A stretch of DNA of 64,000 nt from a virus (IMGVR_UViG_3300037840_000188:1-64000), one strand, 5' to 3'; positions 1 to 64,000 are shown, counted from the stretch's first letter. Made by a program: numbers and translations. Notes: a model not told the origin generated them from the sequence alone.

Positions 1-2
1 TT

Positions 3-248
3 ACCATCGAAGACCAGAAGTTAGTCGACCTGGTGCAGGACGCCTTCGATAGGCAATACGAAATCAAAGTCACAGCCCATAATGAGGCTGTATCCTGGTG
101 TCGATCCAACTCTGGCTCAAAGTTCGCAACGGCGATTGTAAGGATGAATAACCCAGGTCACGCACTGGAAGTGGCTCCGACTATAGATCCAAAAGAGCGA
201 CGCAGGCAGGAGTTGCAGGAGCAATTGAAAGCACTCGACGGAAAGTAA
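3..248 (+). CDS. 5'-truncated hypothetical protein
   Basis: The frame is open to the left edge, so the true start lies outside the window; at least 81 residues are encoded. The C-terminus is a charged helix (DPKERRRQELQEQLKAL). It ends one base before the next ATG, so it is the upstream member of the plus-strand operon. No family is recognised. An internal GTG at 33 could be a start but has no clear ribosome-binding site. Confidence 0.6.
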   Translation, partial: TIEDQKLVDLVQDAFDRQYEIKVTAHNEAVSWCRSNSGSKFATAIVRMNNPGHALEVAPTIDPKERRRQELQEQLKALDGK

Positions 249-521
249 ATGCCCCTCGTCATCTGCCAATACTGGACCGAGCACGAAAGAGGGTGGGGTT
301 CACGACCCGATGGGTTCTCCCTCCATCTTTCGATGGCCGACCGAGACGCCTTCGTTAAGGAATACTGGCTCGATCAGCCCGATCAGGTGCCGGACGAGTA
401 TTCGGCTCCATCTGGAGATCCTATCCCAGTCGACGTTCCCGCATCGGTGGCGAAGAAAATAAGCGGCAACGGGCGCTCGTTTTTCGGGACGTTGGAGAAT
501 CTGATCAAGGACGCGGAATGA
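249..521 (+). CDS. hypothetical protein, 90 aa
   Basis: Small acidic protein containing WTEHERGWGSRPDG and a later SFFGTLENLIKD helix. It abuts the preceding stop and overlaps the following ATPase start by ATGA, so the two are probably translationally coupled. The HERGWGSRPDG stretch resembles a recurring small phage protein type, but I cannot assign a role. Confidence 0.75.
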   Translation: MPLVICQYWTEHERGWGSRPDGFSLHLSMADRDAFVKEYWLDQPDQVPDEYSAPSGDPIPVDVPASVAKKISGNGRSFFGTLENLIKDAE

Positions 522-2014
522 GAATAGCCACCATCCGAATCACTAACCTCCTGGCCTTCCGCGAATGGGCATGTGAACTTCCCGCCGTCGCCCTCCTGAC
601 AGGAAAACATGGAGTCGGGAAATCTTCCCTCGAACGTGTCCTGACCTACGGCCTGGGTCGTCGCCCGCTGGCCGACAAGGGCGCAAAGTCCGTTCGTCAC
701 GATCCGGGAATGCTCCACGGTACTGCCGATAAGGGCGAGCTGCTGATCACGTTCTCCGATGACTCCGCCGCCGAATACTTCCGCTGTCGCGTAGAGCCCG
801 ACGGCACTGAGCGCAAGGTTAAGATGCGCGGCGCGAAGAAGTGGGAAGACGCTGGTGAGTTTCTCGACGAGATAACCAGCGCTCTTGCCTACGACCCGAT
901 GGCGTTCAAGGATCTGAGCGAGAAGGAGCGCTTGGAGGCTTTCCTCCGCGTGGTGCCGGTGGAGATAAGCACTCAGGAGGTCAACGAAGCCGTTGGTGGT
1001 CCGATTCCGATTTTATTACCCACTAAAATCGGCCTCGATACTATCAACGAAATTTATGACGCGATTTTCAAGGCCCGCACCACTGAGAATGGTAACGCTG
1101 ACCGCCTGGCGAAGCACGCTGCCGAGCTGGAGGCAACGATGCCACCAGCGTCAGTTGGGCCGCTTGCTGTCGACCCGCGCACGTTACGCGCTGATCTCGC
1201 GGCCCTCGACAAGAGCGAGCAGGATGAAATTCTGCGGATTGGGCGAGAGCTTCAGGTAAAACGTGACGCCATATCACTCACCAGACAACATAAGGACAAC
1301 GTTGTTAACGAAGAGATTGACGAAAAAATAGAGACGCTCCGTGAGAAGATCGCAGTATTGAACGCCGAGATTTCTGACCTGAACGTCTCCCGACAACAGA
1401 AGAAGGGCGTTAATGCCAGCGAGTCCGAGATCGCTATCCAATCCGCCCGTGACGCGGCCAACGCCGAGGCTACCGAGATCAAGACCGCTAACGCACCGCT
1501 TCGGAGCGATCTGACAGCCCGTATCGCCACCGCTGAAGAACGCGAGCGTAGTTCAGTCGTCATCGAAACGACCAGGAAGAACGCGGAAACGGCCCGCTCT
1601 GGAGCCGAGGGCCACAAGGCGCGCTCAAAGGCTATGACGGAAGCTCTCGACCGCCTAACCGCACTCAAGGCCACCGTCGCCTCTCGAATGACCGTTAAAG
1701 GCGTCACAATCGCTTCGCCGCGCGAAGGCCTGCCGGTGGATATCTGCCGAGAAGAGAAAGGCGCTCTTGTGCCGTTCTCTCGGTGGAATGACGCGGATAA
1801 AGATGCATTTGCGCTCCGCATGGCCATTCTGAATAAGAAGCAGTGCGGACTTGTCTGTATCGACAACATGGGCAATTGGTCCCCGGCGCGGCGAGAGCAG
1901 GTTATTGCACGGTGTCGTGAGTTAGTGGCCAGTGAGGGGATGCAGTTTCTGTTGGGGCTGGCAACTGACGAGGGGGATTTAAAAGTGGTAGATGCGACGG
2001 AGGTAAACCAGTGA
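518..2014 (+). CDS. SMC/RecF-like AAA ATPase
   Basis: A 498-aa P-loop protein of the RecF/SbcC/Rad50 type. The N-terminus MRIATIRITNLLAF is the usual first strand before Walker A (GKHGVGKSS, residues 29-37). The middle (about 215-395) is a long charged coiled coil, and near residue 445 a hydrophobic strand ending in CIDN looks like Walker B. It is much shorter than SbcC or SMC, as phage versions often are. A DEDDh exonuclease follows with an ATGA overlap, so a role in DNA end processing, repair or recombination is likely. Family membership is visible; the exact substrate is inference. Confidence 0.85.
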   Translation: MRIATIRITNLLAFREWACELPAVALLTGKHGVGKSSLERVLTYGLGRRPLADKGAKSVRHDPGMLHGTADKGELLITFSDDSAAEYFRCRVEPDGTERKVKMRGAKKWEDAGEFLDEITSALAYDPMAFKDLSEKERLEAFLRVVPVEISTQEVNEAVGGPIPILLPTKIGLDTINEIYDAIFKARTTENGNADRLAKHAAELEATMPPASVGPLAVDPRTLRADLAALDKSEQDEILRIGRELQVKRDAISLTRQHKDNVVNEEIDEKIETLREKIAVLNAEISDLNVSRQQKKGVNASESEIAIQSARDAANAEATEIKTANAPLRSDLTARIATAEERERSSVVIETTRKNAETARSGAEGHKARSKAMTEALDRLTALKATVASRMTVKGVTIASPREGLPVDICREEKGALVPFSRWNDADKDAFALRMAILNKKQCGLVCIDNMGNWSPARREQVIARCRELVASEGMQFLLGLATDEGDLKVVDATEVNQ

Positions 2015-2514
2015 GCCGTTTTTTCCTGGACACGGAATTCATAGAAAGTGGTCCCGGCAAGTCGATACAGTTGATTAGCATAGGCCTCGTCTGCGAAGAC
2101 GGTCGTGAGTTCTATGCGATCAGCAGTGAGTTTGATCCAGCGACCGCGAGCGATTGGGTGAAAGAAAATGTACTGGCTAAGTTAGAGCCGGACGTAGAGC
2201 GTCTTACGCTCAATCAGATCGCATACGTCCTTATCGCCTACATCTGGCCCAATTATCTGGACACAAAACCGAAACCTGAATTCTGGGGTTACTTCAGCGA
2301 TTACGACTGGGTTTGTTTTTGCCAGTGCTTCGGTACGATGATGGATCTTCCGAAAGGGTTTCCGATGTTTTGTCTCGATATCAAGCAACTATGCGTAAGT
2401 AAGGGCGATCCACGGCTGCCGGAACAAGGAAAGGGAGAGCATAATTCTCTCGCCGACGCCAAGTGGAATAAGCTGGCGTGGGAGTTTCTACAGTCCATCG
2501 AGGTGAGTCAATGA
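2011..2514 (+). CDS. DEDDh 3'-5' exonuclease (Rv2179c-like)
   Basis: A 167-aa protein with the three exonuclease motifs in order: FLDTEF (D7, E9), SDYDW in the middle, and a late H-x4-D (EHNSLADAKW). This is the layout of the small Rv2179c-like 3'-5' exoribonuclease/exonuclease family (DUF5051). These enzymes remove nucleotides from 3' ends using two metal ions. It overlaps the SMC-like ATPase gene by four bases and probably works with it. DNA or RNA preference cannot be read from the sequence. Confidence 0.85.
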   Translation: MSRFFLDTEFIESGPGKSIQLISIGLVCEDGREFYAISSEFDPATASDWVKENVLAKLEPDVERLTLNQIAYVLIAYIWPNYLDTKPKPEFWGYFSDYDWVCFCQCFGTMMDLPKGFPMFCLDIKQLCVSKGDPRLPEQGKGEHNSLADAKWNKLAWEFLQSIEVSQ

Positions 2515-2861
2515 ACAAGCCTATGCCTCGCTGTCCGTGGTGCGTGCGGCAGAACGGAAAATGCTCTCGACATCCAAAGGGAGACCTAGCGCCCGCTGAC
2601 CCGCGTGAGAGTCCATTTGCATGGGCATCCATCGCTGGCGCTAAACCAGAGCCTGTTCACGTGAAGGAAGCTAAAGGAAGGCCCTGCGTATATACACTTG
2701 GCTGTGAAGATCCGTTCTTTCTTGATGATCCAATAGTAGTGTTATATGTGGATGAGTTGAGGCGACCAGAAAGTCTGACGACGCCCGAAGAGGAAGAAGA
2801 ATCTGAACGTAAATGGCGACTCAGAGCAGGAGAAAAACACGGCTGGAGCGGGCCAAAATAA
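2511..2861 (+). CDS. hypothetical protein with N-terminal Cys cluster
   Basis: 116 aa. The ATG at 2511 is chosen because it overlaps the exonuclease stop (ATGA). The N-terminus CPWCVRQNGKC suggests a small metal site. The C-terminal half is very acidic and then basic (PEEEEESERKWRLR). Function unknown; operon position suggests an early or middle phage gene. Confidence 0.75.
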   Translation: MNKPMPRCPWCVRQNGKCSRHPKGDLAPADPRESPFAWASIAGAKPEPVHVKEAKGRPCVYTLGCEDPFFLDDPIVVLYVDELRRPESLTTPEEEEESERKWRLRAGEKHGWSGPK

Positions 2862-3062
2862 ATGCGTGACGCCTTCCACAATATAGTCTCCGGCTGGACC
2901 TTAGTATCTGGCCTCAACGCTCTTACCGACCGCATCGAAGAGGCGGCAGCGTGGACCGCCGTTAACGGCCCACTAGAGCCAGACGAAGAGGCTACGATCA
3001 AGCTGATGATCGAGGCGCAGATTGCACGCGGATTTGACGAGGGATTCGATGCTGAAGACTAA
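2862..3062 (+). CDS. hypothetical protein, 66 aa
   Basis: Small acidic helical protein that starts directly after the previous stop and overlaps the next gene by 14 bases. No recognised domain. Amphipathic segments (SGLNALTDRIEEAAAW, EEATIKLMIEAQIARGF) suggest two helices. Confidence 0.7.
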   Translation: MRDAFHNIVSGWTLVSGLNALTDRIEEAAAWTAVNGPLEPDEEATIKLMIEAQIARGFDEGFDAED

Positions 3063-3354
3063 AGAGCTGTCCGACCCAAATTCTTGCCTGAGCAAAGCCC
3101 GCGACGACGAGTACATCTTCGTCCTCCTCGCCCGTGACGTTACAGCCCCAGCGGTCGTTCGGGAGTGGTGCCGCCTCCGCTGTCTTCACGGAAAGAACAC
3201 GCCGAAGGACGCGCAGATCACCGAGGCGCTGGCGTGGGCGGATCGCGTTGACAGGATCAGGCAGCATGACATGGTCGCCGCTACGGGCCTGGCTCACGAC
3301 CCGGCCACTTGCTGGCATTGTAAAAACGCAGAGATTACCGGAGCGCACAAGTGA
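3049..3354 (+). CDS. hypothetical protein, 101 aa
   Basis: Start chosen at the ATG at 3049, because the longer frame begins inside the neighbour without a better signal. It carries CRLRCLHG and CWHCKNAEI cysteine pairs and a helical core. Possible metal-stabilised small phage protein; no function assigned. Confidence 0.7.
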   Translation: MLKTKELSDPNSCLSKARDDEYIFVLLARDVTAPAVVREWCRLRCLHGKNTPKDAQITEALAWADRVDRIRQHDMVAATGLAHDPATCWHCKNAEITGAHK

Positions 3355-3355
3355 C

Positions 3356-3556
3356 ATGGCGGAGTATGGCGGAATCTCCATGGAAGAGTATTGTAAAATT
3401 CTCTTCGCTGATCTTGGATATCATGAATCATCTCAGCGTCGTGGATGGCTGAAACTGCGGTTCGGGAAATCGTATCTTGACGAGATGAATCAGGAAGAAT
3501 TGCATCATGCGGTCCAGGAGCTTAGGCGTGAAAAATATGGCGAAGAAGAAGTGTAA
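3356..3556 (+). CDS. hypothetical protein, 66 aa
   Basis: The ATG at 3356 lies one base after the previous stop. The protein MAEYGGISMEEYCKILFADL... ends in an acidic helix. Its 3' end overlaps the next start by 20 bases. Not recognised. Confidence 0.65.
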   Translation: MAEYGGISMEEYCKILFADLGYHESSQRRGWLKLRFGKSYLDEMNQEELHHAVQELRREKYGEEEV

Positions 3557-3773
3557 GGCTACCGCTGTCAGAGCGGTCGCTCCGCCCCCGGTTCCCGAAC
3601 CTCCCAACTTCACCGAAACCCAAGAGGACGAATTCCTCTCCTCTATCGTCGGCCTGAAGGTGACCGGCGCTCATTTCTGTGCGTGCCATGGCTACTGCTT
3701 TGAGTTCGACGACAGAATCCAGATGGTATTGCATGAGGGATGCGCGACGTGGCTGAAGAGGGCCGTACAGTGA
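3537..3773 (+). CDS. hypothetical protein, 78 aa
   Basis: The start at 3537 gives a lysine-rich N-terminus (MAKKKCKATAVRAVAPPPVPEPP), a proline linker and a small cysteine/histidine region (HFCACHGYC). It overlaps the next gene by GTGA. Unknown function; possibly metal binding. Confidence 0.65.
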   Translation: MAKKKCKATAVRAVAPPPVPEPPNFTETQEDEFLSSIVGLKVTGAHFCACHGYCFEFDDRIQMVLHEGCATWLKRAVQ

Positions 3774-3997
3774 ATATCTCGCCCGAACAATCCGCCCTCG
3801 AATCCTGGTGGAACGAGGACCCGGAAATGCGCCGCGTAGAGGTCATGTGCGGTGACCACATGAGAGTGAACGTGCGCCTCTGGCGAGTCACCATGGACCC
3901 GACTGTAGAGGCTGGGGAGGAAATGGTCGCGGAGTTCGAGGCCGGGACACTCCTGGATGCTATCAATGGAGCGATACAGAAGGCAGCGGCGTCATGA
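3770..3997 (+). CDS. hypothetical protein, 75 aa (GTG start)
   Basis: The GTG at 3770 overlaps the previous stop (GTGA), the coupling pattern used throughout this operon; a longer upstream ATG lies inside the neighbouring gene. Acidic alpha/beta protein with EMRRVEVMCGDHMRVNVRLW. Not recognised. Confidence 0.65.
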   Translation: MNISPEQSALESWWNEDPEMRRVEVMCGDHMRVNVRLWRVTMDPTVEAGEEMVAEFEAGTLLDAINGAIQKAAAS

Positions 3998-4167
3998 GTA
4001 GCGGTCCATCCGTCGTCCCCGCCAGCGCTATTTCCTGTCCCTGCGGTTTCGAATTCTCTCCGAAGTTTTGGGCGCAATTGAAGTGCTTCGGATGGGTGGT
4101 GTGCGAGCGATGTCGGCGGCAGTTTACCAGTCCCGGGTATCCCATGGGGGAGAGGGCTGCGCTGTGA
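3994..4167 (+). CDS. small zinc-ribbon protein, 57 aa
   Basis: A short gene read directly from the sequence. It starts at an ATG overlapping the preceding TGA and ends by overlapping the next GTG. Two cysteine pairs (CPCGFEF and CERCRRQF) about 20 residues apart form a typical zinc ribbon. Role unknown; one of many mini zinc proteins in this window. Confidence 0.65.
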   Translation: MSSGPSVVPASAISCPCGFEFSPKFWAQLKCFGWVVCERCRRQFTSPGYPMGERAAL

Positions 4168-4331
4168 CTGATCCAGCCGATAGTCTTCGCCTGTCTATCT
4201 GGCATTGTAAGTCATGCCTGAAATGTATTCGGATGCCACTGAAGCTCGTGAGAATGCTGCGTGCGGGAGAGGTGGCTTATGTTTGCGGTACGGAAGGTCA
4301 TCGCATTGAGCTTGAGAGGTGGGAGAGATAA
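4164..4331 (+). CDS. small zinc-ribbon protein, 55 aa (GTG start)
   Basis: The GTG at 4164 overlaps the previous stop. The protein has CKSCLKC and a later CGTEGH, consistent with one treble-clef or ribbon-like metal site. It shares one base with the following start. Function unknown. Confidence 0.6.
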   Translation: MTDPADSLRLSIWHCKSCLKCIRMPLKLVRMLRAGEVAYVCGTEGHRIELERWER

Positions 4332-4630
4332 TGCCCGCTAGAATCCCCATATCAGCCGCTTCCGATGTCGGCAAGAAGCACAAATGTAAGCAGGTTATTC
4401 TGCTCGCCTTTGACGATGAAGGAAGAACCCACGTAACGACATGGGGTCGCTCTGCCGATGACTGTGCTCAGGCCGCTGCCGGTGGAAATATGCTGAAGAA
4501 GAAGTGGGGCTGGCCGGAGTGTAATGATCAGCCGTCGAGGGTGCGCGAACTGCAATCCGAGGTGAGTGATCTGCGGGACAGAATCAAAGAGATGCAAGCC
4601 TGTCTGGAAGTGAAGGAGGCGCGGGAATGA
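4331..4630 (+). CDS. hypothetical protein with C-terminal coiled coil
   Basis: 99 aa starting at the ATG at 4331 (overlapping the previous TAA). The first half contains QVILLAFDDEGRTHVTTWG, seen in small phage proteins of unknown function. The last 30 residues (VRELQSEVSDLRDRIKEMQA) form a clear heptad coiled coil. It overlaps the MazG-like gene by ATGA. Confidence 0.7.
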   Translation: MPARIPISAASDVGKKHKCKQVILLAFDDEGRTHVTTWGRSADDCAQAAAGGNMLKKKWGWPECNDQPSRVRELQSEVSDLRDRIKEMQACLEVKEARE

Positions 4631-5121
4631 TCGTCAGGTGTGATATTTGCAAGTTCAGTTTCGAGGATGAGTATCGCAGTCACTGTTGCCCTCACGAAAC
4701 CTTTGCCGCGAACGATGGCAGGAATAACTTCGCACATCATCCGGGGAGTTATCTAGGGGCAGCGAATGGCGGCAATGGTTTGGGTCCGAAAGTCCTCGAA
4801 TACGCTCACAACGGCAGGCGCATCGACATTCAGCGTGAAATTGGTGACTGGTATCGCAATAATGGCGGCCACGCTGGCATCACCGCTGCTATAGAGCGAA
4901 CAAAGAAAGAGTTTGATGAACTGACAAACGCAACTACACCCGAGCACATTCGCGAAGAAGCCGCAGATGCAGCAATGTGCTTATTCACCGTTGCCGAGAT
5001 CGCTGGGTTTGACCTGATATCCGCAATGACGGATAAGCTGGCTATCAACGAGCAGCGCAAATGGACTGTTGATTCGCAGGGCTGCCTTCATCACGTAAAA
5101 GGATCGGACCCGCGCGAATGA
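4627..5121 (+). CDS. MazG-like nucleotide pyrophosphohydrolase
   Basis: 164 aa. An N-terminal cysteine cluster (CDICKF...CCPHE) is followed from about residue 90 by an all-alpha MazG-type domain. Acidic motif ERTKKEFDEL is followed by EEAADAAMC and a DKLAINEQRKW tail, which matches the dATP/dGTP pyrophosphohydrolase (DUF550-like) layout. Such enzymes hydrolyse NTP or dNTP to the monophosphate and help phages tune nucleotide pools or alarmone levels. The added zinc region is unusual for the family. Co-transcribed with a DUF1643 gene. Confidence 0.75.
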   Translation: MIVRCDICKFSFEDEYRSHCCPHETFAANDGRNNFAHHPGSYLGAANGGNGLGPKVLEYAHNGRRIDIQREIGDWYRNNGGHAGITAAIERTKKEFDELTNATTPEHIREEAADAAMCLFTVAEIAGFDLISAMTDKLAINEQRKWTVDSQGCLHHVKGSDPRE

Positions 5122-5621
5122 TTTTCTGCGGCCCCTCCGGCGCAATCTTTAGTGAGGATCGCGTATACAGGCATTTGCTCTGGCGTATCAATGGGCCGGG
5201 GCCACTCCTGATGATGTTGATGCTCAATCCGTCGATTGCCGACGCCGAGCGCTCGGACCCGACTGTTTCTCGTCAAATCAAACGCGCCCATCTTCTCGGC
5301 TGCTGTGGTGGCCTAATCGTCGCCAACGCCTACGATCTTGTCTCGACCGATCCGCGTGCCCTGAAGACGCATCCCGCACCCCTCTCGCCGCACAACAACC
5401 GCTACATTACAGAGGCGGCGCGCCATGTCCACGAGTCTGGCGGAAAGGTAATCGCCGGGTGGGGAGCGCACTGCTCTACCGACCGGCAGAATTACATTCA
5501 CTCGTTGTTTCAGGAACTCGACATCCCACTGCTCTGCTTGGGGCAGAATGAGGATATGTCGCCGCGTCATCCTTTATATATCGGGTACTCGGTTCAGCCT
5601 GCGCCTTGGTTGTATTTTTGA
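5118..5621 (+). CDS. DUF1643 family protein
   Basis: 167 aa. Recognised by the family pattern: YRHLLWR near the start, LLMMLMLNPSIADAERSDPTV, then LLGCCGGLIVANAYDLVSTDP and IAGWGAHC. DUF1643 proteins are common in phages and bacteria; their biochemical role is not established. It overlaps the MazG-like gene by ATGA and lies three bases before the helicase. Confidence 0.85.
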   Translation: MIFCGPSGAIFSEDRVYRHLLWRINGPGPLLMMLMLNPSIADAERSDPTVSRQIKRAHLLGCCGGLIVANAYDLVSTDPRALKTHPAPLSPHNNRYITEAARHVHESGGKVIAGWGAHCSTDRQNYIHSLFQELDIPLLCLGQNEDMSPRHPLYIGYSVQPAPWLYF

Positions 5622-5624
5622 GAG

Positions 5625-7100
5625 ATGCTGCCAACCCTACGCGATTACCAAGTACGGGACCTGGAAGCCATTCGTGAGGCTTTTAAGTATCATCGGGCCG
5701 TCCTCCTTCAGCAGCCGTGCGGGTCTGGGAAGGGCACCCTCGCATCATACATCGTAAAATCTGCGGCACAAAAGGGCAATCGCGTTATCTTTATGGTGGA
5801 TCGTCGCAGTTTGGTCGACGACATGAGCGACCGAATCAAAAGGCTAGACGTACCACATGGCGTTATTATGGCTACTGATTCACGTAGGGCACCGTGGGAG
5901 CCCATTCAAGTAGCCAGCATCGATACGATTACCCGCCGCGACACCCCCCCCGCCGCAGACATCTTGATTGTGGATGAGGCGCGTTTCAGTATTTCTGCTA
6001 AATGGAGAAAAGTTTTCGATAAGTACCCAAACGCGCGAATCCTTGGTTTGGATGCTACGCCAGCGCGTACGAGCGGAGAGGGATTAGGGAGATCCAGTGG
6101 TGGTATCTATGATCATATGGTTGTCGGACCTTCGGCTCAAGAGTTAATAAACAAGGGCCATCTCGTCAGATCGCACGTAATAGCGCCACCGCCCGTAGCC
6201 GCGCCATCAAGGGTCGTCGCTGGCGAGTTTCCCGCTGGTGCCGTATCGGCTGCCTGTGACACTAATCAAATAATCGGTGATGTTGTTAAGCAATGGAAGA
6301 AGCATGCAAGCGACCGTAAGACAGTTGGCTTTGGAGCGGATCAGAAGCATTGCCTGCATATGGCCGAGATGTTTCGTGAGGAAGGGATTGAAGCTACCAC
6401 TGTTTTCGATAGCACGCCTACTCTTGAGCGTCGTCGGCTCTGGAGTGATTTTAATTCCGGAACATTGCGCATTTTGATCTCAGTTGGCGTCATAGGATAT
6501 GGGGTCGATTTCCCTATATGTAAGGCGATTATCGACGCCGCTCACACGATGTCTCTTTCGAAGGCTATCCAGCGCTGGGCTCGTGGATCTCGTCCATTCA
6601 GCGGGTACGATTATTTCGTCCTCCTTGACCATGTTGGCAATATCGACCGCCGTTCACCACTAGCCCCTAATGGTTTCGGTTTTTATGAGGATGATCGTAT
6701 CTGGAGCCTTGAGGGGAGGGCTGTCCGTTCGCCCGAAGATGGTGATGATATGTCAGCGGGGATGGTTACTTGTCCGAAGTGCTATCACCGTTTCCGGTAC
6801 GGAAAAAAGGAGTGCCCAGGCTGCGGCTTTGCTATTACCGTAAAGCATCGGATAATGACTGTTGTCGAAGAAGAATTAGTCGAGCGCAAGCGCGCCGAGC
6901 AGAAAACGATGGCCATTGAAGAGTGGCGGACTAAATTGACAGATGAGGACAAGCGTCGGAAGTACGATGAGTGGAGAATAAAAGGTAAAAAACGGGGATA
7001 CAAAAATCAGTGGGCGGATTTATGTTGGAAACGGGTTTTCGGGTCTTGGCCATCAAAGGAATGGCGTAATTCTCCAATACCGGAAGAGGCGACGTTTTGA
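5625..7100 (+). CDS. SF2 DNA/RNA helicase with C-terminal zinc ribbon
   Basis: 491 aa. Superfamily 2 motifs appear in order: RDYQ (Q-like, 7-10), Walker A PCGSGKGT (31-38), DEAR box (117-120), LDATPAR (about 142-148), and in the second RecA domain a QRWARGSRPF motif VI. After about residue 385 a CPKC...CPGCG ribbon and a basic tail are added, as in phage helicases of the UvsW/Rad25-like group. It probably unwinds branched DNA during replication or recombination. Its stop overlaps the nuclease start (TTGA), supporting a joint role. Confidence 0.9.
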   Translation: MLPTLRDYQVRDLEAIREAFKYHRAVLLQQPCGSGKGTLASYIVKSAAQKGNRVIFMVDRRSLVDDMSDRIKRLDVPHGVIMATDSRRAPWEPIQVASIDTITRRDTPPAADILIVDEARFSISAKWRKVFDKYPNARILGLDATPARTSGEGLGRSSGGIYDHMVVGPSAQELINKGHLVRSHVIAPPPVAAPSRVVAGEFPAGAVSAACDTNQIIGDVVKQWKKHASDRKTVGFGADQKHCLHMAEMFREEGIEATTVFDSTPTLERRRLWSDFNSGTLRILISVGVIGYGVDFPICKAIIDAAHTMSLSKAIQRWARGSRPFSGYDYFVLLDHVGNIDRRSPLAPNGFGFYEDDRIWSLEGRAVRSPEDGDDMSAGMVTCPKCYHRFRYGKKECPGCGFAITVKHRIMTVVEEELVERKRAEQKTMAIEEWRTKLTDEDKRRKYDEWRIKGKKRGYKNQWADLCWKRVFGSWPSKEWRNSPIPEEATF

Positions 7101-7579
7101 GGAAGCCGAAATCTCCAGCACAGTCACTGGCTGATGATTTTACAGAGGCGGCAGGCAGGCTATGGCCGCATACCCTGATGCACTGGGAAACAAAATTAAA
7201 CGGCACATTTGTTCCATTTAACTACGTGAAAAAGTCCGTCACGATACTGGAGGGAGTCATGGCCAGCAGACCAGAGATGAGAAATATTCTCGGGTCCGCC
7301 ATCGCGCTCCTCATGCATCCAGTAAAAAGCGGGCTTATTGGCGGCCCCGATAGTACTGCCATAATCGGCCACGCTCCTGGGGCGACCGTAGCACCAGGAA
7401 CTCATGCAGGCATTGAATATAAGGCAAAGTACGAACGGGGGCACGACACACAGAAAGATCAGCAGATTCTGTGTCAGGAAAATATAGAGCGCCACGGTGG
7501 CGTGTACATTCTTGTGGAATCCGTCGATCAGGGCATAGCCGATCTTAAGAAATACGCCGGTCCCGGAGAAAAAAAATGA
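7097..7579 (+). CDS. VRR-NUC-like PD-(D/E)xK nuclease (TTG start)
   Basis: 160 aa from a TTG that overlaps the helicase stop. The core GGPDSTAIIG (D85), GIEYKAK (E107, K109) and a following DQQILCQENIERHGGVYILV match the restriction-fold layout of VRR-NUC/Hjc-like phage nucleases. These cut branched DNA. The pairing with an SF2 helicase fits junction processing. An N-terminal extension of about 75 residues is not explained by the nuclease fold. Confidence 0.75.
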   Translation: MRKPKSPAQSLADDFTEAAGRLWPHTLMHWETKLNGTFVPFNYVKKSVTILEGVMASRPEMRNILGSAIALLMHPVKSGLIGGPDSTAIIGHAPGATVAPGTHAGIEYKAKYERGHDTQKDQQILCQENIERHGGVYILVESVDQGIADLKKYAGPGEKK

Positions 7580-7842
7580 CCACCACGCAACTCCGCGCTC
7601 TTAAAAAGGCTATGAAGAACGCTGTCTCGAACGCCAATATCCAGATTAGGGGCGGAATCCCAGATCCCGCAATCACCTATAAACTGCGAGTGCTGTGTGA
7701 CGAGCACGGCTACGGCAACGTAATGGCCACGGTATCCAGTCTCTGGAGACAAAAGGACCCGGTCGGAGCGTTTGCGTTCGGGCCGTGCATTGGGACGGTT
7801 GATCGGTTTTTGGATCTGGCGAAGAAGGCGGGGTTTGAGTAA
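7576..7842 (+). CDS. hypothetical protein, 88 aa
   Basis: Small alpha-rich protein coupled by ATGA to the nuclease gene. It contains KLRVLCDEHGYGNVMATVSSLW and a VDRFLDLAKKAGFE C-terminal helix. No family recognised. Confidence 0.7.
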   Translation: MTTTQLRALKKAMKNAVSNANIQIRGGIPDPAITYKLRVLCDEHGYGNVMATVSSLWRQKDPVGAFAFGPCIGTVDRFLDLAKKAGFE

Positions 7843-8109
7843 ATGGGCGACATCTACAGTAATCCGAATGGTGCGGGCGGAGAGGACATTCTCGGACCGA
7901 CGCAGGCGCAGAATCCGAAACAGTCCGACGCTCAGAGGTACTTCGATTTTCTGAAGCGCATCACGAGCTATATGAACCCTGCGCAGATCCGACGTGATGC
8001 TTCAGCAAAGAGCAGCATCCTCAGCTACGAGGAATACCTGGAAATGGCTTACGAAAACGTCCTGAACGACGCGCGAATGGCCATCAAAGGCAAGCGGAGA
8101 CCGATATGA
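7843..8109 (+). CDS. hypothetical protein, 88 aa
   Basis: Starts directly after the previous stop. Polar, low-complexity N-terminus followed by a helical C-terminus with a basic end (MAIKGKRRPI). It overlaps the next start by ATGA. Not recognised. Confidence 0.7.
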   Translation: MGDIYSNPNGAGGEDILGPTQAQNPKQSDAQRYFDFLKRITSYMNPAQIRRDASAKSSILSYEEYLEMAYENVLNDARMAIKGKRRPI

Positions 8110-8535
8110 GCCGCGCCGGATACCACGATGACGTAGAGCAGTGGGCACTCATTCGCTGGCGCGGGCAAGGTGGCCAGCGCAACGCGAGGCAAACGCGGCC
8201 AGAAGATGCTTGCCGATCTCTTGGCGGCTCTCGATGCCATGCCAAATAAAGCCCTCGTACAGCACGAACTAAAGGCCGAAGACGGCGAAGTGTGTGCCCT
8301 TGGGGCGCTTGGAGAAGCCCGGGGAATAGACATGGACGGCCTCGATCCGGAAGAGCCGGACGAAGTAGCCGCTGCGTTTGATATCGCTTCGCCACTCGCA
8401 CGGGAGGTCGTCTATATGAACGACGAGTATTTTGACTATGAGTACGTCGGCAATCGACGCGTCGATATTACTCCTGAAAAACGGTGGGAAAAGATGCGGG
8501 CTTGGGTGGCGGGGCAGATAAAGGTGAGCGCGTGA
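8106..8535 (+). pseudogene. conserved phage protein split by a +1 frameshift
   Basis: The ATG at 8106 overlaps the previous stop and encodes MSRAGYHDDVEQWALIRWRGQ. The frame then breaks at 8169: skipping one G gives VASATRGKRGQKMLADLLAALDAMP and continues in frame to 8535. The joined protein (about 142 aa) matches a widespread small phage protein (pattern: SR-GY, W-LIRWRG, IRGKRGQ, DGEVCALGA). Unshifted reading ends at 8249. The extra G may be a mutation, an assembly error or a recoding site; the GGGCAAGGTGG context is not a known slip motif. Confidence 0.65.
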
Positions 8536-8963
8536 GGGAGTCTACTACAAAGCAGGAGCGTGTCACTCAATGCAACGAGATCCTTCGCATCTGCGCCTCG
8601 CATGGACGCCGTTTTTTCAGTCACGACGCGGACCGCCTGGAGCGCGAGACCAATCCAGCTATTAGCCATTTTGAGCTTGACCCACGCGGACGTATCTGGT
8701 TTATTGACAAGTATACGGGGAAGCGAATCTACACGGCATACAAATACAAGTGGCGCGGCTTCAGTGACGGCGGTACGCTGCGTTCTCTCTGTGACGCTTT
8801 GTGCGATTACATTCGAGCGGAAAAGAATACTATCCCGCTGGGGCATTTTGGTCCTTTTCAGGAATGGCGCTGTGGTGGCGATCCGTGGGCATACGGCAAG
8901 GAAGAGATGGCGGAGGTCAGGCGCAAGGTAGTGGAGATATTCAATCCCGAGGTAACAGCATGA
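8532..8963 (+). CDS. hypothetical protein, 143 aa (GTG start)
   Basis: The GTG at 8532 overlaps the previous TGA. Contains FELDPRGRIWFIDKYTGKRIYTAYKYKWRGFSDGGTLRSL, a pattern seen in phage proteins of unknown role in which the WRGFSDGGTLR stretch is conserved. The C-terminus (GDPWAYG) precedes a helix. Overlaps the Fic gene by ATGA. Confidence 0.75.
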   Translation: MRESTTKQERVTQCNEILRICASHGRRFFSHDADRLERETNPAISHFELDPRGRIWFIDKYTGKRIYTAYKYKWRGFSDGGTLRSLCDALCDYIRAEKNTIPLGHFGPFQEWRCGGDPWAYGKEEMAEVRRKVVEIFNPEVTA

Positions 8964-9418
8964 TAGTCATCGACTACGTCCGCGAAGAGGTCGAGCGCCA
9001 AGGTCATAATATCCACACCCTCGACGGCATCGAGCGCGTTGGGTGGATGCTGGATGCATGGGCTCACGCGCTTGCGAACGCCGACAGTGAACCAACGATA
9101 TCCGGAGCGATCCAGCTTGGAATGATGATAGAGCGGCATAAAAATGCCAATGGAATCAGAAAATGCCAAGTCCGTGTCGGTAGCCGTACGTGCCCTGACT
9201 TCAAGGACGTACCGAGATTACTGGAAGGACTTTTCAGTTACAATCGAAAATTTCCTCCGCCTTTGGAATTTTACAGGCAATTTGAAGAGATTCATCCATT
9301 CGAGGACGGCAACGGGCGCACTGGGAAAATATTGCTCAATTGGCTGAACGGATCACTCCTCGATAGCCCAATCTTTCCGCCCGACAACTTTTGGGGAAGA
9401 CCAATAAGAAACCCGTAG
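8960..9418 (+). CDS. Fic-domain protein (putative AMP transferase)
   Basis: 152 aa. The Fic motif is plain at residues 112-123: HPFEDGNGRTGK, with catalytic H112 and the anion-binding GNGR. The usual final arginine is lysine. A flap-like NRKFPPPLEF segment precedes it. Fic enzymes move AMP or other nucleotidyl groups onto hydroxyls of target proteins. The length is near the minimal Fic core. No (S/T)xxxE(G/N) inhibitory helix and no separate antitoxin are seen. A phage copy could modify a host target or act in phage competition; that is inference. Confidence 0.85.
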   Translation: MIVIDYVREEVERQGHNIHTLDGIERVGWMLDAWAHALANADSEPTISGAIQLGMMIERHKNANGIRKCQVRVGSRTCPDFKDVPRLLEGLFSYNRKFPPPLEFYRQFEEIHPFEDGNGRTGKILLNWLNGSLLDSPIFPPDNFWGRPIRNP

Positions 9419-9423
9419 AGATT

Positions 9424-10050
9424 ATGGACACCACCCAGCAACGCAAAGCCGACACCCAGCACCCACTGACGAATCGGGGACCAGCCGCCAGGACCCCAAT
9501 CGGCGGAAAATTTCTGGCGCACGGCTTGACACCTGCGACGTTCCAGCCGCTTCCGAAGCCTCGCAAGACCACGATCCATGCCACAGGAGTGCCGTCAGGC
9601 CCTAAGTGTCAGTTCGTATCGATTGCGCGGTCGAACGCCTCCAAGTCTGATGTCGCAGAACATCTACGCCTGCATAACGAGAGGCAGGCGCAGTTAAAAC
9701 CAACGGGCTTCATACCTGGACAGAAATGCTCGTGGTGCCTTGAGGCGTTCGCCACTCAACCGCTCTATTCGCAGCATCGGCACGTATGCAGTCAGAGACC
9801 AGGCGGACCGCTTCCAGTAGGCCCGCTTTGGGCTACTATGGGCGGGACCCGTCTGGATATTTTCTCCGTATGTGAGTGCGGCGCTGGATTTTCCACGCGA
9901 TCCGCAAAGAAGCGCCATGTGGCAACAGGAGAGTGCCCGCTGGAGCATGTTCCGGACCCGACAATGTGTTGGCTGTGCGGGGACTGGTCCCCTACTCGCG
10001 GGGAGTGGAAGGCGCATCGGCATACTTGCGTGAGACAGGGGGCGGACTAA
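9424..10050 (+). CDS. protein with four C2H2/C2HC-type zinc fingers
   Basis: 208 aa from the ATG at 9424. After a disordered N-terminus, four Cys/His units follow: a degenerate C...HLRLH unit, CSWCLEAF...HRHVC, CECGAGF...RHVATGEC and CWLCGDW...HRHTC, each about 22-28 residues with a helix between the pairs. This resembles a classical zinc-finger array, rare in bacteria and phages. DNA or RNA binding is likely but not shown. Next to the Fic gene on the same strand. Confidence 0.7.
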   Translation: MDTTQQRKADTQHPLTNRGPAARTPIGGKFLAHGLTPATFQPLPKPRKTTIHATGVPSGPKCQFVSIARSNASKSDVAEHLRLHNERQAQLKPTGFIPGQKCSWCLEAFATQPLYSQHRHVCSQRPGGPLPVGPLWATMGGTRLDIFSVCECGAGFSTRSAKKRHVATGECPLEHVPDPTMCWLCGDWSPTRGEWKAHRHTCVRQGAD

Positions 10051-10055
10051 CAAAT

Positions 10056-10331
10056 ATGGCTCATTCTACAAAATCCGCCCCATCTATCGAACTTTCACTG
10101 CCAGATCGCCTGCGCGTCCTGATCGCAGCCGCATTCGATGTGGAATCCGTGCGCGACCAGGATCGGCTCGATCAGTGGCCTTCGCTGGATTTTATGGAAG
10201 CCGTCGTTGCCTGCGAGCGTCACCTCGGCCTGGGCGAAACTGACGAAGACAGGTTGATGAAGTGCGAGACGGTGGGGCATCTTGTAGCTATCTTCAACGT
10301 TCCCATCTCTATCCAGGAGCCTGTTGTTTAA
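10056..10331 (+). CDS. acyl carrier protein-like protein
   Basis: 91 aa. The segment WPSLDFMEAVVACERHLGL matches the phosphopantetheine-attachment helix of acyl carrier proteins (usual DSLDxVE), followed by the normal late TVGHLVAIF helix. The residue before the serine is proline, not aspartate, so modification by a transferase is uncertain. Phage ACP-like proteins are known but their partners usually are not. Shares one base with the next gene. Confidence 0.6.
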   Translation: MAHSTKSAPSIELSLPDRLRVLIAAAFDVESVRDQDRLDQWPSLDFMEAVVACERHLGLGETDEDRLMKCETVGHLVAIFNVPISIQEPVV

Positions 10332-10768
10332 TGCAGGCCGCTCGCGAAGTCACCGATGACGGTAATACTAAATGGGTCGATTGCAGCGGCTGCAAGCACC
10401 CGCGACCGTTCTCCTGGTACACAAAAGACGTACACACTCTGCTTGGGATCGGCTACCTATGTCGGTCGTGCAGGCCGAAGGGGAACAAGCTGAAAGTCGT
10501 CGATCCAGATTATGAGGTGATCCGCACGGTCAACGCAAAGCCCCTGCGCCCAGAGAAAGAAAAGATGGCCGCTGGGTCATGGGAACGTGTGGTGAGGCGC
10601 GCGGCGCTATGTGCGCAATATGAATGCGTAATTGTCTATGTTGGAAAAGAAAATTACCTTTCCCGTCAGTCCGCGCTATCAGGCCTTCATCTCGCGGCGA
10701 AGAGAATGAAAATGAAGATCTCCATTCGACATGGTCGAAGTGAATTATATGTAAAAGTCAAGGAGTGA
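10331..10768 (+). CDS. hypothetical zinc-ribbon protein, 145 aa
   Basis: The start at 10331 overlaps the ACP-like stop. An N-terminal zinc ribbon (CSGCKHPRPFSWY...CRSC) recalls small bacterial and phage ribbon proteins that pair a ribbon with a DNA-binding domain. The C-terminal 60 residues are basic and helical (AAKRMKMKISIRHGRSELYVKVKE). Function unknown. Confidence 0.7.
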   Translation: MQAAREVTDDGNTKWVDCSGCKHPRPFSWYTKDVHTLLGIGYLCRSCRPKGNKLKVVDPDYEVIRTVNAKPLRPEKEKMAAGSWERVVRRAALCAQYECVIVYVGKENYLSRQSALSGLHLAAKRMKMKISIRHGRSELYVKVKE

Positions 10769-10773
10769 CAAGC

Positions 10774-10941
10774 ATGAAGGCGAAAAAGAAAAATAAGGCA
10801 GCTCAAAATCTTGTCGCGATGAGAAATAAAAAACTATCCCCAGCGCGCCGAAAAGAAATAGCACAGAAAGCAGCACAAAAAAGATGGAAAAATAATGCTT
10901 ACGAAAGCATTGACGTGAAGCCTCCCGCGAGTATAAAGTAA
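10774..10941 (+). CDS. small basic protein, 55 aa
   Basis: Short lysine-rich gene (MKAKKKNKAAQNLVAMRNKK...) with an upstream AAGGAGTGA ribosome site. The ARRKEIAQKAAQKRW core looks like a basic helix found in small phage or plasmid proteins. Likely nucleic-acid-binding by charge only. Confidence 0.6.
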   Translation: MKAKKKNKAAQNLVAMRNKKLSPARRKEIAQKAAQKRWKNNAYESIDVKPPASIK

Positions 10942-10945
10942 GCAC

Positions 10946-11554
10946 ATGGCCAAACAAACAGCACTTGAGCCCGTATCAAATGACGCCGAATCCGTAATCG
11001 ACATCAGTCAGCCATATGTAGCGCTCGTCAGTGTAGTTGGCACTGCACCGTTTCTCTTTCATCGTTGGAGCGTCGAGGGTGTGGACGCAAAGGCGAAAGC
11101 GGCTAAGGGATCAAAAGCCAAGAGGTCAGACGATCTTGAATCTTACGTCTACCGTAATATGAAGGGCGAACTTTGCATTCCGGGCGAATATCTGCGCATG
11201 GCGATCATTGGAGCCGCCAAGTTCCGACAAGATCCGCGCTCTCCCCGAAAGAGCGCAATGGATCTTTTTAAGGCTGGTGTTGTCGCAATTGAACCTCTTT
11301 GCTCGCTCGGCGTTTCTGACTGGTCATATGTCGATCAGAGGCGCGTGATGATCCAGCGTAATGGCATTACCCGATCCCGTCCGGCAATGGAATCCGGATG
11401 GAAAGTAGACTTTCTGATTCAATGCCTTCTGCCGGAGTACATTCCAGCCGATACCCTCAATGAAGTAATTCAGAGCGCGGGAAGGCTTATCGGTATGGGA
11501 GATTTCAGGCCGACGTACGGGAGGTTCCAAGTTACAGGTTTCGAGATTTCTTGA
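10946..11554 (+). CDS. conserved phage protein, 202 aa
   Basis: Begins four bases after the previous stop. The sequence has PFLFHRWS near the start, LCIPGEYLRMAIIGAAKF in the middle and a final GDFRPTYGRFQVTGFE. I recall this GDFRPxxGRF ending from phage proteins of unknown role, where it often accompanies recombination genes. It is the last gene before the pentamer repeat and hairpin at 11571-11694. Confidence 0.75.
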   Translation: MAKQTALEPVSNDAESVIDISQPYVALVSVVGTAPFLFHRWSVEGVDAKAKAAKGSKAKRSDDLESYVYRNMKGELCIPGEYLRMAIIGAAKFRQDPRSPRKSAMDLFKAGVVAIEPLCSLGVSDWSYVDQRRVMIQRNGITRSRPAMESGWKVDFLIQCLLPEYIPADTLNEVIQSAGRLIGMGDFRPTYGRFQVTGFEIS

Positions 11555-11570
11555 GTTTTGAAAAAACTTC

Positions 11571-11654
11571 GTGGTGTGGTTAGGTGTGGAGGGGCAAGAT
11601 AAGGTTAGGATTGGATCGGAAGGGTCAGGCTCGGCGCGGTTTGGCAAGGCATGG
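11571..11654 (+). repeat. NNNGG pentamer array (17 units)
   Basis: Counting from 11570, a GG dinucleotide recurs every five bases at 11573, 11578, 11583, 11588, 11593, then 11603 to 11653; only the unit ending at 11599 has GA. The three spacer bases vary freely, so this is a phase-locked spacing pattern, not a copied repeat. It lies in a non-coding gap directly before a strong hairpin. GG with three-base spacers could form two-tier G-quadruplexes on the plus strand. The complementary strand has CC every five bases. Confidence 0.85.
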
Positions 11655-11655
11655 T

Positions 11656-11694
11656 GCTGATTCTGGTTGATTTTAAGTAATCACCAGAATCAGC
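11656..11694. terminator. long perfect hairpin, possible terminator or structural signal
   Basis: A perfect 12-bp inverted repeat (GCTGATTCTGGT / ACCAGAATCAGC) is extended by TGATT/AATCA inside, giving a stem near 17 bp with one bulge and a small loop. On the plus strand it is followed by TTTACTTT, only a weak U tract. It separates the 10.9-kb gene from the next operon and could end transcription, but it could also be a structured element paired with the pentamer array. Confidence 0.55.
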
Positions 11695-11719
11695 TTTACT
11701 TTGAAAGGAATAAAATTAC

Positions 11720-12010
11720 TTGACTTTGTCATACGCAGCGACACTAAGAACTGAAAGACTCCTGCCGCGTCCGATTGTATACTACGGCTCTACTTATGAA
11801 TCGGTGGAAGGAGTAGCTCAAAAATGGTTACAAGCCAATGGTGAGCACGGTGATTCTTTCGTTATCATCGAGAACGTACCTGTCGAGCGCGCAGTGATTG
11901 AGTGTCAAAAGCCGAAACGAGAAAGAGTATACAAGGGCCACGCATTCGTGTCCGGGCCGAACCTGAATCGGTGTGATGTTTGTGGACGGAAAGAAGAGGA
12001 GCACAAGTAG
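11720..12010 (+). CDS. hypothetical protein with C-terminal zinc knuckle (TTG start)
   Basis: 96 aa from a TTG at 11720. The ending HAFVSGPNLNRCDVCGRKEEEHK matches a recurring small phage or actinobacterial ending where an N-x-C-x2-C-G-x6-H site binds metal. The start is uncertain; a ribosome-like AAAGGAA lies about 15 bases upstream. It abuts thyX. Confidence 0.6.
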   Translation: MTLSYAATLRTERLLPRPIVYYGSTYESVEGVAQKWLQANGEHGDSFVIIENVPVERAVIECQKPKRERVYKGHAFVSGPNLNRCDVCGRKEEEHK

Positions 12011-12907
12011 ATGAGAATCGTAGAGCCAGAAGTCTATCTACTGGCGCAGACCAGCATGGATGTAAAACCGCCAAAGGCATTTCGCGGAAACTTGCAGGCT
12101 TATCTTGAAAAAGTGGGAGTTGCCGAATGGAAGACAACGGCATGTACAGACGGGGAAATGCTCGTGGAGGTGGCTGGACGCCTCTGCTATAAAGCTTTCG
12201 GTTTGGGCTTGAATGCCAACGTCACTAAAGTCCGAGAGGGTAATCAGATTTACCTGGAGAATCTCGCCAAGCAGGATCACGGGTCAGTACAGGAGCATTC
12301 GACGGTTACATTTTTATTCCGAGACGTGAGTCGCATCCTGACGCATGAACTCGTCCGGCATCGCGTTGGCGTAGCGATATCCCAGGAATCCGGACGGTAC
12401 GTCAGAGCCGATGACGTTGGTCTTTACATCCCGGAATGCTTCAAGGAATGCCCCGGCACAGTCGATATGATCAAGACCCATGTCGAAGCTGGCGAGGATT
12501 TAGCTCGCCGTTTGACGATAGCGTTCGATCTGGACAATCCGAAGACGGCTTTCGCCCGAAAGAAGGAAGTGACTTCGGCACTCCGCCGTTTTGCTCCGTT
12601 CGGCCACTCATCGTCGCTCGTGTGGACCACCAATCACCGCAATCTTCGCTTCGTTCTCCAGAAGCGAACCGAGGGTGGCGCGGAAGAAGAAATTCGCAAA
12701 CTCTTCGATCCGGTTGGTTACGGCATGAAGGAGATGTTCCCAAATCTGTATCAGGATATTTACCGTCGTGAATCCGGGGAATGGGTGTCGAAATTTTCAG
12801 CGCGTGGTTTGGCGGATGACCTAAGAAGGTTGATTGCCAGTGGGCCAGATGGCGGCGTCAAAAATTCCAGCGGAATCGAGGCACTCCTGAAAGAGCGGGG
12901 ACTCTGA
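12011..12907 (+). CDS. thyX: flavin-dependent thymidylate synthase ThyX
   Basis: 298 aa. Contains the ThyX signature region HELVRHRVGVAISQESGRY (RHR followed by conserved serines and arginine), EHSTVTFLFRDVSR before it, and RRFAPFGHSSSLVWTTNHRNL later, where the NHRNL/R motif binds FAD and dUMP. The enzyme makes dTMP from dUMP using methylene-tetrahydrofolate and FAD. It is longer than many bacterial ThyX by a C-terminal extension. Flanked by DUF3310 and close to the MazG-like gene, so it belongs to the phage nucleotide-supply set. Confidence 0.93.
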   Translation: MRIVEPEVYLLAQTSMDVKPPKAFRGNLQAYLEKVGVAEWKTTACTDGEMLVEVAGRLCYKAFGLGLNANVTKVREGNQIYLENLAKQDHGSVQEHSTVTFLFRDVSRILTHELVRHRVGVAISQESGRYVRADDVGLYIPECFKECPGTVDMIKTHVEAGEDLARRLTIAFDLDNPKTAFARKKEVTSALRRFAPFGHSSSLVWTTNHRNLRFVLQKRTEGGAEEEIRKLFDPVGYGMKEMFPNLYQDIYRRESGEWVSKFSARGLADDLRRLIASGPDGGVKNSSGIEALLKERGL

Positions 12908-13143
12908 TGGCCACAAAGAAAGAAGCCGTAAACCATCCTTCCCATTACGGTGGTGCCGATAACCCTTATGAGGCGATCAAAGTTATAGAGGCATGGCAGC
13001 TAGACTTTTGTCTTGGAAACGCCCTGAAATACATTGCGCGAGCTGGAAAGAAAGACGCCGCCACAGAGTTTGAAGATCTGGAAAAAGCCGAATGGTACCT
13101 CAAGCGCCGCATCGAGAAATTGAGCGCGAATTCCTCAAAGTAG
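12907..13143 (+). CDS. DUF3310 family protein
   Basis: 78 aa. Classic DUF3310 sequence: NHPSHYGGADNPYEAIKVIEAW, then CLGNALKYIARAGKK and a DLEKAEWYLKRRI helix. The family is common in phages and is often called a nucleotide-kinase regulator. Its start overlaps the thyX stop region, consistent with a nucleotide-metabolism role. Confidence 0.9.
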   Translation: MATKKEAVNHPSHYGGADNPYEAIKVIEAWQLDFCLGNALKYIARAGKKDAATEFEDLEKAEWYLKRRIEKLSANSSK

Positions 13144-13313
13144 CCGGTGCGTGGATAGCATGCCGATGGCTCGTTATGGGACACCGGCTCGACCAGGATA
13201 CGCCCGGATGGGATGGTGGGTTAGCGGCCTGCCTTCTCGGCATGCACGATAATGCGCATGAGATGCGGCTGATGATGGATGACGTAATTTCAGTAAAAAA
13301 TAAAATTACTTGA
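13092..13313 (+). CDS. hypothetical protein overlapping DUF3310
   Basis: The frame continues after the DUF3310 stop as VAGAWIACRWLVMGHRLDQDTPGWDGGLAACLLGMHDNAHEMRLMMDD, which looks like a real protein core. The proper start is unclear: the ATG at 13092 lies inside DUF3310, and a later TTG or GTG is possible. Function unknown. Confidence 0.5.
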   Translation: MVPQAPHREIEREFLKVAGAWIACRWLVMGHRLDQDTPGWDGGLAACLLGMHDNAHEMRLMMDDVISVKNKIT

Positions 13314-13340
13314 CGGCTGAGAAGTTTTACGGTAAGCTAT
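13310..13340 (+). promoter_or_regulatory. promoter with TTTACGGTAAG operator before the ABC operon
   Basis: TTGACG (13310-13315) is a good -35. Seventeen bases later TAAGCT is a weak -10. The imperfect palindrome TTTACGGTAAG (13326-13336) lies in the spacer and overlaps the -10. The same motif recurs at 28144, 28455 and 50643. The gene immediately downstream encodes a small protein that could be a repressor. Confidence 0.55.
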
Positions 13341-13346
13341 CTTCGT

Positions 13347-13508
13347 ATGCCAACCGTGATCGTAAAACCTGCAATACATGTTCGCCTGAAACGCCTCGCC
13401 CTCGACGCTGGAAAGAAGCTAGGCGAGTTTCTTCATGACCATCTGGAGGAAAGCCTATCAAGAGCCGAGCGCAGTGTCGCGGGATTCAACAAAAAGAAAA
13501 CCAAATGA
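13347..13508 (+). CDS. small helix-rich protein, possible ribbon-helix-helix regulator
   Basis: 53 aa starting just downstream of the promoter. MPTVIVKPAIHVRLKRLALDAG followed by KKLGEFLHDHLEESL has the strand-helix-helix outline of MetJ/Arc-type regulators: an amphipathic strand with valine, isoleucine and lysine, then two short helices. It overlaps the next gene by ATGA. An autoregulator of this operon is a reasonable guess, not shown. Confidence 0.6.
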   Translation: MPTVIVKPAIHVRLKRLALDAGKKLGEFLHDHLEESLSRAERSVAGFNKKKTK

Positions 13509-14104
13509 GCTGGCTCGACGCAATCAAAGATCTTGTGGTCGAAGAGGACCCGAAGCCGACGACCCAGCTTCAAACGCTGTTGTCGCGGACCAATCTTCCA
13601 CCTGGTAATCTGTACAATATACCGGCGTCGCCACCTCCTGCTTTTCAAGCTCCCGACGCCTTTCTCCAGAAGCTGCGGTCGAAGCTCGCAACGCCGGGCA
13701 GCGCGGTCGAAAAGTTCGAGGCCGTCCTCACCTCTTTATCCGCCATTGCGGATGATCATCTCAGGCTCACTTCTACGCTCTCGGTTCTGAAATCTACCGC
13801 TGGCGTCGAGACTCAGGCTCTGATTCAGGAATACGCTGGTCGTCAGCAGAGGCTTGCATCCGAAGCGCAGGCGTTTGCATCCGTTATCGCGGGACAACAG
13901 AAGTCGGATGTCGATGACAAGCAAACACAGATCGCGGCTATCGACGTTCAGCTTCAACAGTTGTCTATGCAGCGGCAGTCATTGACCTCAGCCATTACGG
14001 ACGCGCAGAGTAAGCTGACCCGCTCGCAGGCCGGATTCGATGCTGCGGTTAGTACTGTGCGTGGAGAGATCGAAGGCGCACTGAGCAAATTGAAAGGATT
14101 ATAA
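13505..14104 (+). CDS. soluble coiled-coil protein, 199 aa (ABC operon)
   Basis: After a short N-terminal helix and a proline-rich linker, residues about 95-195 form a long coiled coil (TQIAAIDVQLQQLSMQRQSL and similar). No transmembrane segment. Position and shape recall accessory coiled-coil proteins of bacterial TelA/XpaC/PspA stress operons, but I see no diagnostic motif. First structural member of the ABC-type operon. Confidence 0.7.
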   Translation: MSWLDAIKDLVVEEDPKPTTQLQTLLSRTNLPPGNLYNIPASPPPAFQAPDAFLQKLRSKLATPGSAVEKFEAVLTSLSAIADDHLRLTSTLSVLKSTAGVETQALIQEYAGRQQRLASEAQAFASVIAGQQKSDVDDKQTQIAAIDVQLQQLSMQRQSLTSAITDAQSKLTRSQAGFDAAVSTVRGEIEGALSKLKGL

Positions 14105-14257
14105 ATGGCCCACAAGTCAATCACGCGAAGAGCCTCTGAGTGCTCGAAGGGGTGCGGACGCAGGACCAGGCACAAGGTTAGCGGCGCTCCAATGTGCGTC
14201 ACATGCGAACTGCTCGCAAAGAATGCCACTGCGCTGATGAAAGGAATCAAAGCATGA
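14105..14257 (+). CDS. small zinc-finger protein, 50 aa
   Basis: Read from the sequence: starts at 14105 directly after the preceding TAA and ends at 14257. Cysteine pairs CSKGC and CVTC with basic residues between them (GRRTRHKVSG) suggest a zinc ribbon. It overlaps the next start by ATGA, so it sits inside the operon. Confidence 0.6.
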   Translation: MAHKSITRRASECSKGCGRRTRHKVSGAPMCVTCELLAKNATALMKGIKA

Positions 14258-15195
14258 CACCATCGCCAAACAAAGGCTACTTTACCGGCCCCGAAGGAAA
14301 GGTAAACGCGACCACATGGGGCGTCATTGCCCTCGGCTTCCTCGTAATCGTCTGGGTCATGGGCGGCAAAATCGGCGATTACCTCGTCAGCGCCGCCGAC
14401 AACACGCTGCACTTTGCCATCGTGGCCGCCGTGCTGCTCTTTATCGTCGCCGCGCTCATCGACCCGAAGAAACGGCTCTGGTATCTTTTCCGGAGCATCG
14501 TGCGCTGGCTGACAAGCATGTTCATCGAACTCGATCCCATCGGTATTCGAAAGTCGTATGTGGAACGCCTTCAGGCCCGCTACGCCGAGTTTCAGAACGC
14601 AGTCGGGACGCTGCGCGGTCAACTGATCAGTGCCCAGAGGAAGGCCGACGCCAAGGCTGCGGAGATCCGCGATCAAGAGGCGAAGTTCGCTATCGCCGTG
14701 AAGAAGAACGACCGGCAGGCAGAGTTGCTATTGGCGAATTCCAAGGTCCGTGCGCAGGGGCTCCTCACTCAGTACGTCAAGTCGATCAATAACCTGACTC
14801 GCATGCAGACGGTCGTCGTTCGGTATCAGGAGATCTGCGGAGTAAAAATCGCCGATCTTCAGGACGACATTAAGACACGCGAGGAGCAGATGGCGCTGAC
14901 GAAGGCTACTCGCGGCATCAGCGGAGCTATCTCTGGCATATTGCGTGGCCTCCCCGAGGCTGACATGTATGAGGAAGTCGGTGCCGTTATCGACACTCAA
15001 TACGATCAGGCCTTGGGTGAGTTCGACAACATCCTCGATATGACGAAAGGTGCCATCAGTAATGCCGATCTCTCGGACGATGCAGCACTCGAAGCGGCGC
15101 TCTCGAAATACGAGTTATCCAGCGGGACGAAGCAGGTAGCCGCTCCAGCCCCAGCACCGCAGCAAAGTACCGACTATTCAGATTTGCTGAAGTAG
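14254..15195 (+). CDS. membrane-anchored coiled-coil protein, 313 aa
   Basis: The start at 14254 is chosen for its ATGA overlap. Two N-terminal membrane helices (about 22-36 and 48-66) are followed by a basic patch and a long coiled coil to about residue 230, then a flexible alanine/proline tail. The layout resembles membrane-bound stress proteins of the XpaC or phage-shock type. No enzyme motif. It probably scaffolds the transporter at the inner membrane; that is inference from operon context. Confidence 0.75.
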   Translation: MTPSPNKGYFTGPEGKVNATTWGVIALGFLVIVWVMGGKIGDYLVSAADNTLHFAIVAAVLLFIVAALIDPKKRLWYLFRSIVRWLTSMFIELDPIGIRKSYVERLQARYAEFQNAVGTLRGQLISAQRKADAKAAEIRDQEAKFAIAVKKNDRQAELLLANSKVRAQGLLTQYVKSINNLTRMQTVVVRYQEICGVKIADLQDDIKTREEQMALTKATRGISGAISGILRGLPEADMYEEVGAVIDTQYDQALGEFDNILDMTKGAISNADLSDDAALEAALSKYELSSGTKQVAAPAPAPQQSTDYSDLLK

Positions 15196-15235
15196 TCACA
15201 CTCGCCATCAATTTCAAGAAAAGGAAACCAGAACT

Positions 15236-17062
15236 GTGCATATCAAACCGTTACCAAAATTTCTCCTCCTTGCCGCTGTAGTCGGTGGCGTTCTGTTCGG
15301 CTATCGACATCTCGTTACCACCGGCACCATCCGTCGACCGAGCATTCTGAAAACCGTGATCCCGCTGAAGGCCGATGAGCTTTCAGCTTCGGTTCTCACT
15401 GCGGGCTCTGTCGCTGCAAAGCCTCTTCCATCCAGCTCGCCACTCCAGCCGTGTGCCGATGGAAACACCTCGAACTGCCTTCAGGGTTCCGTCCAGGAAG
15501 TCGAAACTTGGGCATGGAATGCCAACATGGCGCTCCACTACTCAGTTGGCGGCACCCAGACCACTAAGGGCTCTCTCGCAGCCGCTCACGGCGCGGCGGT
15601 CACTATTCGCCGCCAGGACGACACTGGCCAGATGCAGAGCGATCTGCTCGATTGTGCGCAACGTCTTCTCTCTGATCCGAACGCCTCATGTACGAAGTTC
15701 GTCACCATTATGGGGGATGGCGGCGCGCAGTTTTTTCGCGCCATCAATCCGAAGCTCGCAAAGGTTTGTCCGGATTGCATCGTCAAGACGATTGCGGTTC
15801 TGGGGTACAGTCGCGGGGAAGATGGATTCTGGGGTCCGGCTGCATGGAAAGCGAATCCCGAGAAGGCTAAGGGTGGCGTCGTAGTCGGCGTGCTGCGCGA
15901 CGGTGATTGGAATATCGCGGAGAAATGGGCTGGCCAAAATGCAATCCCCAATAACCCAGACGACACGGTGTACGATCCCAACGCACTGAACTGGATCAAT
16001 GCCGACGATTACGTAAAGGCGGCCAATGCATTCGCGAGTGGTACGGCCTGCATGGACGTACCTATCAAAGGCAAATTGACTGGCGGCAAGGGGCACTACT
16101 GCGCTGACGCGGTGGTCACGTGGACGCCTGGCGACGTTACTGTCGCAAAGAAATGCCAGGGTGGCGCAAAGTGCGAAGGCGCGGTTCCGATCATGACTAC
16201 AGCACAGTCCGTGTTTCAAATGCCATGCATCCTTGTCGGCATCGACCGGTGGATGAAGTCTCATCGGACGGACGTGCAGAATATGATCGCGGCCTCGTTC
16301 GAAGCGGCTGATCAGGTTCGGAGTAACCCGGCTGCGCTACAGAAAGCTGCGGAGATCTCCGCAAAGATTTATAAGGAAGAATCGCCGGAGTACTGGCTTA
16401 AGTACTATCGCGGAGTCACTGAAAGCGACACGGCGGGAGTCCAGGTTCACCTCGGCGGTTCGTCCGTTGCGAATCTGGCGGATAACCTACAAGCCTTCGG
16501 GCTCTCGGGCGGACCATCCCTGTTTGCCGCGACGTACACTACGTTCGGCAAGATCGTGGTTCAACAGTACCCGCGCCTCGTACCGGACTTCCCGCCGGTA
16601 TCTGAGATCCTCGATACCTCGTACGTGGCTGCTCTGCGTGGCTCTCTGCCGGAGAATAATGGGGAGCAGATCATCAAGGCCGATGCCTCCGTTGGCATCC
16701 GAACGGTCGAGGGCAAGAAGAACTACTCGATTCAGTTCGCGAGCGGACGTTCGGACATACTCCCACAGTCGTATGCGGATCTGGATCAGCTCGCATCAGA
16801 CATCAGCCTGACGAACTACAAAGTGGCGCTAAATGGTTATACCGACAACGCACGCTGGCAGGGGATTAACGAACAATCTGCCGACCGTAACCAGCAGTTA
16901 TCCGAGGCGCGGGCGAACTCGGTCAAAGACTATCTGGTGAATAAGGGTATCCGAAACGCCATCCGAGTGCACGGATACGGCGAGGACAATCCTGTGGCCG
17001 ACAACGATACTCCTGCGGGCCGTGCTTTGAATCGGCGGGTGCAGGTGGTAGTCGGCGAATGA
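15236..17062 (+). CDS. substrate-binding protein fused to OmpA-like domain
   Basis: 608 aa from a GTG preceded by AAAGGAAACC. One N-terminal membrane anchor (about 8-27) leads to a periplasmic binding-protein domain of the NMT1/TauA/PhnD type (about 50-440) and a C-terminal OmpA peptidoglycan-binding domain (about 490-608). The last carries IQFASGRSDILPQSYADLDQL, NGYTDNARW, LSEARANSVKDYL and NRRVQVVV. No lipobox cysteine is present. The fusion would tie the binding protein to the cell wall. The ligand is unknown. Fusions of this kind occur in bacterial genomic islands; a phage-located copy with its permease and ATPase is unusual. Confidence 0.88.
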   Translation: MHIKPLPKFLLLAAVVGGVLFGYRHLVTTGTIRRPSILKTVIPLKADELSASVLTAGSVAAKPLPSSSPLQPCADGNTSNCLQGSVQEVETWAWNANMALHYSVGGTQTTKGSLAAAHGAAVTIRRQDDTGQMQSDLLDCAQRLLSDPNASCTKFVTIMGDGGAQFFRAINPKLAKVCPDCIVKTIAVLGYSRGEDGFWGPAAWKANPEKAKGGVVVGVLRDGDWNIAEKWAGQNAIPNNPDDTVYDPNALNWINADDYVKAANAFASGTACMDVPIKGKLTGGKGHYCADAVVTWTPGDVTVAKKCQGGAKCEGAVPIMTTAQSVFQMPCILVGIDRWMKSHRTDVQNMIAASFEAADQVRSNPAALQKAAEISAKIYKEESPEYWLKYYRGVTESDTAGVQVHLGGSSVANLADNLQAFGLSGGPSLFAATYTTFGKIVVQQYPRLVPDFPPVSEILDTSYVAALRGSLPENNGEQIIKADASVGIRTVEGKKNYSIQFASGRSDILPQSYADLDQLASDISLTNYKVALNGYTDNARWQGINEQSADRNQQLSEARANSVKDYLVNKGIRNAIRVHGYGEDNPVADNDTPAGRALNRRVQVVVGE

Positions 17063-17241
17063 ATCGCTTTGCTGGTGCTTTATCTGTCCTGCTTGTCATC
17101 CTCGGCATCTGGCTCTGCTATCTGGCGTTCGAGACCGTACGCTGGGCCGCGTGGACACTGCTGTCGCATATGGGTGGCATTGCCGCGCTGTTGGCGTGTG
17201 GGGTGGTTTTCTGGTTCTGGCGTGGACTAAGGAAGGACTAA
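17059..17241 (+). CDS. small membrane protein, 60 aa
   Basis: Two membrane helices (LSVLLVILGIWLCYLAF and MGGIAALLACGVVFWFW) with a basic C-terminus. It overlaps the binding-protein stop by ATGA and the DUF1003 start by TAATG, so it is translated with them. Probable accessory membrane subunit. Confidence 0.65.
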   Translation: MNRFAGALSVLLVILGIWLCYLAFETVRWAAWTLLSHMGGIAALLACGVVFWFWRGLRKD

Positions 17242-17558
17242 TGGAAAATCTTACCAGATCGCAGCGCGCCTCGGATACCATTACGGAGTTCTGCGGATCG
17301 TGGACGTTCATTATTGTCTTCAGTGGAATCACTATCGGCTGGATGGCACTCAATACGATCCTGATATTCTGGGGCCGCTTTGATCCATATCCGTTTATTC
17401 TCCTGAATCTGTTTCTGACCGTCATCAGTACTTTTCAATCGCCGCTCATCATGATGAGTCAAAATCGACAGGTGGAGCGCGACCGCTTGATTGTTCAGGG
17501 CCTGCACGCGAAGTTTGACGAGCAACGAGAAATGCTGGAGAGGCTATTGAAGCGATGA
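17241..17558 (+). CDS. DUF1003 family membrane protein
   Basis: 105 aa. The ATG at 17241 is used in place of an upstream ATG in the neighbour. Strong family pattern: FCGSWTFIIVF, WMALNTILIFW, FDPYPFILLNLFLTVISTFQSPLIMMSQNRQ, then a cytosolic coiled coil. DUF1003 proteins are two-helix membrane proteins of unknown function found widely in bacteria; I know of no established role in ABC import. Overlaps the permease start by ATGA. Confidence 0.85.
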   Translation: MENLTRSQRASDTITEFCGSWTFIIVFSGITIGWMALNTILIFWGRFDPYPFILLNLFLTVISTFQSPLIMMSQNRQVERDRLIVQGLHAKFDEQREMLERLLKR

Positions 17559-18340
17559 CCCCTCGCGACCTCCTCGCTCCCAACCGCCCGCTCCACGCCC
17601 AATCCTTTGCGATCCTGACCGCTGCGTGGATCGCCCTGATGTTGATCCTGTGGTCATCTGCCGGTGCGCGGTACCTTCCAACGCCGCTCGACGTGCTTAA
17701 GTCGTTTCCCGGGCTCTGGAACGAGGACGGCCTCGGTGTGCAGATCTGGACTAGCTTTGAGTTGAACCTGGAGGCGGCATTCTGCACTTTCATCGCGTCC
17801 CTTCTGATCGCCTACGCGACCGTGCTGCCCGTATTTCGCCCACTAGCGATGCTGATCAGCTCGGGCCGGTATAACGGCATGATCGGATTGCCGCTGGTTT
17901 TTCTGTCGCTTCTGCACGATCCGCATTGGGTGAAGATCGCATTGCTTATGTTCGGAACCGGCGTCTTCGCGGTTCTATCCCTGGTTCGAATGATCGAAGC
18001 TATCCCGCAGGAACTATTTGACCATTCACGCACGCTCCGCATGTCGGAGTGGCGTGTGTTTTATGAGGTTGTCATCCTTGGACAGTTCGATCAAGTGCTT
18101 GACATCTTTCGCGGCACGCTCGCAATGTTGTGGATGTTGCTCCCGATGGTCGAGGGCTACTTTCGATTTGAGGGCGGCGTCGGCACTCTTATGCTGACCG
18201 AGGCCAAGCATTTAAACCTCGATTCGGTGTTCTGCATCATGTTTGTCGTACTGGCGATTGGCTTCGCGCAGGATTTAGTGCTCGGTGAGTTGCGGGTGAT
18301 GATTTGCCCGTATGCGGAGTTGGGAGTCGAAAGGAAATGA
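17555..18340 (+). CDS. ABC transporter permease (NitT/TauT type)
   Basis: 261 aa with about six membrane segments. ARYLPTPLDVLKSFPGLW near the N-terminus matches the LP-P-V-F segment typical of TauC/SsuC/NrtB. HSRTLRMSEWRVFYEVVILGQ corresponds to the EAA loop that docks onto the ATPase, though the EAA residues are only partly kept. Together with the binding protein and ATPase it forms a complete importer. The EAA drift may mean specialised function. Confidence 0.85.
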   Translation: MTPRDLLAPNRPLHAQSFAILTAAWIALMLILWSSAGARYLPTPLDVLKSFPGLWNEDGLGVQIWTSFELNLEAAFCTFIASLLIAYATVLPVFRPLAMLISSGRYNGMIGLPLVFLSLLHDPHWVKIALLMFGTGVFAVLSLVRMIEAIPQELFDHSRTLRMSEWRVFYEVVILGQFDQVLDIFRGTLAMLWMLLPMVEGYFRFEGGVGTLMLTEAKHLNLDSVFCIMFVVLAIGFAQDLVLGELRVMICPYAELGVERK

Positions 18341-18510
18341 ATATGAAAACCAAGTTACTCATCTGCCGCTGCGGCGATTGCTCCCATTGGGAGGTCATTC
18401 ACCGCGCCGACGATACTACCCTGAAGTGCGTCACCTGCGGCGTCGAATACACAGCGACGGTCACGATAGACCCGCACGAGGACCTGCATTACGTCGAGCA
18501 CGAGGCATGA
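18337..18510 (+). CDS. small zinc-ribbon protein, 57 aa
   Basis: The start at 18337 overlaps the permease stop. CRCGDCSHW and CVTCGVEY form a zinc ribbon. It also overlaps the ATPase start by ATGA, so it is embedded between the two transporter core genes. Role unknown. Confidence 0.6.
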   Translation: MNMKTKLLICRCGDCSHWEVIHRADDTTLKCVTCGVEYTATVTIDPHEDLHYVEHEA

Positions 18511-19322
18511 TCGCTACGGCTACTCGCACCGACACCCTGCTCTCTATCGAGAACGTCTCGCTCTCTTATGGGCAGAACGTCGTGCTTCGCGATGTAAATG
18601 CTTCCATCAAAGACTTGGTGCGACCTGGGTGCGTGACGGGGCAGGTTGTTTCTATTCTCGGAAGATCCGGCTGCGGAAAGACATCCCTACTTCGGATTAT
18701 CGCTGGTCTTCAGAAAGCGACAAGCGGATCGGTAACACTGGGGAAAGATCGTGCGCCAGCGAAAGCCGGTGATGTCGGCTTGGTGAGTCAGAATTACCTG
18801 CTCTATCGCAATAGAGACGTGCTGAGTAATCTCGTGATCGCGGCGCGTCAGTCCCGCGACAATCCGAACGCCAGGATAGCGACACAAAGGGCTATTGACC
18901 TTCTCGACGATTTCGGCTTGCTCGACAAGAAACACTTATATCCATCGCAATTATCAGGAGGCCAGAAACAGAGAGTATCCATCGCCCAGCAAATATTGGC
19001 CTGCGGTGAGATGCTTCTCTGGGACGAGCCGACCGCCGGACTGGACCCAATCGCCAAGAAGAAGGTGTGCGAACTGGTCGGTAAGGTAGCCAATCGAGAT
19101 GAGCTTTCAAGTTGCCTGATCGTCACGCATGACATCCCGTCCGCCGTAACTGTCAGCGACACCTTATGGTTGATCGGCACGCCGCATGGAGAGACCGGCT
19201 CGCGGATCGTTCAGGAGTATGACTTGATCTCTATGGGGCTGGCTTTCCAGCCGGATATACAGCGCCTGCCCGAATTCACCGCCACCGTCCGCGAGCTTCA
19301 GGATCGCTTTGCGACCCTCTGA
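18507..19322 (+). CDS. ABC transporter ATPase
   Basis: 271 aa from the ATG at 18507. Has Walker A GRSGCGKTS, a Q-loop (VSQNYLLY), signature LSGGQKQR, Walker B MLLWDEP with a D-loop AGLD, and switch histidine VTHD. All catalytic residues are present. Closest layout is SsuB/TauB/NrtC-type importers. It powers the adjacent permease. Its last 25 bases overlap the convergent membrane-protein gene on the other strand, so no terminator fits between them. Confidence 0.92.
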   Translation: MIATATRTDTLLSIENVSLSYGQNVVLRDVNASIKDLVRPGCVTGQVVSILGRSGCGKTSLLRIIAGLQKATSGSVTLGKDRAPAKAGDVGLVSQNYLLYRNRDVLSNLVIAARQSRDNPNARIATQRAIDLLDDFGLLDKKHLYPSQLSGGQKQRVSIAQQILACGEMLLWDEPTAGLDPIAKKKVCELVGKVANRDELSSCLIVTHDIPSAVTVSDTLWLIGTPHGETGSRIVQEYDLISMGLAFQPDIQRLPEFTATVRELQDRFATL

Positions 19323-19909
19323 GGCCCACCTATGATCTCCCCACCAATCCAAGCCAGATAACAGCAGATACAAGCTACCGACATAGCCACGCCAATCGTC
19401 TCTGAGTGCGCCGAGGCCGACAGTAAGGTTAGTGCGTCCAGCAATAGATACCCGGCCAGCACGCGCCCATTCCAGTCCCTCCACCCGAGTACCAGGGAGA
19501 GTCCCAGAAAGACGCTACAGAGCCCGTATCCGACGTATGCGGTCTCCAGCCAGAATCCGGGCCAGCGGGGAGCGGCGGACAGTACTATTCCCGCCATGCC
19601 CGTCACCGCAGCGCACGCCACGTAGCCGGTCGTAGTCAGCCTGCGCCCAGCATCACACGTCAACAGGATATTGCCAACGCACAACAGCGCTCCTTTTGTC
19701 ATCCACGCATCCGCATACCAGTGGCCTGGCGTCAGCATCAGAATGACGCTGCCCGCAACCGACAGTGCGAGGTACCACCGTAGTATCCGCCACCGCGTCA
19801 GGAGCGCAAGCGCCGCGCGGAGAGCGACATTGATGAACCAGGAAAGGTGGACGGGGCCCAGGCTAATTACCGGGACCGCCACCAGGGCCTGTGGGCGAAG
19901 GATCGTCAT
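19298..19909 (-). CDS. multi-pass membrane protein, 203 aa
   Basis: About six hydrophobic helices across the whole length (WYLALSVAGSVILML, GYVACAAVTGMAGIVL, AYVGYGLCSVFLGLSLVLGW and others). No recognised family. It is the distal gene of the minus-strand lysis-region operon; it overlaps the zinc-ribbon gene upstream and the ABC ATPase gene at its 3' end. Possible holin-like or envelope protein. Confidence 0.65.
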   Translation of the reverse strand: MTILRPQALVAVPVISLGPVHLSWFINVALRAALALLTRWRILRWYLALSVAGSVILMLTPGHWYADAWMTKGALLCVGNILLTCDAGRRLTTTGYVACAAVTGMAGIVLSAAPRWPGFWLETAYVGYGLCSVFLGLSLVLGWRDWNGRVLAGYLLLDALTLLSASAHSETIGVAMSVACICCYLAWIGGEIIGGPQRVAKRS

Positions 19910-20003
19910 CTGGCTTTATGCCACCTTCTGGCTCTGGCTCCGGGTGGCATTTTGGGCATCTCCCGTCTTCGAGGAGCTGGCTATCGCATTCGTCACAGGT
20001 CAT
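19863..20003 (-). CDS. small zinc-ribbon protein, 46 aa
   Basis: MTCDECDSQLLEDGRCPKCHPEPEPEGG... contains two CxxC pairs followed by an acidic proline/glycine tail. It starts with an ATGA overlap to the preceding small frame and overlaps the next gene. Function unknown. Confidence 0.55.
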   Translation of the reverse strand: MTCDECDSQLLEDGRCPKCHPEPEPEGGIKPDDDPSPTGPGGGPGN

Positions 20004-20134
20004 GGCTTTAGTTTACACCGCCGAAGCAGAGAACGCAGCCGTCCCATCGCCAGCGCCTTGAATCCCTCGATCAATCCCTTGGCCGACCAAACGGCGGCGG
20101 CAATTACAATTCCGACCTGTATGATTCGGTCCAA
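20000..20134 (-). CDS. possible small holin-like membrane protein (TTG start)
   Basis: The frame encodes DRIIQVGIVIAAAVWSAKGL... with one membrane helix and a basic tail ending LLRRCKLKP, as in small class III holins. It has no ATG or GTG; TTG at 20134 is the likeliest start, CTG further upstream is possible. The ATGA overlap with the next gene supports translation. Low confidence. Confidence 0.35.
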   Translation of the reverse strand: MDRIIQVGIVIAAAVWSAKGLIEGFKALAMGRLRSLLRRCKLKP

Positions 20135-20234
20135 TCGAACAAGCGATACCGCATTTTTCTTTATTGAGGGAGATTTATCGGTATTTGTTCTGTCAGCAGA
20201 ACGGTAGTTTTTCAGTGGCGGCTAGCGACGGCAA

Positions 20235-20570
20235 CTAGTCCCCATGCGCAGGTCGCGCCCGCCGATGAGGTGCCTTGAAGTGGTCTTCGAGATCATCGAA
20301 GCGTTGGTCGACTGCCGCGAACTGTTGATCCATGCGCTTATCGACTGCTGCAAACCGCGTGTCATCCTTGGTGTCATGCGCCGCCATCTTGGTGTCAAAA
20401 TGAGAATTGACGCTGGTAGTAACGTCCTCGACAATACCTGGCCGAATCGAACGGACAGATTTCAGGAGCGAGCGGCCACCCCAAAGAGCGGCTGTCCAGA
20501 CAATGCCTTCGACGGCTTTCCATCCTAAATCGGTAAGCACTTTCTGTTGATCCGGTGTTAACCATTGCAT
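20235..20570 (-). CDS. membrane/coiled-coil protein, 111 aa
   Basis: The N-terminal half has a hydrophobic segment (GIVWTAALWGG). The C-terminal half is a coiled coil with a repeated AAVDxRxDxxFAAVDxR pattern. It starts directly after the endolysin stop, so a holin- or spanin-related role is possible. Not recognised. Confidence 0.6.
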   Translation of the reverse strand: MQWLTPDQQKVLTDLGWKAVEGIVWTAALWGGRSLLKSVRSIRPGIVEDVTTSVNSHFDTKMAAHDTKDDTRFAAVDKRMDQQFAAVDQRFDDLEDHFKAPHRRARPAHGD

Positions 20571-21056
20571 TTAGGTGGCCACTCCTGTGCGGACTGATTG
20601 TAATGCGTTCTGAACCGTACCGGAATGTGCCTCGGCATCGATCTCGGTGTAATAATTCGGATCGGTAGCATAGTGCGCGGCTACGCCTTTTATGAAGGCA
20701 TCAAGGTCGTGATCCTGCTGATACTGTCCCCATGCTGATGCATAAACGCCTTGCTGAATCAGGCGCGCATGGTCGGAAAAGCAATCGGCTAGGTTATCGT
20801 ATTTCTCGAAAGCCAGCGGCATTTCTTCCCACTGACCGTTCAGGTACTCATGGGTCAGAACGTATTGGACGCCAGAGCCGTGCGCATCGGCCTTAATGCC
20901 GAAGCAATTGTTATTTGGTGCGCGCGAGCCCCAAGCGCTTTCGAAAATTGCCTGAGCGAGTGTGAGCGTTGCGGGAATACCAGTTGCCTGCTCAGAGGCT
21001 ATGGCTGCTGGGGCTGCAACGGTATTGAGCCACGCGAGTTGATCAGGGCTCGGCAT
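20571..21056 (-). CDS. endolysin, GH73-type N-acetylglucosaminidase
   Basis: 161 aa. IPATLTLAQAIFESAWGSRAP carries the catalytic glutamate (E in FESAWG), followed by NNCFGIKA, the normal FlgJ/GH73 pattern, and a YATDPNYYTEI segment near the end. It cleaves peptidoglycan glycan strands. No signal peptide, so it would need a holin. Adjacent small membrane genes fit a lysis cassette. Confidence 0.88.
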   Translation of the reverse strand: MPSPDQLAWLNTVAAPAAIASEQATGIPATLTLAQAIFESAWGSRAPNNNCFGIKADAHGSGVQYVLTHEYLNGQWEEMPLAFEKYDNLADCFSDHARLIQQGVYASAWGQYQQDHDLDAFIKGVAAHYATDPNYYTEIDAEAHSGTVQNALQSVRTGVAT

Positions 21057-21059
21057 TAT

Positions 21060-21386
21060 CTATTGGACCGCTGCGGAGGTGACGTGCTCAGCATAATCGA
21101 AGCAAACCGTGTTTGCCGCCGCATCGCAGCCGCACTGCGTATTACCAGACGAGACTGAGATGTTTCCGCTCCCCCCGCCACCAATTCCACCCCACGCGCC
21201 CATCTGCCACGGCGGATCGCCGCAATATGGCGTAAACGGCAGAAGCCAAGGCACTGCATTCGGCCACGGATACATCGGGACTGTGACCGGCTGAATCTGC
21301 GGCGCAACCACTACGCAATCACAGAAACTCACATTTGGCGAGCAGCCGCGCCCGCACTTCGGGCAGATCCATCCTTGTCGTTCCAT
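21060..21386 (-). CDS. zinc-ribbon protein with glycine-rich tail
   Basis: 108 aa. The N-terminus WICPKCGRGCSPNVSFCDC is a zinc ribbon. The middle is proline/tryptophan-rich and the end glycine-rich (GGIGGGGSGN). Similar layouts occur in small phage proteins near lysis genes. Function unknown. Confidence 0.65.
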   Translation of the reverse strand: MERQGWICPKCGRGCSPNVSFCDCVVVAPQIQPVTVPMYPWPNAVPWLLPFTPYCGDPPWQMGAWGGIGGGGSGNISVSSGNTQCGCDAAANTVCFDYAEHVTSAAVQ

Positions 21387-21435
21387 TTCCTGTAATTGTA
21401 ACCAAAGCCACCTATTTACCGCAACTCGTGTAGAC

Positions 21436-21505
21436 GCAAAAACGCCCCCACCAAATCCCGACGGCGTCTCTCGGAGGAGGTGGAGACACCAGATTCGATG
21501 GGGGC
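21436..21505 (-). terminator. possible rho-independent terminator
   Basis: In the minus direction, GCCCCCA (21505-21499) pairs with TGGGGGC (21450-21444) and is followed by GTTTTTGC. The loop is large and contains its own small hairpins, so this is a weak call. It lies just after the 21533-21892 gene. Confidence 0.4.
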
Positions 21506-21532
21506 TGGGCCGATGTAGACTGGCTCGGAAAA

Positions 21533-21892
21533 TTAAGCGGCGGGGGCTGGCGCGCTCGCGTTTGAAGCCGTCACTGCCAACTGAATAACCGTATTCAGTA
21601 ATGAGGTGGCGGCTGCTGGTGCATGATTCTTCTGGAGTATCGCCGTTCCAAGATTGAGAGCGACGTTGCCAGCTGTTTGTCCATCCTGAATAGCCGTGAT
21701 CGCCGGTAGTGCATATTTCGTCGCGACCGTATTCAGCTCGGTTAGTGTCTTATTCGGAGCGATGGTGTTGATGTCGGTGACAATCTCCATCGCAGCGGGA
21801 AGAAGGCCAGCGATTTCCTTTTCAACAGCCTCGGCCTTGGGACTCGTGAAGAAACCCTTAATGTCTGAAAATAAATTAGAGAACCAGCTCAT
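21533..21892 (-). CDS. small phage protein, 119 aa
   Basis: N-terminus MSWFSNLFSDIKGFFTSPKAEAVEKEI is amphipathic. The rest is alanine/threonine/leucine-rich helices ending in APAPAA. This type recurs near lysis genes in phages. No membrane helix is certain. Confidence 0.65.
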   Translation of the reverse strand: MSWFSNLFSDIKGFFTSPKAEAVEKEIAGLLPAAMEIVTDINTIAPNKTLTELNTVATKYALPAITAIQDGQTAGNVALNLGTAILQKNHAPAAATSLLNTVIQLAVTASNASAPAPAA

Positions 21893-21967
21893 TCGTTAAA
21901 ACCTTTCTTTGTGATGCGCTCTTGCGCTTATCGATCACCAGTGTTGCATAATGAAAGCTGGGAGTAA

Positions 21968-22093
21968 ATGGCAAAAATTAAAAAAGCAGGCCGTCCGAAG
22001 ATTATCACCCCATGTGGCTGGTGTGGTAAGCATTTTGGCGTTGCGGATCTTCGTAAACACGGCCCGAAGTGTTCGAAGAGACCGCGTCTTTAG
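21968..22093 (+). CDS. small zinc-finger protein, 41 aa, lone plus-strand gene
   Basis: MAKIKKAGRPKII followed by CGWCGKHFGVADLRKHGPKC gives one C2HC finger with a basic N-terminus. GGAG lies four bases before the ATG. It is the only plus-strand gene inside a minus-strand block, so it has its own transcription. Likely nucleic-acid-binding. Confidence 0.55.
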   Translation: MAKIKKAGRPKIITPCGWCGKHFGVADLRKHGPKCSKRPRL

Positions 22094-22133
22094 TTTGACG
22101 GCCAAGCTCTCCTCGCTACGTCTTTACAGGCGA

Positions 22134-22970
22134 CTACTTCCCCGGTACGGTAGTAACCGTATTTTTCACATTGATTCCAAGTGGCCAGAAATGGGAGATG
22201 AGAGGCGCAGCGGCAGCGCCCAATACGGACTTAGCGCCCAGTTCCGCAAATGCTTCCCAGAATGTCGGCTTTCGGGGGTTCAGCATGTTGTGAACATCCA
22301 TCGTCACGAGCGCCAGATTTCCCATCGTCTTATTGCCGTTATCGCTCATCAGGACGAGGTTTGCGGTAATCTTCTTCAGATCGGGATCAGCCAGTAGCGC
22401 ATCTGCCGTCCCGATGGTCGTCTTGAGTTCTGTGACAGTGAGAGTCCCGGCATCGAGAAGCTTCGTCGCGGCGGCGGCGGTCGGGCGCAGATCGCCGACG
22501 AGTCCATCCAAGGAATCGGTCGCACCTTTTAATGAATCAAGATTCGCATTAAAGCGAGGAATCGTATCGCGGCTGACTTGCCCGATCACGCCATTCAGCG
22601 ATGAGATAGCACCGTCGAGGTTCTGTATCGCAACGAACCCGGCGGTCGTTGCGTTGACTAGCTGCTGGGTAACCTGCGCGGTCTGCGGCTCTTCCGCCTT
22701 CGCAATCCGATTCGCGTCCTGAGCCGTCTGCTTCAGCGCGTTAGCGGCTGCTGTCGCATTCTGAAGGAGGTTTTTGGTCAGGAACAGGAGACCGTCATCA
22801 CCGTTCTTGTGCTGGCCCTTAAGCGCCGTGTTCACCATAGTGAGAGTGGTATCGGCGTCCGCGCGGGCGATTCGCTCCGTCAGGGCGAACTCTACTCCGA
22901 CCCAGATCAGGACGCCCAACGCTGCTGTGGTCAGAGCGATGTATATTTTGTGGTGGTCGGGGATGGTCAT
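22134..22970 (-). CDS. membrane-anchored helical protein, 278 aa
   Basis: One N-terminal membrane helix (IALTTAALGVLIWVGVEFAL) followed by about 200 residues of amphipathic helices with regular spacing of leucine and alanine, ending in a short hydrophobic segment. This resembles the helical part of MCE/MlaD-type envelope proteins, but the MCE domain itself is not visible. It likely projects into the periplasm. Confidence 0.65.
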   Translation of the reverse strand: MTIPDHHKIYIALTTAALGVLIWVGVEFALTERIARADADTTLTMVNTALKGQHKNGDDGLLFLTKNLLQNATAAANALKQTAQDANRIAKAEEPQTAQVTQQLVNATTAGFVAIQNLDGAISSLNGVIGQVSRDTIPRFNANLDSLKGATDSLDGLVGDLRPTAAAATKLLDAGTLTVTELKTTIGTADALLADPDLKKITANLVLMSDNGNKTMGNLALVTMDVHNMLNPRKPTFWEAFAELGAKSVLGAAAAPLISHFWPLGINVKNTVTTVPGK

Positions 22971-22985
22971 GGAATATTCAATGTG

Positions 22986-23672
22986 TCAACACGGTCCAGA
23001 ACCGACGCCAGCCGCCAGCGTACAAACTGCGGGTAAAAATTCCACAATCGATGCCCCATATGTACTGGTGGTACCCAGCGTCCATCCGGTGGCGTAGACG
23101 GTACCACTAACGCCTGGCAGAACGTAGGCCGATAAATTAACAATCGTGCCGGAGATTTGCGCTGCTGACATCGCTGAGAATCCTCCAGTGGGGCCAGAAT
23201 TGGCCGTCTGGAGCGCCCCGATCATTCCGATGATCGCCGTTCCGCTGCGGCTGGCCGTCACAGAGGGCGTTACGGGTCCGGTTCCGCTGCCTTTGCTTCC
23301 AGATGCTCCATCGAAGACAGTTCCCACTGAATTTATCCCAAACCATTCCGTTATAACAACAGCACTGGCTCCGGATGCGGGCGTAACGGTCACAGATGTA
23401 CAGCCCGCAGAAACGTGCTGTGCGTAGTAAATCCAGGCCCCGCGATTGCCGCCTGAGGCTATCGCCTCAGTCCATGTTCCGCATCCAGAGATGCTTGACA
23501 ATGCGGTGACCACCGAAACCGCAATCGTAGCAACCAGCGTATCGTTGGCATTCGTGGCCGTAATAGTGACCGCATTAGCCCCAGACGCCACCGCTCTTGC
23601 GCCACCATTAAACGGACCAAGGATGGCCGCATGACACGACAAACTGAAAATTAAAATTGCGACAAATCTCAT
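22986..23672 (-). CDS. secreted beta-rich protein with signal peptide
   Basis: MRFVAILIFSLSCHAAIL is a Sec signal. The mature part is serine/threonine/glycine-rich and beta-like with few charges (TGPVTPSVTASRSGTAIIGM), as in adhesins or fibre proteins. No catalytic motif. Member of a run of exported proteins from this phage. Confidence 0.7.
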   Translation of the reverse strand: MRFVAILIFSLSCHAAILGPFNGGARAVASGANAVTITATNANDTLVATIAVSVVTALSSISGCGTWTEAIASGGNRGAWIYYAQHVSAGCTSVTVTPASGASAVVITEWFGINSVGTVFDGASGSKGSGTGPVTPSVTASRSGTAIIGMIGALQTANSGPTGGFSAMSAAQISGTIVNLSAYVLPGVSGTVYATGWTLGTTSTYGASIVEFLPAVCTLAAGVGSGPC

Positions 23673-23686
23673 TTTCCCTGACTGGC

Positions 23687-24355
23687 CTACTGATAGAGTA
23701 TCGTCACCGGCATAGCCGAAGAACAGCCAGTCCCCCCTGTGGCGGTAGTGGCTTCTCCAGTGCTTATCGCGGTGCTCAGATTGAAGCTCGCGATTGAGCC
23801 GGGCGCAAACACGAACGTTCCTCCCGCCAGAACTCCAATCGGGTGGAGGGCATTCGTTCCGAGAACGGCTGAGGCGGAATTATAGAACTGTAGAAAGCAA
23901 GTAGCCGTATTCGGATTGTAGCCGTAAAATCCATATACGTTTCCCGCGCTGCCCTTTACGTTTGTGGCTGCTGTTGCGGCTACGTCTGTCGCAGTGAAGG
24001 CATACGTGCTGCCTGCCTGTGGCGTCGGGTTGAACGTTCCACTCACTGCTACCGCCGTACCGCTCGAAACCCCCTGGATGCTGACTACATTCGCGGACGG
24101 AGTTCCTGCTGTGCCAACGGCGGACCCGGCAATGGTGTTCGCGTCTTCGGCAACGGTTACGCGCTGCGATCCGGTTCCGGTAGCACCTGTTCCCGTCAGG
24201 ACAGTGACCGCGTTAACCTGCGCCAGATTAGTGAGCCACGCCGCTGCGTTTCCAGCCTGCGGCCCCTGAGAGACTGGCTGCTGTGCGATGACAATCACCG
24301 CCAGAGACAGCACGCATACGGTTATTTTGACGATGTTCCGACTTTTACTGGTCAT
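23687..24355 (-). CDS. secreted low-complexity protein with signal peptide
   Basis: 222 aa. The N-terminus IVKITVCVLSLAVIVIAQQ is a signal peptide. The body is rich in A, T, G, S and V with repeated VxxTGTGATGTGS-like stretches. Fibre- or coat-like composition, no family recognised. Confidence 0.65.
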   Translation of the reverse strand: MTSKSRNIVKITVCVLSLAVIVIAQQPVSQGPQAGNAAAWLTNLAQVNAVTVLTGTGATGTGSQRVTVAEDANTIAGSAVGTAGTPSANVVSIQGVSSGTAVAVSGTFNPTPQAGSTYAFTATDVAATAATNVKGSAGNVYGFYGYNPNTATCFLQFYNSASAVLGTNALHPIGVLAGGTFVFAPGSIASFNLSTAISTGEATTATGGTGCSSAMPVTILYQ

Positions 24356-24503
24356 GATGTTTTTTCTCCGCGCGATGCAACCTTATGCGAACAGCCCAGT
24401 TTTTTATCGACCTGAAGTGACGGCTCGATGCTTCGATTGAACCTGGGATAAGAAGGACGACGCCTATAATTAATTCGATCTCAATGCGGCTCGGGACGCT
24501 CAT
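24345..24503 (-). CDS. small protein with one hydrophobic helix, 52 aa
   Basis: The ATG overlaps the stop of the upstream gene (ATGA) and the 3' end runs 11 bases into the next gene. Contains IELIIGVVLLIPGSI then a basic half (NWAVRIRLHRAEKK). Small membrane protein of unknown role. Confidence 0.5.
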   Translation of the reverse strand: MSVPSRIEIELIIGVVLLIPGSIEASSRHFRSIKNWAVRIRLHRAEKKHHDQ

Positions 24504-24946
24504 GACAATTCCACCACTCCCACAAGACCGCCAGATGCACTACTGATCGCCTGAACCGCTCCCGTCCATATTAAACCTGGTGGCCCACACCATGGCTGGC
24601 TCGATGCGTCGTTATTTACTCCACAGGCAGGAAGAGCCATTGTGTAATTATTTTGATCCGGCACCCCGGAGCCAAGGAGAAGCTTCACTACGGTAGTTCC
24701 CTGATTTTGAATGATAAATCCTTTTCTGTTGGCATTTGCAGGCAAGAGGGTGATTGCGGATGTACCGACTGTCTTCTGCGATGGGCTCGTTGCCGTATCG
24801 CTGGTTGCCTCAGTAACCTCTACCTGAAGAGTACCGGATACCACTACAGAAGCACCGCCATCGGATAGCGGTAAGCCATAAACGTATCCCGATGGGTCCA
24901 CTCCAGCTACTGCCGGTCTGGATATTGGAGTGAGAGTGCTGGCCAT
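24500..24946 (-). CDS. minor virion-type protein, 148 aa
   Basis: Contains TLLPANANRKGFIIQNQGTTVVKLLLGSG, a beta-sandwich pattern common in small phage structural or decoration proteins (ANxxRKGxxIQNxGT). No signal peptide, unlike its neighbours. Probably virion-associated. Confidence 0.65.
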   Translation of the reverse strand: MASTLTPISRPAVAGVDPSGYVYGLPLSDGGASVVVSGTLQVEVTEATSDTATSPSQKTVGTSAITLLPANANRKGFIIQNQGTTVVKLLLGSGVPDQNNYTMALPACGVNNDASSQPWCGPPGLIWTGAVQAISSASGGLVGVVELS

Positions 24947-24949
24947 TAA

Positions 24950-25129
24950 CTATGGAGTCTTCGGGTAATTTTCGTTGAGCCAATCCCTTAGCTTACCGGC
25001 CAATTCTGGCGTCATCCACACCCGCGAGCAGGCGTGGCCTTCTGGATTATTCAATTGGAGGTACAGGACTTCTGTTTCGCCTTTAGCGACATCAAGGCCG
25101 AGTTCCAGTTCTATGAAGTTGGGGTCCAT
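24950..25129 (-). CDS. hypothetical protein, 59 aa
   Basis: The start at 25129 is used because it overlaps the upstream stop (TAATG). LGLDVAKGETEVLYLQLN and MTPELAGKLRDWLNENYP suggest a small alpha/beta domain. Unknown. Confidence 0.6.
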   Translation of the reverse strand: MDPNFIELELGLDVAKGETEVLYLQLNNPEGHACSRVWMTPELAGKLRDWLNENYPKTP

Positions 25130-25431
25130 TACTGAGTCGCCCCCAGTTCCGCAGCGAAGCGCGACCTGATGGCGGGATCTACCGCCTGAAATGCCAGTTG
25201 GGTTTCGGGGTTGCTCCATATTTCGCCGACGGTAGCGAACATCGCCCGATAAAACCAGTCAAGCAGGGGAAAGTCTGGCGCGCCATGCTCCTGAACTGAA
25301 CGGAGCGCGGCGATATAACGGCCTACCGATCCGGGCTGATCGGTGTCGATCTTTTTCATTGCTGCGATAATCGCGTTGGCGTCTTCTTTTGAGATGCCCT
25401 TGTCTTTCATCGCTTCGATTAGTTCGGTCAT
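25129..25431 (-). CDS. hypothetical protein, 100 aa
   Basis: The start at 25431 overlaps the lipoprotein gene stop by ATGA, a better choice than the longer upstream ATG. Helical protein with ELIEAMKDKGISKEDANAIIAAMKK. No family recognised. Confidence 0.65.
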   Translation of the reverse strand: MTELIEAMKDKGISKEDANAIIAAMKKIDTDQPGSVGRYIAALRSVQEHGAPDFPLLDWFYRAMFATVGEIWSNPETQLAFQAVDPAIRSRFAAELGATQ

Positions 25432-25760
25432 ATAGCCCCTGTCGATGGCATCCTGAGTGCTATTGTATACAACCAATGTCCCGTATCATCGCATCGCCAG
25501 TCTGGAAATTGCGCTTCAGGCACCACGATAACGGGTCCGACTGGCTTACGCGGTCCATCGGAGTCTGGAGTGTGTCCCATCACAGTGATGAGTCCGCCGG
25601 GAAATGCGGGTCCGATGGTTGTATACGTCCGAGAGCACCTGAGGCCGTTATTGATTGGAAATACCCCAACTGTCGCTTCTGGTGGCCTTTGAGCGCACCC
25701 GAGAGTGACTGCGGCGGCAAATATACACATCACATTCATGCAGTTATTCAAAGTCATCAC
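25428..25760 (-). CDS. putative lipoprotein, 110 aa
   Basis: The N-terminus MNVMCIFAAAVTLGCAQ has a hydrophobic run and an LGC lipobox, predicting lipidation at that cysteine. The mature part is small and unrecognised. A phage-encoded lipoprotein could block superinfection or act in lysis (o-spanin-like), but no partner spanin is evident. Confidence 0.65.
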   Translation of the reverse strand: MMTLNNCMNVMCIFAAAVTLGCAQRPPEATVGVFPINNGLRCSRTYTTIGPAFPGGLITVMGHTPDSDGPRKPVGPVIVVPEAQFPDWRCDDTGHWLYTIALRMPSTGAI

Positions 25761-25763
25761 GAT

Positions 25764-26393
25764 CTACTTGATCGCGGCTGCGATGGCCGCTTTTGCCTCG
25801 TCGGAGTTTGGCCAACCGATGACAGCGGTCATCTGTGGAGTTGGAAACTGAAGGCAGATTTGAGCGAACAGACCATTGGGAGCTTTCAGGCTCGCGAGGA
25901 ACAGATCCTCCTTCGTATTGTTCGCCCATCGTAAGACGAACATCTGAGTACCATCCGAGCGCACAATCGGAGTCGTTGAATAGGCATTTAGTCGCGCGCC
26001 TTCAATCATGGTCCAGACTTCAGCAGTCAACTGGATCGTGATCGTCTCGGCGGAGTTTTGCAGCACCGGGACGGGCGAGGCATTCGGCCTAATCCACTGA
26101 GCGGCGAACCGGATGGAGGTTTTCCCGTCGGACTCTTTTGCCGGGGCGAAGGCCTGAGTGAGTTGCGCCGAATGGTCTGCGCTTCCGTCGTTCGACCTAA
26201 GGCGGAAGTTTTCAAGCACAGCGGACATCTGCGCCGTGATCGGGACCGCGATAGAACCAGCGACCTGCGGCGTTGGAGTCTGAACGACGAGCCCGCTGCG
26301 GTTTTTATTTATCGCGTCCTTTAACGCTTGAGGGCTTTGCGGTTGCTGAGCAAACAGCGAACCAGTAATAAGAATTACGGCAAATAGACGCAT
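25764..26393 (-). CDS. secreted protein with signal peptide, 209 aa
   Basis: The start at MRLFAVILITGSLFAQQ gives a clean signal peptide. The body is beta-rich with NSAETITIQLTAEVW and LRWANNTKEDLFLASLKAPN, and ends AAIAAAIK. No known family. Its first 19 bases overlap the fibre-like gene upstream. Confidence 0.65.
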   Translation of the reverse strand: MRLFAVILITGSLFAQQPQSPQALKDAINKNRSGLVVQTPTPQVAGSIAVPITAQMSAVLENFRLRSNDGSADHSAQLTQAFAPAKESDGKTSIRFAAQWIRPNASPVPVLQNSAETITIQLTAEVWTMIEGARLNAYSTTPIVRSDGTQMFVLRWANNTKEDLFLASLKAPNGLFAQICLQFPTPQMTAVIGWPNSDEAKAAIAAAIK

Positions 26394-27751
26394 TTGAAAA
26401 CTCCTGATGTGTTGACCCAAACGAGAGAACCACCACCACTGCCTTTGCAGGTCGAGTTGCTTACCACGTTAGCCGTCACGGTCGTAACTTGACAATCAGA
26501 GCAATAAAACACCGAACCCGCACCGGGTGCGGTCGTCGTCCATTGCGCGAGATTCTGCGGACCCTGTGTGATCCACCCGGCGATGTACGCTTGGTATACG
26601 TCTTCGAGGTCAAGACTTCGGATTGTGCTCGGACAGATCAGTGCGGCGCACTGCGTTCCTACACCGTTTTCATAGATGGCCGCGACCGGACCTGTGCTGG
26701 ACCCGGTTCCGTTGATATACAGGCCATATGTATGAGCGCCGCCGTCTTCGCCGATGATTTGCTGCCCGCTGATCGCGGCAACGTCACCAGTCAAAGGGAA
26801 GCCTGCATCTCCGCCATCGACCAGCGCGAACACAGCGGCGGTCCCCCCTGTGGCACTTGGGAAAGTCCCTATTACGCTTGTACCATCCCCCCATACCAAA
26901 TGCGCTCGAACGGCTTCCTGCCCATTTATTACGGCAGTTGTGGATGTGTTGTATGAATCAACCTGAATTCCGTATTCCTGCCCGCAGTTCGAGACGCACG
27001 GAACAGAAGTGGTGGAGCTGAAGATGCTTTGGAATAACCCTGCTGGAGAGCCATCCGAACCACCGCCCGCCGTAATGGCAATAGTACCCTGAATGGCTGA
27101 TCGAGTATCAGGCCCGGTGATCTGGTCAAGGTATTGCATTGACGTAATCTGATTTGTCCACAAGGAAGGAAAGTAGCCACCTGCCATCGTACTTACCATG
27201 TTCTGCTGGCAGCAATTATCGAAGTTCCCGGCACAATTCGTATCCGTGAAACTTGCACCTGGCGTGACTCTAATTACCAGAACTCCAGCAGTGCATCCTG
27301 TAGGAACAGGAGAGAACAGATCAATAGAGATTTCCCAACCCACGATACCTGATCCGGCAGGAGCAAGCGGCGTCGTGATGACGTTGTTGACATTGGTGTG
27401 GTCTACAGCCGTCACCTTGCAGGATGCACAAGTCGTAGAACTAGCAGCAGTCTCTCCCATCGGACATGAATAACTCTGTCCGAGACTACTGAGCATACAC
27501 GTAGCAACTGAACTATCTGGTGTGTTCGGGAAATTATCACGGAACCCGTTCAGGACATAAACCAGCGTTCCATCCGTACCTGTGCCGCCATGCTTGACCA
27601 CAGTCGGAGGAGGCGCAATTACGTCCCCCACAGAGACAGACGGAGTAACGAGGCCACCCCCACTACTCGCACTTCCCGGCGGCGTCGTGACTACCTGAGC
27701 AAAACCAGCAGATGCGAGAAGGGCGACGGTGAATATTTTTTTCAGTTCCAT
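26375..27751 (-). CDS. secreted tail-fibre-like protein, 458 aa
   Basis: The start at 27751 gives MELKKIFTVALLASAGFAQ, a strong signal peptide; a longer frame begins inside the next gene. The body is glycine/serine/threonine-rich and beta-helical in character with regions such as AALICPSTIRSLDLEDVYQAYIAGW, as in phage fibres. A fibre-like protein with a Sec signal is odd, since virion proteins normally stay in the cytoplasm. Confidence 0.65.
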   Translation of the reverse strand: MELKKIFTVALLASAGFAQVVTTPPGSASSGGGLVTPSVSVGDVIAPPPTVVKHGGTGTDGTLVYVLNGFRDNFPNTPDSSVATCMLSSLGQSYSCPMGETAASSTTCASCKVTAVDHTNVNNVITTPLAPAGSGIVGWEISIDLFSPVPTGCTAGVLVIRVTPGASFTDTNCAGNFDNCCQQNMVSTMAGGYFPSLWTNQITSMQYLDQITGPDTRSAIQGTIAITAGGGSDGSPAGLFQSIFSSTTSVPCVSNCGQEYGIQVDSYNTSTTAVINGQEAVRAHLVWGDGTSVIGTFPSATGGTAAVFALVDGGDAGFPLTGDVAAISGQQIIGEDGGAHTYGLYINGTGSSTGPVAAIYENGVGTQCAALICPSTIRSLDLEDVYQAYIAGWITQGPQNLAQWTTTAPGAGSVFYCSDCQVTTVTANVVSNSTCKGSGGGSLVWVNTSGVFKCVYLP

Positions 27752-28110
27752 GAGAATGAGACACCTTGACCTGGAGTCAGAGAATCCATCCAGATAGAAT
27801 TTAATGGCCAAATGGCGGCATTGCCGCCGGGATTGCAGGCAAAGCGGTCGCCATGCCGCCCCGCAGTGGCGGATGGGTCCAGGGGCGTCCCAAGTTGATT
27901 TGCTGCCGAGACCCCGTTCGTATAACCCAACCAGACCACATCCGTATTGGATGCAAGGGGAGTAATGGAGCAGACCCCGCTCTTCGGCGGATTGCAACTT
28001 GCACAGAGTTGAACTGGTGTTCCGGGTGTCGTGACCGTCACTTTTCCCTGACCACCTGGGAAAATCGGGACAACAAGGAGAATCGCTAGAACGAAAAGGC
28101 GCTTCAGCAT
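27742..28110 (-). CDS. secreted protein, 122 aa
   Basis: MLKRLFVLAILLVVPIFPGGQG is a signal or anchor. The body has four cysteines (CASCNPPKSGVC and one more) and looks beta-rich. First gene of the operon under the palindrome-bearing promoter at 28117-28154. Confidence 0.6.
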   Translation of the reverse strand: MLKRLFVLAILLVVPIFPGGQGKVTVTTPGTPVQLCASCNPPKSGVCSITPLASNTDVVWLGYTNGVSAANQLGTPLDPSATAGRHGDRFACNPGGNAAIWPLNSIWMDSLTPGQGVSFSWN

Positions 28111-28116
28111 ACCTGA

Positions 28117-28154
28117 ATTGTATAAGATGTTTGCCCTGAACACTTTACCGTAAA
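28117..28154 (-). promoter_or_regulatory. promoter region with perfect TTTACGGTAAA palindrome
   Basis: In the minus direction, the palindrome (28154-28144) sits where a -35 would be, and TATACAAT follows about 20 bases later, just before the ATG at 28110. This would drive the secreted-protein operon. Same motif as at 13326, 28455 and 50643. Confidence 0.5.
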
Positions 28155-28209
28155 CATGACATCTGGAGTATTTTTATTGCCATACGCTGTGGCATAATGT
28201 CGAGCAAGA

Positions 28210-28419
28210 GTGCCAACCCGTGCTGAGACGACCGCCGAAGCAGCAATCAAAACGTGGATCGCCCGAAATCGCGGTGCAATTTCCCGAACTGCCATGGAGG
28301 AGGGCGTGAGTCCTACGACAGTTCATCTCGTAGCCTTCAATAAACGTGCCTCGCGCGATCTGCGGATCGAGCGGGCGTTGAAGGTGTTGGGGTGTCCACT
28401 CATTCAGAAGATAGGCTAA
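28210..28419 (+). CDS. helix-turn-helix protein, 69 aa (GTG start)
   Basis: RNRGAISRTAMEEGVSPTTVHLVAFNKRASRDLRIERAL contains a helix-turn-helix (SRTAMEEGVSPTTVHLVAF) of the kind seen in small phage DNA-binding proteins. It lies between two operator copies (28144 and 28455), so it is a candidate for the shared regulator. Confidence 0.6.
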   Translation: MPTRAETTAEAAIKTWIARNRGAISRTAMEEGVSPTTVHLVAFNKRASRDLRIERALKVLGCPLIQKIG

Positions 28420-28447
28420 GACCACGTCTGCGATATTTTTTCTTGGT

Positions 28448-28477
28448 TTGACTTTTAACCGTAAAGAACGATACCAT
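28448..28477 (+). promoter_or_regulatory. promoter with TTAACCGTAAA operator before the glycosylation operon
   Basis: TTGACT (28448-28453), a 17-base spacer and ATACCA (28471-28476) form a plausible sigma-70 promoter. The palindrome-like TTAACCGTAAA (28455-28465) fills the spacer, as in the ABC-operon promoter. The GTG of the first glycosyltransferase is 10 bases further on. Confidence 0.6.
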
Positions 28478-28485
28478 CCGATTTC

Positions 28486-29676
28486 GTGGCAAGAACTCCA
28501 TTCCGAAAACACAGCAACCCTATACTTTTTGTTTCAGATCGAGCTGAGGATCTATCTGGTTTAGCGCGTTGCGCCCGCGATATTGCATCGCTCGCCGCCA
28601 CGTTACCAGAGTTTAGGGTCGGCTATTTAGGTCGTGGCGGAATCGGAAAGAAAGCATTTCCGTGGACCTCGTACAGTTATCCCGAGAACGCGGGCTGGGG
28701 TCAGGGCCACATCGAAGAAGTGATCCGCGATTTCTTCGGCGAAGAGCGCGGCATTATTTTTTCGAATTGGGATCTCTCGCGACTGGGATGGATGTTCGGT
28801 CCGCAATACGCGAGTGAGCGACAGCGAGTCCTGTTTGGCGAAGGGCGTAATTTTGAACTGTGGGGATATCCGCCGGTCGACTCAACCGGCCCGGATGGCC
28901 ACCGACTCGGTGTCGAGCAACTCCAAATCGCGAACGGTCCTGACCGCATCCTCGCTCCCTCGGAATGGGGCATGAATGTCCTTAAGAATGGCGGTCGGAT
29001 GGATGCGGATTACATGCCGCACGGGCTATTTCTCGACCGCTTTAAGGTGCACCCCGATCCCCGCCCACTGCTTGGCTGGAAAGCGGAAGATATTTTTGTC
29101 GGCATATGCATGACTAACCAGGCCCGTAAGGACTGGCCAGTTGCGTTCGAGTGCCTCGCGGTTCTCAAGCAGGAGTTCGGTAACCGCCTGAAGGCATGGT
29201 TACACGTTGATCGTTTAATCCATTACTTCAATCTCTACGCCCTCGCCACCGATTATGGCGTAGCCGACTGCCTTCAGATCACCACCGAACTTAACGACGA
29301 TCAACTTGCATTGAGGTATTCAGCCTGCGATTGTACGCTCGTGGCCAGCGGTGGCGAAGGATTTTGCTATCCGTGCGCTGAGTCCATGGCCTGCGGAACC
29401 GCCTGCGTGGTCGCTAATTATGCCGCCGCCCAGGAACTCGTGCCCGAAGACTGCCGCGTACATCCCGTAACGTACCGCGTCGATACGCAGTTTAATTGTC
29501 GGCGAGCGGTGCTGTCCGGGTATTCATTTGCGAATGCCGTCAAGGAGCAGATCGAAAAGAAACGGGTCGATCCTGAGGGGCGGTCGGAGGAGTTGGCGGA
29601 GATGGTGGCTCATCTTTCCTGGGATAAGCTGAAGGTGCCATGGACGAAGTGGCTTCTGGCTGGGTTACGTCAGTGA
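28486..29676 (+). CDS. GT4-like glycosyltransferase (GTG start)
   Basis: 396 aa GT-B fold. The C-terminal domain has SGGEGFCYPCAESMACGTACVV, the E-x7-E nucleotide-sugar motif of GT4 enzymes. An N-terminal acceptor domain includes LGRGGIGKKAFPW. It transfers a sugar from an activated donor to an unknown acceptor. First gene of a nine-enzyme sugar/methyl operon. Confidence 0.82.
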   Translation: MARTPFRKHSNPILFVSDRAEDLSGLARCARDIASLAATLPEFRVGYLGRGGIGKKAFPWTSYSYPENAGWGQGHIEEVIRDFFGEERGIIFSNWDLSRLGWMFGPQYASERQRVLFGEGRNFELWGYPPVDSTGPDGHRLGVEQLQIANGPDRILAPSEWGMNVLKNGGRMDADYMPHGLFLDRFKVHPDPRPLLGWKAEDIFVGICMTNQARKDWPVAFECLAVLKQEFGNRLKAWLHVDRLIHYFNLYALATDYGVADCLQITTELNDDQLALRYSACDCTLVASGGEGFCYPCAESMACGTACVVANYAAAQELVPEDCRVHPVTYRVDTQFNCRRAVLSGYSFANAVKEQIEKKRVDPEGRSEELAEMVAHLSWDKLKVPWTKWLLAGLRQ

Positions 29677-30206
29677 CTATCACTTCCTTTGCGAGGCGTC
29701 TCGGTGTCGCCGTAGCGGCGCTTCAGGTCGCCTCCCGACGGATAATCGGGAGATCTTCAGATAGCGACCCGGTGATATCGATCTCGATTTCTGGTGAAGA
29801 ATGGAAGGTCGTCAATCACGGCAGATCTGTTGCCTATGACGTTCAGATTTCATCAATGACGTATGCTGGTCTGTCGGCGACTTTTCCGCTGATCCCGTGC
29901 CTCTCTAACATCGCTCGCCTCATTCCTCTCGTAACGGCAGATCGCGACGCATTTAAAATATCCAGAGGTCCGCTTTCTCGTAACAAGAACGACGTTAGGG
30001 AAATCCTGCTGAGAAAGTGGAGCGACCGAAATGGCTTCATCGACGATCCGCCGCGCGAAGAAATCATGACCATCGCCATCAGGTACCGAAATGTCGATGG
30101 ATGGTGGTTTACTACCACCGCCGATCTTTCGCTTACGATTGTTTCTCGTGAATTGTCAATACGGAATATCAGAAATGCTGATCAGCCTGAATATAGGGAG
30201 GCTTAA
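29673..30206 (+). CDS. hypothetical protein, 177 aa (GTG start)
   Basis: The GTG at 29673 overlaps the previous TGA. The N-terminus is basic and slightly hydrophobic (FARRLGVAVAALQVASRRI). The body looks beta-rich (ISISISGEEWKVVNHGRSVAYDVQISSMTY). Unknown; it may assist the flanking enzymes. Confidence 0.6.
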   Translation: MTITSFARRLGVAVAALQVASRRIIGRSSDSDPVISISISGEEWKVVNHGRSVAYDVQISSMTYAGLSATFPLIPCLSNIARLIPLVTADRDAFKISRGPLSRNKNDVREILLRKWSDRNGFIDDPPREEIMTIAIRYRNVDGWWFTTTADLSLTIVSRELSIRNIRNADQPEYREA

Positions 30207-30207
30207 C

Positions 30208-30456
30208 GTGAAGGATTACGATATCGTGATTAGCGGGCGGCGCGCCGTTGAAGAAATAATCCAGGTAATGGACGTAGACAGCGCCGACACCGCTATCGCC
30301 AAGGCCGAAATGCTTCTGGCCAAGAAGCTCGGCTGCGAAGTTTCCGAGTTGATCGACGTGCAGGTGGAGCGTTGCATTTACATCGATCCCGGCGAAGAAG
30401 CCGACTACAAGAACATGGGTGAGCAGAAGACGCTGCGGGACATCATCGGGACGTAA
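30208..30456 (+). CDS. hypothetical protein, 82 aa (GTG start)
   Basis: The GTG at 30208 follows the previous stop by one base. VKDYDIVISGRRAVEEIIQVMDVDSADTAIAKAE and CEVSELIDVQVERC suggest a small alpha/beta domain. Unknown. Confidence 0.6.
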   Translation: MKDYDIVISGRRAVEEIIQVMDVDSADTAIAKAEMLLAKKLGCEVSELIDVQVERCIYIDPGEEADYKNMGEQKTLRDIIGT

Positions 30457-30573
30457 ATGAAGGCCTTTTTGAAATACCTCGTCTGCGCCATCCTCGGCCA
30501 TCGGGAACTGTTCGCGCAGTCTTCGAAGCAGCGGTATTACTGTGGCTGTTGTGAGCGGTGGATTCCGAAATGA
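30457..30573 (+). CDS. tiny protein with Cys cluster, 38 aa
   Basis: Read from sequence between 30457 and 30573. KQRYYCGCCERWIPK at the end matches the CxxCxxW ending of short phage proteins. It directly abuts one gene and overlaps the next by ATGA. Confidence 0.5.
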   Translation: MKAFLKYLVCAILGHRELFAQSSKQRYYCGCCERWIPK

Positions 30574-31136
30574 CCGTTTTTTGTGAGCCACTGCTCGATC
30601 AGTCGTCAACCAAACGCACGTGCGCGAAGTGTGGTGCGACTTGGGAGGATGGGACGCCGGTGCCAGCGTGCTCGGTGATGGCGGCAACCGAAGTTAAGCG
30701 CTGCTTTCCGAAATTCGGCGGTCCGTTCGATATGGACACTAATCCGCCATCAGATAAGAAATACGAGATCTGTGAAAGGTGCGGAAATTCCTGGCCACAC
30801 AATACCCTACCTCCATTGTGCCCCCGAGATGGGGCAATGGGCGTAGTGCTCCCAGTGGCCGTGATGTCAGGAGCCCACGGCATAGCCTCGGACGGACATT
30901 CAATTACTGAACACTTTGAAGTTTCTCGTCAGGTTCTTCTTGATCCTGTCGTCCGCGATCTGGCTCCGAATGAACCCTTCTTCATCCTTCGCGGTTCGGA
31001 CCTGCTCGCCGATTACCTTGTTGAGCTTTGGGCTCGCAACGCCGAGACACATGGTTGCAATCCTAAGCTCGTACAGGCAGCACGCGAGAAGGCACGAGAG
31101 ATGAGGGCGTTCGGGCCGAGAAAGTATCCTGTATGA
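30570..31136 (+). CDS. double zinc-ribbon protein, 188 aa
   Basis: The start at 30570 overlaps the previous stop. Two ribbons, CAKCGATWEDGTPVPAC and CERCGNSWPHNTLPPLC, lie about 45 residues apart and are clearly related to each other. A C-terminal region follows (EPFFILRGSDLLADYLVELWARNAE) resembling a small phage domain with the motif EPxFxLRxxD. Unknown function. Confidence 0.65.
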   Translation: MTVFCEPLLDQSSTKRTCAKCGATWEDGTPVPACSVMAATEVKRCFPKFGGPFDMDTNPPSDKKYEICERCGNSWPHNTLPPLCPRDGAMGVVLPVAVMSGAHGIASDGHSITEHFEVSRQVLLDPVVRDLAPNEPFFILRGSDLLADYLVELWARNAETHGCNPKLVQAAREKAREMRAFGPRKYPV

Positions 31137-31336
31137 ACGAGAACGACCCGCTGGCTATTGATCCATGCCCGCACGACCAGCATTCGCCAGCTATTGTGCA
31201 TCGTGGCGGCAGCATACCAGCCTCCGTGTTGAATACGTGCGGCATTTGTGGGAATTACATCGTTCGCGTCGATGGGATGGTGTGGGTGGCCGTCTGTGAG
31301 CGTGAGTCGGAGAGGGTGAGGGCGGCGTATAGATGA
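31133..31336 (+). CDS. hypothetical zinc-type protein, 67 aa
   Basis: CPHDQHSP and a CGICGNYIVRVDGMVW-like stretch give one Cys/His site. Overlaps both neighbours by ATGA. Unknown. Confidence 0.55.
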   Translation: MNENDPLAIDPCPHDQHSPAIVHRGGSIPASVLNTCGICGNYIVRVDGMVWVAVCERESERVRAAYR

Positions 31337-31620
31337 TCCCCATCTCTCCGGTCCTGTGCGAAGAATTCGTTCCGCTTGAGATCGTGTATGGCAAAGATCA
31401 GCCCGAATACATCTCATTACCAGTTCTGCGTAACAGTACTGGCGTGGTTCTTTCCCGCTGGCAGTTAACCCCCGAAGAGCGCAAGGCCGTCGCTGAGGGC
31501 GCGGATGTCCTCCTGAGCATCTGGACTTTTAATCAACAACTCCAGCCTCTGCGCGTGGAGATCGGCGAGTGTGACCGCAGCATACTCGATATCGCCCAAC
31601 ACATGGGGCTCGTCGAATGA
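31333..31620 (+). CDS. hypothetical protein, 95 aa
   Basis: YGKDQPEYISLPVLR and RWQLTPEERKAVAEGADVLLSIWTFNQQLQPLRVEIG resemble a small phage family with conserved LTPEER and ILxxxTFxxPLxP patterns. Function unknown. Coupled by ATGA to the next gene. Confidence 0.65.
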   Translation: MIPISPVLCEEFVPLEIVYGKDQPEYISLPVLRNSTGVVLSRWQLTPEERKAVAEGADVLLSIWTFNQQLQPLRVEIGECDRSILDIAQHMGLVE

Positions 31621-33008
31621 TTTATCGCAAAACACTCCATTCCACCGCTGGGATGTCGCAGTGGTACGACGCCAAGTACAAAGAGATGGGCGGCTGCTGG
31701 CAAACTCCTGTTGAAGAGCTTGACAGGCACATATCCGACTTTGGCGGAGTCGCTGGACTCAGCGTGCTCGATGTCGGATGCGGTGATGGATCATTTGTCA
31801 GACGGCTTACGGAGCATGGTGCAATAGCGTGTGGCGTAGAGATTTCTGATGAAGCTATTAAGAGGAGCATAAATCCAAAGCGTCTGATCAGACACGATAT
31901 CTGTGCTGGCGTGGTTGCTGTTCTCGACGACTCAACGCCGCGAATGTCTCTTCCTTTCGACCGCATCATCTCTCTCGGCTCCCTGGAGCATGTTATCGAT
32001 ATCGATGCCGCGCTCGATAACATCCGACTCAGCCTAGCGCCAGAGGGTCGCTTTTATTTTCTGATTCCGAACGAACTCTGGAAGCATAACGATCAGCCAA
32101 ATGAGCGCACGGCAACCGACGCGGAATGGACTTCGTTATTCAAAAAGCACGGCCTTATTGTAGAGTCGGCGAAGCGGTGGAATGACAGTACGGCGTTTCA
32201 AGGCGGCATATACAGAGCATTGACATGTGAAATAGCCAGCGTCCTGTGCGGCGGCACCGGCCCCAAGCTGACCTTTAATTTCCATGGCCTCGCCGATGAC
32301 TTCAGTGTAGACACAAAGACAGAGCGCGTCTGTTTTATCGATCCTTCTATCGGCTCAGGGATGGGGAATATTAAGTGCCGTTGGTATGACAACCGCACGA
32401 ATCTGGTGACGCCCTGCGCGGCTTATCAGGCGCTGCTCGATGCGACCGAGGCTGATGTCTTGGTGTACGTTCATGACGATGTGGATATCTACGATCCCAA
32501 CTGGCTGACCCGCGTTATGAATATTTTTGAAACAAATCCGAAGTGCGTGGCTGTTGGCCTTGGAGGTGCCACGTCACTCGGCAGGCCTTCACTGTATAAG
32601 CGTCGCTACCGGATTGAGGATATGGCGAGAGGTGGCTATGCGTCTAATCAACGGGACTGGAATATACACGGTGAGCTACTTGTCGATAATCACCGCGTCG
32701 CTGTCCTCGATGCTTTCTTCATGGCCGTTCGTGCAGATTTTATTCTTTCTATCGGTGGCTGGCCTGTCGATCATCTATCTCACCATTGCCTCGATTTATG
32801 GCTGGCGTGTCAAGCAGCGAGACACGAAAAAGAAGTCTGGGTCGCTGGGATAGAATGCGCGCACTTCGGAGGTGGGTCGAGTACTAAGCCAACGTACCGC
32901 TCGGCTGATTGGCTTCAGGGTGGTTGCATGGAGGAAGACCATCGACGCCCGCACCGCTACTTACACCAGGAATTTATCGATTGCCTCCCGATTACGGTGG
33001 CCCCATGA
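31617..33008 (+). CDS. methyltransferase-glycosyltransferase fusion
   Basis: 463 aa. The N-terminal half is a class I SAM methyltransferase: LSVLDVGCGDGSFVRRLTEHGA (motif I) and FDRIISLGSLEHV. From about residue 230 a GT-A (GT2-like) domain follows, with VYVHDDVDIYDPNWLTRVM carrying the DDxD metal motif and ADFILSIGGWPVDHLSHHCLD acting as the base region. Two steps of glycan tailoring in one chain are therefore likely. Acceptor unknown. Confidence 0.85.
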   Translation: MIYRKTLHSTAGMSQWYDAKYKEMGGCWQTPVEELDRHISDFGGVAGLSVLDVGCGDGSFVRRLTEHGAIACGVEISDEAIKRSINPKRLIRHDICAGVVAVLDDSTPRMSLPFDRIISLGSLEHVIDIDAALDNIRLSLAPEGRFYFLIPNELWKHNDQPNERTATDAEWTSLFKKHGLIVESAKRWNDSTAFQGGIYRALTCEIASVLCGGTGPKLTFNFHGLADDFSVDTKTERVCFIDPSIGSGMGNIKCRWYDNRTNLVTPCAAYQALLDATEADVLVYVHDDVDIYDPNWLTRVMNIFETNPKCVAVGLGGATSLGRPSLYKRRYRIEDMARGGYASNQRDWNIHGELLVDNHRVAVLDAFFMAVRADFILSIGGWPVDHLSHHCLDLWLACQAARHEKEVWVAGIECAHFGGGSSTKPTYRSADWLQGGCMEEDHRRPHRYLHQEFIDCLPITVAP

Positions 33009-33331
33009 CCTTAGCTATCGCCCTTGAAAACGGCTCCGACTTTTACGGTCCACTTTTTAATGCTCTCGACGCCCATACGGCGAAAAGTGGCAATTGGAGC
33101 ATTGAGAAGAATCCCCAGCGATTGGCTTACCAAAGCGTGCGCGACGAAGACGAGCACGCGCAGTATAGCTGGCTTAATAAAGAACATATGGACTCGGCTT
33201 ACGAGGCTAACTCCATGGTTGTCCTTCGCTGGTACAAAGACACACCAGTCGGCTCATATGCAATCGCGGCGCTGGATATGTGGTGGCTGGCGAAGACTCT
33301 CGTCGAGAAGTTTCCGGAGATCTTCGCATGA
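33005..33331 (+). CDS. hypothetical protein, 108 aa
   Basis: The start at 33005 overlaps the fusion gene stop (ATGA). It has polar alpha/beta composition, with DEDEHAQYSWLNKEHMDSAY. No family recognised. Embedded in the glycosylation operon. Confidence 0.6.
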   Translation: MTLAIALENGSDFYGPLFNALDAHTAKSGNWSIEKNPQRLAYQSVRDEDEHAQYSWLNKEHMDSAYEANSMVVLRWYKDTPVGSYAIAALDMWWLAKTLVEKFPEIFA

Positions 33332-33576
33332 CCTGGATCAAAGCCATGTCCTCCGGCCAGCCCAGTTCTCATATCGCAGAGTTCGCACATTCAGAAGGTC
33401 GTTTATACGTGAGATTCCAGCGCGGCGATGTGCATTCCTACCCGGCTCCAGATACCGTATTCAATGCCATGCGCGCGGCCCCGAGCGCGGGAGTTTTCTT
33501 CAATTCATTTATTAAGAGGCGGCGGTCGACGAGACATGAGGATATGGAGAAGCCGAAAGAAGTAAAGAAGAAATGA
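33328..33576 (+). CDS. KTSC-domain protein, 82 aa
   Basis: The start at 33328 overlaps the previous stop. The KTSC core is visible: LYVRFQRGDVHSYPAPDTVFNAM followed by SAGVFFNSFIKRR, matching the small domain often found alone or attached to Lys-tRNA synthetases. Function unknown in phages. Confidence 0.75.
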   Translation: MTWIKAMSSGQPSSHIAEFAHSEGRLYVRFQRGDVHSYPAPDTVFNAMRAAPSAGVFFNSFIKRRRSTRHEDMEKPKEVKKK

Positions 33577-34385
33577 CAAACATAGTGATTATCGGTCGCG
33601 GGAGGCGCGCGCTTGTTCAGCAGACCATCGACTCTCTCTATGCCAATACCGATCAGGAACAATTCAATTGCGTCTTCGTCGCTGACATGGAGGAAGACTT
33701 TCGCATTCTTCGCTGCCTGCGCGGCATCACCAGAAAAAACTTTTCTCTCCTCGAAGTCACATCTGGTAGCTCCCATGTCCTGTCACAATTAAAGAACCTC
33801 GGCGCATACTGGAGCGAACAGCGCTGGGGCCGTGGCGACTGGCTTTATTTTTCGGATAATGATGTCTGGTTTTCTCCTGGCTGGATGGATAAGTTAACAA
33901 ATGCCGCTGAGCTTACCGAACAGGACGGATTCCGATTATGGGGTGGACAAATCCACCCATTTCATCAGCCACTCGTTGGGCCACAGGGATCTCCCCTCTC
34001 ATGGGGAGAGGTGGACGCGGCGAATGGAAATAACGTCAGGCGCAACGCGACGCTCACTGAACACGCCATCCTTGACGGCCCCTCGTGGCTGATGCGGTGG
34101 AACACATGGGATACCTACGGTCCACTCCAAAGAACGACCGCGCCCGGAGTGTGTCAGTCTGAGGAAACGCCATTTTGTAGATTACTTACCGCTCCAGTAT
34201 CGATGACGAGAGAGCAGTGCCGTGAATCTGAATTGCGCGGCACTACTATCCTCGGGGGATGCCGTATCGGGGTAATCCATCCTCACGTGGTTGTTCACAC
34301 CGGCCTCTCCCAGTCTGACGGCAGGCCAACTCCCGGCGCAGCCGAACGCCGCGCCCTAATACCGCCAGGAGTCTTAGCCGAGTGA
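33573..34385 (+). CDS. GT2-like glycosyltransferase, 270 aa
   Basis: GT-A fold. VIIGRGRRALVQQTIDSLY starts the nucleotide-binding half, and GDWLYFSDNDVWFSPGWMDKL carries the DND metal motif. A later HPHVVVHTGLSQSDGRP region ends the domain. Transfers a sugar to an unknown acceptor. Coupled on both sides. Confidence 0.8.
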   Translation: MTNIVIIGRGRRALVQQTIDSLYANTDQEQFNCVFVADMEEDFRILRCLRGITRKNFSLLEVTSGSSHVLSQLKNLGAYWSEQRWGRGDWLYFSDNDVWFSPGWMDKLTNAAELTEQDGFRLWGGQIHPFHQPLVGPQGSPLSWGEVDAANGNNVRRNATLTEHAILDGPSWLMRWNTWDTYGPLQRTTAPGVCQSEETPFCRLLTAPVSMTREQCRESELRGTTILGGCRIGVIHPHVVVHTGLSQSDGRPTPGAAERRALIPPGVLAE

Positions 34386-35005
34386 CATTAGAATCCTTCA
34401 TCTCCGACGCCCTGTCTGACTCCCCCACGATAATCGACTGCGGAGCAAACGAAGGCCAGTGGGTCTCAAGAATCAAGCCCTACCTCAAAGGCACACCGAG
34501 TATCACATCTATCGAGATGCTGCGATCAGAGGCCGAGAAGTGCCGCCAGAATCATCCAGACATCATGGTCCTCAACTATGCGGTTGGGGCTGGCAGCTAC
34601 AATGCCATCGCGCGGAGGCACGGCTTCTCCCAAAGTTCCTCTATCCTCGTCATGACCGAGATTCACGATCAGGTATGGGGTAGCAGCACGCATGATCCGA
34701 CAGGCTTCGAGACCGTGGAGATGAAGACCCTCGATGCTCTATTTCCAAGCGTCACCGTAGATCTCCTGAAGCTCGATCTTCAGGGTTACGAGATGGAGGC
34801 ATTAAAGGGTGCCGTTAATCTGCTCGCGAGAATCTCCCATGTAATCTCAGAAGTGGCGTGGTTCGAGTTGTACGAGGGACAGCCGCTATTCGCCGACATC
34901 GATAAATTTCTTCAGGATGCAGGGTTTCATTTCGTTGAAGACTTTGACGTGAAAATGCACTGGAACGACAAGGCGGCGGGGGATGGCATATGGAGCAAGG
35001 CATGA
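34382..35005 (+). CDS. FkbM-family methyltransferase (GTG start)
   Basis: 207 aa. TIIDCGANEGQWVSRIKPYL is the SAM-binding motif I. LKLDLQGYEMEALKGAVNLL is the hallmark FkbM segment (normally DVEGxExxVLxGA). FkbM enzymes O-methylate sugars or polyketides. Overlaps the next glycosyltransferase gene by ATGA. Confidence 0.85.
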   Translation: MTLESFISDALSDSPTIIDCGANEGQWVSRIKPYLKGTPSITSIEMLRSEAEKCRQNHPDIMVLNYAVGAGSYNAIARRHGFSQSSSILVMTEIHDQVWGSSTHDPTGFETVEMKTLDALFPSVTVDLLKLDLQGYEMEALKGAVNLLARISHVISEVAWFELYEGQPLFADIDKFLQDAGFHFVEDFDVKMHWNDKAAGDGIWSKA

Positions 35006-35661
35006 CGCCGGAATTTTCTATTCTTCACCCTACAATCCGCCTCCCGGATGGCTGGCGAGCGGCGCACGACGCTTGGTATGCGACCGCCAGCGATCCGGCG
35101 TCGATTGAGTACCTGCTGATCGTGGATGGAGATACCCTGTTAGCGCAAACAGACGGCGTCCGTCTCATAATCAACCACGGCCCCCATTCTTACGTCTCTG
35201 CCATGAATACCGGTGCCCACTCCGCTACCGGCAGATGGCTCATCTCCGCAGCCGATGATTGGTTCCCTGCTCCCGGCTGGGACTTGGAGCTTCGTCGCCT
35301 GGTGCCCGATCCGCTCACTACGCAGGCGCTGGTAAATGTCGTCAACGGCCACCATAACCATTCGATATATCCGATCCTGACGCGGGCCTATTACGAACGG
35401 CCCGGTCGTGGTGGGCATCCGAACGGGGAGATGTTCCATCCGGACTATATGTCGATGGGCTCGGACGACGATATCAGCCGTGTGGCACGGCAGGATGGCG
35501 TGTGGATCGACAGCCCAATGGTTTTCGAGCATGAGCATCCGTGGCGCGGACAGCCGCAGCATGACACGCATGGGGCGTACGCTCACGTCCAAAGCAATGA
35601 GGCTTTTGAGATCGGACGCGCGGTGCAGGAGCGGCGAATTAAGGAGGGGTGGATCAGGTGA
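35002..35661 (+). CDS. GT2-like glycosyltransferase, 219 aa
   Basis: The start at 35002 overlaps the FkbM stop. YLLIVDGDTLLAQ, then GRWLISAADDWFPAPGWDLEL with a DD metal pair, and a DDDISRVARQDGVW later segment mark a compact GT-A enzyme. Acceptor unknown. Confidence 0.8.
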   Translation: MTPEFSILHPTIRLPDGWRAAHDAWYATASDPASIEYLLIVDGDTLLAQTDGVRLIINHGPHSYVSAMNTGAHSATGRWLISAADDWFPAPGWDLELRRLVPDPLTTQALVNVVNGHHNHSIYPILTRAYYERPGRGGHPNGEMFHPDYMSMGSDDDISRVARQDGVWIDSPMVFEHEHPWRGQPQHDTHGAYAHVQSNEAFEIGRAVQERRIKEGWIR

Positions 35662-36206
35662 TATTCGAAGACGTAATGACTCTTACCCGCACCATCGACT
35701 CGCCGTTAATTTTCAGCGACGAAGAGGCCCAGGCATACTACGATCTGTTGACTACGGTCCCCGATGGCTCTACGGTCCTGGAGATTGGCCTTCAGTACGG
35801 ACGTTCCTCTTCGGTCGCGCTCCAGGTAGCCCGTAACCGCTCGCTCACCTATTACGGCATTGACCCTTTCACTGAGACTCCGCAAGCGGAGGTAGAGTGG
35901 CTGAATCTGAGAGACCAGATCAACTACCCAGTCTGGCTGTTGAAATATCGTTCAGACGAGGTGCGTAATTGGCCGCCCTCCGTGGCACTCGCTCTGATCG
36001 ACGGCGACCATACGACCGAGGGCGTGACTACAGATTGCAAGCTGGTGATGCCGCTTATTGCATCGAGTGGATATATCTGTTTGCATGATTACGACCGTTC
36101 CCATTTGCCTGGGGTGAAGTGGGGAGCGGAGGCGACGCTGGGGCAGTCAGCAGAGTGGAAATTGGAGCGAGTCACTGGGACGCTCGCGATCTGGAGGAAG
36201 GCGTGA
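35658..36206 (+). CDS. class I methyltransferase (MT24-like), GTG start
   Basis: 182 aa. DGSTVLEIGLQYGRSSSVAL (motif I), LALIDGDHTTEGVTTDCKLV and GYICLHDYDRSHLPGVKW match the Methyltransf_24 layout often linked to glycan biosynthesis. The GTG at 35658 overlaps the upstream stop. Confidence 0.82.
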   Translation: MIFEDVMTLTRTIDSPLIFSDEEAQAYYDLLTTVPDGSTVLEIGLQYGRSSSVALQVARNRSLTYYGIDPFTETPQAEVEWLNLRDQINYPVWLLKYRSDEVRNWPPSVALALIDGDHTTEGVTTDCKLVMPLIASSGYICLHDYDRSHLPGVKWGAEATLGQSAEWKLERVTGTLAIWRKA

Positions 36207-36367
36207 TGTTCTCCTACGGGCCGATGAACGACGCACCACAGGAGCCATGCTGCGCGTGCAACGAGTACACTCGTAACCACTTGGAAACTCCGCATCATAG
36301 TTACTATTTATGCCAGACGTGCATGGATAATCTGTCTGTCGGCGGAGAAGTGGGGCGCACCGAATGA
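36206..36367 (+). CDS. small zinc protein, 53 aa
   Basis: CCACNEYTRNH and YYLCQTC give a Cys/His metal site in a 53-aa protein. It starts one base inside the previous stop and overlaps the next gene by ATGA. Unknown. Confidence 0.6.
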   Translation: MFSYGPMNDAPQEPCCACNEYTRNHLETPHHSYYLCQTCMDNLSVGGEVGRTE

Positions 36368-37089
36368 CTCCTTCCCAATCCAACCGCCGCTACGAAGCTA
36401 TCCGACTCGCCATTGTGTCGTGCCAGTGCGACCCACTCACGTCGATTAAATTCTCCATGTTTCTTCACTCTGCGAAAGTGTTCGGTCACACGGAAATTCA
36501 CTGGTACAAGGGCACAGAGAGCGGAGTCGTATACTCAGACTTCGCTGACGCTAAAGTAAATCGCCTCCTGCCGGTGCTGGAACGCCTCCGCTCGGAAGGC
36601 TACACGCACGTACTCTACACCGACAGCACTGATGCCTTCTTCGTCGGAACTAAAGAGAAGATCCTCCGCTCTTACCAGAAGATGGAGTTTCCGCCGGTGC
36701 TGTTCAGTCGAGAACGCGGGTGTTATCCACATCATCACCTCGGGGATAAGATTCCGGAGCATTTGAGGTTTCCGAATACAGGTCAGTACATGGGTCAGAT
36801 CGATGCTTTAATTACTATGTGGACGGCTGTGCGGGAGAGGTACGGGAAAGAGCCGGACAACGAACAGGGCTGGCTCCAGAAGGCTTGCGCTGATGGCGTG
36901 AATATTGTGCTCGATACCAAGAGTCAGATTTTCAGAGCGGATGCAAGTGACTACAATCCGAAGCACTGGAGTACCTGCTTAGTCCATCAGCAAGGGGGCT
37001 ACAGTTCGCCAGAGCGTGGTAAGTACGACGACATGCTCCCTTTGTTTTTGCGGGTTTTTGAGAAGGAGCCGACGTGTCCATCCGCTTGA
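36364..37089 (+). CDS. glycosyltransferase, PLOD/GT-A like, 241 aa
   Basis: THVLYTDSTDAFFVGTKEKI has the D-x-x-D metal motif of glycosyltransferases related to collagen lysyl-glycosyltransferase (PLOD/WaaJ-like fold). NTGQYMGQIDALITMW then forms the acceptor side, and a DTKSQIFRAD segment follows. Related phage genes occur in sugar operons. Overlaps the next gene by 16 bases. Confidence 0.72.
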   Translation: MTPSQSNRRYEAIRLAIVSCQCDPLTSIKFSMFLHSAKVFGHTEIHWYKGTESGVVYSDFADAKVNRLLPVLERLRSEGYTHVLYTDSTDAFFVGTKEKILRSYQKMEFPPVLFSRERGCYPHHHLGDKIPEHLRFPNTGQYMGQIDALITMWTAVRERYGKEPDNEQGWLQKACADGVNIVLDTKSQIFRADASDYNPKHWSTCLVHQQGGYSSPERGKYDDMLPLFLRVFEKEPTCPSA

Positions 37090-37709
37090 ATGTTGGATCG
37101 GGGCAGAGGCCGTTCGGATTACCCAGACCAATTCCAAACCACAATGACGCGTGTTTAGTGTGCGGAAATTCAGCGGAAACGCACTGCGTGGATGCCCTTA
37201 CTCACGAGCGCCTGCCAGTCGGTGGATTCGTCCACAAGTTTATTCCCATCGGCGGCTGGTGTAATATCGACATCAGCCCAAAATTCTCTCCTGACATAGT
37301 AGCTGATTGCGAGAAGATGCCGATGTTCGCTGATAGATCGGCTGAACTCATCGTGTCCCACCATAATGTTGAGCACTACGGATGCGGAGAGGCTGCTTCG
37401 ATGGTCGGTGAATGCTTGAGAATATTGGAACCAGGTGGATCGCTTATCGTCTGCGTGCCCGACATGCGAGCCCTCGCGCAGGCGTGGATCGAAGGACGGA
37501 TGGATACGCAATTGTGTATGACCAATTTTTTCGGCGCTTACGTTGACAACGAGGCAGACCGCCACCGCTGGGGGTTCGACGCTCGGTCCTTAAAGGAATT
37601 TCTTATGGGATGTGGATTTAAAAAAGTGATTCCGTTTGACTGGAGATCGATAGCTGGGGCCGACATTGCGCGAGCATGGTGGGTACTCGGCGCGGAGGCA
37701 ATTAAGTGA
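37074..37709 (+). CDS. SAM methyltransferase with inserted zinc-like loop (GTG start)
   Basis: 211 aa. LNVGSGQRPF is motif I, but motif II (GWCNIDISPKFSPDIVADCEKMP) comes only after an extra 40-residue insert with CLVCGN and histidines. VSHHNVEHYGCGEA and ILEPGGSLIVCVPD complete a Methyltransf_11-type fold. The insert between motifs I and II is unusual. Confidence 0.75.
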   Translation: MSIRLNVGSGQRPFGLPRPIPNHNDACLVCGNSAETHCVDALTHERLPVGGFVHKFIPIGGWCNIDISPKFSPDIVADCEKMPMFADRSAELIVSHHNVEHYGCGEAASMVGECLRILEPGGSLIVCVPDMRALAQAWIEGRMDTQLCMTNFFGAYVDNEADRHRWGFDARSLKEFLMGCGFKKVIPFDWRSIAGADIARAWWVLGAEAIK

Positions 37710-38598
37710 ACATTGCGCGCCTAGTAGCCCATGACTTTAAAGCCGAAGCACTGCGTTCTTCTGGAGTTTTTGCAGCTTGAGCTTTTCTGCTCATCTCGCG
37801 TCGCTGCTCCAGAGTAAAGGATGCGCGTCTTTTTTTAGCAATCTCAGATCTTCTTTCCGGGGGTATAGAAGCGTTCATTTTCCTAGCCCATTCACTTCTT
37901 TCCTCAGGAGTTCTATTGGCTTGTATCTTTCTGGCGCGGGCGCTCCTTTCTTCTGGACTCAGTTGCGCTTCGTATTTCGCCTTAGCTTCTCGTCTTTTTT
38001 GACGTGTTTCTTCGCTTGCGATAAGAGGCCTCGATTGCAGCAGCTTTCCGATAATATAATCCCTTTTCTCCTGAGGGTATTCCTCCCATGCTTTCTTTGC
38101 AGACTCGATCAATTCTTCTTTAGTAAAGTGACTTCTGGCGTAAGCGCAGCGAGCGTTTCTTTCCTCAGGGGACAGGGACATCATTTGATTTTTGGCAAAC
38201 TCCGCCTGCTTAGCGCGTCTCTCTGGGGTCATTCTTTGCTTCATCAGTTCGGACTGTCTTGCTCTCTGTTCCGGACTCATCCTCCTGCCGGGGCACCCAT
38301 CTCCGCCGTCGGTAGTGTTTGTAAGCCTAGAGCCAGCCTGATCCCTGAAGTGCTTAATCCACTTCTTTTCTGCCTTTTTCCATTCGTCACCTTCCCCCGA
38401 ATCGATCTTTTCAATGGTTGGCTGTGTCTCCTTTCCAAGCAGGTACGAAATCCACCTCTGACAATGGGATGCGTTCGGATGTGCACGGGCATGCCTGATG
38501 TGATTCTGAAGCCTAAGCTTAATACCAATGGACGTCCATCCTACATAGCGGACGTCACCAGACAGCGGACATCTAAGCACGTATACGATCCATTTCAT
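37702..38598 (-). CDS. GIY-YIG homing endonuclease with NUMOD3-like repeats
   Basis: 298 aa, antisense inside the sugar operon. The start at 38598 gives WIVYVLRCPLSGDVRYVGWTS, the GIY-YIG core (written VYVL...RYVGWT). After about residue 95 come repeated SPEQRARQ / TPERRAKQ / SPEERSARARK units with a basic tail, as in NUMOD3 DNA-binding modules. Probably a mobile nuclease that cuts allelic phage DNA and spreads its own gene. Its 3' end overlaps the methyltransferase by 8 bases. Confidence 0.85.
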   Translation of the reverse strand: MKWIVYVLRCPLSGDVRYVGWTSIGIKLRLQNHIRHARAHPNASHCQRWISYLLGKETQPTIEKIDSGEGDEWKKAEKKWIKHFRDQAGSRLTNTTDGGDGCPGRRMSPEQRARQSELMKQRMTPERRAKQAEFAKNQMMSLSPEERNARCAYARSHFTKEELIESAKKAWEEYPQEKRDYIIGKLLQSRPLIASEETRQKRREAKAKYEAQLSPEERSARARKIQANRTPEERSEWARKMNASIPPERRSEIAKKRRASFTLEQRREMSRKAQAAKTPEERSASALKSWATRRAMFT

Positions 38599-38759
38599 CT
38601 CCCTCGTCTCCGTTGGCACACTGGAAGGTGTACTCTTAACTCTCTAGACCCAAGTTTCAACCTGCAAAATGGACACGGAGTAAGGACCTTTTTTCTGCCT
38701 GCTCCGGGAGATCTTTTTACCATATTACAATTGTGACACAAATAAAGGAAACAAGGCAA

Positions 38760-39686
38760 ATGAGTGAAACCCTGATAGTCATTGTGGCCCGACAGGGAAT
38801 TGCGCTAACAAAGCAGACTGTGAATAGCGCCTTAAAGCAACACCCGCCGTGCGATGTTCTTCTGGTGTCAAATCACTGCACCGATGGGACTGACGCGTGG
38901 GCCTCTACTAAAAATATCGCGCGAATTACGTTCCAGAAACAAGTATCATTATCCGCTTGCTGGAATGCCGCGCTGCGTGCCGCATGGCGAATGAAGTATA
39001 AGGCAGTTATTTTATCCAACAACGACGTCCTCTACCGAAGCGATTTTTCTGATTTACTTTTTAAGCACGGCACTGAGTTTGTGAGCTGCGTTTCCGTGGC
39101 AAGTGAAGAGCAACTCGGAATTCCCGGCGACCGTACCGTGGAGGATCTGCGTAAGTCCGAGCGTGACCACCCCGATTTCTCGAATTTTTTGATACGAAAA
39201 TCTGTCACCGATAAGGTGGGATTTTTCAATGAAGATTACTATCCCGGCTATGCTGAGGATTCAGAATTTCATGTTCGGGCATGGCGTGCTGGGGTCCGTC
39301 TGCTCTGTGTAGATCTTCCGTTCGTTCACTTTGGCGCATCCACCCTGAAGCAGGCGAGCGACCGAGAGGCCGTGGTCATCCGAAGAGGAGCCGAAAAGAA
39401 CCGCCTCAGATTTAAGGCGAAGTACGGCTGTCTACCGGGGACGCCTGAGTACGAGAAATTATTTTCGCCGGATCAGTTCGGCATCGACAACCGCCGCATC
39501 CAGTGCGTCGCCTGCGGTTCGCGCGATCATGTCACGTCGCTGTGCCCGATCAACAATGCCGCGATGGCCGGATCGACGAAGCCGTGCTTGGATTGCGCGA
39601 AGATCGCCAAGAACTTCGCGTGGCCTCAGTGGGGCAATGGCGTCCACCTCCAAGGCTGTTCTAGCGCCCCGCGCCCAGCACTCTGA
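38760..39686 (+). CDS. GT2 glycosyltransferase with C-terminal zinc knuckle
   Basis: 308 aa from the ATG at 38760. LIVIVARQGIALTKQTVNSAL, LVSNHCTDGTDAW and AVILSNNDVLYRSDF (NND metal motif) and GYAEDSEFHVRAWRAG are normal GT2 parts. A CVACGSRDHVTSLC...CLDC tail adds a zinc site. It ends in a 26-base overlap with a convergent virion gene. Confidence 0.85.
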   Translation: MSETLIVIVARQGIALTKQTVNSALKQHPPCDVLLVSNHCTDGTDAWASTKNIARITFQKQVSLSACWNAALRAAWRMKYKAVILSNNDVLYRSDFSDLLFKHGTEFVSCVSVASEEQLGIPGDRTVEDLRKSERDHPDFSNFLIRKSVTDKVGFFNEDYYPGYAEDSEFHVRAWRAGVRLLCVDLPFVHFGASTLKQASDREAVVIRRGAEKNRLRFKAKYGCLPGTPEYEKLFSPDQFGIDNRRIQCVACGSRDHVTSLCPINNAAMAGSTKPCLDCAKIAKNFAWPQWGNGVHLQGCSSAPRPAL

Positions 39687-41436
39687 GCGCATCTTCTACC
39701 TGCCGCGCGCCCTCTTCAGCCGGGCGACCGTAGCCGCCAGGCCGGAAGTCCACACCGAATGGCTTGTAGCTCTTTTTCTGTGCGGCATTGATCTTCTTCA
39801 CCCAGGCGTTTTTCTCTTCCATCGGCAGCGCAGCCCACTTGTCCGCATCAATCCCCTGACCGAGAAGATGCTGAGCCATGACGGCATTTTTGTTTGTCGT
39901 CAGAGTGTGTCCGATATCACCGGCGTGCTCGGCGATAGCCTCGGCGTTTTTGTCAGGCGAGGACTGAACCGTCTTAATCAGATTCTGAAGGAGGCCAGAC
40001 GGTGGAGCGGTTGCTGGCACTGGCTCAACGGGCATCGTCAACGGCTGCGGTAGCACGGCCTGCTGGACCGCTGGTGAGACTGGACTCAAGGGTGGCTGAG
40101 CGGCTATCGGAGACGGCACCACAACTCCCGTCGGTGGCTGCGCAAATTCCGCGTTCTTCGTTCCCGGCTTCAATTTGCCAGTGAAATCCTGAACGTTCTT
40201 GAGCGATATCCTCTTGCTCAATTCTTCTGGAGTCGGAAGACCCGTTGCCGCCGAGTAGTCATAATTCGGGATATGGACGGGAACGTCGGTGTCCTCAGGC
40301 GGGACATAGCCCTGATAATATCCAGAGCGACGCGGTGCTGGAGGAGGTGCGCTGTACTGGCTAACATCCAGCGGGAGCGTCGACTTATTTCCTGCGGCGG
40401 TCGGGCCGCTTGTACCGGGATACCGCTCCTGATTGATCAGGTCCTGAACTACCTGGGGCGGGAGTTGGGGCGCTTTCCAGCCCGGTAAAGTAGTTACGGT
40501 ATTACCTTCATTCGGATGGATCGGAGCTGGCGGTGCGGGTGCCCCATATTGAGCGATGTCGGGCGGGAGGGCTGATGACGAATAGCCAGAATAATCTGGC
40601 GGTGGCATGTGGCGCAGATCATATAGGGAAAGGCTGCTTTTTCTTCCCTTTATCGCTCCACGGACAATAGGGCTGAGCGCCCCAGTCGTCCCGCCAATAA
40701 AGGTGCCGAGTCCTGGCTCGCCAAAGAATTCACCCGCTCCGGCTCCCGCTGCGCCACCGCTGAGCCCATAGGCTACCGAAGCTGGCATGGATACGTCTGG
40801 CAGGCCCATCAATTTCGGAATCAGACCATGCGAGACTGGAACTCTCTCAGTAGCCCCTTGCCATGCCCCCTTGACGGCTCCGCTGGCTCCAGCCATAGGC
40901 CTAGACATATCGGGCACGTTCGGCATGTCACGCAGAAGCTCTGGGGCTATCATCCCAGCGGCATTTAATGCTAAATCACCAAACGCCCCCGGGACATCGC
41001 CTTCAGCAGCCGTCTGGTATGGCTTGGCATGCATGTCCTCAAGCATACCCACGCCCGGGATCGCACGGACGAAATTATGCAACGTCGGATTAGTACCATA
41101 CGCAGCCATGTTTTGCTGCATCGACTGAATGGGACGAGCGATAACGTCGCCGTTCAGGAATGAATTTTTTATATCACTCAGGCCTTGGCCTACGTGAGAC
41201 AGGAATCCCTGTCCGGAGGTATCAGTGCCGTAGTTTCTTGGGCGCAGGTCGACTGGGCCGTTCTCTGATTTTTTTGCCTCCCATAGGGCTGCTTTCGCCT
41301 CCTGTGGGAGAGGAATTCCGCCCAAGCGGCTAGCTAAGTCAGCAGGTGAGGTAGCAGCGTGATAAGCTTCCCAGGCGTCCGCGCGAGCGGTCCCCGGTGC
41401 TTGCACTCCTGCGAGAATAGACTGAAGATCAGCCAT
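39661..41436 (-). CDS. large virion-associated protein, glycine-zipper region
   Basis: 591 aa. The first 110 residues are polar and helical. A GGAAGAGAGEFFGEPGLGTFIGGTTGALS segment forms a glycine zipper that could insert in membranes, as in internal or ejection proteins of phages. The rest is proline/alanine-rich with a C-terminal globular end (KSYKPFGVDFRPGGYG). No family named. In the virion operon. Confidence 0.6.
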   Translation of the reverse strand: MADLQSILAGVQAPGTARADAWEAYHAATSPADLASRLGGIPLPQEAKAALWEAKKSENGPVDLRPRNYGTDTSGQGFLSHVGQGLSDIKNSFLNGDVIARPIQSMQQNMAAYGTNPTLHNFVRAIPGVGMLEDMHAKPYQTAAEGDVPGAFGDLALNAAGMIAPELLRDMPNVPDMSRPMAGASGAVKGAWQGATERVPVSHGLIPKLMGLPDVSMPASVAYGLSGGAAGAGAGEFFGEPGLGTFIGGTTGALSPIVRGAIKGRKSSLSLYDLRHMPPPDYSGYSSSALPPDIAQYGAPAPPAPIHPNEGNTVTTLPGWKAPQLPPQVVQDLINQERYPGTSGPTAAGNKSTLPLDVSQYSAPPPAPRRSGYYQGYVPPEDTDVPVHIPNYDYSAATGLPTPEELSKRISLKNVQDFTGKLKPGTKNAEFAQPPTGVVVPSPIAAQPPLSPVSPAVQQAVLPQPLTMPVEPVPATAPPSGLLQNLIKTVQSSPDKNAEAIAEHAGDIGHTLTTNKNAVMAQHLLGQGIDADKWAALPMEEKNAWVKKINAAQKKSYKPFGVDFRPGGYGRPAEEGARQVEDALRVLGAGR

Positions 41437-41442
41437 GAATTA

Positions 41443-43893
41443 TTACTTCGGGGCGAACGGATTATCCGGAGAATATTGAGGTGTAGGAGGAGGCATTAAA
41501 CTACCGCCTTGTGCACCTGTAATCGGCGGCACCACGCCACTCTTCTTCTGGTCCGCTACGGCAGCGGCGCGCTCTTCCAGGATTATCTTTTTAGCCTCGG
41601 ACAGTTTATCGAGCATCAGTTTTGTGCTGTCCGGGTCAAGGCCATGTAGGCGGTCGAACGTCGGAGTATGCTTCATGCCTTCATTGAATACCGGGAAGGA
41701 CCGAGACCCGATGCCCTGGAGCGCGGCAGACCCAGAGCGAAGTCTTTCGAAGGCCGTACCGGTGAATATATCGTCATACGGAGTACTGAACCCAAGCTGG
41801 TATTTCATGTAAGAAGGAATTAAATTCTTCCCCTTCACCTCGTTCAGCCTCTTCGTCAGATCGTCGATTTGGGTAACGACTGGATCTAATATTGAAATGG
41901 ATTTCTGCGCTCCTGCGCTCAGCACATCAGGCATTGGTAGCCCATGAGAAGAGGCGTAGAGTTGAACGCCCTGCATTTGACGACCAGTCGGCGCAGGCCC
42001 TTTGCCTGCTATGTAATTCTCATAATTCGCCTTCGCCAGCGGATCGTTAAACTCGACTGACTTTGGAGCGCCGCTCGCGGGCCTTGATACCGTCCCACCC
42101 ACGGGAGGAGGAATACCTCCGCCGTTTATTGCTGGCGGTACCACAACAGGCATGCCACCACCCTTCGTCCGCGTTGTTGTGATCGGCGGCGCGCCGGGCT
42201 GTTCACTCACGCTCTTACTTGGAATGAATGAAGGATTCACCCCCGCACCAGCAACTGGAGCAGGCCCGATTAGATCTCGCCGGGATTCAAATACAGGATG
42301 CCCAGTCGCATCGACGCCTGTTTGGACTGGCGCTACTTCACCTGGAGTATAAAGATTGGATAGCGGCGCACCGGTAGGGGCTCCACTGCGCGCTCCCACG
42401 CCAACCGGATTTCCGTTTGCGTCCACAAAATACCGATTCGATTCGGTACCGACATGGACATCCATCGGTTCGCGCGTGATCTTGTTCACATCAAGAGTTA
42501 CTGGTGCGTTATCCGCAACGCCCGCCAACGCAGCGTCGAACGTGCCGGGATACTGCTTGCGAATGTCTCCAGCCTTCAGGTTGGTCAGACGCTCTGGCGT
42601 ATAGAGCGCGCTTCCAATCCCCGGCATCATCGGCACTGGTGCACCGATAAGAGAGCCAATTATCGAAGGAATCACATATTCAGAATATCCTTGAGCCTTC
42701 AGTTTTGCGGGAAGTTCTGCGATTCGCGGATCATTCATCAACCGAATCCGGTTCTCGACCAAGTCCGCCTGCTGCCGAAGCGCTTCGTTATGCGCCAGTT
42801 CATCGTTCATCGCTTGCTGCATCAAAGGGCGATTCGCAGGAGCAGCCCACCGCCGGTCGCCCATGTACTTATTCATGATGTCCTGTGGGTCTTTAATGAG
42901 CGGCGTGAGCGGTGCGGCGGTCACAGGTACTGGTAATGTTGTGGGTACTCCGGGAGTGCCTGCTGCGACCGAAGGAGATGGTAGGGCAGCGGCGGAGGCG
43001 GGAAGCGGAGGGGTGGCCTGAGGGGTAAACTTCTGTACCAGTTGATTACCCGCATCCCCAGGCCTGCTCATCAAATCATGGCCGATAGCCCTATGGGTTC
43101 CTGGGTCGTAAATAATCCCAGTGTTTTGATCTCGCTTCAGTACGGACCCATTAGGACCGGAAAAATCCTGCATGGATTGCAATTGCTGGGGGGTTACTTC
43201 TTCGCCTGGAAGCTGCGTGCGGGATGCATAATTCTGCGCTGCTGCGCTCAGTGTGGAATCCGATGCTGGAGCGACACCGGCAGTCTGCTGTACGCCCCCG
43301 CTCGGCGCAGGAATAGCCCCGCTAAAAACACCCTGAAGATAGCTCGATATATTCGTTCCGTCCGGGCCGATCAGGTCTGGCTGTTGAAGATTCGGGAGGT
43401 CCGCATTGGACACGCGCGGCTGCGCTGGCGCTCCAGCCACTGGCGGCGGCACCTCAATCCGCCCCCCATTTGCAGGATTTGCCGCTGGACTGGTGGCTGG
43501 CTGCGCCACATTCGGCAACGCATTTCCACCACTACCGGCTACTTGACCAGGAGGCGTAGCGCCGGGCGGCGGTGGGGGTGGCGTCTGCTGCTGTTGACCA
43601 GCACTCTGCGCAAGGGTCCCTACACCGTTCTGTAGAGCCTGATTATCCTTCTGGCGCTTTTGGACGGTCTTGGAGAAATCCTGAATAATGCCACCCATCG
43701 GCTTTCCCGACAGGGCATCAGTGGCATGCTGAAGCAGCGCGGATCTAGCATCCGGGTCCGACTCCTCAGCGGCCTGTTTTGCCCACATCTGACCGAGGAG
43801 ACTTCGGCGCTGTTCGAGAATTTCCCGCATCTGCTGGCCGTATTGCCCAGCAGCCTGGCCAAAGCCACCGAGCGCGAGTGCAAACCCACCCAT
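41443..43893 (-). CDS. very large proline/alanine-rich virion protein
   Basis: 816 aa. The N-terminus MGGFALALGGFGQAAGQYGQQMREIL is helical. Long proline/threonine/alanine linkers separate short structured parts. The C-terminal 170 residues are helical (MQGVQLYASSHG, TKLMLDKLSEAKKIILEERAAAVADQ). A protein with such a linker-rich core in the middle of the structural operon probably belongs to the tail or the internal virion. Not recognised. Confidence 0.6.
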   Translation of the reverse strand: MGGFALALGGFGQAAGQYGQQMREILEQRRSLLGQMWAKQAAEESDPDARSALLQHATDALSGKPMGGIIQDFSKTVQKRQKDNQALQNGVGTLAQSAGQQQQTPPPPPPGATPPGQVAGSGGNALPNVAQPATSPAANPANGGRIEVPPPVAGAPAQPRVSNADLPNLQQPDLIGPDGTNISSYLQGVFSGAIPAPSGGVQQTAGVAPASDSTLSAAAQNYASRTQLPGEEVTPQQLQSMQDFSGPNGSVLKRDQNTGIIYDPGTHRAIGHDLMSRPGDAGNQLVQKFTPQATPPLPASAAALPSPSVAAGTPGVPTTLPVPVTAAPLTPLIKDPQDIMNKYMGDRRWAAPANRPLMQQAMNDELAHNEALRQQADLVENRIRLMNDPRIAELPAKLKAQGYSEYVIPSIIGSLIGAPVPMMPGIGSALYTPERLTNLKAGDIRKQYPGTFDAALAGVADNAPVTLDVNKITREPMDVHVGTESNRYFVDANGNPVGVGARSGAPTGAPLSNLYTPGEVAPVQTGVDATGHPVFESRRDLIGPAPVAGAGVNPSFIPSKSVSEQPGAPPITTTRTKGGGMPVVVPPAINGGGIPPPVGGTVSRPASGAPKSVEFNDPLAKANYENYIAGKGPAPTGRQMQGVQLYASSHGLPMPDVLSAGAQKSISILDPVVTQIDDLTKRLNEVKGKNLIPSYMKYQLGFSTPYDDIFTGTAFERLRSGSAALQGIGSRSFPVFNEGMKHTPTFDRLHGLDPDSTKLMLDKLSEAKKIILEERAAAVADQKKSGVVPPITGAQGGSLMPPPTPQYSPDNPFAPK

Positions 43894-44690
43894 TATGCGA
43901 GAGCCCTCCTCAATGCCATATCAAACACCGGGCGAAGCATCCACCGCACCGGCCCCCTTACGAGCGGAGCGATTTGTCGTCCAATCTTCCGGTATAGCCC
44001 CACTACAACGCTCCCAATTCGGGTGCGGGAGTATTCCATAGCGAGCCACTGGCGAACCGCGTGTGTGCGGATATCGTCCGCACCGTACACCGCTGCTGCG
44101 ATCCAGCAGAGAGTGCCCCAGCCATTACCACCGCCGCCAAAGAGATTGCCTGCCAAGCTGCCACCGCCCGATACTGGTAACGATGCCAGCCCAAACAGAC
44201 CACCACCGATGGCCGCATCAATAGCATTCGACATCTGCTGCACCTGAAGCGCGTTCTGCACACCCGCATTCGCGCTCGATGCTCCTGTATTCAGTAGGTT
44301 GGTCCCGAGCCCTTCCTGCTGGAGCCCGATCTGCGGCAGCGCGCTGGCCGCGCTTGTTCGTGCCCCGCCGAATAAGGATTGGATCTGCTGGTTCGGTGCG
44401 TAACTGGCACCAAAGAGAGTTCCCGACCGACCGCCACCGCGAGGCGTGAGGGTTGAAATACCTTGGAGCTGCTGCTGATTGGCCTGTCGAATCTGATCGA
44501 TGTTCGGTTGAAGAACGGCGGTTGTGTTCGCTCGATTGCCGTTCAGGATCGTTGAAAGAAAATTCGTCCCACTCGTAACATTGGGAGACCCGGCGGCGAA
44601 CTGGGCGTTCGACTGAGCATTTGCCTGCTGGGTTTCGGCTAGCTGCTGATTCTGGGCGTTCTTGACAGATTGATTAGCGCCAAACGACAC
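43893..44690 (-). CDS. virion-associated protein, 265 aa
   Basis: The glutamine/asparagine-rich N-terminal half is followed by GWGTLCWIAAAVYGADDIRTHAVRQWL, a C-terminal pattern (CWIA-A-YG-DD-RT---R-WL) that recurs in podovirus/siphovirus virion genes next to internal proteins. A basic helical end (VRWMLRPVFDMALRRA) completes it. Its stop overlaps the next start by one base. Confidence 0.65.
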   Translation of the reverse strand: MSFGANQSVKNAQNQQLAETQQANAQSNAQFAAGSPNVTSGTNFLSTILNGNRANTTAVLQPNIDQIRQANQQQLQGISTLTPRGGGRSGTLFGASYAPNQQIQSLFGGARTSAASALPQIGLQQEGLGTNLLNTGASSANAGVQNALQVQQMSNAIDAAIGGGLFGLASLPVSGGGSLAGNLFGGGGNGWGTLCWIAAAVYGADDIRTHAVRQWLAMEYSRTRIGSVVVGLYRKIGRQIAPLVRGPVRWMLRPVFDMALRRALA

Positions 44691-44691
44691 G

Positions 44692-45168
44692 TCAATTCAC
44701 CTCCGTAGGGCCAACCCTCTTGCTCAATACGCGCCACGGCTCCTCAGTAAAACCAAAGACCTCGGCCAACTGCTTTACCTCTCCCTCGGGAGCGAAGAGG
44801 AACGCATTAATCACGCCGACACGAGAGACGATTTCATTTTCCATGAAGTGAGCCATGCTCTTGAGGTACATACGGTGTTTGGGAAGTAGATGCAACGGCT
44901 CGATATGCAGAGTTGCTTGCGCAACCAAAAAGCTTTCGGTCGGCTCTCCATCTTCCAAAATGCCAACTATGAAGCTAGTGGATGGATCGGGGAGAACCGC
45001 GCCAGCACGCTCGAAGACCGGCACGAGTTTCTGGCATTCCTCAGGAGTCAAAATTCTCATCTCGATCTTTTTATCTCGGGATGGATTGTCGGAGTATGCC
45101 GTATCAATCGGCTCCGCGCCGGGGAGTGGAAGCAGATCGATATGTGCGGGGGCGCTCATCTCTATCAA
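44692..45168 (-). CDS. hypothetical protein, 158 aa
   Basis: Acidic alpha/beta protein (RILTPEECQKLVPVFERAGA, DPSTSFIVGILEDGEPTESFLVAQATLHIEPLHL). It sits between virion genes and has the outline of small phage proteins with an acetyltransferase-like shape, but no motif is convincing. Confidence 0.65.
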   Translation of the reverse strand: MIEMSAPAHIDLLPLPGAEPIDTAYSDNPSRDKKIEMRILTPEECQKLVPVFERAGAVLPDPSTSFIVGILEDGEPTESFLVAQATLHIEPLHLLPKHRMYLKSMAHFMENEIVSRVGVINAFLFAPEGEVKQLAEVFGFTEEPWRVLSKRVGPTEVN

Positions 45169-45178
45169 GTATAACGCC

Positions 45179-48100
45179 TCAAGTCTTGTAAATCTGGAGG
45201 TTGAGGTAACTGGGTTGCTGCCAAAATTTCACCTCTGGCGCAAAACTTTCCGGAAACAAAGCAAACGGAATACCCCCCGAGTCCAACTCGAAGGCCGCCG
45301 AGAGGAATTTTGCTCCCTGTTCGAACATTTGTTCCTGGATTTTAAACTGACCACCGGTGGAGGGAATCACCACCGAGTAAACGCGGCCATCTTGTGTGGT
45401 GACGGTAAATGTGATCGGCGATGTACTTATGACCCCTGCATATAAGCGCCTCAAGTGCAACCAGGTTCCAGGTGAATCCAATGGAATAAATTGAGTCAAC
45501 ACTCTCGTCGATAGGTACGGCATTAAATACCAGGCAAACTCGGTCAGGTACAAACGCGGCCCAGCGGGACCGCCAGTCCATGAAAAAAGCACTGAAACGT
45601 TTCGGTACAGAGTCAGTATGCTAGGGACATTAGAGATATTCAGGATATTCTGGGTGCGAGGACCGTTTACAGTAAATTGTTGCGCTGGCCCAGCAACTGC
45701 TCCGTTATTGTAATATTGCGTTGCATTGACAATACCGACACCATCCGAATCCGTTACGTAATCCGTGGGGAGTTTTTGCGCACGAAGATCCCCTCCATCC
45801 AGATACGGCACCTGCGCCTGCGAAGTAATATCCACCCCCGCATCATCATTCCCGCCAGCCGAATAAATATTTCCTGACGTAGCTCCGAGTAGCAGGATCT
45901 CCGGCGTCGACGGCGCGGTCACCGACTCATCAACCAGATAATGATTTAAAATCTGATCTCCGTAAGTATGCGGAAACCACCGCTGATGACGAATATCAAA
46001 CCGTAGCGTATTCTGCGCGCTGTTCACGTCAAGATAATCAAAAAATATCTCAAAGTCCCCCGCGCTCAACCGCATGAACTTTCCGGTCTGCGTCATGTCG
46101 ACCGCCGCAAGAGACGGTGACCCAACCGCAGGAGCCCCATCATGCGGAAACAGCGGATACAACTGCGCATCCGTTATGCACTTCGCCCCGGACTCATTGG
46201 CGAGATAGATTCCGTCTCTCCCGAGGAAATAAACTCCATCTGGCCCTCTACAGGATGTCCACCGCGTCCACATTCCCGATGGCGACGGTACGCGATTGAA
46301 CTGATAAACGGAGTTCGTGATGAACGAATACCGAACAAGGAAGATGTTGTCGCGCGATCCAACGATCACAATTCCGTTCCATACCTGACCCGAGATCAGG
46401 GGCTCGCTCGGTGGCGTCAATTCCAGAAAGTTTGTATCACCAGCAGAATCTCCATCCGAAAAATTAGTCCAGTAGAGATTACCCCCGCTCACGGGATCTC
46501 CCAGCGCGAAGACTACCGGAGCCAGCGGGCCTTCGAGAGGGCCGAACGCGTACGGCAGTGGTTGTCCGGCGAGTGTCGGCGATGCGATCAGATATGGGAC
46601 GTTTGTCTGAACACCGGCATCCGTGAATAGCTCAAGAAACGTTGTCGAGCGCGGTTGTCCATATGTCTGGTAATCCACGCCATTGATGGAAATAACCGTT
46701 GCCGATAGAAGCGCCGTATTAAACGGTGTCCCACTGACCCATTCGACTGACGTGCCGACGACATTCACAAAACCAGACCACGGCAGGCCAAGTAACGGCC
46801 ACGGCTGGATCTTCGTCAGATCCGGAGCTGGGCTTGCAAGTATCGAGGTGTCGGGGAGGCCATCCAGGAAGGAATTAGGAGAGCCTGAGTTATTAACGAC
46901 CGTCGCGTCATAAACAAAACCGGTTAACGTGCCACCCTGTCGGTAAATATCGAGCGAATCCACGCCCGCCGCGCTGGTCGCTTGAGGTGTAACGAGTACA
47001 GATTCTCTGAGTGGAAACAGATCGTAGCGTGTTTGCGGCCCTGGCACCGACTCCGCACCGGTGGTCGAGTCGCGATCCACGGACTGATAGAGGTAGCCCG
47101 TGGGTGAGTTCGGTTGGATCGTGGGACCATACGTGCCGAAGAAATAAAACCAGTCCACTCCCCAAAAACCGATTGCAGCGGTTGTTGTTACTACGAACCC
47201 CACGGCATATATAGAAGAAAATCCCAGGCTGAGGTCACTGCCAGTCCGGGTGCCGCTGGAAATGGGAATCACGATCTCTACCCATACGCCAAAGGTTCCA
47301 ACCTCGAATGCTCCCATCTGCTCCTGGGTAACCGTCCATGACCAGTAATTAGTCGTGAAGGCTGTACCGGCAGGCGTTCCTGGGTCTACGTCAACTAGAA
47401 TCTGAAGCGAGACCACGACAGACGGTTCTTCGAGAAATAGAGAAACATGGAGGTAATCGTTGGCAGGATCGATGCTGCGCCCAAGATTAGTGAGAGACCC
47501 GTTTTCTCCTGGAGGAGATCCTCCTGAATTAATCTTAGCTGCAAGTGCAGTGATACCTACAATCGACGTCTGAACGGAAATATATTGAGAGGTGATCGTC
47601 TCGGTTGCTACATGAGCCTGTGTCGTATAGCAGTACCACGACAGAATGCCATTGACCGTAGCCCCGGCGGCGTGATTATGAATCGTCGAGCAGCGAACAG
47701 AATAGGCCGTTCCGTCCGGGGAAAGATTAACTTCAAGAACTCGAACTATCTCCGTGCCACCACCACCGACGATCTGGATCAGAGAGTTGCGCGCCAATCC
47801 TGCGGGTAGATTGACGAGCACGAGAGAGCACGCGCCGGTAGTGCCGGAGTCATACTGAATGGCGGAAATCGTGGTATTAGTAATTGGCTGATGAATCTCC
47901 CGAACAACTACGTACTCCACGTTCGCCTGTCCGAAATTCAGCACCACTGCCATGCGTTCCCCGCTCCACGAGGAGCCGTTCACAGAGGGCTGAATGCAGG
48001 CCCAGCCAGTAGTTCCGGAATTATACAGAATGCTCGATATTGTCGCGCCTGCGCCATTGGTTCGATCAGCGGAAGAGACTATAGCGGGCGAAGTGGCGTT

Positions 48101-48628
48101 CCATCCAGAGTCGCTTTGCCCGTCTACAATATCAGCCGCAGCCGGAGCGCCGTATTCGATCTTCGGGGCTTTGATCGGCGGCGCAACCCCGATCATGCGG
48201 GTAGTGGCATCTGGACGTACTTTTACTTGCTTATTGGCATCGTAAACATACATCCAACTCTCGGGTGACTGTTCGGGGCGGAATGTAACCAGAGAAAGTG
48301 GATTCCCGGAGTACCCAGTATCGATCTGCGCGAGTGCATTTTCCGCGCCAGCTTCGACGATAGTTCCATTGCCAACCACATTGATGTATCCAGTGGCGGC
48401 GAAGGATTCGTCTGGATCATTGAGGCGGCGAATCGAGTGCAGGAGCTTTGGAGCAGATGCCGAGTCATCGTAGAGACTGTAGCCGGGGCGTCCTTCGACG
48501 CGGCCCTCTTCGATCACACGGACATTGGAGAGAACGGGGAAGGAGCCAGGCGGCATCCTGTCGACCACATGAACCAGATCGATTCCAGAGCAGTCGAGGC
48601 GGACTGGTGTGCGGATTATTTCAGGCAT
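45179..48628 (-). CDS. 1149-aa virion/tail protein
   Basis: Long, beta-rich, few charged helices. The N-terminus reads RTPVRLDCSGIDLVHVVDRMPPGSFPVLSNVRVIEEGRVEGRPGY; the P-NVR---G--EGRPGY pattern recurs at the N-terminus of large phage stabilisation or tail-tube proteins. The rest contains many SGTTG-like turns and DPANDYLHVSLFLEEP. Function likely structural; I cannot name the family with certainty. Confidence 0.7.
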   Translation of the reverse strand: MPEIIRTPVRLDCSGIDLVHVVDRMPPGSFPVLSNVRVIEEGRVEGRPGYSLYDDSASAPKLLHSIRRLNDPDESFAATGYINVVGNGTIVEAGAENALAQIDTGYSGNPLSLVTFRPEQSPESWMYVYDANKQVKVRPDATTRMIGVAPPIKAPKIEYGAPAAADIVDGQSDSGWNATSPAIVSSADRTNGAGATISSILYNSGTTGWACIQPSVNGSSWSGERMAVVLNFGQANVEYVVVREIHQPITNTTISAIQYDSGTTGACSLVLVNLPAGLARNSLIQIVGGGGTEIVRVLEVNLSPDGTAYSVRCSTIHNHAAGATVNGILSWYCYTTQAHVATETITSQYISVQTSIVGITALAAKINSGGSPPGENGSLTNLGRSIDPANDYLHVSLFLEEPSVVVSLQILVDVDPGTPAGTAFTTNYWSWTVTQEQMGAFEVGTFGVWVEIVIPISSGTRTGSDLSLGFSSIYAVGFVVTTTAAIGFWGVDWFYFFGTYGPTIQPNSPTGYLYQSVDRDSTTGAESVPGPQTRYDLFPLRESVLVTPQATSAAGVDSLDIYRQGGTLTGFVYDATVVNNSGSPNSFLDGLPDTSILASPAPDLTKIQPWPLLGLPWSGFVNVVGTSVEWVSGTPFNTALLSATVISINGVDYQTYGQPRSTTFLELFTDAGVQTNVPYLIASPTLAGQPLPYAFGPLEGPLAPVVFALGDPVSGGNLYWTNFSDGDSAGDTNFLELTPPSEPLISGQVWNGIVIVGSRDNIFLVRYSFITNSVYQFNRVPSPSGMWTRWTSCRGPDGVYFLGRDGIYLANESGAKCITDAQLYPLFPHDGAPAVGSPSLAAVDMTQTGKFMRLSAGDFEIFFDYLDVNSAQNTLRFDIRHQRWFPHTYGDQILNHYLVDESVTAPSTPEILLLGATSGNIYSAGGNDDAGVDITSQAQVPYLDGGDLRAQKLPTDYVTDSDGVGIVNATQYYNNGAVAGPAQQFTVNGPRTQNILNISNVPSILTLYRNVSVLFSWTGGPAGPRLYLTEFAWYLMPYLSTRVLTQFIPLDSPGTWLHLRRLYAGVISTSPITFTVTTQDGRVYSVVIPSTGGQFKIQEQMFEQGAKFLSAAFELDSGGIPFALFPESFAPEVKFWQQPSYLNLQIYKT

Positions 48629-48651
48629 CTTGTAATACTCTATATATCGAC

Positions 48652-50607
48652 TTACTGGTCATAACAATAATTGAAACTTATAGTTCGGGTAGAACCCGCC
48701 GTGACGGTTGCCTTGATATTACCGGCTCCGTCGTAAGACAGGACGAAATCAGAACTGGAGTGAAGGTCTGTGGTGGATGACAGGCCAGTGTTAAACACAC
48801 TAACAGCTACATAACCATCGGTCCCATCCACCGCTCGAATATCGACCGTAGTGGCCGATGATGGAACAGTGATTATCGTAGTCGGGGTAGCCGTGCCAGG
48901 CACGTTAGTGGAACTTGTCTGGCAGGTTTGCTGATCGGTGTATATAGTACTGCCACTTGAATCAGCGACGAGCGGATTTCCCCGAACGGTGGGAAGCCCA
49001 TACAAATCGTTACTGGCAGAAATTATCGTTCGAAGCGCGGTTGCCGCGATGGATACAAATGCAGGACTGCCAGGGGCATGTGTAATTGTTGTCTCACCTC
49101 GGATGTCCACATTCTGCGCATTCGCAATTGATAAATTAGGCGTACCCGCGTGCCCGCTGTTTACGATTGCATCGGCAGAGAATCTCGCCGTTTGACCCAC
49201 CGGCGAACCGCCCTGAAGGCAGTTGAGGGTTGGATTGACGTTGAATACTATTCCGTAGATAGACTCAAAGTAATTATTTTCGGATACAAATGAGCAAGCC
49301 GCGTCCACACGAACTCCCTTTTGTCCGGTGTTTGCCAGAAGCCCATCGATAATATTATTCGTGAAAGTTATGTGTGGCGCGTTCACAGCCCCTAAGACTT
49401 CGTTCTGTACCTGTTGAAAATAATTGTTTTCTACCCTCCATCCATTTGGGCCTCCGTTGCTACCTGCAAGATTCAGTCCGATAGCTCGTTGCGAACTCGC
49501 GAAAAAGAAATTATGAGCGATAGTCCCGGCGAAGATACTCGTACCAGTATTAAGGGAGGCGGTCGAATTCATGGTATCAGGAATGCAATTCTCAAAGAAG
49601 TTTTGATCGATCTCCGGGCTCCGCGTCTGATCCACCCATAAACCCGTACTCGCCAGATTATTGCAGTCGAAAGCGATCCCATGAACGCGCGCCTGAAAGT
49701 CCTGCGAAGCGCCCTGAAGCCCCACAATCCTGCCATATTGTGCTCCAGTCCATTGGATGACGGTGCCAGGAGAGCCTCCATTGCCGAGCACCCCTTCGTC
49801 ATCGCAATCGTCACCTGTCGTCATATCCTTCACGAGATAAACGCTCGTCTGATAAATACCGGGAGAATACCTTACGACTCCACAGGGAATCTGAGAACGA
49901 GTCGCCAGAATAGCAGCACCAGAATCCGTCGATCCATCCGCACGAGCCCCGCGCCACTCCGGATACTGGATGCCGCCCGGCGCAAGGATTACGCAGGAGC
50001 CTCCAGCCGAGATATCGCAGATAGTCGACAAGCCTGCTAATGCAGCATCGAAGGTCACCGTTTGCCCGCTGGCCGGTTGTAATCTCCCAGTTGCCAGAAA
50101 AACCATTTGACAATTAAACACTTGCGTCGTGAGGCTTGCCCATGGTTTAGTTACATAAAGAGTGCCGTTTCCAGCCGCTGTACAGGCCGCTGTGATCGTT
50201 AAATAATTGACATCGCAGGTGGAATTTGCCGGGCAACCGCTCGTGCTTGTGATTGCGCCCCAGGTGAATGGGGCCGGTATTCCACCCCCCGAAAGGCTGA
50301 CATCATAAATACCATCAGGTGCGTAATATCCCCAGTACCCGGTTTTGGACGCAGTAAACGGATTGCTTAATGGCGTGATTCCGTTGTCGGAATAAAGAGT
50401 GGCGTGGGTCAGTGTCCCGGAGACGAAAACTGTGATTACGCACTGAGGATACGATTGTTGAACTTTAGTGGTTGATGGGACCGTTGAGGTAACTACTACC
50501 TGACCACCCTGCTGGCAATAACCAGAAGTCCTGGCCATCCCGAATACAGAGCCACAGAGAATCAAAGCGACAAAGGCAACCCGTGACAGCAGCCGAAAAA
50601 GTCCCAT
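48652..50607 (-). CDS. tailspike with right-handed beta-helix and an N-terminal signal
   Basis: 651 aa. MGLFRLLSRVAFVALILCGSVFG is a Sec signal or membrane anchor. ATLYSDNGITPLSNPFTASKTGYWGYYAPDGIYDVSLSGG is a typical fibre head domain. From about residue 190 a repeated beta-helix follows (GVVRYSPGIYQTSVYLV, NNYFQQVQNEVLG and similar rungs), as in pectate-lyase-like tailspikes. It likely degrades or binds a surface glycan. The signal is unusual for a virion protein. Confidence 0.8.
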   Translation of the reverse strand: MGLFRLLSRVAFVALILCGSVFGMARTSGYCQQGGQVVVTSTVPSTTKVQQSYPQCVITVFVSGTLTHATLYSDNGITPLSNPFTASKTGYWGYYAPDGIYDVSLSGGGIPAPFTWGAITSTSGCPANSTCDVNYLTITAACTAAGNGTLYVTKPWASLTTQVFNCQMVFLATGRLQPASGQTVTFDAALAGLSTICDISAGGSCVILAPGGIQYPEWRGARADGSTDSGAAILATRSQIPCGVVRYSPGIYQTSVYLVKDMTTGDDCDDEGVLGNGGSPGTVIQWTGAQYGRIVGLQGASQDFQARVHGIAFDCNNLASTGLWVDQTRSPEIDQNFFENCIPDTMNSTASLNTGTSIFAGTIAHNFFFASSQRAIGLNLAGSNGGPNGWRVENNYFQQVQNEVLGAVNAPHITFTNNIIDGLLANTGQKGVRVDAACSFVSENNYFESIYGIVFNVNPTLNCLQGGSPVGQTARFSADAIVNSGHAGTPNLSIANAQNVDIRGETTITHAPGSPAFVSIAATALRTIISASNDLYGLPTVRGNPLVADSSGSTIYTDQQTCQTSSTNVPGTATPTTIITVPSSATTVDIRAVDGTDGYVAVSVFNTGLSSTTDLHSSSDFVLSYDGAGNIKATVTAGSTRTISFNYCYDQ

Positions 50608-50614
50608 GTCATTG

Positions 50615-50653
50615 ATTATAGGGCCGTACTGGCTGAAAAGGCTTTACGGTAAA
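50615..50653 (-). promoter_or_regulatory. promoter with perfect TTTACCGTAAA palindrome before the tailspike gene
   Basis: In the minus direction, the palindrome (50653-50643) is followed 22 bases later by a consensus TATAAT (50620-50615), then the ATG at 50607. A dedicated promoter for the tailspike, sharing the operator found at 13326, 28144 and 28455. Confidence 0.6.
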
Positions 50654-50670
50654 TAGAAATGAAAAGCCCA

Positions 50671-51999
50671 TCAGGCTGCTGTGGTAGCCTTGCGTTCCAT
50701 GCGGTCCGGGCGCTGGGACTCCTCAAATTGCCACTGTGAGAAGGTCGGCTGGAAGTACCTGGCCTTGACTGCGAGGATCTGATTTCTCGATACGCAGGCC
50801 TTGGTGAAATTATCCAGGCCCTCTAATGTTTCCTGAAGTTCTTTGCCCCCGGATTTCAGTAATAGAACCGACAGCGCGTACTGCACGATCAGCGGAATAT
50901 CTTCCGGGCCTACTTGAATTGGATCTCCGAGCGCTGGCAACGGCGCTGCTGCAACCACATCCACTGCGACCGAGTACGCTTGATCTGGTATTCCCGCGAA
51001 TGCCAGAATGTCGTACATCTGGGCCGCCATCTGCGGCGGTCCGGGCTGATTGCGCCAATATGGGAAACCAGCGTCGATGTTCGCGAGAGTATCGAGTGGC
51101 AGCGGTATGCCGTTTAGCTGCAATCTAATGACGGATTTAGCTGTTCGCGCCATGTCTACAGCTTGCTGATAACGCTGAGCGCAGTACTGATACCTCAGAA
51201 CGTCATCGGTCTGACCGCCGGAAAATATAGACGCCAGCGCGCCATAGAGTACTCCATGAACCCACTCATCTGGAATATTCAACGTTGCATTCGGATTCGT
51301 GATATCGATTTCCAGTGAATCTACGGTGATAGCCTCAAGTGCGCTGGCGTTGACTGGCGCAGGCACGAGCTGCGCAGATAGTGGCGCATTCTCCGATTGG
51401 GAAAAGGCCACTGGCGATCCCGGTTGAAGAGTCCAGAGTTGATTATTGTGGTCAGTCGCCCACGCATCCTCGCGCCAGAGATTGGACCATGCACCTGAAG
51501 TCCCATCCTGAAGCGACAGCCGGTGAAGATAAACTGTGGTGTTGGGTAGCTGAATCAGCCCGTCGGGTGGCGTGACCGCGAAGTCCGTATTAGGATGAAT
51601 CGTAAACGGAAATTTGACGTCAATGACGAACGAATTCCGCACCCGCTGGATCGCGGTCAGGATATCGTTGACGGTGAGCTGGCCGGACATGCCGGTACCC
51701 GCAACACCGCTCGGGTTCTCCAGGAGCATGTATTGCATTTGCTGGCACAACTGATTAAGCGTCCAACTACGGGAACGCAGCGTGGGAAGAAGCGTCGAGA
51801 GATCGTACCACGGCGTCTGTGGGCCGATGGTGATTACGCCGCGCTGCCGCCACGCCGACGTGAGAGCACCAAACACCCTCAGGGCTTCGTAGATGGCGTA
51901 TTGGACCTCTGCGGTGACGTAAAATGCCCCGCTCGGGTCATCGAGGATGGTTTGAATCTGGGTGATGAGCGCGGATAATGTGACCTGAGTGTAAGCCAT
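50671..51999 (-). CDS. virion protein, head/neck type, 442 aa
   Basis: Helical N-terminus (LSALITQIQTILDDPSGAFYVTAEVQYAIYEALRVFG), then mixed alpha/beta with WYDLSTLLPTLRSRSWTLNQLCQQMQYMLLE and a C-terminal YFQPTFSQWQFEESQRPDRMERK. This resembles adaptor or neck proteins that join portal and tail. No exact family match. Confidence 0.65.
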   Translation of the reverse strand: MAYTQVTLSALITQIQTILDDPSGAFYVTAEVQYAIYEALRVFGALTSAWRQRGVITIGPQTPWYDLSTLLPTLRSRSWTLNQLCQQMQYMLLENPSGVAGTGMSGQLTVNDILTAIQRVRNSFVIDVKFPFTIHPNTDFAVTPPDGLIQLPNTTVYLHRLSLQDGTSGAWSNLWREDAWATDHNNQLWTLQPGSPVAFSQSENAPLSAQLVPAPVNASALEAITVDSLEIDITNPNATLNIPDEWVHGVLYGALASIFSGGQTDDVLRYQYCAQRYQQAVDMARTAKSVIRLQLNGIPLPLDTLANIDAGFPYWRNQPGPPQMAAQMYDILAFAGIPDQAYSVAVDVVAAAPLPALGDPIQVGPEDIPLIVQYALSVLLLKSGGKELQETLEGLDNFTKACVSRNQILAVKARYFQPTFSQWQFEESQRPDRMERKATTAA

Positions 52000-52074
52000 C
52001 TCATTTGATGATACTCAGGGCTGACGCCTCAAGCGCAATCAATAGTTTTCGACGCTGCCCTGCGGAGGCTGTAT

Positions 52075-52383
52075 TCATCTCGCTTTGATTTCATGACGAT
52101 GCTTCATGTCCTCATCGCTAACGAATTTCAGAGAGCCGAGAGATTCCCTTCGCGCATCATTGAGATGTCGGTCGTGAAGTTGATTGTAACGATGCATCCA
52201 GTTACGTGCGATCCCCTCGCTGGACTCTGCCTTGCGTAACGCAGCGCGTATTTCCATATTTTTTGCGAGGATCTCCTTTTGAAGCTCTAAGGCGTGGTGG
52301 CGGTAGCCTTCTACCTTATCCAAAAGCTGCCTTTTACGCACGTCGGCGTAGCGCTTTTCAAGCCAAGTATAGAGGCGATACAT
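52075..52383 (-). CDS. coiled-coil protein, 102 aa
   Basis: Mostly one or two long amphipathic helices (KVEGYRHHALELQKEILAKNMEIRAAL) with a basic end. A small phage helper in the structural block. Not recognised. Confidence 0.6.
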   Translation of the reverse strand: MYRLYTWLEKRYADVRKRQLLDKVEGYRHHALELQKEILAKNMEIRAALRKAESSEGIARNWMHRYNQLHDRHLNDARRESLGSLKFVSDEDMKHRHEIKAR

Positions 52384-52388
52384 CGCGC

Positions 52389-52592
52389 TTACTTCCCGGC
52401 CTTGTCCGTGTTCTTGCCGCTCGCCGGGCCTTCGATGAAGCCGCCGTCTTTGGAGGCGTTCTTGCCGATGGTGGATGAATTTGGGTAGATTTTCGTGGGC
52501 GCTTGCAGTGCATCGCCGCTCGGACCGCTACCACCGTTATACCCGGCGGGTCCGACTATTCCCGACTTTGACTCTGTTTTTTCTTCGGCCAT
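52389..52592 (-). CDS. hypothetical protein, 67 aa
   Basis: The start at 52592 (MAEEKTESKSG) has better context than the longer upstream ATG. Low-complexity, glycine/serine/proline-rich (GPAGYNGGSGPSGDALQAPTK). Unstructured by composition. Role unknown. Confidence 0.5.
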   Translation of the reverse strand: MAEEKTESKSGIVGPAGYNGGSGPSGDALQAPTKIYPNSSTIGKNASKDGGFIEGPASGKNTDKAGK

Positions 52593-52657
52593 GTTAGAGG
52601 TGCTCCTGACGGCTATCGTAACACGAATGGAGGCCCCGGCTGGCATCGAAGCAGCCT

Positions 52658-53368
52658 TTATGCGGCAGTATTGATAGTGGCGGGCGATGAAGGATTCGAA
52701 CCCTCTGCCTCGGAGATAGAAGCTCCGCGCTCTGGTCCAGATGAGCTAATCGCCCGTAAATCAAGCAACCCGTGATCAAATTCCCAATGGCAATTACGGC
52801 AGAGCTGAACTACATTCTTCCTCGCGTTGGCGGTTGCAACAGTAGCGTCATCGGGAAATTTAGAGAGCGGGATTATGTGCGCCAATTCAACGTGACGAGA
52901 ATATCCACAGGCAGCACATGGCTTACTCAATATGTCGACATGTAGATGTCGCGCCATTTCACGGATCTGGCTATCCTTCCACGAAGGATGTTTCACTGTA
53001 TCTCTCGTACGGAACTCTCCAAGGGTCATGGACTGTCGTTCCACGAATTTAAAATGTCCAGCGCAGCGAATGCAGGCGCTTGAATAATAATCCATCCTGC
53101 GTCCGCATGCGCAAATCTTTTTATTCTCTTTCCGCCATTTACGGACACGCTCAACATTGCGCGCTTTTGCATTTTCCCTCCTTTCCGTTTTTATTGCCTC
53201 CTGACAACCATGGCAATGCAATGTGCGCGTGCTCAATACGATCCCGCATCGCCCACAATGACCTTCTGGCTTTCTCTTGGGGAATGCTTTGTCGTTATAG
53301 ATTGCGGCACATGAGCGACCGCAAAATTTTGGGTTCAGGGTTTTCTTCGAGCAATTCAAACAGTCCAT
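52658..53368 (-). CDS. HNH homing-type endonuclease, C-terminus overlaps tRNA-Arg
   Basis: 236 aa. Zinc sites CLNCSKKTLNPKFCGRSC and CGRCGIVLSTRTLHCHGC precede an HNH core VELAHIIPLSKFPDDATVATANA...NVVQLCRNCHWEFDHGLL. Endonucleases of this build are free-standing homing enzymes common among phage tRNA clusters. The last 33 codons run through the downstream tRNA-Arg(UCU) gene, so the same bases encode protein and tRNA. Confidence 0.8.
   Translation of the reverse strand: MDCLNCSKKTLNPKFCGRSCAAIYNDKAFPKRKPEGHCGRCGIVLSTRTLHCHGCQEAIKTERRENAKARNVERVRKWRKENKKICACGRRMDYYSSACIRCAGHFKFVERQSMTLGEFRTRDTVKHPSWKDSQIREMARHLHVDILSKPCAACGYSRHVELAHIIPLSKFPDDATVATANARKNVVQLCRNCHWEFDHGLLDLRAISSSGPERGASISEAEGSNPSSPATINTAA
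52678..52756 (-). tRNA. tRNA-Arg(UCU)
   Basis: Cloverleaf with acceptor CGGGCGA/TCGCCCG, anticodon loop CTTCTAT (TCT), T-loop TTCGAAT and encoded CCA. Wholly contained in the 3' part of the HNH gene. Confidence 0.92.
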
Positions 53369-53385
53369 TATTTATTTATAATTTT

Positions 53386-53463
53386 TGGTGATCGCGCGCA
53401 GATTCGAACTGCGGGCCTGTCGCTTAGGAGGCGACCGCTCTGTCCTGCTGAGCTACGCGATCA
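53386..53463 (-). tRNA. tRNA-Arg(CCU)
   Basis: Acceptor TGATCGC/GCGATCA, anticodon loop CTCCTAA (CCT), canonical T-loop, encoded CCA. Its 5' half overlaps the end of the 53424-53702 gene. Confidence 0.92.
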
Positions 53464-53702
53464 AGCTTTTCGAGCCACACATCCTCACACTGCTGCGAAC
53501 AGAATACAGGCTCTGACGGCAGTGCGCATTGAGCACAGAATCCAACGAGTCGCGGGATCTGAATCCAACGACCCGTCGGCGTCGCCACTACAGAACCATA
53601 CGGGACATCAAGCCGCTTCGCTATGGCGCGGACCTGCCTCTCGGTCGCGCCAGACGTTACGACTTGTCTTCCATCATTATTGTGATGGCGGCGGAATTTC
53701 AT
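53424..53702 (-). CDS. small zinc-type protein ending inside tRNA-Arg
   Basis: 92 aa. ERQVRAIAKRLDVPYGSVVATPTGRWIQIPR looks like a helix plus beta-hairpin DNA-binding region, then CAQCALPSEPVFCSQQC forms a zinc site. The last 13 codons and the stop lie in the tRNA-Arg(CCU) gene. ATGA overlap with the next HNH gene. Confidence 0.6.
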   Translation of the reverse strand: MKFRRHHNNDGRQVVTSGATERQVRAIAKRLDVPYGSVVATPTGRWIQIPRLVGFCAQCALPSEPVFCSQQCEDVWLEKLDRVAQQDRAVAS

Positions 53703-54253
53703 TGCACCACCTCTCCCTGCGGAGTATCGTTCTTATACCACAGGTACCGCTGCCAATCAGGGCGGTCGAGGGCTGCTTCCCTCAACATGAAACGCGAACT
53801 GAATACCGTATACGGCAGTGGCTTGCGCAGCAGCTTCATTCCGGCCTCTTCTGGCGTGCGGTCCGCCTTGCGGTGGTTGCAGGGCTGGCAGCAGGCCACG
53901 AGGTTTTCGTACGACGATGCGCCTCCCCTGCTTCGCGGAATCACGTGATCGAGGGTCAATTCGAACGCGCCCTTGATCTTTCCGCAGTACAGACATTGAT
54001 GCCGGTCGCGCGTGAGGATTCCACGGCGACTTATCATCCGCGTACGGCGCGGCACCCGGCGATACCTCGTCAGGCGGATTACCGATGGCACGAGATGCGA
54101 ACGGTGGCCGCTATGGACCTTGATCTCGGATACCTCTTCCATTTCGGCTGCACCCTTTGCAAGGAGTACGAACGCACGACGAGCGTTGATGATGGCGGTC
54201 GGCTCGAATGCGGCGTTAAGTTCAAGCACTGGAATTTTACGGAGGTCGGTCAT
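53699..54253 (-). CDS. HNH endonuclease (phage type)
   Basis: 184 aa with start at 54253 (MTDLRKIPVLELNAAFEPTAIINARRAF). The HNH core CLYCGKIKGAFELTLDHVIPRSRGGASSYENLVACCQPCNHRK has two CxxC pairs and DHV...N...H catalytic residues. This family sits near phage tRNA clusters and terminases. Probably a homing or nicking nuclease. Confidence 0.88.
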   Translation of the reverse strand: MTDLRKIPVLELNAAFEPTAIINARRAFVLLAKGAAEMEEVSEIKVHSGHRSHLVPSVIRLTRYRRVPRRTRMISRRGILTRDRHQCLYCGKIKGAFELTLDHVIPRSRGGASSYENLVACCQPCNHRKADRTPEEAGMKLLRKPLPYTVFSSRFMLREAALDRPDWQRYLWYKNDTPQGEVVQ

Positions 54254-54275
54254 TGTTGTTCTCTTCAAGTTTAAA

Positions 54276-54353
54276 TGGTATGCCCGGAGAGACTCGAACT
54301 CTCGCACTATTGGTTAAAAGCCAATTGCTCTGAAGCCGCTGAGCTACGGGCAC
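54276..54353 (-). tRNA. tRNA-Lys(UUU)
   Basis: Acceptor GTGCCCG/CGGGCAT with a terminal G-U pair, anticodon loop CTTTTAA, T-loop TTCGAGT, encoded CCA. Confidence 0.9.
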
Positions 54354-54359
54354 GTGAAA

Positions 54360-54434
54360 TGGGAGCCCCTGAGAATTTTGAAATCTCGACCCTCTCTGTG
54401 TAAAAGAGACGCTCTGCCTCTGAGCTAAGGGGCT
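54360..54434 (-). tRNA. tRNA-Val(UAC)
   Basis: Acceptor AGCCCCT/AGGGGCT, anticodon loop TTTACAC, T-loop TTCAAAA (last base unusual), discriminator C then CCA. Confidence 0.85.
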
Positions 54435-54440
54435 GTAAAG

Positions 54441-54517
54441 TGGTGGCGCTTGTTGGTATCGAACCAACCACCCTCGGATTATGAGTCCGCTGCTCTAACC
54501 GTCTGAGCTAAAGCGCC
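54441..54517 (-). tRNA. tRNA with CAU anticodon (elongator Met or Ile2)
   Basis: Acceptor GGCGCTT/AAGCGCC, anticodon loop CTCATAA, CCA encoded. The body resembles elongator Met; a lysidine-modified Ile(AUA) reader cannot be excluded. Confidence 0.88.
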
Positions 54518-54521
54518 GATC

Positions 54522-54608
54522 TGGCTCCGTGCCGTGGACTCGAACCACGAGATGAGAATTAACTCGGCGCATTAACAGTGCGCTGCCATGCCATTAGGCG
54601 AGCACGGA
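54522..54608 (-). tRNA. tRNA-Asn(GUU) with a long variable arm
   Basis: Acceptor TCCGTGC/GCACGGA, anticodon loop CTGTTAA, T-loop TTCGAGT, discriminator G, CCA. Between anticodon stem and T stem lie 17 bases that can form a GAG/CTC mini-helix, as in class II tRNAs, not the usual five bases of tRNA-Asn. Confidence 0.88.
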
Positions 54609-54617
54609 ATAAAGCTT

Positions 54618-54696
54618 TGGTGAACGCGGTCGGCATCGAACCGACGACCTTCTCCTTAAGAGGGAGATGCTGCTACCGCACTGAGCTACGCGTTCA
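54618..54696 (-). tRNA. tRNA-Lys(CUU)
   Basis: Acceptor TGAACGC/GCGTTCA, anticodon loop CTCTTAA, T-loop TTCGATG, CCA encoded. Confidence 0.88.
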
Positions 54697-54704
54697 CAAA
54701 AACT

Positions 54705-54780
54705 TGGTAGAGATGACGGGATTTGAATCCGTGTTCTCGCCGTGAAAGGGCGATGTGCTGGACCGCTGCACTACATCTCC
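54705..54780 (-). tRNA. tRNA-Glu(UUC)
   Basis: Acceptor GGAGATG/CATCTCT, anticodon loop CTTTCAC, T-loop TTCAAAT, CCA encoded. Confidence 0.9.
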
Positions 54781-54915
54781 GTGTTAAACTGAAACCTAAA
54801 TCAGACGACGCTCTTCACCGCGTAACCTGGACGCGCCGCCTCACTGAAAGATCCGAAACGCTCATCGGAGTACGCGGCGATGGTGAAGTGCTTTCGGATC
54901 TGCTTCCCAAAAAAA
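54781..54915. other. inter-tRNA spacer with inverted repeat
   Basis: No gene or cloverleaf found. GATCCGAAA (54850-54858) and TTTCGGATC (54892-54900) form a perfect 9-bp inverted repeat enclosing 33 bases; a second pair, CTTCACC/GGTGAAG on the minus strand, overlaps it. It may fold in the precursor transcript or mark a decayed gene. Confidence 0.4.
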
Positions 54916-54992
54916 TGGCGACGCTGGTGAGGCTCGAACTCACGCATCTTCTGATTGAGGGTCAGACGGCTTACCTGTTTGCCCACAGCGTC
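54916..54992 (-). tRNA. tRNA with CUC anticodon (Glu), C33 in place of U33
   Basis: Acceptor GACGCTG/CAGCGTC, anticodon loop CCCTCAA, T-loop TTCGAGC, discriminator G, CCA. The universal U33 is C. The D-arm (GGCAAACAGGTAAGCC) is tRNA-Gln-like, so charging identity is uncertain. Confidence 0.7.
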
Positions 54993-55065
54993 AAAAAAAT
55001 AGGCTGCCGGATGACCCACGGCATTTCCCGGTCACGCCTGTCACGCACGACCTTCGGCCTCGATA

Positions 55066-55140
55066 TGGCGGGGATGACGGGTGCTGGCCCCGCTTCGTTT
55101 CCGTAGACAGCGGAATGCATATCTGATCTGCCACATCCCC
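55066..55140 (-). tRNA. divergent tRNA-Asp(GUC) without canonical elbow
   Basis: 75 bases. Perfect acceptor GGGGATG/CATCCCC, anticodon stem TTCCG/CGGAA with loop CTGTCTA, 5-bp T stem with one G-U, three-bp D stem, discriminator G and CCA. The T-loop is GCCAGCA, not TTCRANY, and the D-loop lacks GG, so the normal D-loop/T-loop contact cannot form. Likely missed by standard scans. Confidence 0.6.
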
Positions 55141-55145
55141 AAATC

Positions 55146-55224
55146 TGGTGATCCTGCCGTGACTTGAACACGGGACCTCTCGGTTCGCAACCGAACGCGC
55201 TAATCCATCTGCGCCACAGGATCA
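55146..55224 (-). tRNA. tRNA-Arg(GCG)
   Basis: Acceptor TGATCCT/AGGATCA, anticodon loop TTGCGAA, T-loop TTCAAGT, CCA. A GCG anticodon is uncommon, since bacteria normally read CGC with ICG (gene ACG). Confidence 0.88.
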
Positions 55225-55227
55225 AAA

Positions 55228-55306
55228 TGGGAGTCCCGAGAGGATTTGAACCTCCAACTGACCCGCGTTCGAAGCGCGGCGCTCTGGTCCGTTGAGCTAC
55301 GGGGCC
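55228..55306 (-). tRNA. tRNA-Arg(UCG)
   Basis: Anticodon loop CTTCGAA, T-loop TTCAAAT, CCA encoded. The acceptor GGCCCCG/CGGGACT has a C-A mismatch at the third pair and a terminal G-U. Confidence 0.82.
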
Positions 55307-55314
55307 GAAAAATT

Positions 55315-55391
55315 TGGCGAGCACGGATGGATTTGAACCACCGAATGTCAGGGCCAGAGCCTGATGCCTTAAGCCGCTTGGCGACGTGCCC
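55315..55391 (-). tRNA. tRNA-Gln(CUG)
   Basis: Acceptor GGGCACG/CGTGCTC, anticodon loop CTCTGGC, T-loop TTCAAAT, discriminator G (Gln-like), CCA. Confidence 0.88.
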
Positions 55392-55397
55392 GTGAAC

Positions 55398-55473
55398 TGG
55401 CGGGGAGTGGGGGATTCGAACCCATCCATACTGAGATCCAAAGGCTCAGGTCCTGCCATTAAACGAACTCCCC
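55398..55473 (-). tRNA. tRNA-Gln(UUG)
   Basis: Acceptor GGGGAGT/ACTCCCC, anticodon loop CTTTGGA closed by a C-T mismatch, T-loop TTCGAAT, discriminator G, CCA. Confidence 0.86.
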
Positions 55474-55481
55474 TAGATAAG

Positions 55482-55557
55482 GGTGGCCGATGGGATTTGA
55501 ACCCATGAGTAGATGCTCCACAGGCATCTGCCTTAGACCAGACTTGGCGACGGCCAC
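55482..55557 (-). tRNA. tRNA-His(GUG), CCA not encoded
   Basis: Acceptor GTGGCCG/CGGCCAC, anticodon loop CTGTGGA, T-loop TTCAAAT. The 3' end reads C then CTT, so CCA must be added. No G at position -1 is encoded. Confidence 0.86.
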
Positions 55558-55560
55558 ATT

Positions 55561-55636
55561 TGGTGCTGAAGGAGCGAATCGAACGCTCGTTGCTGGGGTT
55601 TCAAGCCAGTGCCGTGACCATGTAGGCTACTTCAGC
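55561..55636 (-). tRNA. tRNA-Phe(GAA)
   Basis: Acceptor GCTGAAG/CTTCAGC, anticodon loop TTGAAAC closed by a C-C mismatch (31-39), T-loop TTCGATT, CCA. Confidence 0.86.
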
Positions 55637-55640
55637 GAAA

Positions 55641-55716
55641 TGGTGGAATCGGAGCGAATCGAACGCTCGGCCTCCGGAGTGCAAAACCGGCGCTCTCCCA
55701 TCTGAGCTACGACCCC
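55641..55716 (-). tRNA. tRNA-Ala(UGC)
   Basis: Anticodon loop TTTGCAC, T-loop TTCGATT, CCA. The acceptor GGGGTCG/CGATTCC contains the G3-U70 pair that marks tRNA-Ala. Confidence 0.92.
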
Positions 55717-55724
55717 GTGAAAAT

Positions 55725-55802
55725 TGGTGGCGGTGATTGGATTTGAACCAATGGCCTGAAGCTTATGAGGCTTCCGCGCTGACCAGACTGCGCTACACCG
55801 CT
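55725..55802 (-). tRNA. tRNA with CAU anticodon and A1-C72 mismatch (initiator-like?)
   Basis: Anticodon loop CTCATAA, T-loop TTCAAAT, CCA. The first acceptor pair is A-C, unpaired as in initiator tRNA, but the anticodon stem lacks the three G-C pairs of true initiators. Second CAU tRNA in the array. Confidence 0.8.
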
Positions 55803-55812
55803 CTGAAGCTTT

Positions 55813-55857
55813 TGGTGCAGATAGAAAGGATTGAACTTTCGACCTCACCCTTATCAG
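55813..55857 (-). tRNA. 3' half of tRNA-Ile(GAU), split by a transposon
   Basis: Holds the 3' side of the anticodon arm, T-arm and CCA. The last eight bases (CTTATCAG on the plus strand) are the target duplication. Joined to 60287-60330 it gives a normal tRNA-Ile with loop CTGATAA and acceptor GCAGATA/TATCTGC. Confidence 0.88.
55850..55857. repeat. 8-bp target-site duplication, left copy
   Basis: CTTATCAG at 55850-55857 is repeated exactly at 60287-60294 on the other side of the element, the duplication length expected for IS1595-family elements. Confidence 0.85.
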
Positions 55858-55884
55858 GGTAATTATATAGTTGGCTAAGTGATT

Positions 55885-56139
55885 TCAGGTTCGCCGGGAA
55901 TTCAAGCCAGCGCAATATCCGCAGTTCTGCCAGCCATCGGTTCCAAAAGTTCGATCCAGCCATTCTTTCGCGGCATTCCTGTCTTGTGAATAATATTTTG
56001 GATGCTGTGTGGTGGTAGCACTTACGGACTCGCAACTGGCGTGATGAACTTTACGGGACTCTGGACGTTCATTTAGAACAAAGCCGCGCTGTTCGACTTT
56101 GATGAGGTTGAGTTCCTGATTTGTGGCGATCCGATCCAT
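55885..56139 (-). CDS. passenger protein with Cys cluster, 84 aa
   Basis: The start at 56139 (MDRIATNQELNLIKVEQRG) is preferred over a longer ATG. RKVHHASCESV...AKEWLDRTFGTDGWQNCGYC looks like a conserved small domain with a CESV and a final CGYC site, which I associate with mobile bacterial elements. Function unknown. Confidence 0.55.
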   Translation of the reverse strand: MDRIATNQELNLIKVEQRGFVLNERPESRKVHHASCESVSATTTQHPKYYSQDRNAAKEWLDRTFGTDGWQNCGYCAGLNSRRT

Positions 56140-56178
56140 CGGGAAATTATACTCCCGATTTTGAATCCCCAAAAGGCT

Positions 56179-56367
56179 TCAGGATGCCTTCTTCGCCCGC
56201 CGTCTCGCCCGCGACCGCTTCAGCCGCGCTTCTTCCTTAACAACGGCTTCCTTCGGGATCGTCAGCGAGTGACGGAACATGCGGTCGAAGTTCTGGAACT
56301 GGTCAGGGCCCTCACAGCGCAGTGCAATGTCCGTGATGGTTTCGGCCTGCGTCGGTTCGTGCTTCAT
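56179..56367 (-). CDS. small basic passenger protein, 62 aa
   Basis: ENFDRMFRHSLTIPKEAVVKEEARLKRSRARRRAKK-type ending (exact: FDRMFRHSLTIPKEAVVKEE). The same build is found in the 62755-63000 protein of the second element (phenylalanine-rich centre, LxxVPKxA, basic tail). Such proteins are frequent partners of IS1595 transposases. Confidence 0.6.
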   Translation of the reverse strand: MKHEPTQAETITDIALRCEGPDQFQNFDRMFRHSLTIPKEAVVKEEARLKRSRARRRAKKAS

Positions 56368-56400
56368 GTACGCCTCATGCCGCTTCCATAATAACCCGTT

Positions 56401-56670
56401 TCAAAGTTCCGGTAGTTTGGTCTTTTCGATGGACAGAAAGTAAACGTGGTCTGCGTCGAAAGTGTAGTAGAGCGCAGCATCAACCGTGTGGCCGCAAATG
56501 AACCATACCTGAGAGCCTTCCAATGGGCAACCCGCCTCCGGGTCTCGTGACAGGATTGTCTCAGCGCCTTCCATGAACTCGTCTGCCCTGCGAACGATTG
56601 GCTCGATGTAGTCCATCTCAAGCTCAAACCGGTGGTCACGGATGATGGTCCTGATTTTATCCGTGGGCAC
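56401..56670 (-). CDS. RelE/ParE-like toxin partner of Panacea antitoxin
   Basis: 89 aa. GSQVWFICGHTVDAALYYTFDADHVYFLSIEKTKLPEL has the RelE/ParE outline of two strands with basic and aromatic residues and a VYFLSI ending. It overlaps the DUF4065 gene by 14 bases, the arrangement of PanA-type toxin-antitoxin pairs. Catalytic residues are not certain. Confidence 0.6.
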   Translation of the reverse strand: MPTDKIRTIIRDHRFELEMDYIEPIVRRADEFMEGAETILSRDPEAGCPLEGSQVWFICGHTVDAALYYTFDADHVYFLSIEKTKLPEL

Positions 56671-57241
56671 GGAGATGTGTTTCTGCGAGCGACTGGAGTC
56701 GTAGTCCGCGCATTCGTTCGTGATCGGTCGGTGGCCTGCGGCTCACCAACGCCGTGCTGTATGGAATCGTTTCTTTCAGGTGTGCGGCCTTCCACCCCAG
56801 AAAGACATGCGACTGGTCGCTGATCTCGACGGCGCTCAACTTCCAGAATTTCTCTACAGTCTGGCGGATCAGATTAACGTCGGCACCTGAGAACTTTGAT
56901 AGATCGGGAGAGCGGAGCGCAATCGGTTTTTTTTGCGTGCGCCCGTAGTACGGCACTTCCTGCCAGGCAAAATCGCCTCTCTTTATCATGGCTTCCGTGA
57001 TCACCTTCAGGCGGCGCGGAGCTGGCCCCTGCGGAAGCTTGAAGTACTCCTGCCCGGTGATCGGCTCTCCATGCGTCAGAAACGCAGAGAAGTCGGCGTG
57101 AAACAAAAGCTTGTTGAGTTTTATTGCTCCGAACTTCGGATCGGCCTGGCACCACTCCGCGATCAGCAGAATCAACTCCTGGAGCTTCTCGTCGTTCGGG
57201 CGGTGTCGGTGTCGTGGTGTCGGTGTCGTGGTGGGCGGCAT
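56657..57241 (-). CDS. Panacea/DUF4065 (SocA-like) antitoxin
   Basis: 194 aa. KFGAIKLNKLLFHADFSAFLTHGEPITGQEYFKLPQGPAPRRL is the typical Panacea domain (KLxKLLYxAD, G-P-------GP-). The family supplies antitoxins to many unrelated toxins. The downstream RelE-like gene is its likely partner. Divergent from the XRE/HNH genes across 94 bases. Confidence 0.82.
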   Translation of the reverse strand: MPPTTTPTPRHRHRPNDEKLQELILLIAEWCQADPKFGAIKLNKLLFHADFSAFLTHGEPITGQEYFKLPQGPAPRRLKVITEAMIKRGDFAWQEVPYYGRTQKKPIALRSPDLSKFSGADVNLIRQTVEKFWKLSAVEISDQSHVFLGWKAAHLKETIPYSTALVSRRPPTDHERMRGLRLQSLAETHLRAHG

Positions 57242-57293
57242 GGCTGGTGCCTTCCTTGATTCAAGTATAACGTGATTGTCAATTGATACGTAA

Positions 57294-57305
57294 AGTCCGT
57301 GGACT
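57294..57305. promoter_or_regulatory. AGTCCGTGGACT palindrome, probable controller box
   Basis: A perfect 12-bp palindrome in the divergent gap between the antitoxin and XRE genes, 30 bases before the XRE ATG. It resembles C-boxes (GACT/AGTC half-sites) bound by restriction-modification controller proteins. Confidence 0.5.
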
Positions 57306-57335
57306 CATTGTCATCGGGATGATCTGATTATCCAG

Positions 57336-57554
57336 ATGAGCAAGCGACGCGAAGCGCAAATTCAAAAGCGCTTCGGGCAACGAGTTCGGGCATTACGAAA
57401 AGAGAAAGGGCTTTCCCAGGAGGCGCTGGCCCTCGCCTGTGACCTTGACCGCACGTACGTCGGCGGAGTGGAGCGCGGCGAACGAAATATCAGCCTCATC
57501 AACATCTACAAAATTGCCGAAGCCCTCGGTATTGATGCAAAGGAACTGTTTTGA
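57336..57554 (+). CDS. XRE-family controller protein
   Basis: 72 aa. [52 protein letters not shown] is a canonical Cro/C1 helix-turn-helix, the size of restriction-modification C proteins. Its stop overlaps the nuclease TTG (TTGA). It probably times nuclease expression through the palindrome upstream. Confidence 0.88.
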
Positions 57555-58261
57555 CATCGCGGGCTTCGAAGCTTCCCAAAGAACTCTTGGCACGTATCGA
57601 AGCCGTCACGGCCAAACGCGCCAGATTTGTCTTGGACGGCATTGTGAAGAACGGCAAACTCACCACGGAGCAGATCAATCAGGCAGGCTATGATCATCCG
57701 CCTCGGGCCGTGCAGGACGCCAAGGACCTCGGGTTCAGGATCAAACGCACCACCGTAAAGCACACGAACGGACGATCTATCGCCGCCTATGAATTCGATG
57801 AAGGCGAACTGGACCCAAGCAAAGCAGGACGCCGCGCTATTCCGAAAAAAGAAAGAGACGAAATCATTCATGCCGCTGGTGACAAGTGCCAGATTTGCAA
57901 TGCCGTACACAATTTACAGGTAGATCACCGCATCCCCTACGAGGTGGCCGGTGAAGCCTCGGCAGCCGAAGCGCATCCATTTCAGGTTCTTTGTGGTTCC
58001 TGTAACCGCAAAAAGTCCTGGGCCTGCGAACACTGCCAAAACCGCCTTGAAATAGTTGACCCAAAAATTTGCCGTTCCTGCTATTGGGCAGGTGCGACAG
58101 CCTACACTCATATCGCCATGCAGGAGCAGCGTCGCGCCGATGTTGTGTGGACTGCGGGTGAAGTGCGAGACTTTGAGCGGTTGCATTACACCGCAAAGAG
58201 CCACGATAGAAGCGTGCCGGATGAAATTAAGGTGATCGTGAAAAAGGTGTTAGGCAAATAG
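57551..58261 (+). CDS. HNH restriction endonuclease candidate (TTG start)
   Basis: 236 aa. The first 95 residues hold a winged-helix-like region ([23 protein letters not shown]). The HNH core is [23 protein letters not shown]...[19 protein letters not shown], with two zinc pairs and the DHRIPY catalytic histidine. Adjacent C protein and convergent adenine methyltransferase make it the likely restriction enzyme of the set. It overlaps the methyltransferase end by 12 bases. Confidence 0.8.
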
Positions 58262-59176
58262 AACTGACTGATGCTGCACCGTCGCGAAATCCCGAAGTGA
58301 AAGAGACGCTGGCTTTTCGCTGATGGGGAGCACATGGGACACATACAGAGACTCGACCGTAACGTCGTCACGGCCATTGAGAGTCGCCTGGCTGGAACGC
58401 CCGACATCTAGGAGAATTCGCCGGGCTACTGTCTCGGGAAGCGGCTCGCCATAATCGGTTTCCCCGCAGGAGCCGTCATAGCTGAGGATGAACGGAATTC
58501 GCCGTTCGTTCAGTATTGACAACCCTTTGATCATCTGATCACGGCTGACACCGGCGATGTATCGCCGGTCACGACCGCCGCTTGTTCCCTGATAGGGAGG
58601 GTCCAGATAGTAAAAATCTCCCTCTTGCGCCCACGAAAACAAGGTTGAAAAATCAGCGTGCATCGCCTGGCATTTTCCAGCGAGTAGTCGATGCGCCGCG
58701 AATAGTTCCGCCTTCATCGTTTTAGGCTTCGTGCCGGTGCGCCGTTTGTCGGGTGACTGATTGAAGTCTCCAGCAGGGTTGAAGCGAACAGCATTCTTGA
58801 CGCACCGCGCAAGCAGGTACAGCAATTTTGCGGGATGTCGATCCGCGTTAAACTCTGATCGGATTTCGTAGTATGCGTCGATGGGTTTAGAGCGCTCCCT
58901 TTGCCAGAGCGCCTCATACTGCCGCGCGACTGGACCCGGATCGTCAATAATCGACTGCCACAGGCGAATTAGCGGTTCGAGTGCATCTCCCACGATGTAA
59001 GAGCGAAATGTCTTGTGATAAGCCGCCGCCAGCGTAACAGCAGAGGAACCGGCGAATGGCTCAATCAGCCGGAAGTATTGGTTCGGAGGGACGTGGCTGA
59101 GAATCGCTGTTGCTAGTCTTCGTTTACTTCCCTGATACGGAATGGGGTGAGGAACGGAAAACCGCGATCTGTCCAT
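58250..59176 (-). CDS. D12-class adenine-N6 DNA methyltransferase
   Basis: 308 aa from the ATG at 59176. PHPIPYQGSKRRLA is the N-terminal SAM region, IEPFAGSSAVTLAA is motif I and FYYLDPPYQGT is the catalytic DPPY. This is the Dam/DpnM type. It protects DNA from the neighbouring nuclease. Recognition site unknown. Confidence 0.92.
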   Translation of the reverse strand: MDRSRFSVPHPIPYQGSKRRLATAILSHVPPNQYFRLIEPFAGSSAVTLAAAYHKTFRSYIVGDALEPLIRLWQSIIDDPGPVARQYEALWQRERSKPIDAYYEIRSEFNADRHPAKLLYLLARCVKNAVRFNPAGDFNQSPDKRRTGTKPKTMKAELFAAHRLLAGKCQAMHADFSTLFSWAQEGDFYYLDPPYQGTSGGRDRRYIAGVSRDQMIKGLSILNERRIPFILSYDGSCGETDYGEPLPETVARRILLDVGRSSQATLNGRDDVTVESLYVSHVLPISEKPASLSLRDFATVQHQSVLFA

Positions 59177-59260
59177 CGGATACTGGCTCCTATGATACAC
59201 AAAGTCATCACGCCGATTCTATCGACGCTTTCCGCGTGAAGGTTTAGGATAAGGCGACCT

Positions 59261-60256
59261 TCAGGCGACCGCCGCTTCCGAATTGTCTGTTGGCGCGGGC
59301 GGTACCTTTCCGGTCAACTGATCGAACATCAGGCGCTTGCCAACGATCCCCTTGACAGCCAAATCGAACCGCTCCGCGTCCGTCAGGTGACGGTGATTGA
59401 ACCGATAGGCTTGCTCATCGAGATAGCGGAAAAGGTGGAACGGCTCAACCGAAACATACGTGCCGTGCAGCCCGCGCTTGAGCAGGCTCCAGAAGTTCTC
59501 GCACCCGTTCGTGTGGACAGCACCGCGAACATATTCAACCGCATGATCTACGACCTGGTGGCGAAACTCATCCAGCCCTTCATAAGACTTCAGCGAGTCG
59601 GTGAACAGCGCGGAGCCAGCCGCCACGTGTTCGCGCACTTCAGCCTGAAGCGCCTTCTTCTTCCGGTTCGATACGACCTTCGTGCGGATCTGACTTGGCT
59701 TCCCATCCTTGCCGCGCTCCAGAATGCCCATGACCATAGTTTTGTCTTTGCCACCCGTGCCGGTGATCTTCACGGCTCGCACATCCTTGTGCATATTACG
59801 TGCCTTCTGCCCGATAAAAGTCTCATCTGCTTCAACTTCTCCGGTCAGTTTGTCGGGCGCTTCCATACCGAATGCGACGCGGATTCTGTGATCCAAAAAC
59901 CACGCAGTCTTTTGAGTGACGTTCAGGGCGCGGGCGATCTCGCAGCTTGAGATGCCGTTTTTGCAGTTGCTCACCATCCAGGTAGCCGTCAGCCACTTGT
60001 CCAGCCCGAGCGGGGAGTCTTCGTAAATCGTTCCGGTCTTCAGGGAGAACTGACGCTGGGAGTGCTTGTTACGGCACTGCCAGCGGCTCTGGTTCGCCAG
60101 GAATATCACATCGGCACAGCCGCAGGTCGGACACGTGACGCCGTTGGGCCAGCGCCGCGCTACTACGTACTCCCGGCAGTTGTCGGGATTTGCGAAGTAA
60201 ACGATGGCTTCCTGTAGGCTGGTTGGCTCTTGTTCCATGCCTTTATTATCAGGCAT
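59261..60256 (-). CDS. IS1595-family (ISXO2-like) transposase
   Basis: 331 aa. The N-terminal zinc ribbon CPTCGCADVIFLANQSRWQC is followed by FSLKTGTIYEDSPL. The catalytic core EVEADETFIGQKARN, ALFTDSLKSYEGL and HTNGCENFWSLLKRGLHGTY marks the ISXO2-like DDE-type domain. Full length and lies 30 bases from the right inverted repeat, so the element may be active. Confidence 0.93.
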   Translation of the reverse strand: MPDNKGMEQEPTSLQEAIVYFANPDNCREYVVARRWPNGVTCPTCGCADVIFLANQSRWQCRNKHSQRQFSLKTGTIYEDSPLGLDKWLTATWMVSNCKNGISSCEIARALNVTQKTAWFLDHRIRVAFGMEAPDKLTGEVEADETFIGQKARNMHKDVRAVKITGTGGKDKTMVMGILERGKDGKPSQIRTKVVSNRKKKALQAEVREHVAAGSALFTDSLKSYEGLDEFRHQVVDHAVEYVRGAVHTNGCENFWSLLKRGLHGTYVSVEPFHLFRYLDEQAYRFNHRHLTDAERFDLAVKGIVGKRLMFDQLTGKVPPAPTDNSEAAVA

Positions 60257-60286
60257 TTTGTCCGCTTAGTCAACTATATAATTACC

Positions 60287-60294
60287 CTTATCAG
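60287..60294. repeat. 8-bp target-site duplication, right copy
   Basis: Second copy of CTTATCAG, identical to 55850-55857. An exact duplication suggests a fairly recent insertion. Confidence 0.85.
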
Positions 60295-60330
60295 GGGTGC
60301 GCTCTGAATCCGACTGAGCTATATCTGCGA
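60287..60330 (-). tRNA. 5' half of tRNA-Ile(GAU), split by a transposon
   Basis: Contains acceptor GCAGATA, D-arm and the 5' side of the anticodon arm; the break falls in the anticodon loop. See 55813-55857 for the other half. Confidence 0.88.
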
Positions 60331-60335
60331 AAATG

Positions 60336-60412
60336 GAGCCTCCGGCCTCGATTTGAACGGGCATCCTGCTGTTTACAAAACAGCCGCTCTACCATTGGAG
60401 CTACGGAGGCAT
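60336..60412 (-). tRNA. tRNA-Thr(UGU) with bulged T stem
   Basis: Acceptor GCCTCCG/CGGAGGC, anticodon loop TTTGTAA, T-loop TTCAAAT, CCA. The 3' side of the T stem reads CGAGGC, so one A is bulged. Confidence 0.82.
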
Positions 60413-60413
60413 G

Positions 60414-60488
60414 GAGCGGAATCCGGGAGTTCAACCCGGCTGGCTTGTTTGGAAGACAAGTGCCTGAAGCGCTCGGCCAATCCCGCGT
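60414..60488 (-). tRNA. tRNA-Gly(UCC) with swapped 19-56 pair
   Basis: Acceptor GCGGGAT/ATTCCGC, anticodon loop CTTCCAA, T stem CCGGG/CCCGG, CCA. The T-loop is TTGAACT (G at position 56) and the D-loop has GC where GG is normal (C at 19), so the tertiary pair G19-C56 appears reversed to C19-G56. Confidence 0.82.
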
Positions 60489-60551
60489 ATTTTTGACATC
60501 ACCAAATTTTCAAACATCAATCGCGCCGATAGTTCTGTCGGTCGCGCGAAA

Positions 60552-60630
60552 TGGTCGGGCATCTCAGATTCGAACTGAGGATCTCTCGGTCCCAAGCCGA
60601 GCGGATTAAACCAGACTTTCCCAATGCCCG
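60552..60630 (-). tRNA. tRNA-Pro(UGG)
   Basis: Acceptor CGGGCAT/ATGCCCG (C1-G72 as usual for Pro), anticodon loop CTTGGGA, T-loop TTCGAAT, CCA encoded. Confidence 0.9.
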
Positions 60631-60635
60631 AAATC

Positions 60636-60671
60636 AAAAGCCCCCGGTTTCTCTTTTGGAGATCCGAGGGC
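60636..60671 (-). terminator. rho-independent terminator after the release-factor gene
   Basis: In the minus direction, GCCCTCGG pairs with CCGGGGGC (one G-U), with an inner CTC/GAG, and is followed by TTTT. It lies between the release-factor gene and tRNA-Pro, dividing the array into two transcription units. Confidence 0.65.
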
Positions 60672-60839
60672 CTGGAAACTTTTAAAGTGCTGGAATCCAG
60701 GTCTACGGATCGTTCCTTGGCGTGCGCACACCCGCAAATGCGGTGGCGGGCTGCATCGCTTTCGGTTCTATCGCCGTATGGATTCGTCTTTGCACTGCAA
60801 GATCAGAATAGCACGAGAAGGCTAACTGTCAAGTGCTTT

Positions 60840-61509
60840 TTACCAATTCCCCCGCACATAATCGCGATACGTCCACTTCTGCCCCGTGATGTGATCATTC
60901 ACCTGATCATCGCGCTCGCGAACGGTTCTGCGCTTGTCGCCGCGCATGCCGCTTCCGATCTGTTGTTTGCGGTCGGCAGCCGTAGCAGCAACCGCGCGCT
61001 CCCTCTCTGCACTCCACAGTCGCGAAGTAAGCAGAGCGAGCGCCAGTTCTTTATTCCTGAACTGCGAGCGCTCGGCTTCGGAGCGCACCATCAGTCCAGT
61101 GGGGATATGTGTTAGCTGGACGGCTGTCTCGACCTTGTTGACGTTCTGCCCGCCTGCGCCTCCTGCACGGCAAGTCTGCCAATGAAGGTCTCTGGGATTG
61201 ATCGAGAATTGAGCCTGAGTCGGCTCGGGAAGGACAGCTACCGTGATTGTGGAGGTGTGGACGCGGCCACGCTTTTCGGTAGGCGAGACACGCTGCCATC
61301 GGTGGCCGCCCGCTTCGTCAGCAAAACAAGACCGGGATCGCTCAGCCACCGCTTCTGTGACTCGTAGAACCGAAAGGCCGGGACGCTCTTCGATGACTTG
61401 AGTGTTAAAGCCCCCTCCGTATGCACCTCTTCAGGTAAATGGAGAGTTGGGTCTCGACGAGCATTTTCGCGTCTAAGCCGCCCTCTGCGGCGCGGATTTC
61501 TATGATCAT
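60840..61509 (-). CDS. truncated class I release factor with RF2-like +1 frameshift site
   Basis: The ATG at 61509 (GAGGAG upstream) encodes [20 protein letters not shown]... and meets UAA after 34 codons. Moving +1 there continues as [10 protein letters not shown], then [24 protein letters not shown] and the catalytic GGQ loop [15 protein letters not shown], ending [11 protein letters not shown]. The joined protein is about 222 aa: release-factor domains 2-4 without the N-terminal and most anticodon-recognition parts. The break reads GGAGG-GGG-CTT-TAA-C (61418-61404), close to the RF2 site (SD, 3 nt, CTT, stop, C). A one-G indel in the G5 tract is the alternative. Confidence 0.72.
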
Positions 61510-61543
61510 AATTTCAGTTTACTCCTCGGGTTTGCCTTCCCAT

Positions 61544-61768
61544 TCATTTCCTCATCGCCTCCGCAAGTGAAGTCCATGGCGTATCTCCGTGCCAGTACAT
61601 CTTCCCGCCCTTCGATCCTTCGCGGTCGCTTCGGCGCATTTGCGGCGCTGGGTCTTCAGATCGGTTTGCTTGATATCGATACTGGCGACTCCACAGGCGC
61701 TTACTGAACTTCTCGCTTTTCGCGGTAGTGATGCCAGTGATAGGAGTATGGCGTGTGCTGCGGGACAT
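61544..61768 (-). CDS. hypothetical basic protein, 74 aa
   Basis: KSEKFSKRLWSRQYRYQANRSEDPAPQMRRSDREGSKGGKMYW is a basic helical protein, similar in outline to small plasmid or phage proteins with the pattern KDGKxYF. It lies directly upstream of the release-factor gene on the same strand. Confidence 0.6.
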   Translation of the reverse strand: MSRSTRHTPITGITTAKSEKFSKRLWSRQYRYQANRSEDPAPQMRRSDREGSKGGKMYWHGDTPWTSLAEAMRK

Positions 61769-61785
61769 GATGATTCAATTGTAAA

Positions 61786-61862
61786 TGGCGGGGGTGACAC
61801 GGTTCGAACGTGCAGCACCTGGGTTTGGAAGCCAGTGGCAATACCTATATGCCCTCACCCCC
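61786..61862 (-). tRNA. tRNA-Trp(CCA)
   Basis: Acceptor GGGGGTG/CACCCCC, anticodon loop TTCCAAA closed by a C-C mismatch, T-loop TTCGAAC, discriminator G, CCA encoded. Confidence 0.86.
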
Positions 61863-61871
61863 CCCGCATAG

Positions 61872-61947
61872 TAGGCCCGGTGGGACTTGAACCCACAATA
61901 AACAACCGCTTTTGAGACGGCGGAGTCTGCCATTCCTCCACGGGCCT
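61872..61947 (-). tRNA. tRNA-Leu(CAA) with short variable loop
   Basis: Acceptor AGGCCCG/CGGGCCT, anticodon loop CTCAAAA, T-loop TTCAAGT. The variable region is only about 8 bases, short for a class II tRNA. The 3' end reads ACTA, so CCA is not encoded. Confidence 0.78.
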
Positions 61948-61954
61948 GGAAAAT

Positions 61955-62037
61955 TGGTGGACGTGCACGGAATCGAACCGCATTTGCCCGAAGGCGTCCG
62001 GTTTACAGCCGGGTGGAGACCATTCCCCATCACGTCC
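61955..62037 (-). tRNA. tRNA-Tyr(GUA)
   Basis: Acceptor GGACGTG/CACGTCC, anticodon loop CTGTAAA, long variable arm ACGCCTTCGGGC as expected for bacterial Tyr, T-loop TTCGATT, CCA. Confidence 0.9.
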
Positions 62038-62038
62038 A

Positions 62039-62108
62039 TGGCGGAGTCGGAGTGATTCGAACACTCAATTGCTTTCGCAATCACGCCTTAGCGGGGCGCT
62101 GCAATACC
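62039..62108 (-). pseudogene. 3' remnant of tRNA-Ser(GCU)
   Basis: Contains anticodon arm (loop CCGCTAA, with C33), long variable arm ATTGCGAAAGCAAT, T-loop TTCGAAT and acceptor 3' strand CGACTCC with GCCA. The 5' acceptor and D-arm are replaced by transposase sequence. Confidence 0.8.
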
Positions 62109-62762
62109 GTTCTGGGGGTTACTCAGAAGACGGCGTGGTTTATGTTGAGTCGGATTCGCCTCGCAATGCAGGACGATCTCACGGGAGGAAACCTTGGCGG
62201 CGAAGTCGAAGTGGACGAAACCTACATCGGCGGCAAGGCGCGCAACATGCATGCATCGGCCCGTCTTCGTCGGCACATCGGGACGGGCGGTGAAGGCAAG
62301 ACGGTAGTTCTCGGGATTTTGGAACGCGCGAGCGGGAAGAAACCGAAGCGCATCCGCGCTACCGTCATTTCGGATCGCAAGAAAGCGACGATTCAGCCTG
62401 AGGTGGCCGGACAAGTCGAGCGCGGCTCGAAAGTCTATACTGACGACTTCGCACATACGTGGAGAATGGAAGATCGCTTTGAGCATGAGATGGTCAACCA
62501 TCTCGACAAGTACGTCTCTGGCAACTGCCATACAAATTCGCTTGAGAATTTTTGGTCCTTGCTCAAGCGGTCCGTTGGCGGAACTTACATCAGCGTGGAA
62601 CCGTTCCACCTGTTTCGTTACGTCGATGAACAGGCGTTCCGGTTTAACAACCGGCTCATGGACGACGCTACGCGCTTCGTGATTGGCATGACTCAGATCG
62701 TCGGACGCCGCTTGACGTATGCTCAGTTGACTGGGAAAGCAGAGGTTGTTCAACATGGCTGA
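62109..62762 (+). pseudogene. N-terminally truncated IS1595-family transposase
   Basis: Homology begins at LGVTQKTAWFMLSRIRLAMQ and continues through EVEVDETYIGGKARNMH, KVYTDDFAHTWR and CHTNSLENFWSLLKRSVGGTY. The zinc ribbon and the first about 100 residues are missing; the frame runs back into antisense tRNA-Ser. No longer able to move by itself, though the 59261-60256 transposase might act on its remaining end. Confidence 0.85.
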
Positions 62763-63000
62763 CGGGCGGGAGACACAATTACCAGAATCCGCAACGCCAA
62801 GGGCGCGGGAAGCGCATGGACCGCCATCTAATCGAACTCGCTTCGAGGCTACGCCGGAATTTAAAACGTTCAGGCGCGGCATGAAGAAACTCCTGATGGT
62901 TCCGAAGGCGGCACTGGATGCGCGAGTGAAGGCTGCGAAAGAGGCGTCGCCCCGGGTTGGAAATCCGAAGGCGGCGGGACGTAAGAAAAAGAGTGGATAA
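62755..63000 (+). CDS. IS1595-associated passenger protein, 81 aa
   Basis: The ATG at 62755 overlaps the transposase end. FEATPEFKTFRRGMKKLLMVPKAALDARVKAAKEA then a basic tail (GRKKKSG). The F--F---M-KL--VPK pattern is a frequent companion of ISXO2-like transposases. Role unknown, possibly DNA-binding. Confidence 0.7.
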   Translation: MADGRETQLPESATPRAREAHGPPSNRTRFEATPEFKTFRRGMKKLLMVPKAALDARVKAAKEASPRVGNPKAAGRKKKSG

Positions 63001-63910
63001 GACAGAGAACCCCAAAGACCCAGCCGATCAGGGCGACAATTCCGCCTTCCGCAACCAACTTCCCATCATTGCCGCAGTAGCCACCGATGCAGCAGAACAA
63101 ACCACAGGCACCCGCGAACGAAAGAATGATTCCAAAGACAAGCCAGGTCCAGTTAGGCTGGCTTGGTACTTCGTCAAAGACCCTAGTCATTCTGGCGCGG
63201 TCATGGCGATATTCACTGTTTTGCTTTTTCTCGTTAACGCTGGCTATATGGTGATATCTGGCTTGACCCTCAAGAATATGGGTCAGCAATTGACTGTGAT
63301 GAAACAGTCCACGCAAGCCGCCAGAGACGCCGCCGAGATTGCGCTTGCCGCGAATAGACCGCTGCTTAGATTGAAACTCAGTGTCGGCCATTTTACGGTT
63401 GAGCAAGACGGCAGTATAAGAGTGAATGTCGTTCCGCAGGTTCAGAACACCGGCAACGCGTTGCCCATAGCCACTGATCTCGCCGTATTTGCCGATGTCC
63501 CCAGTATGAGTGTGATGGACACGAACGAATACGGAGCGGACAGCCCCGAAGAAATTGCTAACCGACTTCGAGAACGTTGCCGAAAGACCCCGACTTCGGA
63601 GCGCAGCATGATCCCTCTCACTGTCATATTTCCCAACAGCCCACCAGCGGACCTTCGGCCCGATGGCGAAGAGATAGCCATCGATCTCATCAAGGCGCGC
63701 GGGAAAAGCATCGAAGGACGCTTTCAATTCGTGGTAATGGTTTATGGATGTATCACGTATTCCTACCCCGACAGATCCACCTTTCATAGGACAGGAATCG
63801 CCTACCAACTTCACACGGTCGGGTACCACCCGCTCAAGTCGATGACCGAGTACACCGCGACCGACTTGCAGTTGGAGCCTTGGGGATTCCACTCCGACTT
63901 CGCGGATTAA
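62993..63910 (+). CDS. membrane-anchored passenger protein, 305 aa (GTG start)
   Basis: A charged N-terminus, one membrane helix (AVMAIFTVLLFLVNAGYMVI), then a short coiled coil (MGQQLTVMKQSTQAARDAAEIAL) and a beta-rich domain (ANRPLLRLKLSVGHFTV, VQNTGNALPIATDLAVFADV). This build is common among bacterial membrane proteins of unknown role carried by mobile elements. The start could also be an ATG at 62957. Confidence 0.65.
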   Translation: MDKTENPKDPADQGDNSAFRNQLPIIAAVATDAAEQTTGTRERKNDSKDKPGPVRLAWYFVKDPSHSGAVMAIFTVLLFLVNAGYMVISGLTLKNMGQQLTVMKQSTQAARDAAEIALAANRPLLRLKLSVGHFTVEQDGSIRVNVVPQVQNTGNALPIATDLAVFADVPSMSVMDTNEYGADSPEEIANRLRERCRKTPTSERSMIPLTVIFPNSPPADLRPDGEEIAIDLIKARGKSIEGRFQFVVMVYGCITYSYPDRSTFHRTGIAYQLHTVGYHPLKSMTEYTATDLQLEPWGFHSDFAD

Positions 63911-63952
63911 CCGGCCTGTCACGCCGACTATAACTATTGCCGTCATCGCCAG

Positions 63953-63974
63953 TAAAGTCAAGTATATTATTACC
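63953..63974. repeat. right inverted repeat of the second IS1595 element
   Basis: Plus-strand AAAGTCAAGTATATTATTACC matches the inverted end of the first element apart from two substitutions in the outer 19 bases. It is followed by an A-rich stretch; no partner duplication is available because the left end is gone. Confidence 0.7.
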
Positions 63975-64000
63975 AAAAAAAGGCCCCTGTGCTCCGTGAG

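Follow-up and report, generated by a model that had tools for sequence, protein, structure and literature searches.

A five-gene module that pairs a wall-binding ABC importer with an ESCRT-III-like membrane protein recurs in very large phages and some Bacteroidota

PspA, Vipp1 (IM30) and LiaH form the PspA_IM30 family, the bacterial ESCRT-III proteins, and PspA and Vipp1 coat membranes under stress; proteins of this family assemble into rods or rings and remodel membranes. ABC importers of the NitT/TauT type, such as TauABC, SsuABC, NrtABCD and CmpABCD, consist of a binding protein, a permease and an ATPase. Proteins of both kinds were brought together in one sentence of a comparative-genomics study, according to which bacterial PspA/TM-bearing Snf7 homologues and an AAA+ ATPase may occur in operons with an ABC ATPase, a permease and a PBPB-OmpA protein (Ravi et al. 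2024, PMC11237479). The authors suggest that membrane remodelling is linked to solute transport in bacteria, and viruses are absent from their account (PMC11237479). PspA-like proteins are also borne by phages, namely Acinetobacter phage ME3 and the Jug phages, where the gene lies beside terD, but an importer module is not mentioned with them. Here, we describe a phage operon that pairs a complete ABC importer with a membrane-anchored relative of ESCRT-III. The preliminary description of this DNA knew of no described phage system of such composition; this holds as far as we could find, with the qualification that in bacteria the operon of Ravi et al. (PMC11237479) resembles it. The module is not described in the main text of a jumbo-phage review (10.3390/v13010063), a huge-phage paper (10.1038/s41586-020-2007-4) or the Jug-phage preprint (PMC12363816), and text counts in two Lak papers gave no mention of an ABC transporter. 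This search covered openly accessible main texts, and an earlier account elsewhere is possible.

The window analysed comprises bases 1-64,000 of the 140,995-base IMG/VR virus record IMGVR_UViG_3300037840_000188. ORF calling placed ten genes, g1 to g10, on the plus strand at 13,347-19,322. Most of their junctions overlap or abut as ATGA or TAATG (at 13505, 14254, 17059, 17241, 17555, 18337 and 18507), in agreement with the coupled operon that had been described. All the genes named in that description were present, although four rather than three of the ten are tiny. The operon is flanked by thyX and DUF3310 and, on the other side, by a convergent endolysin gene, as stated previously. That it lies within phage sequence was borne out by family matches to a portal protein (1.9e-10), a major head protein (1.7e-9), an endolysin (3.4e-30) and a DNA polymerase/primase (6e-35), by a helicase gene, by 23 tRNA genes at 52.7-62 kb and by a GC content that is even across the operon, without a break. 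The claim that the operon has its own promoter was unsupported, since the putative promoter is a single consensus match in a region that holds four such matches versus 3.6 expected by chance.

Querying IMG/VR with the fused binding protein, SBP-OmpA, returned 67 loci, 22 of which were on contigs longer than 200 kb. When neighbouring ORFs from 72 loci and the window were clustered, five families stood out: SBP-OmpA (70), g2 (67), the ATPase (67), g4 (66) and the permease (64), the next family having 23 members. These five genes form a core with the fixed order g2, g4, SBP-OmpA, permease, ATPase, which recurs in about 65 related loci and is kept between phages as distant as 20-30% identity. Most of the apparent gaps in the core were at contig ends or were filled by tblastn, and where a phage locus extended far enough to hold them, g2 and g4 almost always accompanied the importer. 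The permease and g4 were detected in 15/15 genomes of the Lak megaphages (540 kb), and all five core genes in Lak-C1 and in LR756500 (462 kb). The 735-kb LR756501, the largest published phage genome, also carries all five genes in order; because its locus was reached by a permease search alone, it provides a test of synteny free of selection through the SBP. Pairwise dN/dS values of the five genes were mostly 0.01-0.25, indicating purifying selection on each of them. The module probably matters for how huge phages live, since the Lak, 462-kb and 735-kb phages have all kept it.

The remaining five genes are accessory. The preliminary description had counted DUF1003 and the tiny genes as parts of the system together with the importer; the importer genes do belong to the core, but the others do not. 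The DUF1003 membrane protein g7 (17241..17558; PF06210, 2.5e-27) and g3 (14105..14257), a 50-aa zinc-type miniprotein with a CxxxC..CxxC pattern, were seen in the window only, homologues not being found at the other loci compared, and DUF1003 was rejected as a part of the system. Three others are common to the window and its nearest relative, L012: g1 (13347..13508; 53 aa), which has no family match, has its homologue at the same place and gives an impression of being possibly ribbon-helix-helix-like; g6 (17059..17241), a 60-aa membrane protein with a homologue only in L012; and g9 (18337..18510), a zinc ribbon of 57-61 aa (CxxC..CxxC) that is also found in L003 and L027. A vault-like MVP was considered as a partner and rejected, as it occurs on one contig only (L003 and L055 are the same contig).

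The core gene g4 (14254..15195) encodes 313 aa with two predicted N-terminal TM helices followed by a helical hairpin. The preliminary description had correctly seen a two-helix coiled-coil membrane protein and had missed its homology to the ESCRT-III superfamily. An AF2 model built from 45 phage sequences (pLDDT 72.5) has a hairpin of TM helices and, on the cytoplasmic side, long helices, and in a fold search of 350,542 PDB chains, places 1-15 were all Vipp1 or PspA, with a best E-value of 7.8e-4. Profile-profile comparison (hhalign) of g4 with 25-27 PspA_IM30 proteins gave probabilities of 87-90%, whereas the negative controls, five unrelated neighbour families and the g2-g4 pair, remained below 4%; coiled coils inflate similarities of this kind, and the model is of moderate quality (pTM 0.48). 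The g4 of the window itself had no match to Pfam PspA_IM30 (PF04012). Homologues from bacteria and from a megaphage relative matched the family at 3.5e-7, 9.8e-7 and 5.2e-6, the best of them scoring 30.5 bits, below the gathering cut-off of 33.9. When 148 genomes were screened independently for PspA_IM30, one of these g4 genes, from a bacterial module, was recovered (9.5e-8). The DP motif that opens helix 1 of PspA is likewise found at the start of g4 helix 1 (D in 40/45, P in 44/45 sequences), and the basic residues that follow the second TM helix suggest a cytoplasmic location for the PspA-like part. Collectively, the fold model, the profiles and the Pfam matches of its relatives identify g4 as a membrane-anchored PspA/Vipp1/Snf7 homologue of the ESCRT-III superfamily. 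It shares the long helical hairpin and membrane-facing character of PspA, Vipp1 and LiaH, but these proteins are peripheral and have no TM helices. The soluble coiled-coil protein g2 (13505..14104; 199 aa), with homologues at the same place in 67 loci, matched no Pfam family; its similarity to the PspA profile was weak (34% probability), and to g4 it was 3%, which leaves it at most a tentative candidate for a second ESCRT-III protein. A TelA/XpaC (toxic-anion) identity of the coiled-coil proteins was rejected, the Pfam search having given no match.

The other three core genes encode the importer, which is complete and whose SBP binds the wall, as had been claimed earlier. The 608-aa g5 protein (15236..17062) combines an N-terminal TM anchor, a helix without a lipobox, with a NitT/TauT-type SBP domain and a C-terminal OmpA domain (1.7e-18), and was modelled by AF2 at a pLDDT of 87.7. 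In the OmpA domain D537, N552 and R559 are invariant, and D537 and R559, unchanged in 48 sequences, are the Asp and Arg with which OmpA-type domains hold the diaminopimelate of peptidoglycan. The SBP domain had no match to solved SBPs when the PDB was searched by sequence, and in the fold search it resembled TauA (6ssy, TMt 0.75), SsuA, NrtA and CmpA. Its conserved residues W94, D128, D161, S192, D196, W296, P298 and D300 are located at strand ends, which is where the ligand sits in such binding proteins. Their nature points tentatively to a ligand that is cationic or zwitterionic, and these acidic and aromatic residues speak mildly against a ligand of the anion or sulfonate type. The NitT/TauT-type permease g8 (17555..18340; 261 aa), a relative of NrtB, CmpB and SsuC, matched BPD_transp_1 above the cut-off (2.7e-6), and the best solved relatives of its profile were CmpB (2.9e-18) and NrtB (6.1e-16). 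The ATPase g10 (18507..19322; 271 aa; ABC_tran, 7.3e-26) has all catalytic motifs, including Walker A and B, LSGGQ and the H-loop, with Walker A K58, LSGGQ, D173-E174 and H208 invariant among its relatives. The importer is complete, and its ATPase is intact. It resembles NitT/TauT-type importers in SBP fold, permease family and ATPase motifs, but differs from them in the TM anchor and OmpA domain of its SBP and in its ESCRT-III-like partner.

The same gene order, which the preliminary description had proposed looking for, was found both in megaphages and in some Bacteroidota. Matches to the SBP domain were present in 9/395 Bacteroidota genomes, eight of them strong. ORFs were chosen crudely here and lineage names are a reading of the neighbouring genes; the module had the same order at 7/7 bacterial loci examined besides L006, with at most one core gene uncalled per locus (the ATPase in L095, the permease in L097 and g2 in L101). 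The exception, L006 from a Saprospiraceae MAG, encodes the SBP, the permease and the ATPase but neither g2 nor g4, so the importer can stand alone. An AAA+ gene with AAA_lid_6 comes after the module in three Flavobacteriaceae loci; searches of the phage loci and of the window's entire 141-kb record gave no homologue of it. The phage copies share with the operon of Ravi et al. (PMC11237479) a TM-bearing PspA/Snf7 homologue, an ABC ATPase, a permease and an SBP-OmpA fusion, but lack the AAA+ gene, include the soluble coiled-coil g2 and keep to one five-gene order.

Based on protein families and synteny, we propose, with a probability of roughly 45%, that the module joins a wall-tethered, ATP-driven importer to an ESCRT-III-like coat, and that this coat preserves or mends the inner membrane of the host. 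The permease and ATPase would form one membrane assembly with the binding protein, which would be tied to the inner membrane by its N-terminal helix and to peptidoglycan by its OmpA domain. The importer, g4 and its soluble partner g2 may form a single complex, in which the ESCRT-III-like part of g4 would coat or remodel the inner membrane from inside, and this coat would be driven or gated as the tethered importer captures its ligand and hydrolyses ATP. In this way the phage may ensure that the inner membrane of its host stays sealed and energised while a long infection lasts, or in the face of rivals that damage membranes. The PspA-likeness of g4, the coating of stressed membranes by PspA and Vipp1, the conserved ATPase and OmpA residues, the synteny, the low dN/dS values and the remodelling-transport link suggested by Ravi et al. 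speak for such a coupled assembly; the sub-threshold Pfam result for the window's g4, the inflation of similarities by coiled coils, the moderate AF2 model, the importer without g2 and g4 in L006, and the lack of an AAA+ disassembly ATPase in the phage module speak against it. The order of the genes, their domains, the likeness in fold, the conservation and the purifying selection were observed directly; the complex, the coat, the gating and the use by the phage are all inferred, and the name 'envelope maintenance module' is accordingly interpretive. The five-gene kit suggests that these viruses manage the host inner membrane during infection, and that several very large phages share it provides a common, testable hypothesis about how mostly uncultured phages affect the host envelope. 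A stronger version is doubtful, namely that megaphages as a standard part of infection bring their own ESCRT-III-like remodelling machine, which is anchored in the inner membrane of the host and for which an ABC transporter tethered to peptidoglycan provides the power or the gating.

The uptake or envelope role put forward previously is plausible, and that reading as a whole was partly supported. Its metabolic form is the chief rival to the coupled coat: during infection the module would import a nutrient, a cofactor or an osmolyte, with the PspA-like protein and the coiled-coil protein doing no more than stabilising the membrane around the importer. A complete importer with an intact ATPase, a permease nearest to bicarbonate and nitrate importers, an SBP that folds like those of known importers and the version without g2 and g4 are all consistent with this. 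The almost constant company of g2 and g4 in phages argues against it, as do strand-end residues unlike an oxyanion site and the failure to find a conserved metabolic partner gene near the module among the compared loci, and we consider it a tentative alternative, rather unlikely. Less likely still is a role in superinfection exclusion or lysis control, in which a wall-tethered sensor and an ESCRT-III-like coat would detect and seal the lesions caused by incoming phage DNA, or would hold back lysis that comes too early. In favour of this, the operon in the window faces the endolysin gene, and phage secretins are known to elicit a PspA response. In other phages, however, the module is flanked by genes for replication, recombination and nucleotide metabolism, where no lysis gene was found as a conserved neighbour, so that a partnership with lysis genes was rejected; the presence of the module on bacterial chromosomes also argues against such a role. 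Zorya offers a further parallel, since ZorB likewise joins an OmpA-type peptidoglycan-binding domain to a membrane sensor, but the match is weak and limited to the OmpA part, and the operon has no ZorA/MotA stator, with no MotA-like gene found among its genes, and no ZorC, ZorD or ZorE. Identity as a defence system was rejected, as PADLOC matches were limited to the OmpA, ATP-binding and coiled-coil parts.

The same bacterial copies could suggest that the operon is a bacterial island joined to the phage by misassembly or by a recent chance capture. Such an origin is refuted for the module at large by its presence in Lak genomes, LR756500, LR756501 and dozens of IMG/VR contigs, and a terminase was also present in 20/31 tested module-bearing records. 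The even GC content and the purifying selection also speak against it, and we consider it extremely improbable. In a quick SBP tree, the window's protein fell within an all-viral clade, and bacterial sequences appeared at a few places among the viral ones, which indicates that the module has passed between phages and Bacteroidota in one direction or the other.

The five-gene module (soluble coiled coil, two-TM PspA-like protein, SBP-OmpA, permease and ABC ATPase) is present in full, and in unchanged order, in the published 735-kb phage genome LR756501.1 (640320-656736). In the Lak megaphage genome Lak-C1 (MK250029.1), the terminase gene lies a few kilobases from the module (positions 318723-319697 and 324-331 kb). 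Several TAG codons are read through in this terminase gene, the genome being recoded.

The genes adjoining the module were also inspected. Immediately 5' of it in an IMG/VR viral contig is a major-vault-protein-like gene of 814 aa (L003:3689-6133), the product of which matched the families MVP_shoulder (4.6e-22) and Vault_3 (4.3e-10). On the 3' side, small proteins with a UvrB/UvrC motif were observed in 23 related loci (for example, L029:11885-12382), frequently in more than one copy per locus. In the Bacteroidota chromosome loci L096, L098 and L099, which are Flavobacteriaceae-like as read from neighbouring genes, an AAA+ ATPase (AAA_lid_6) follows the module or lies nearby, and ATP synthase genes adjoin the module in L096 and L098.

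Elsewhere in the phage record, the window carries an array of 23 tRNA genes (52678-62037). Two zinc-ribbon transposase-like genes of one and the same phage record, at 59261-60256 of the window and at L009:15546-16454, were judged by eye to be such and to be related to each other.
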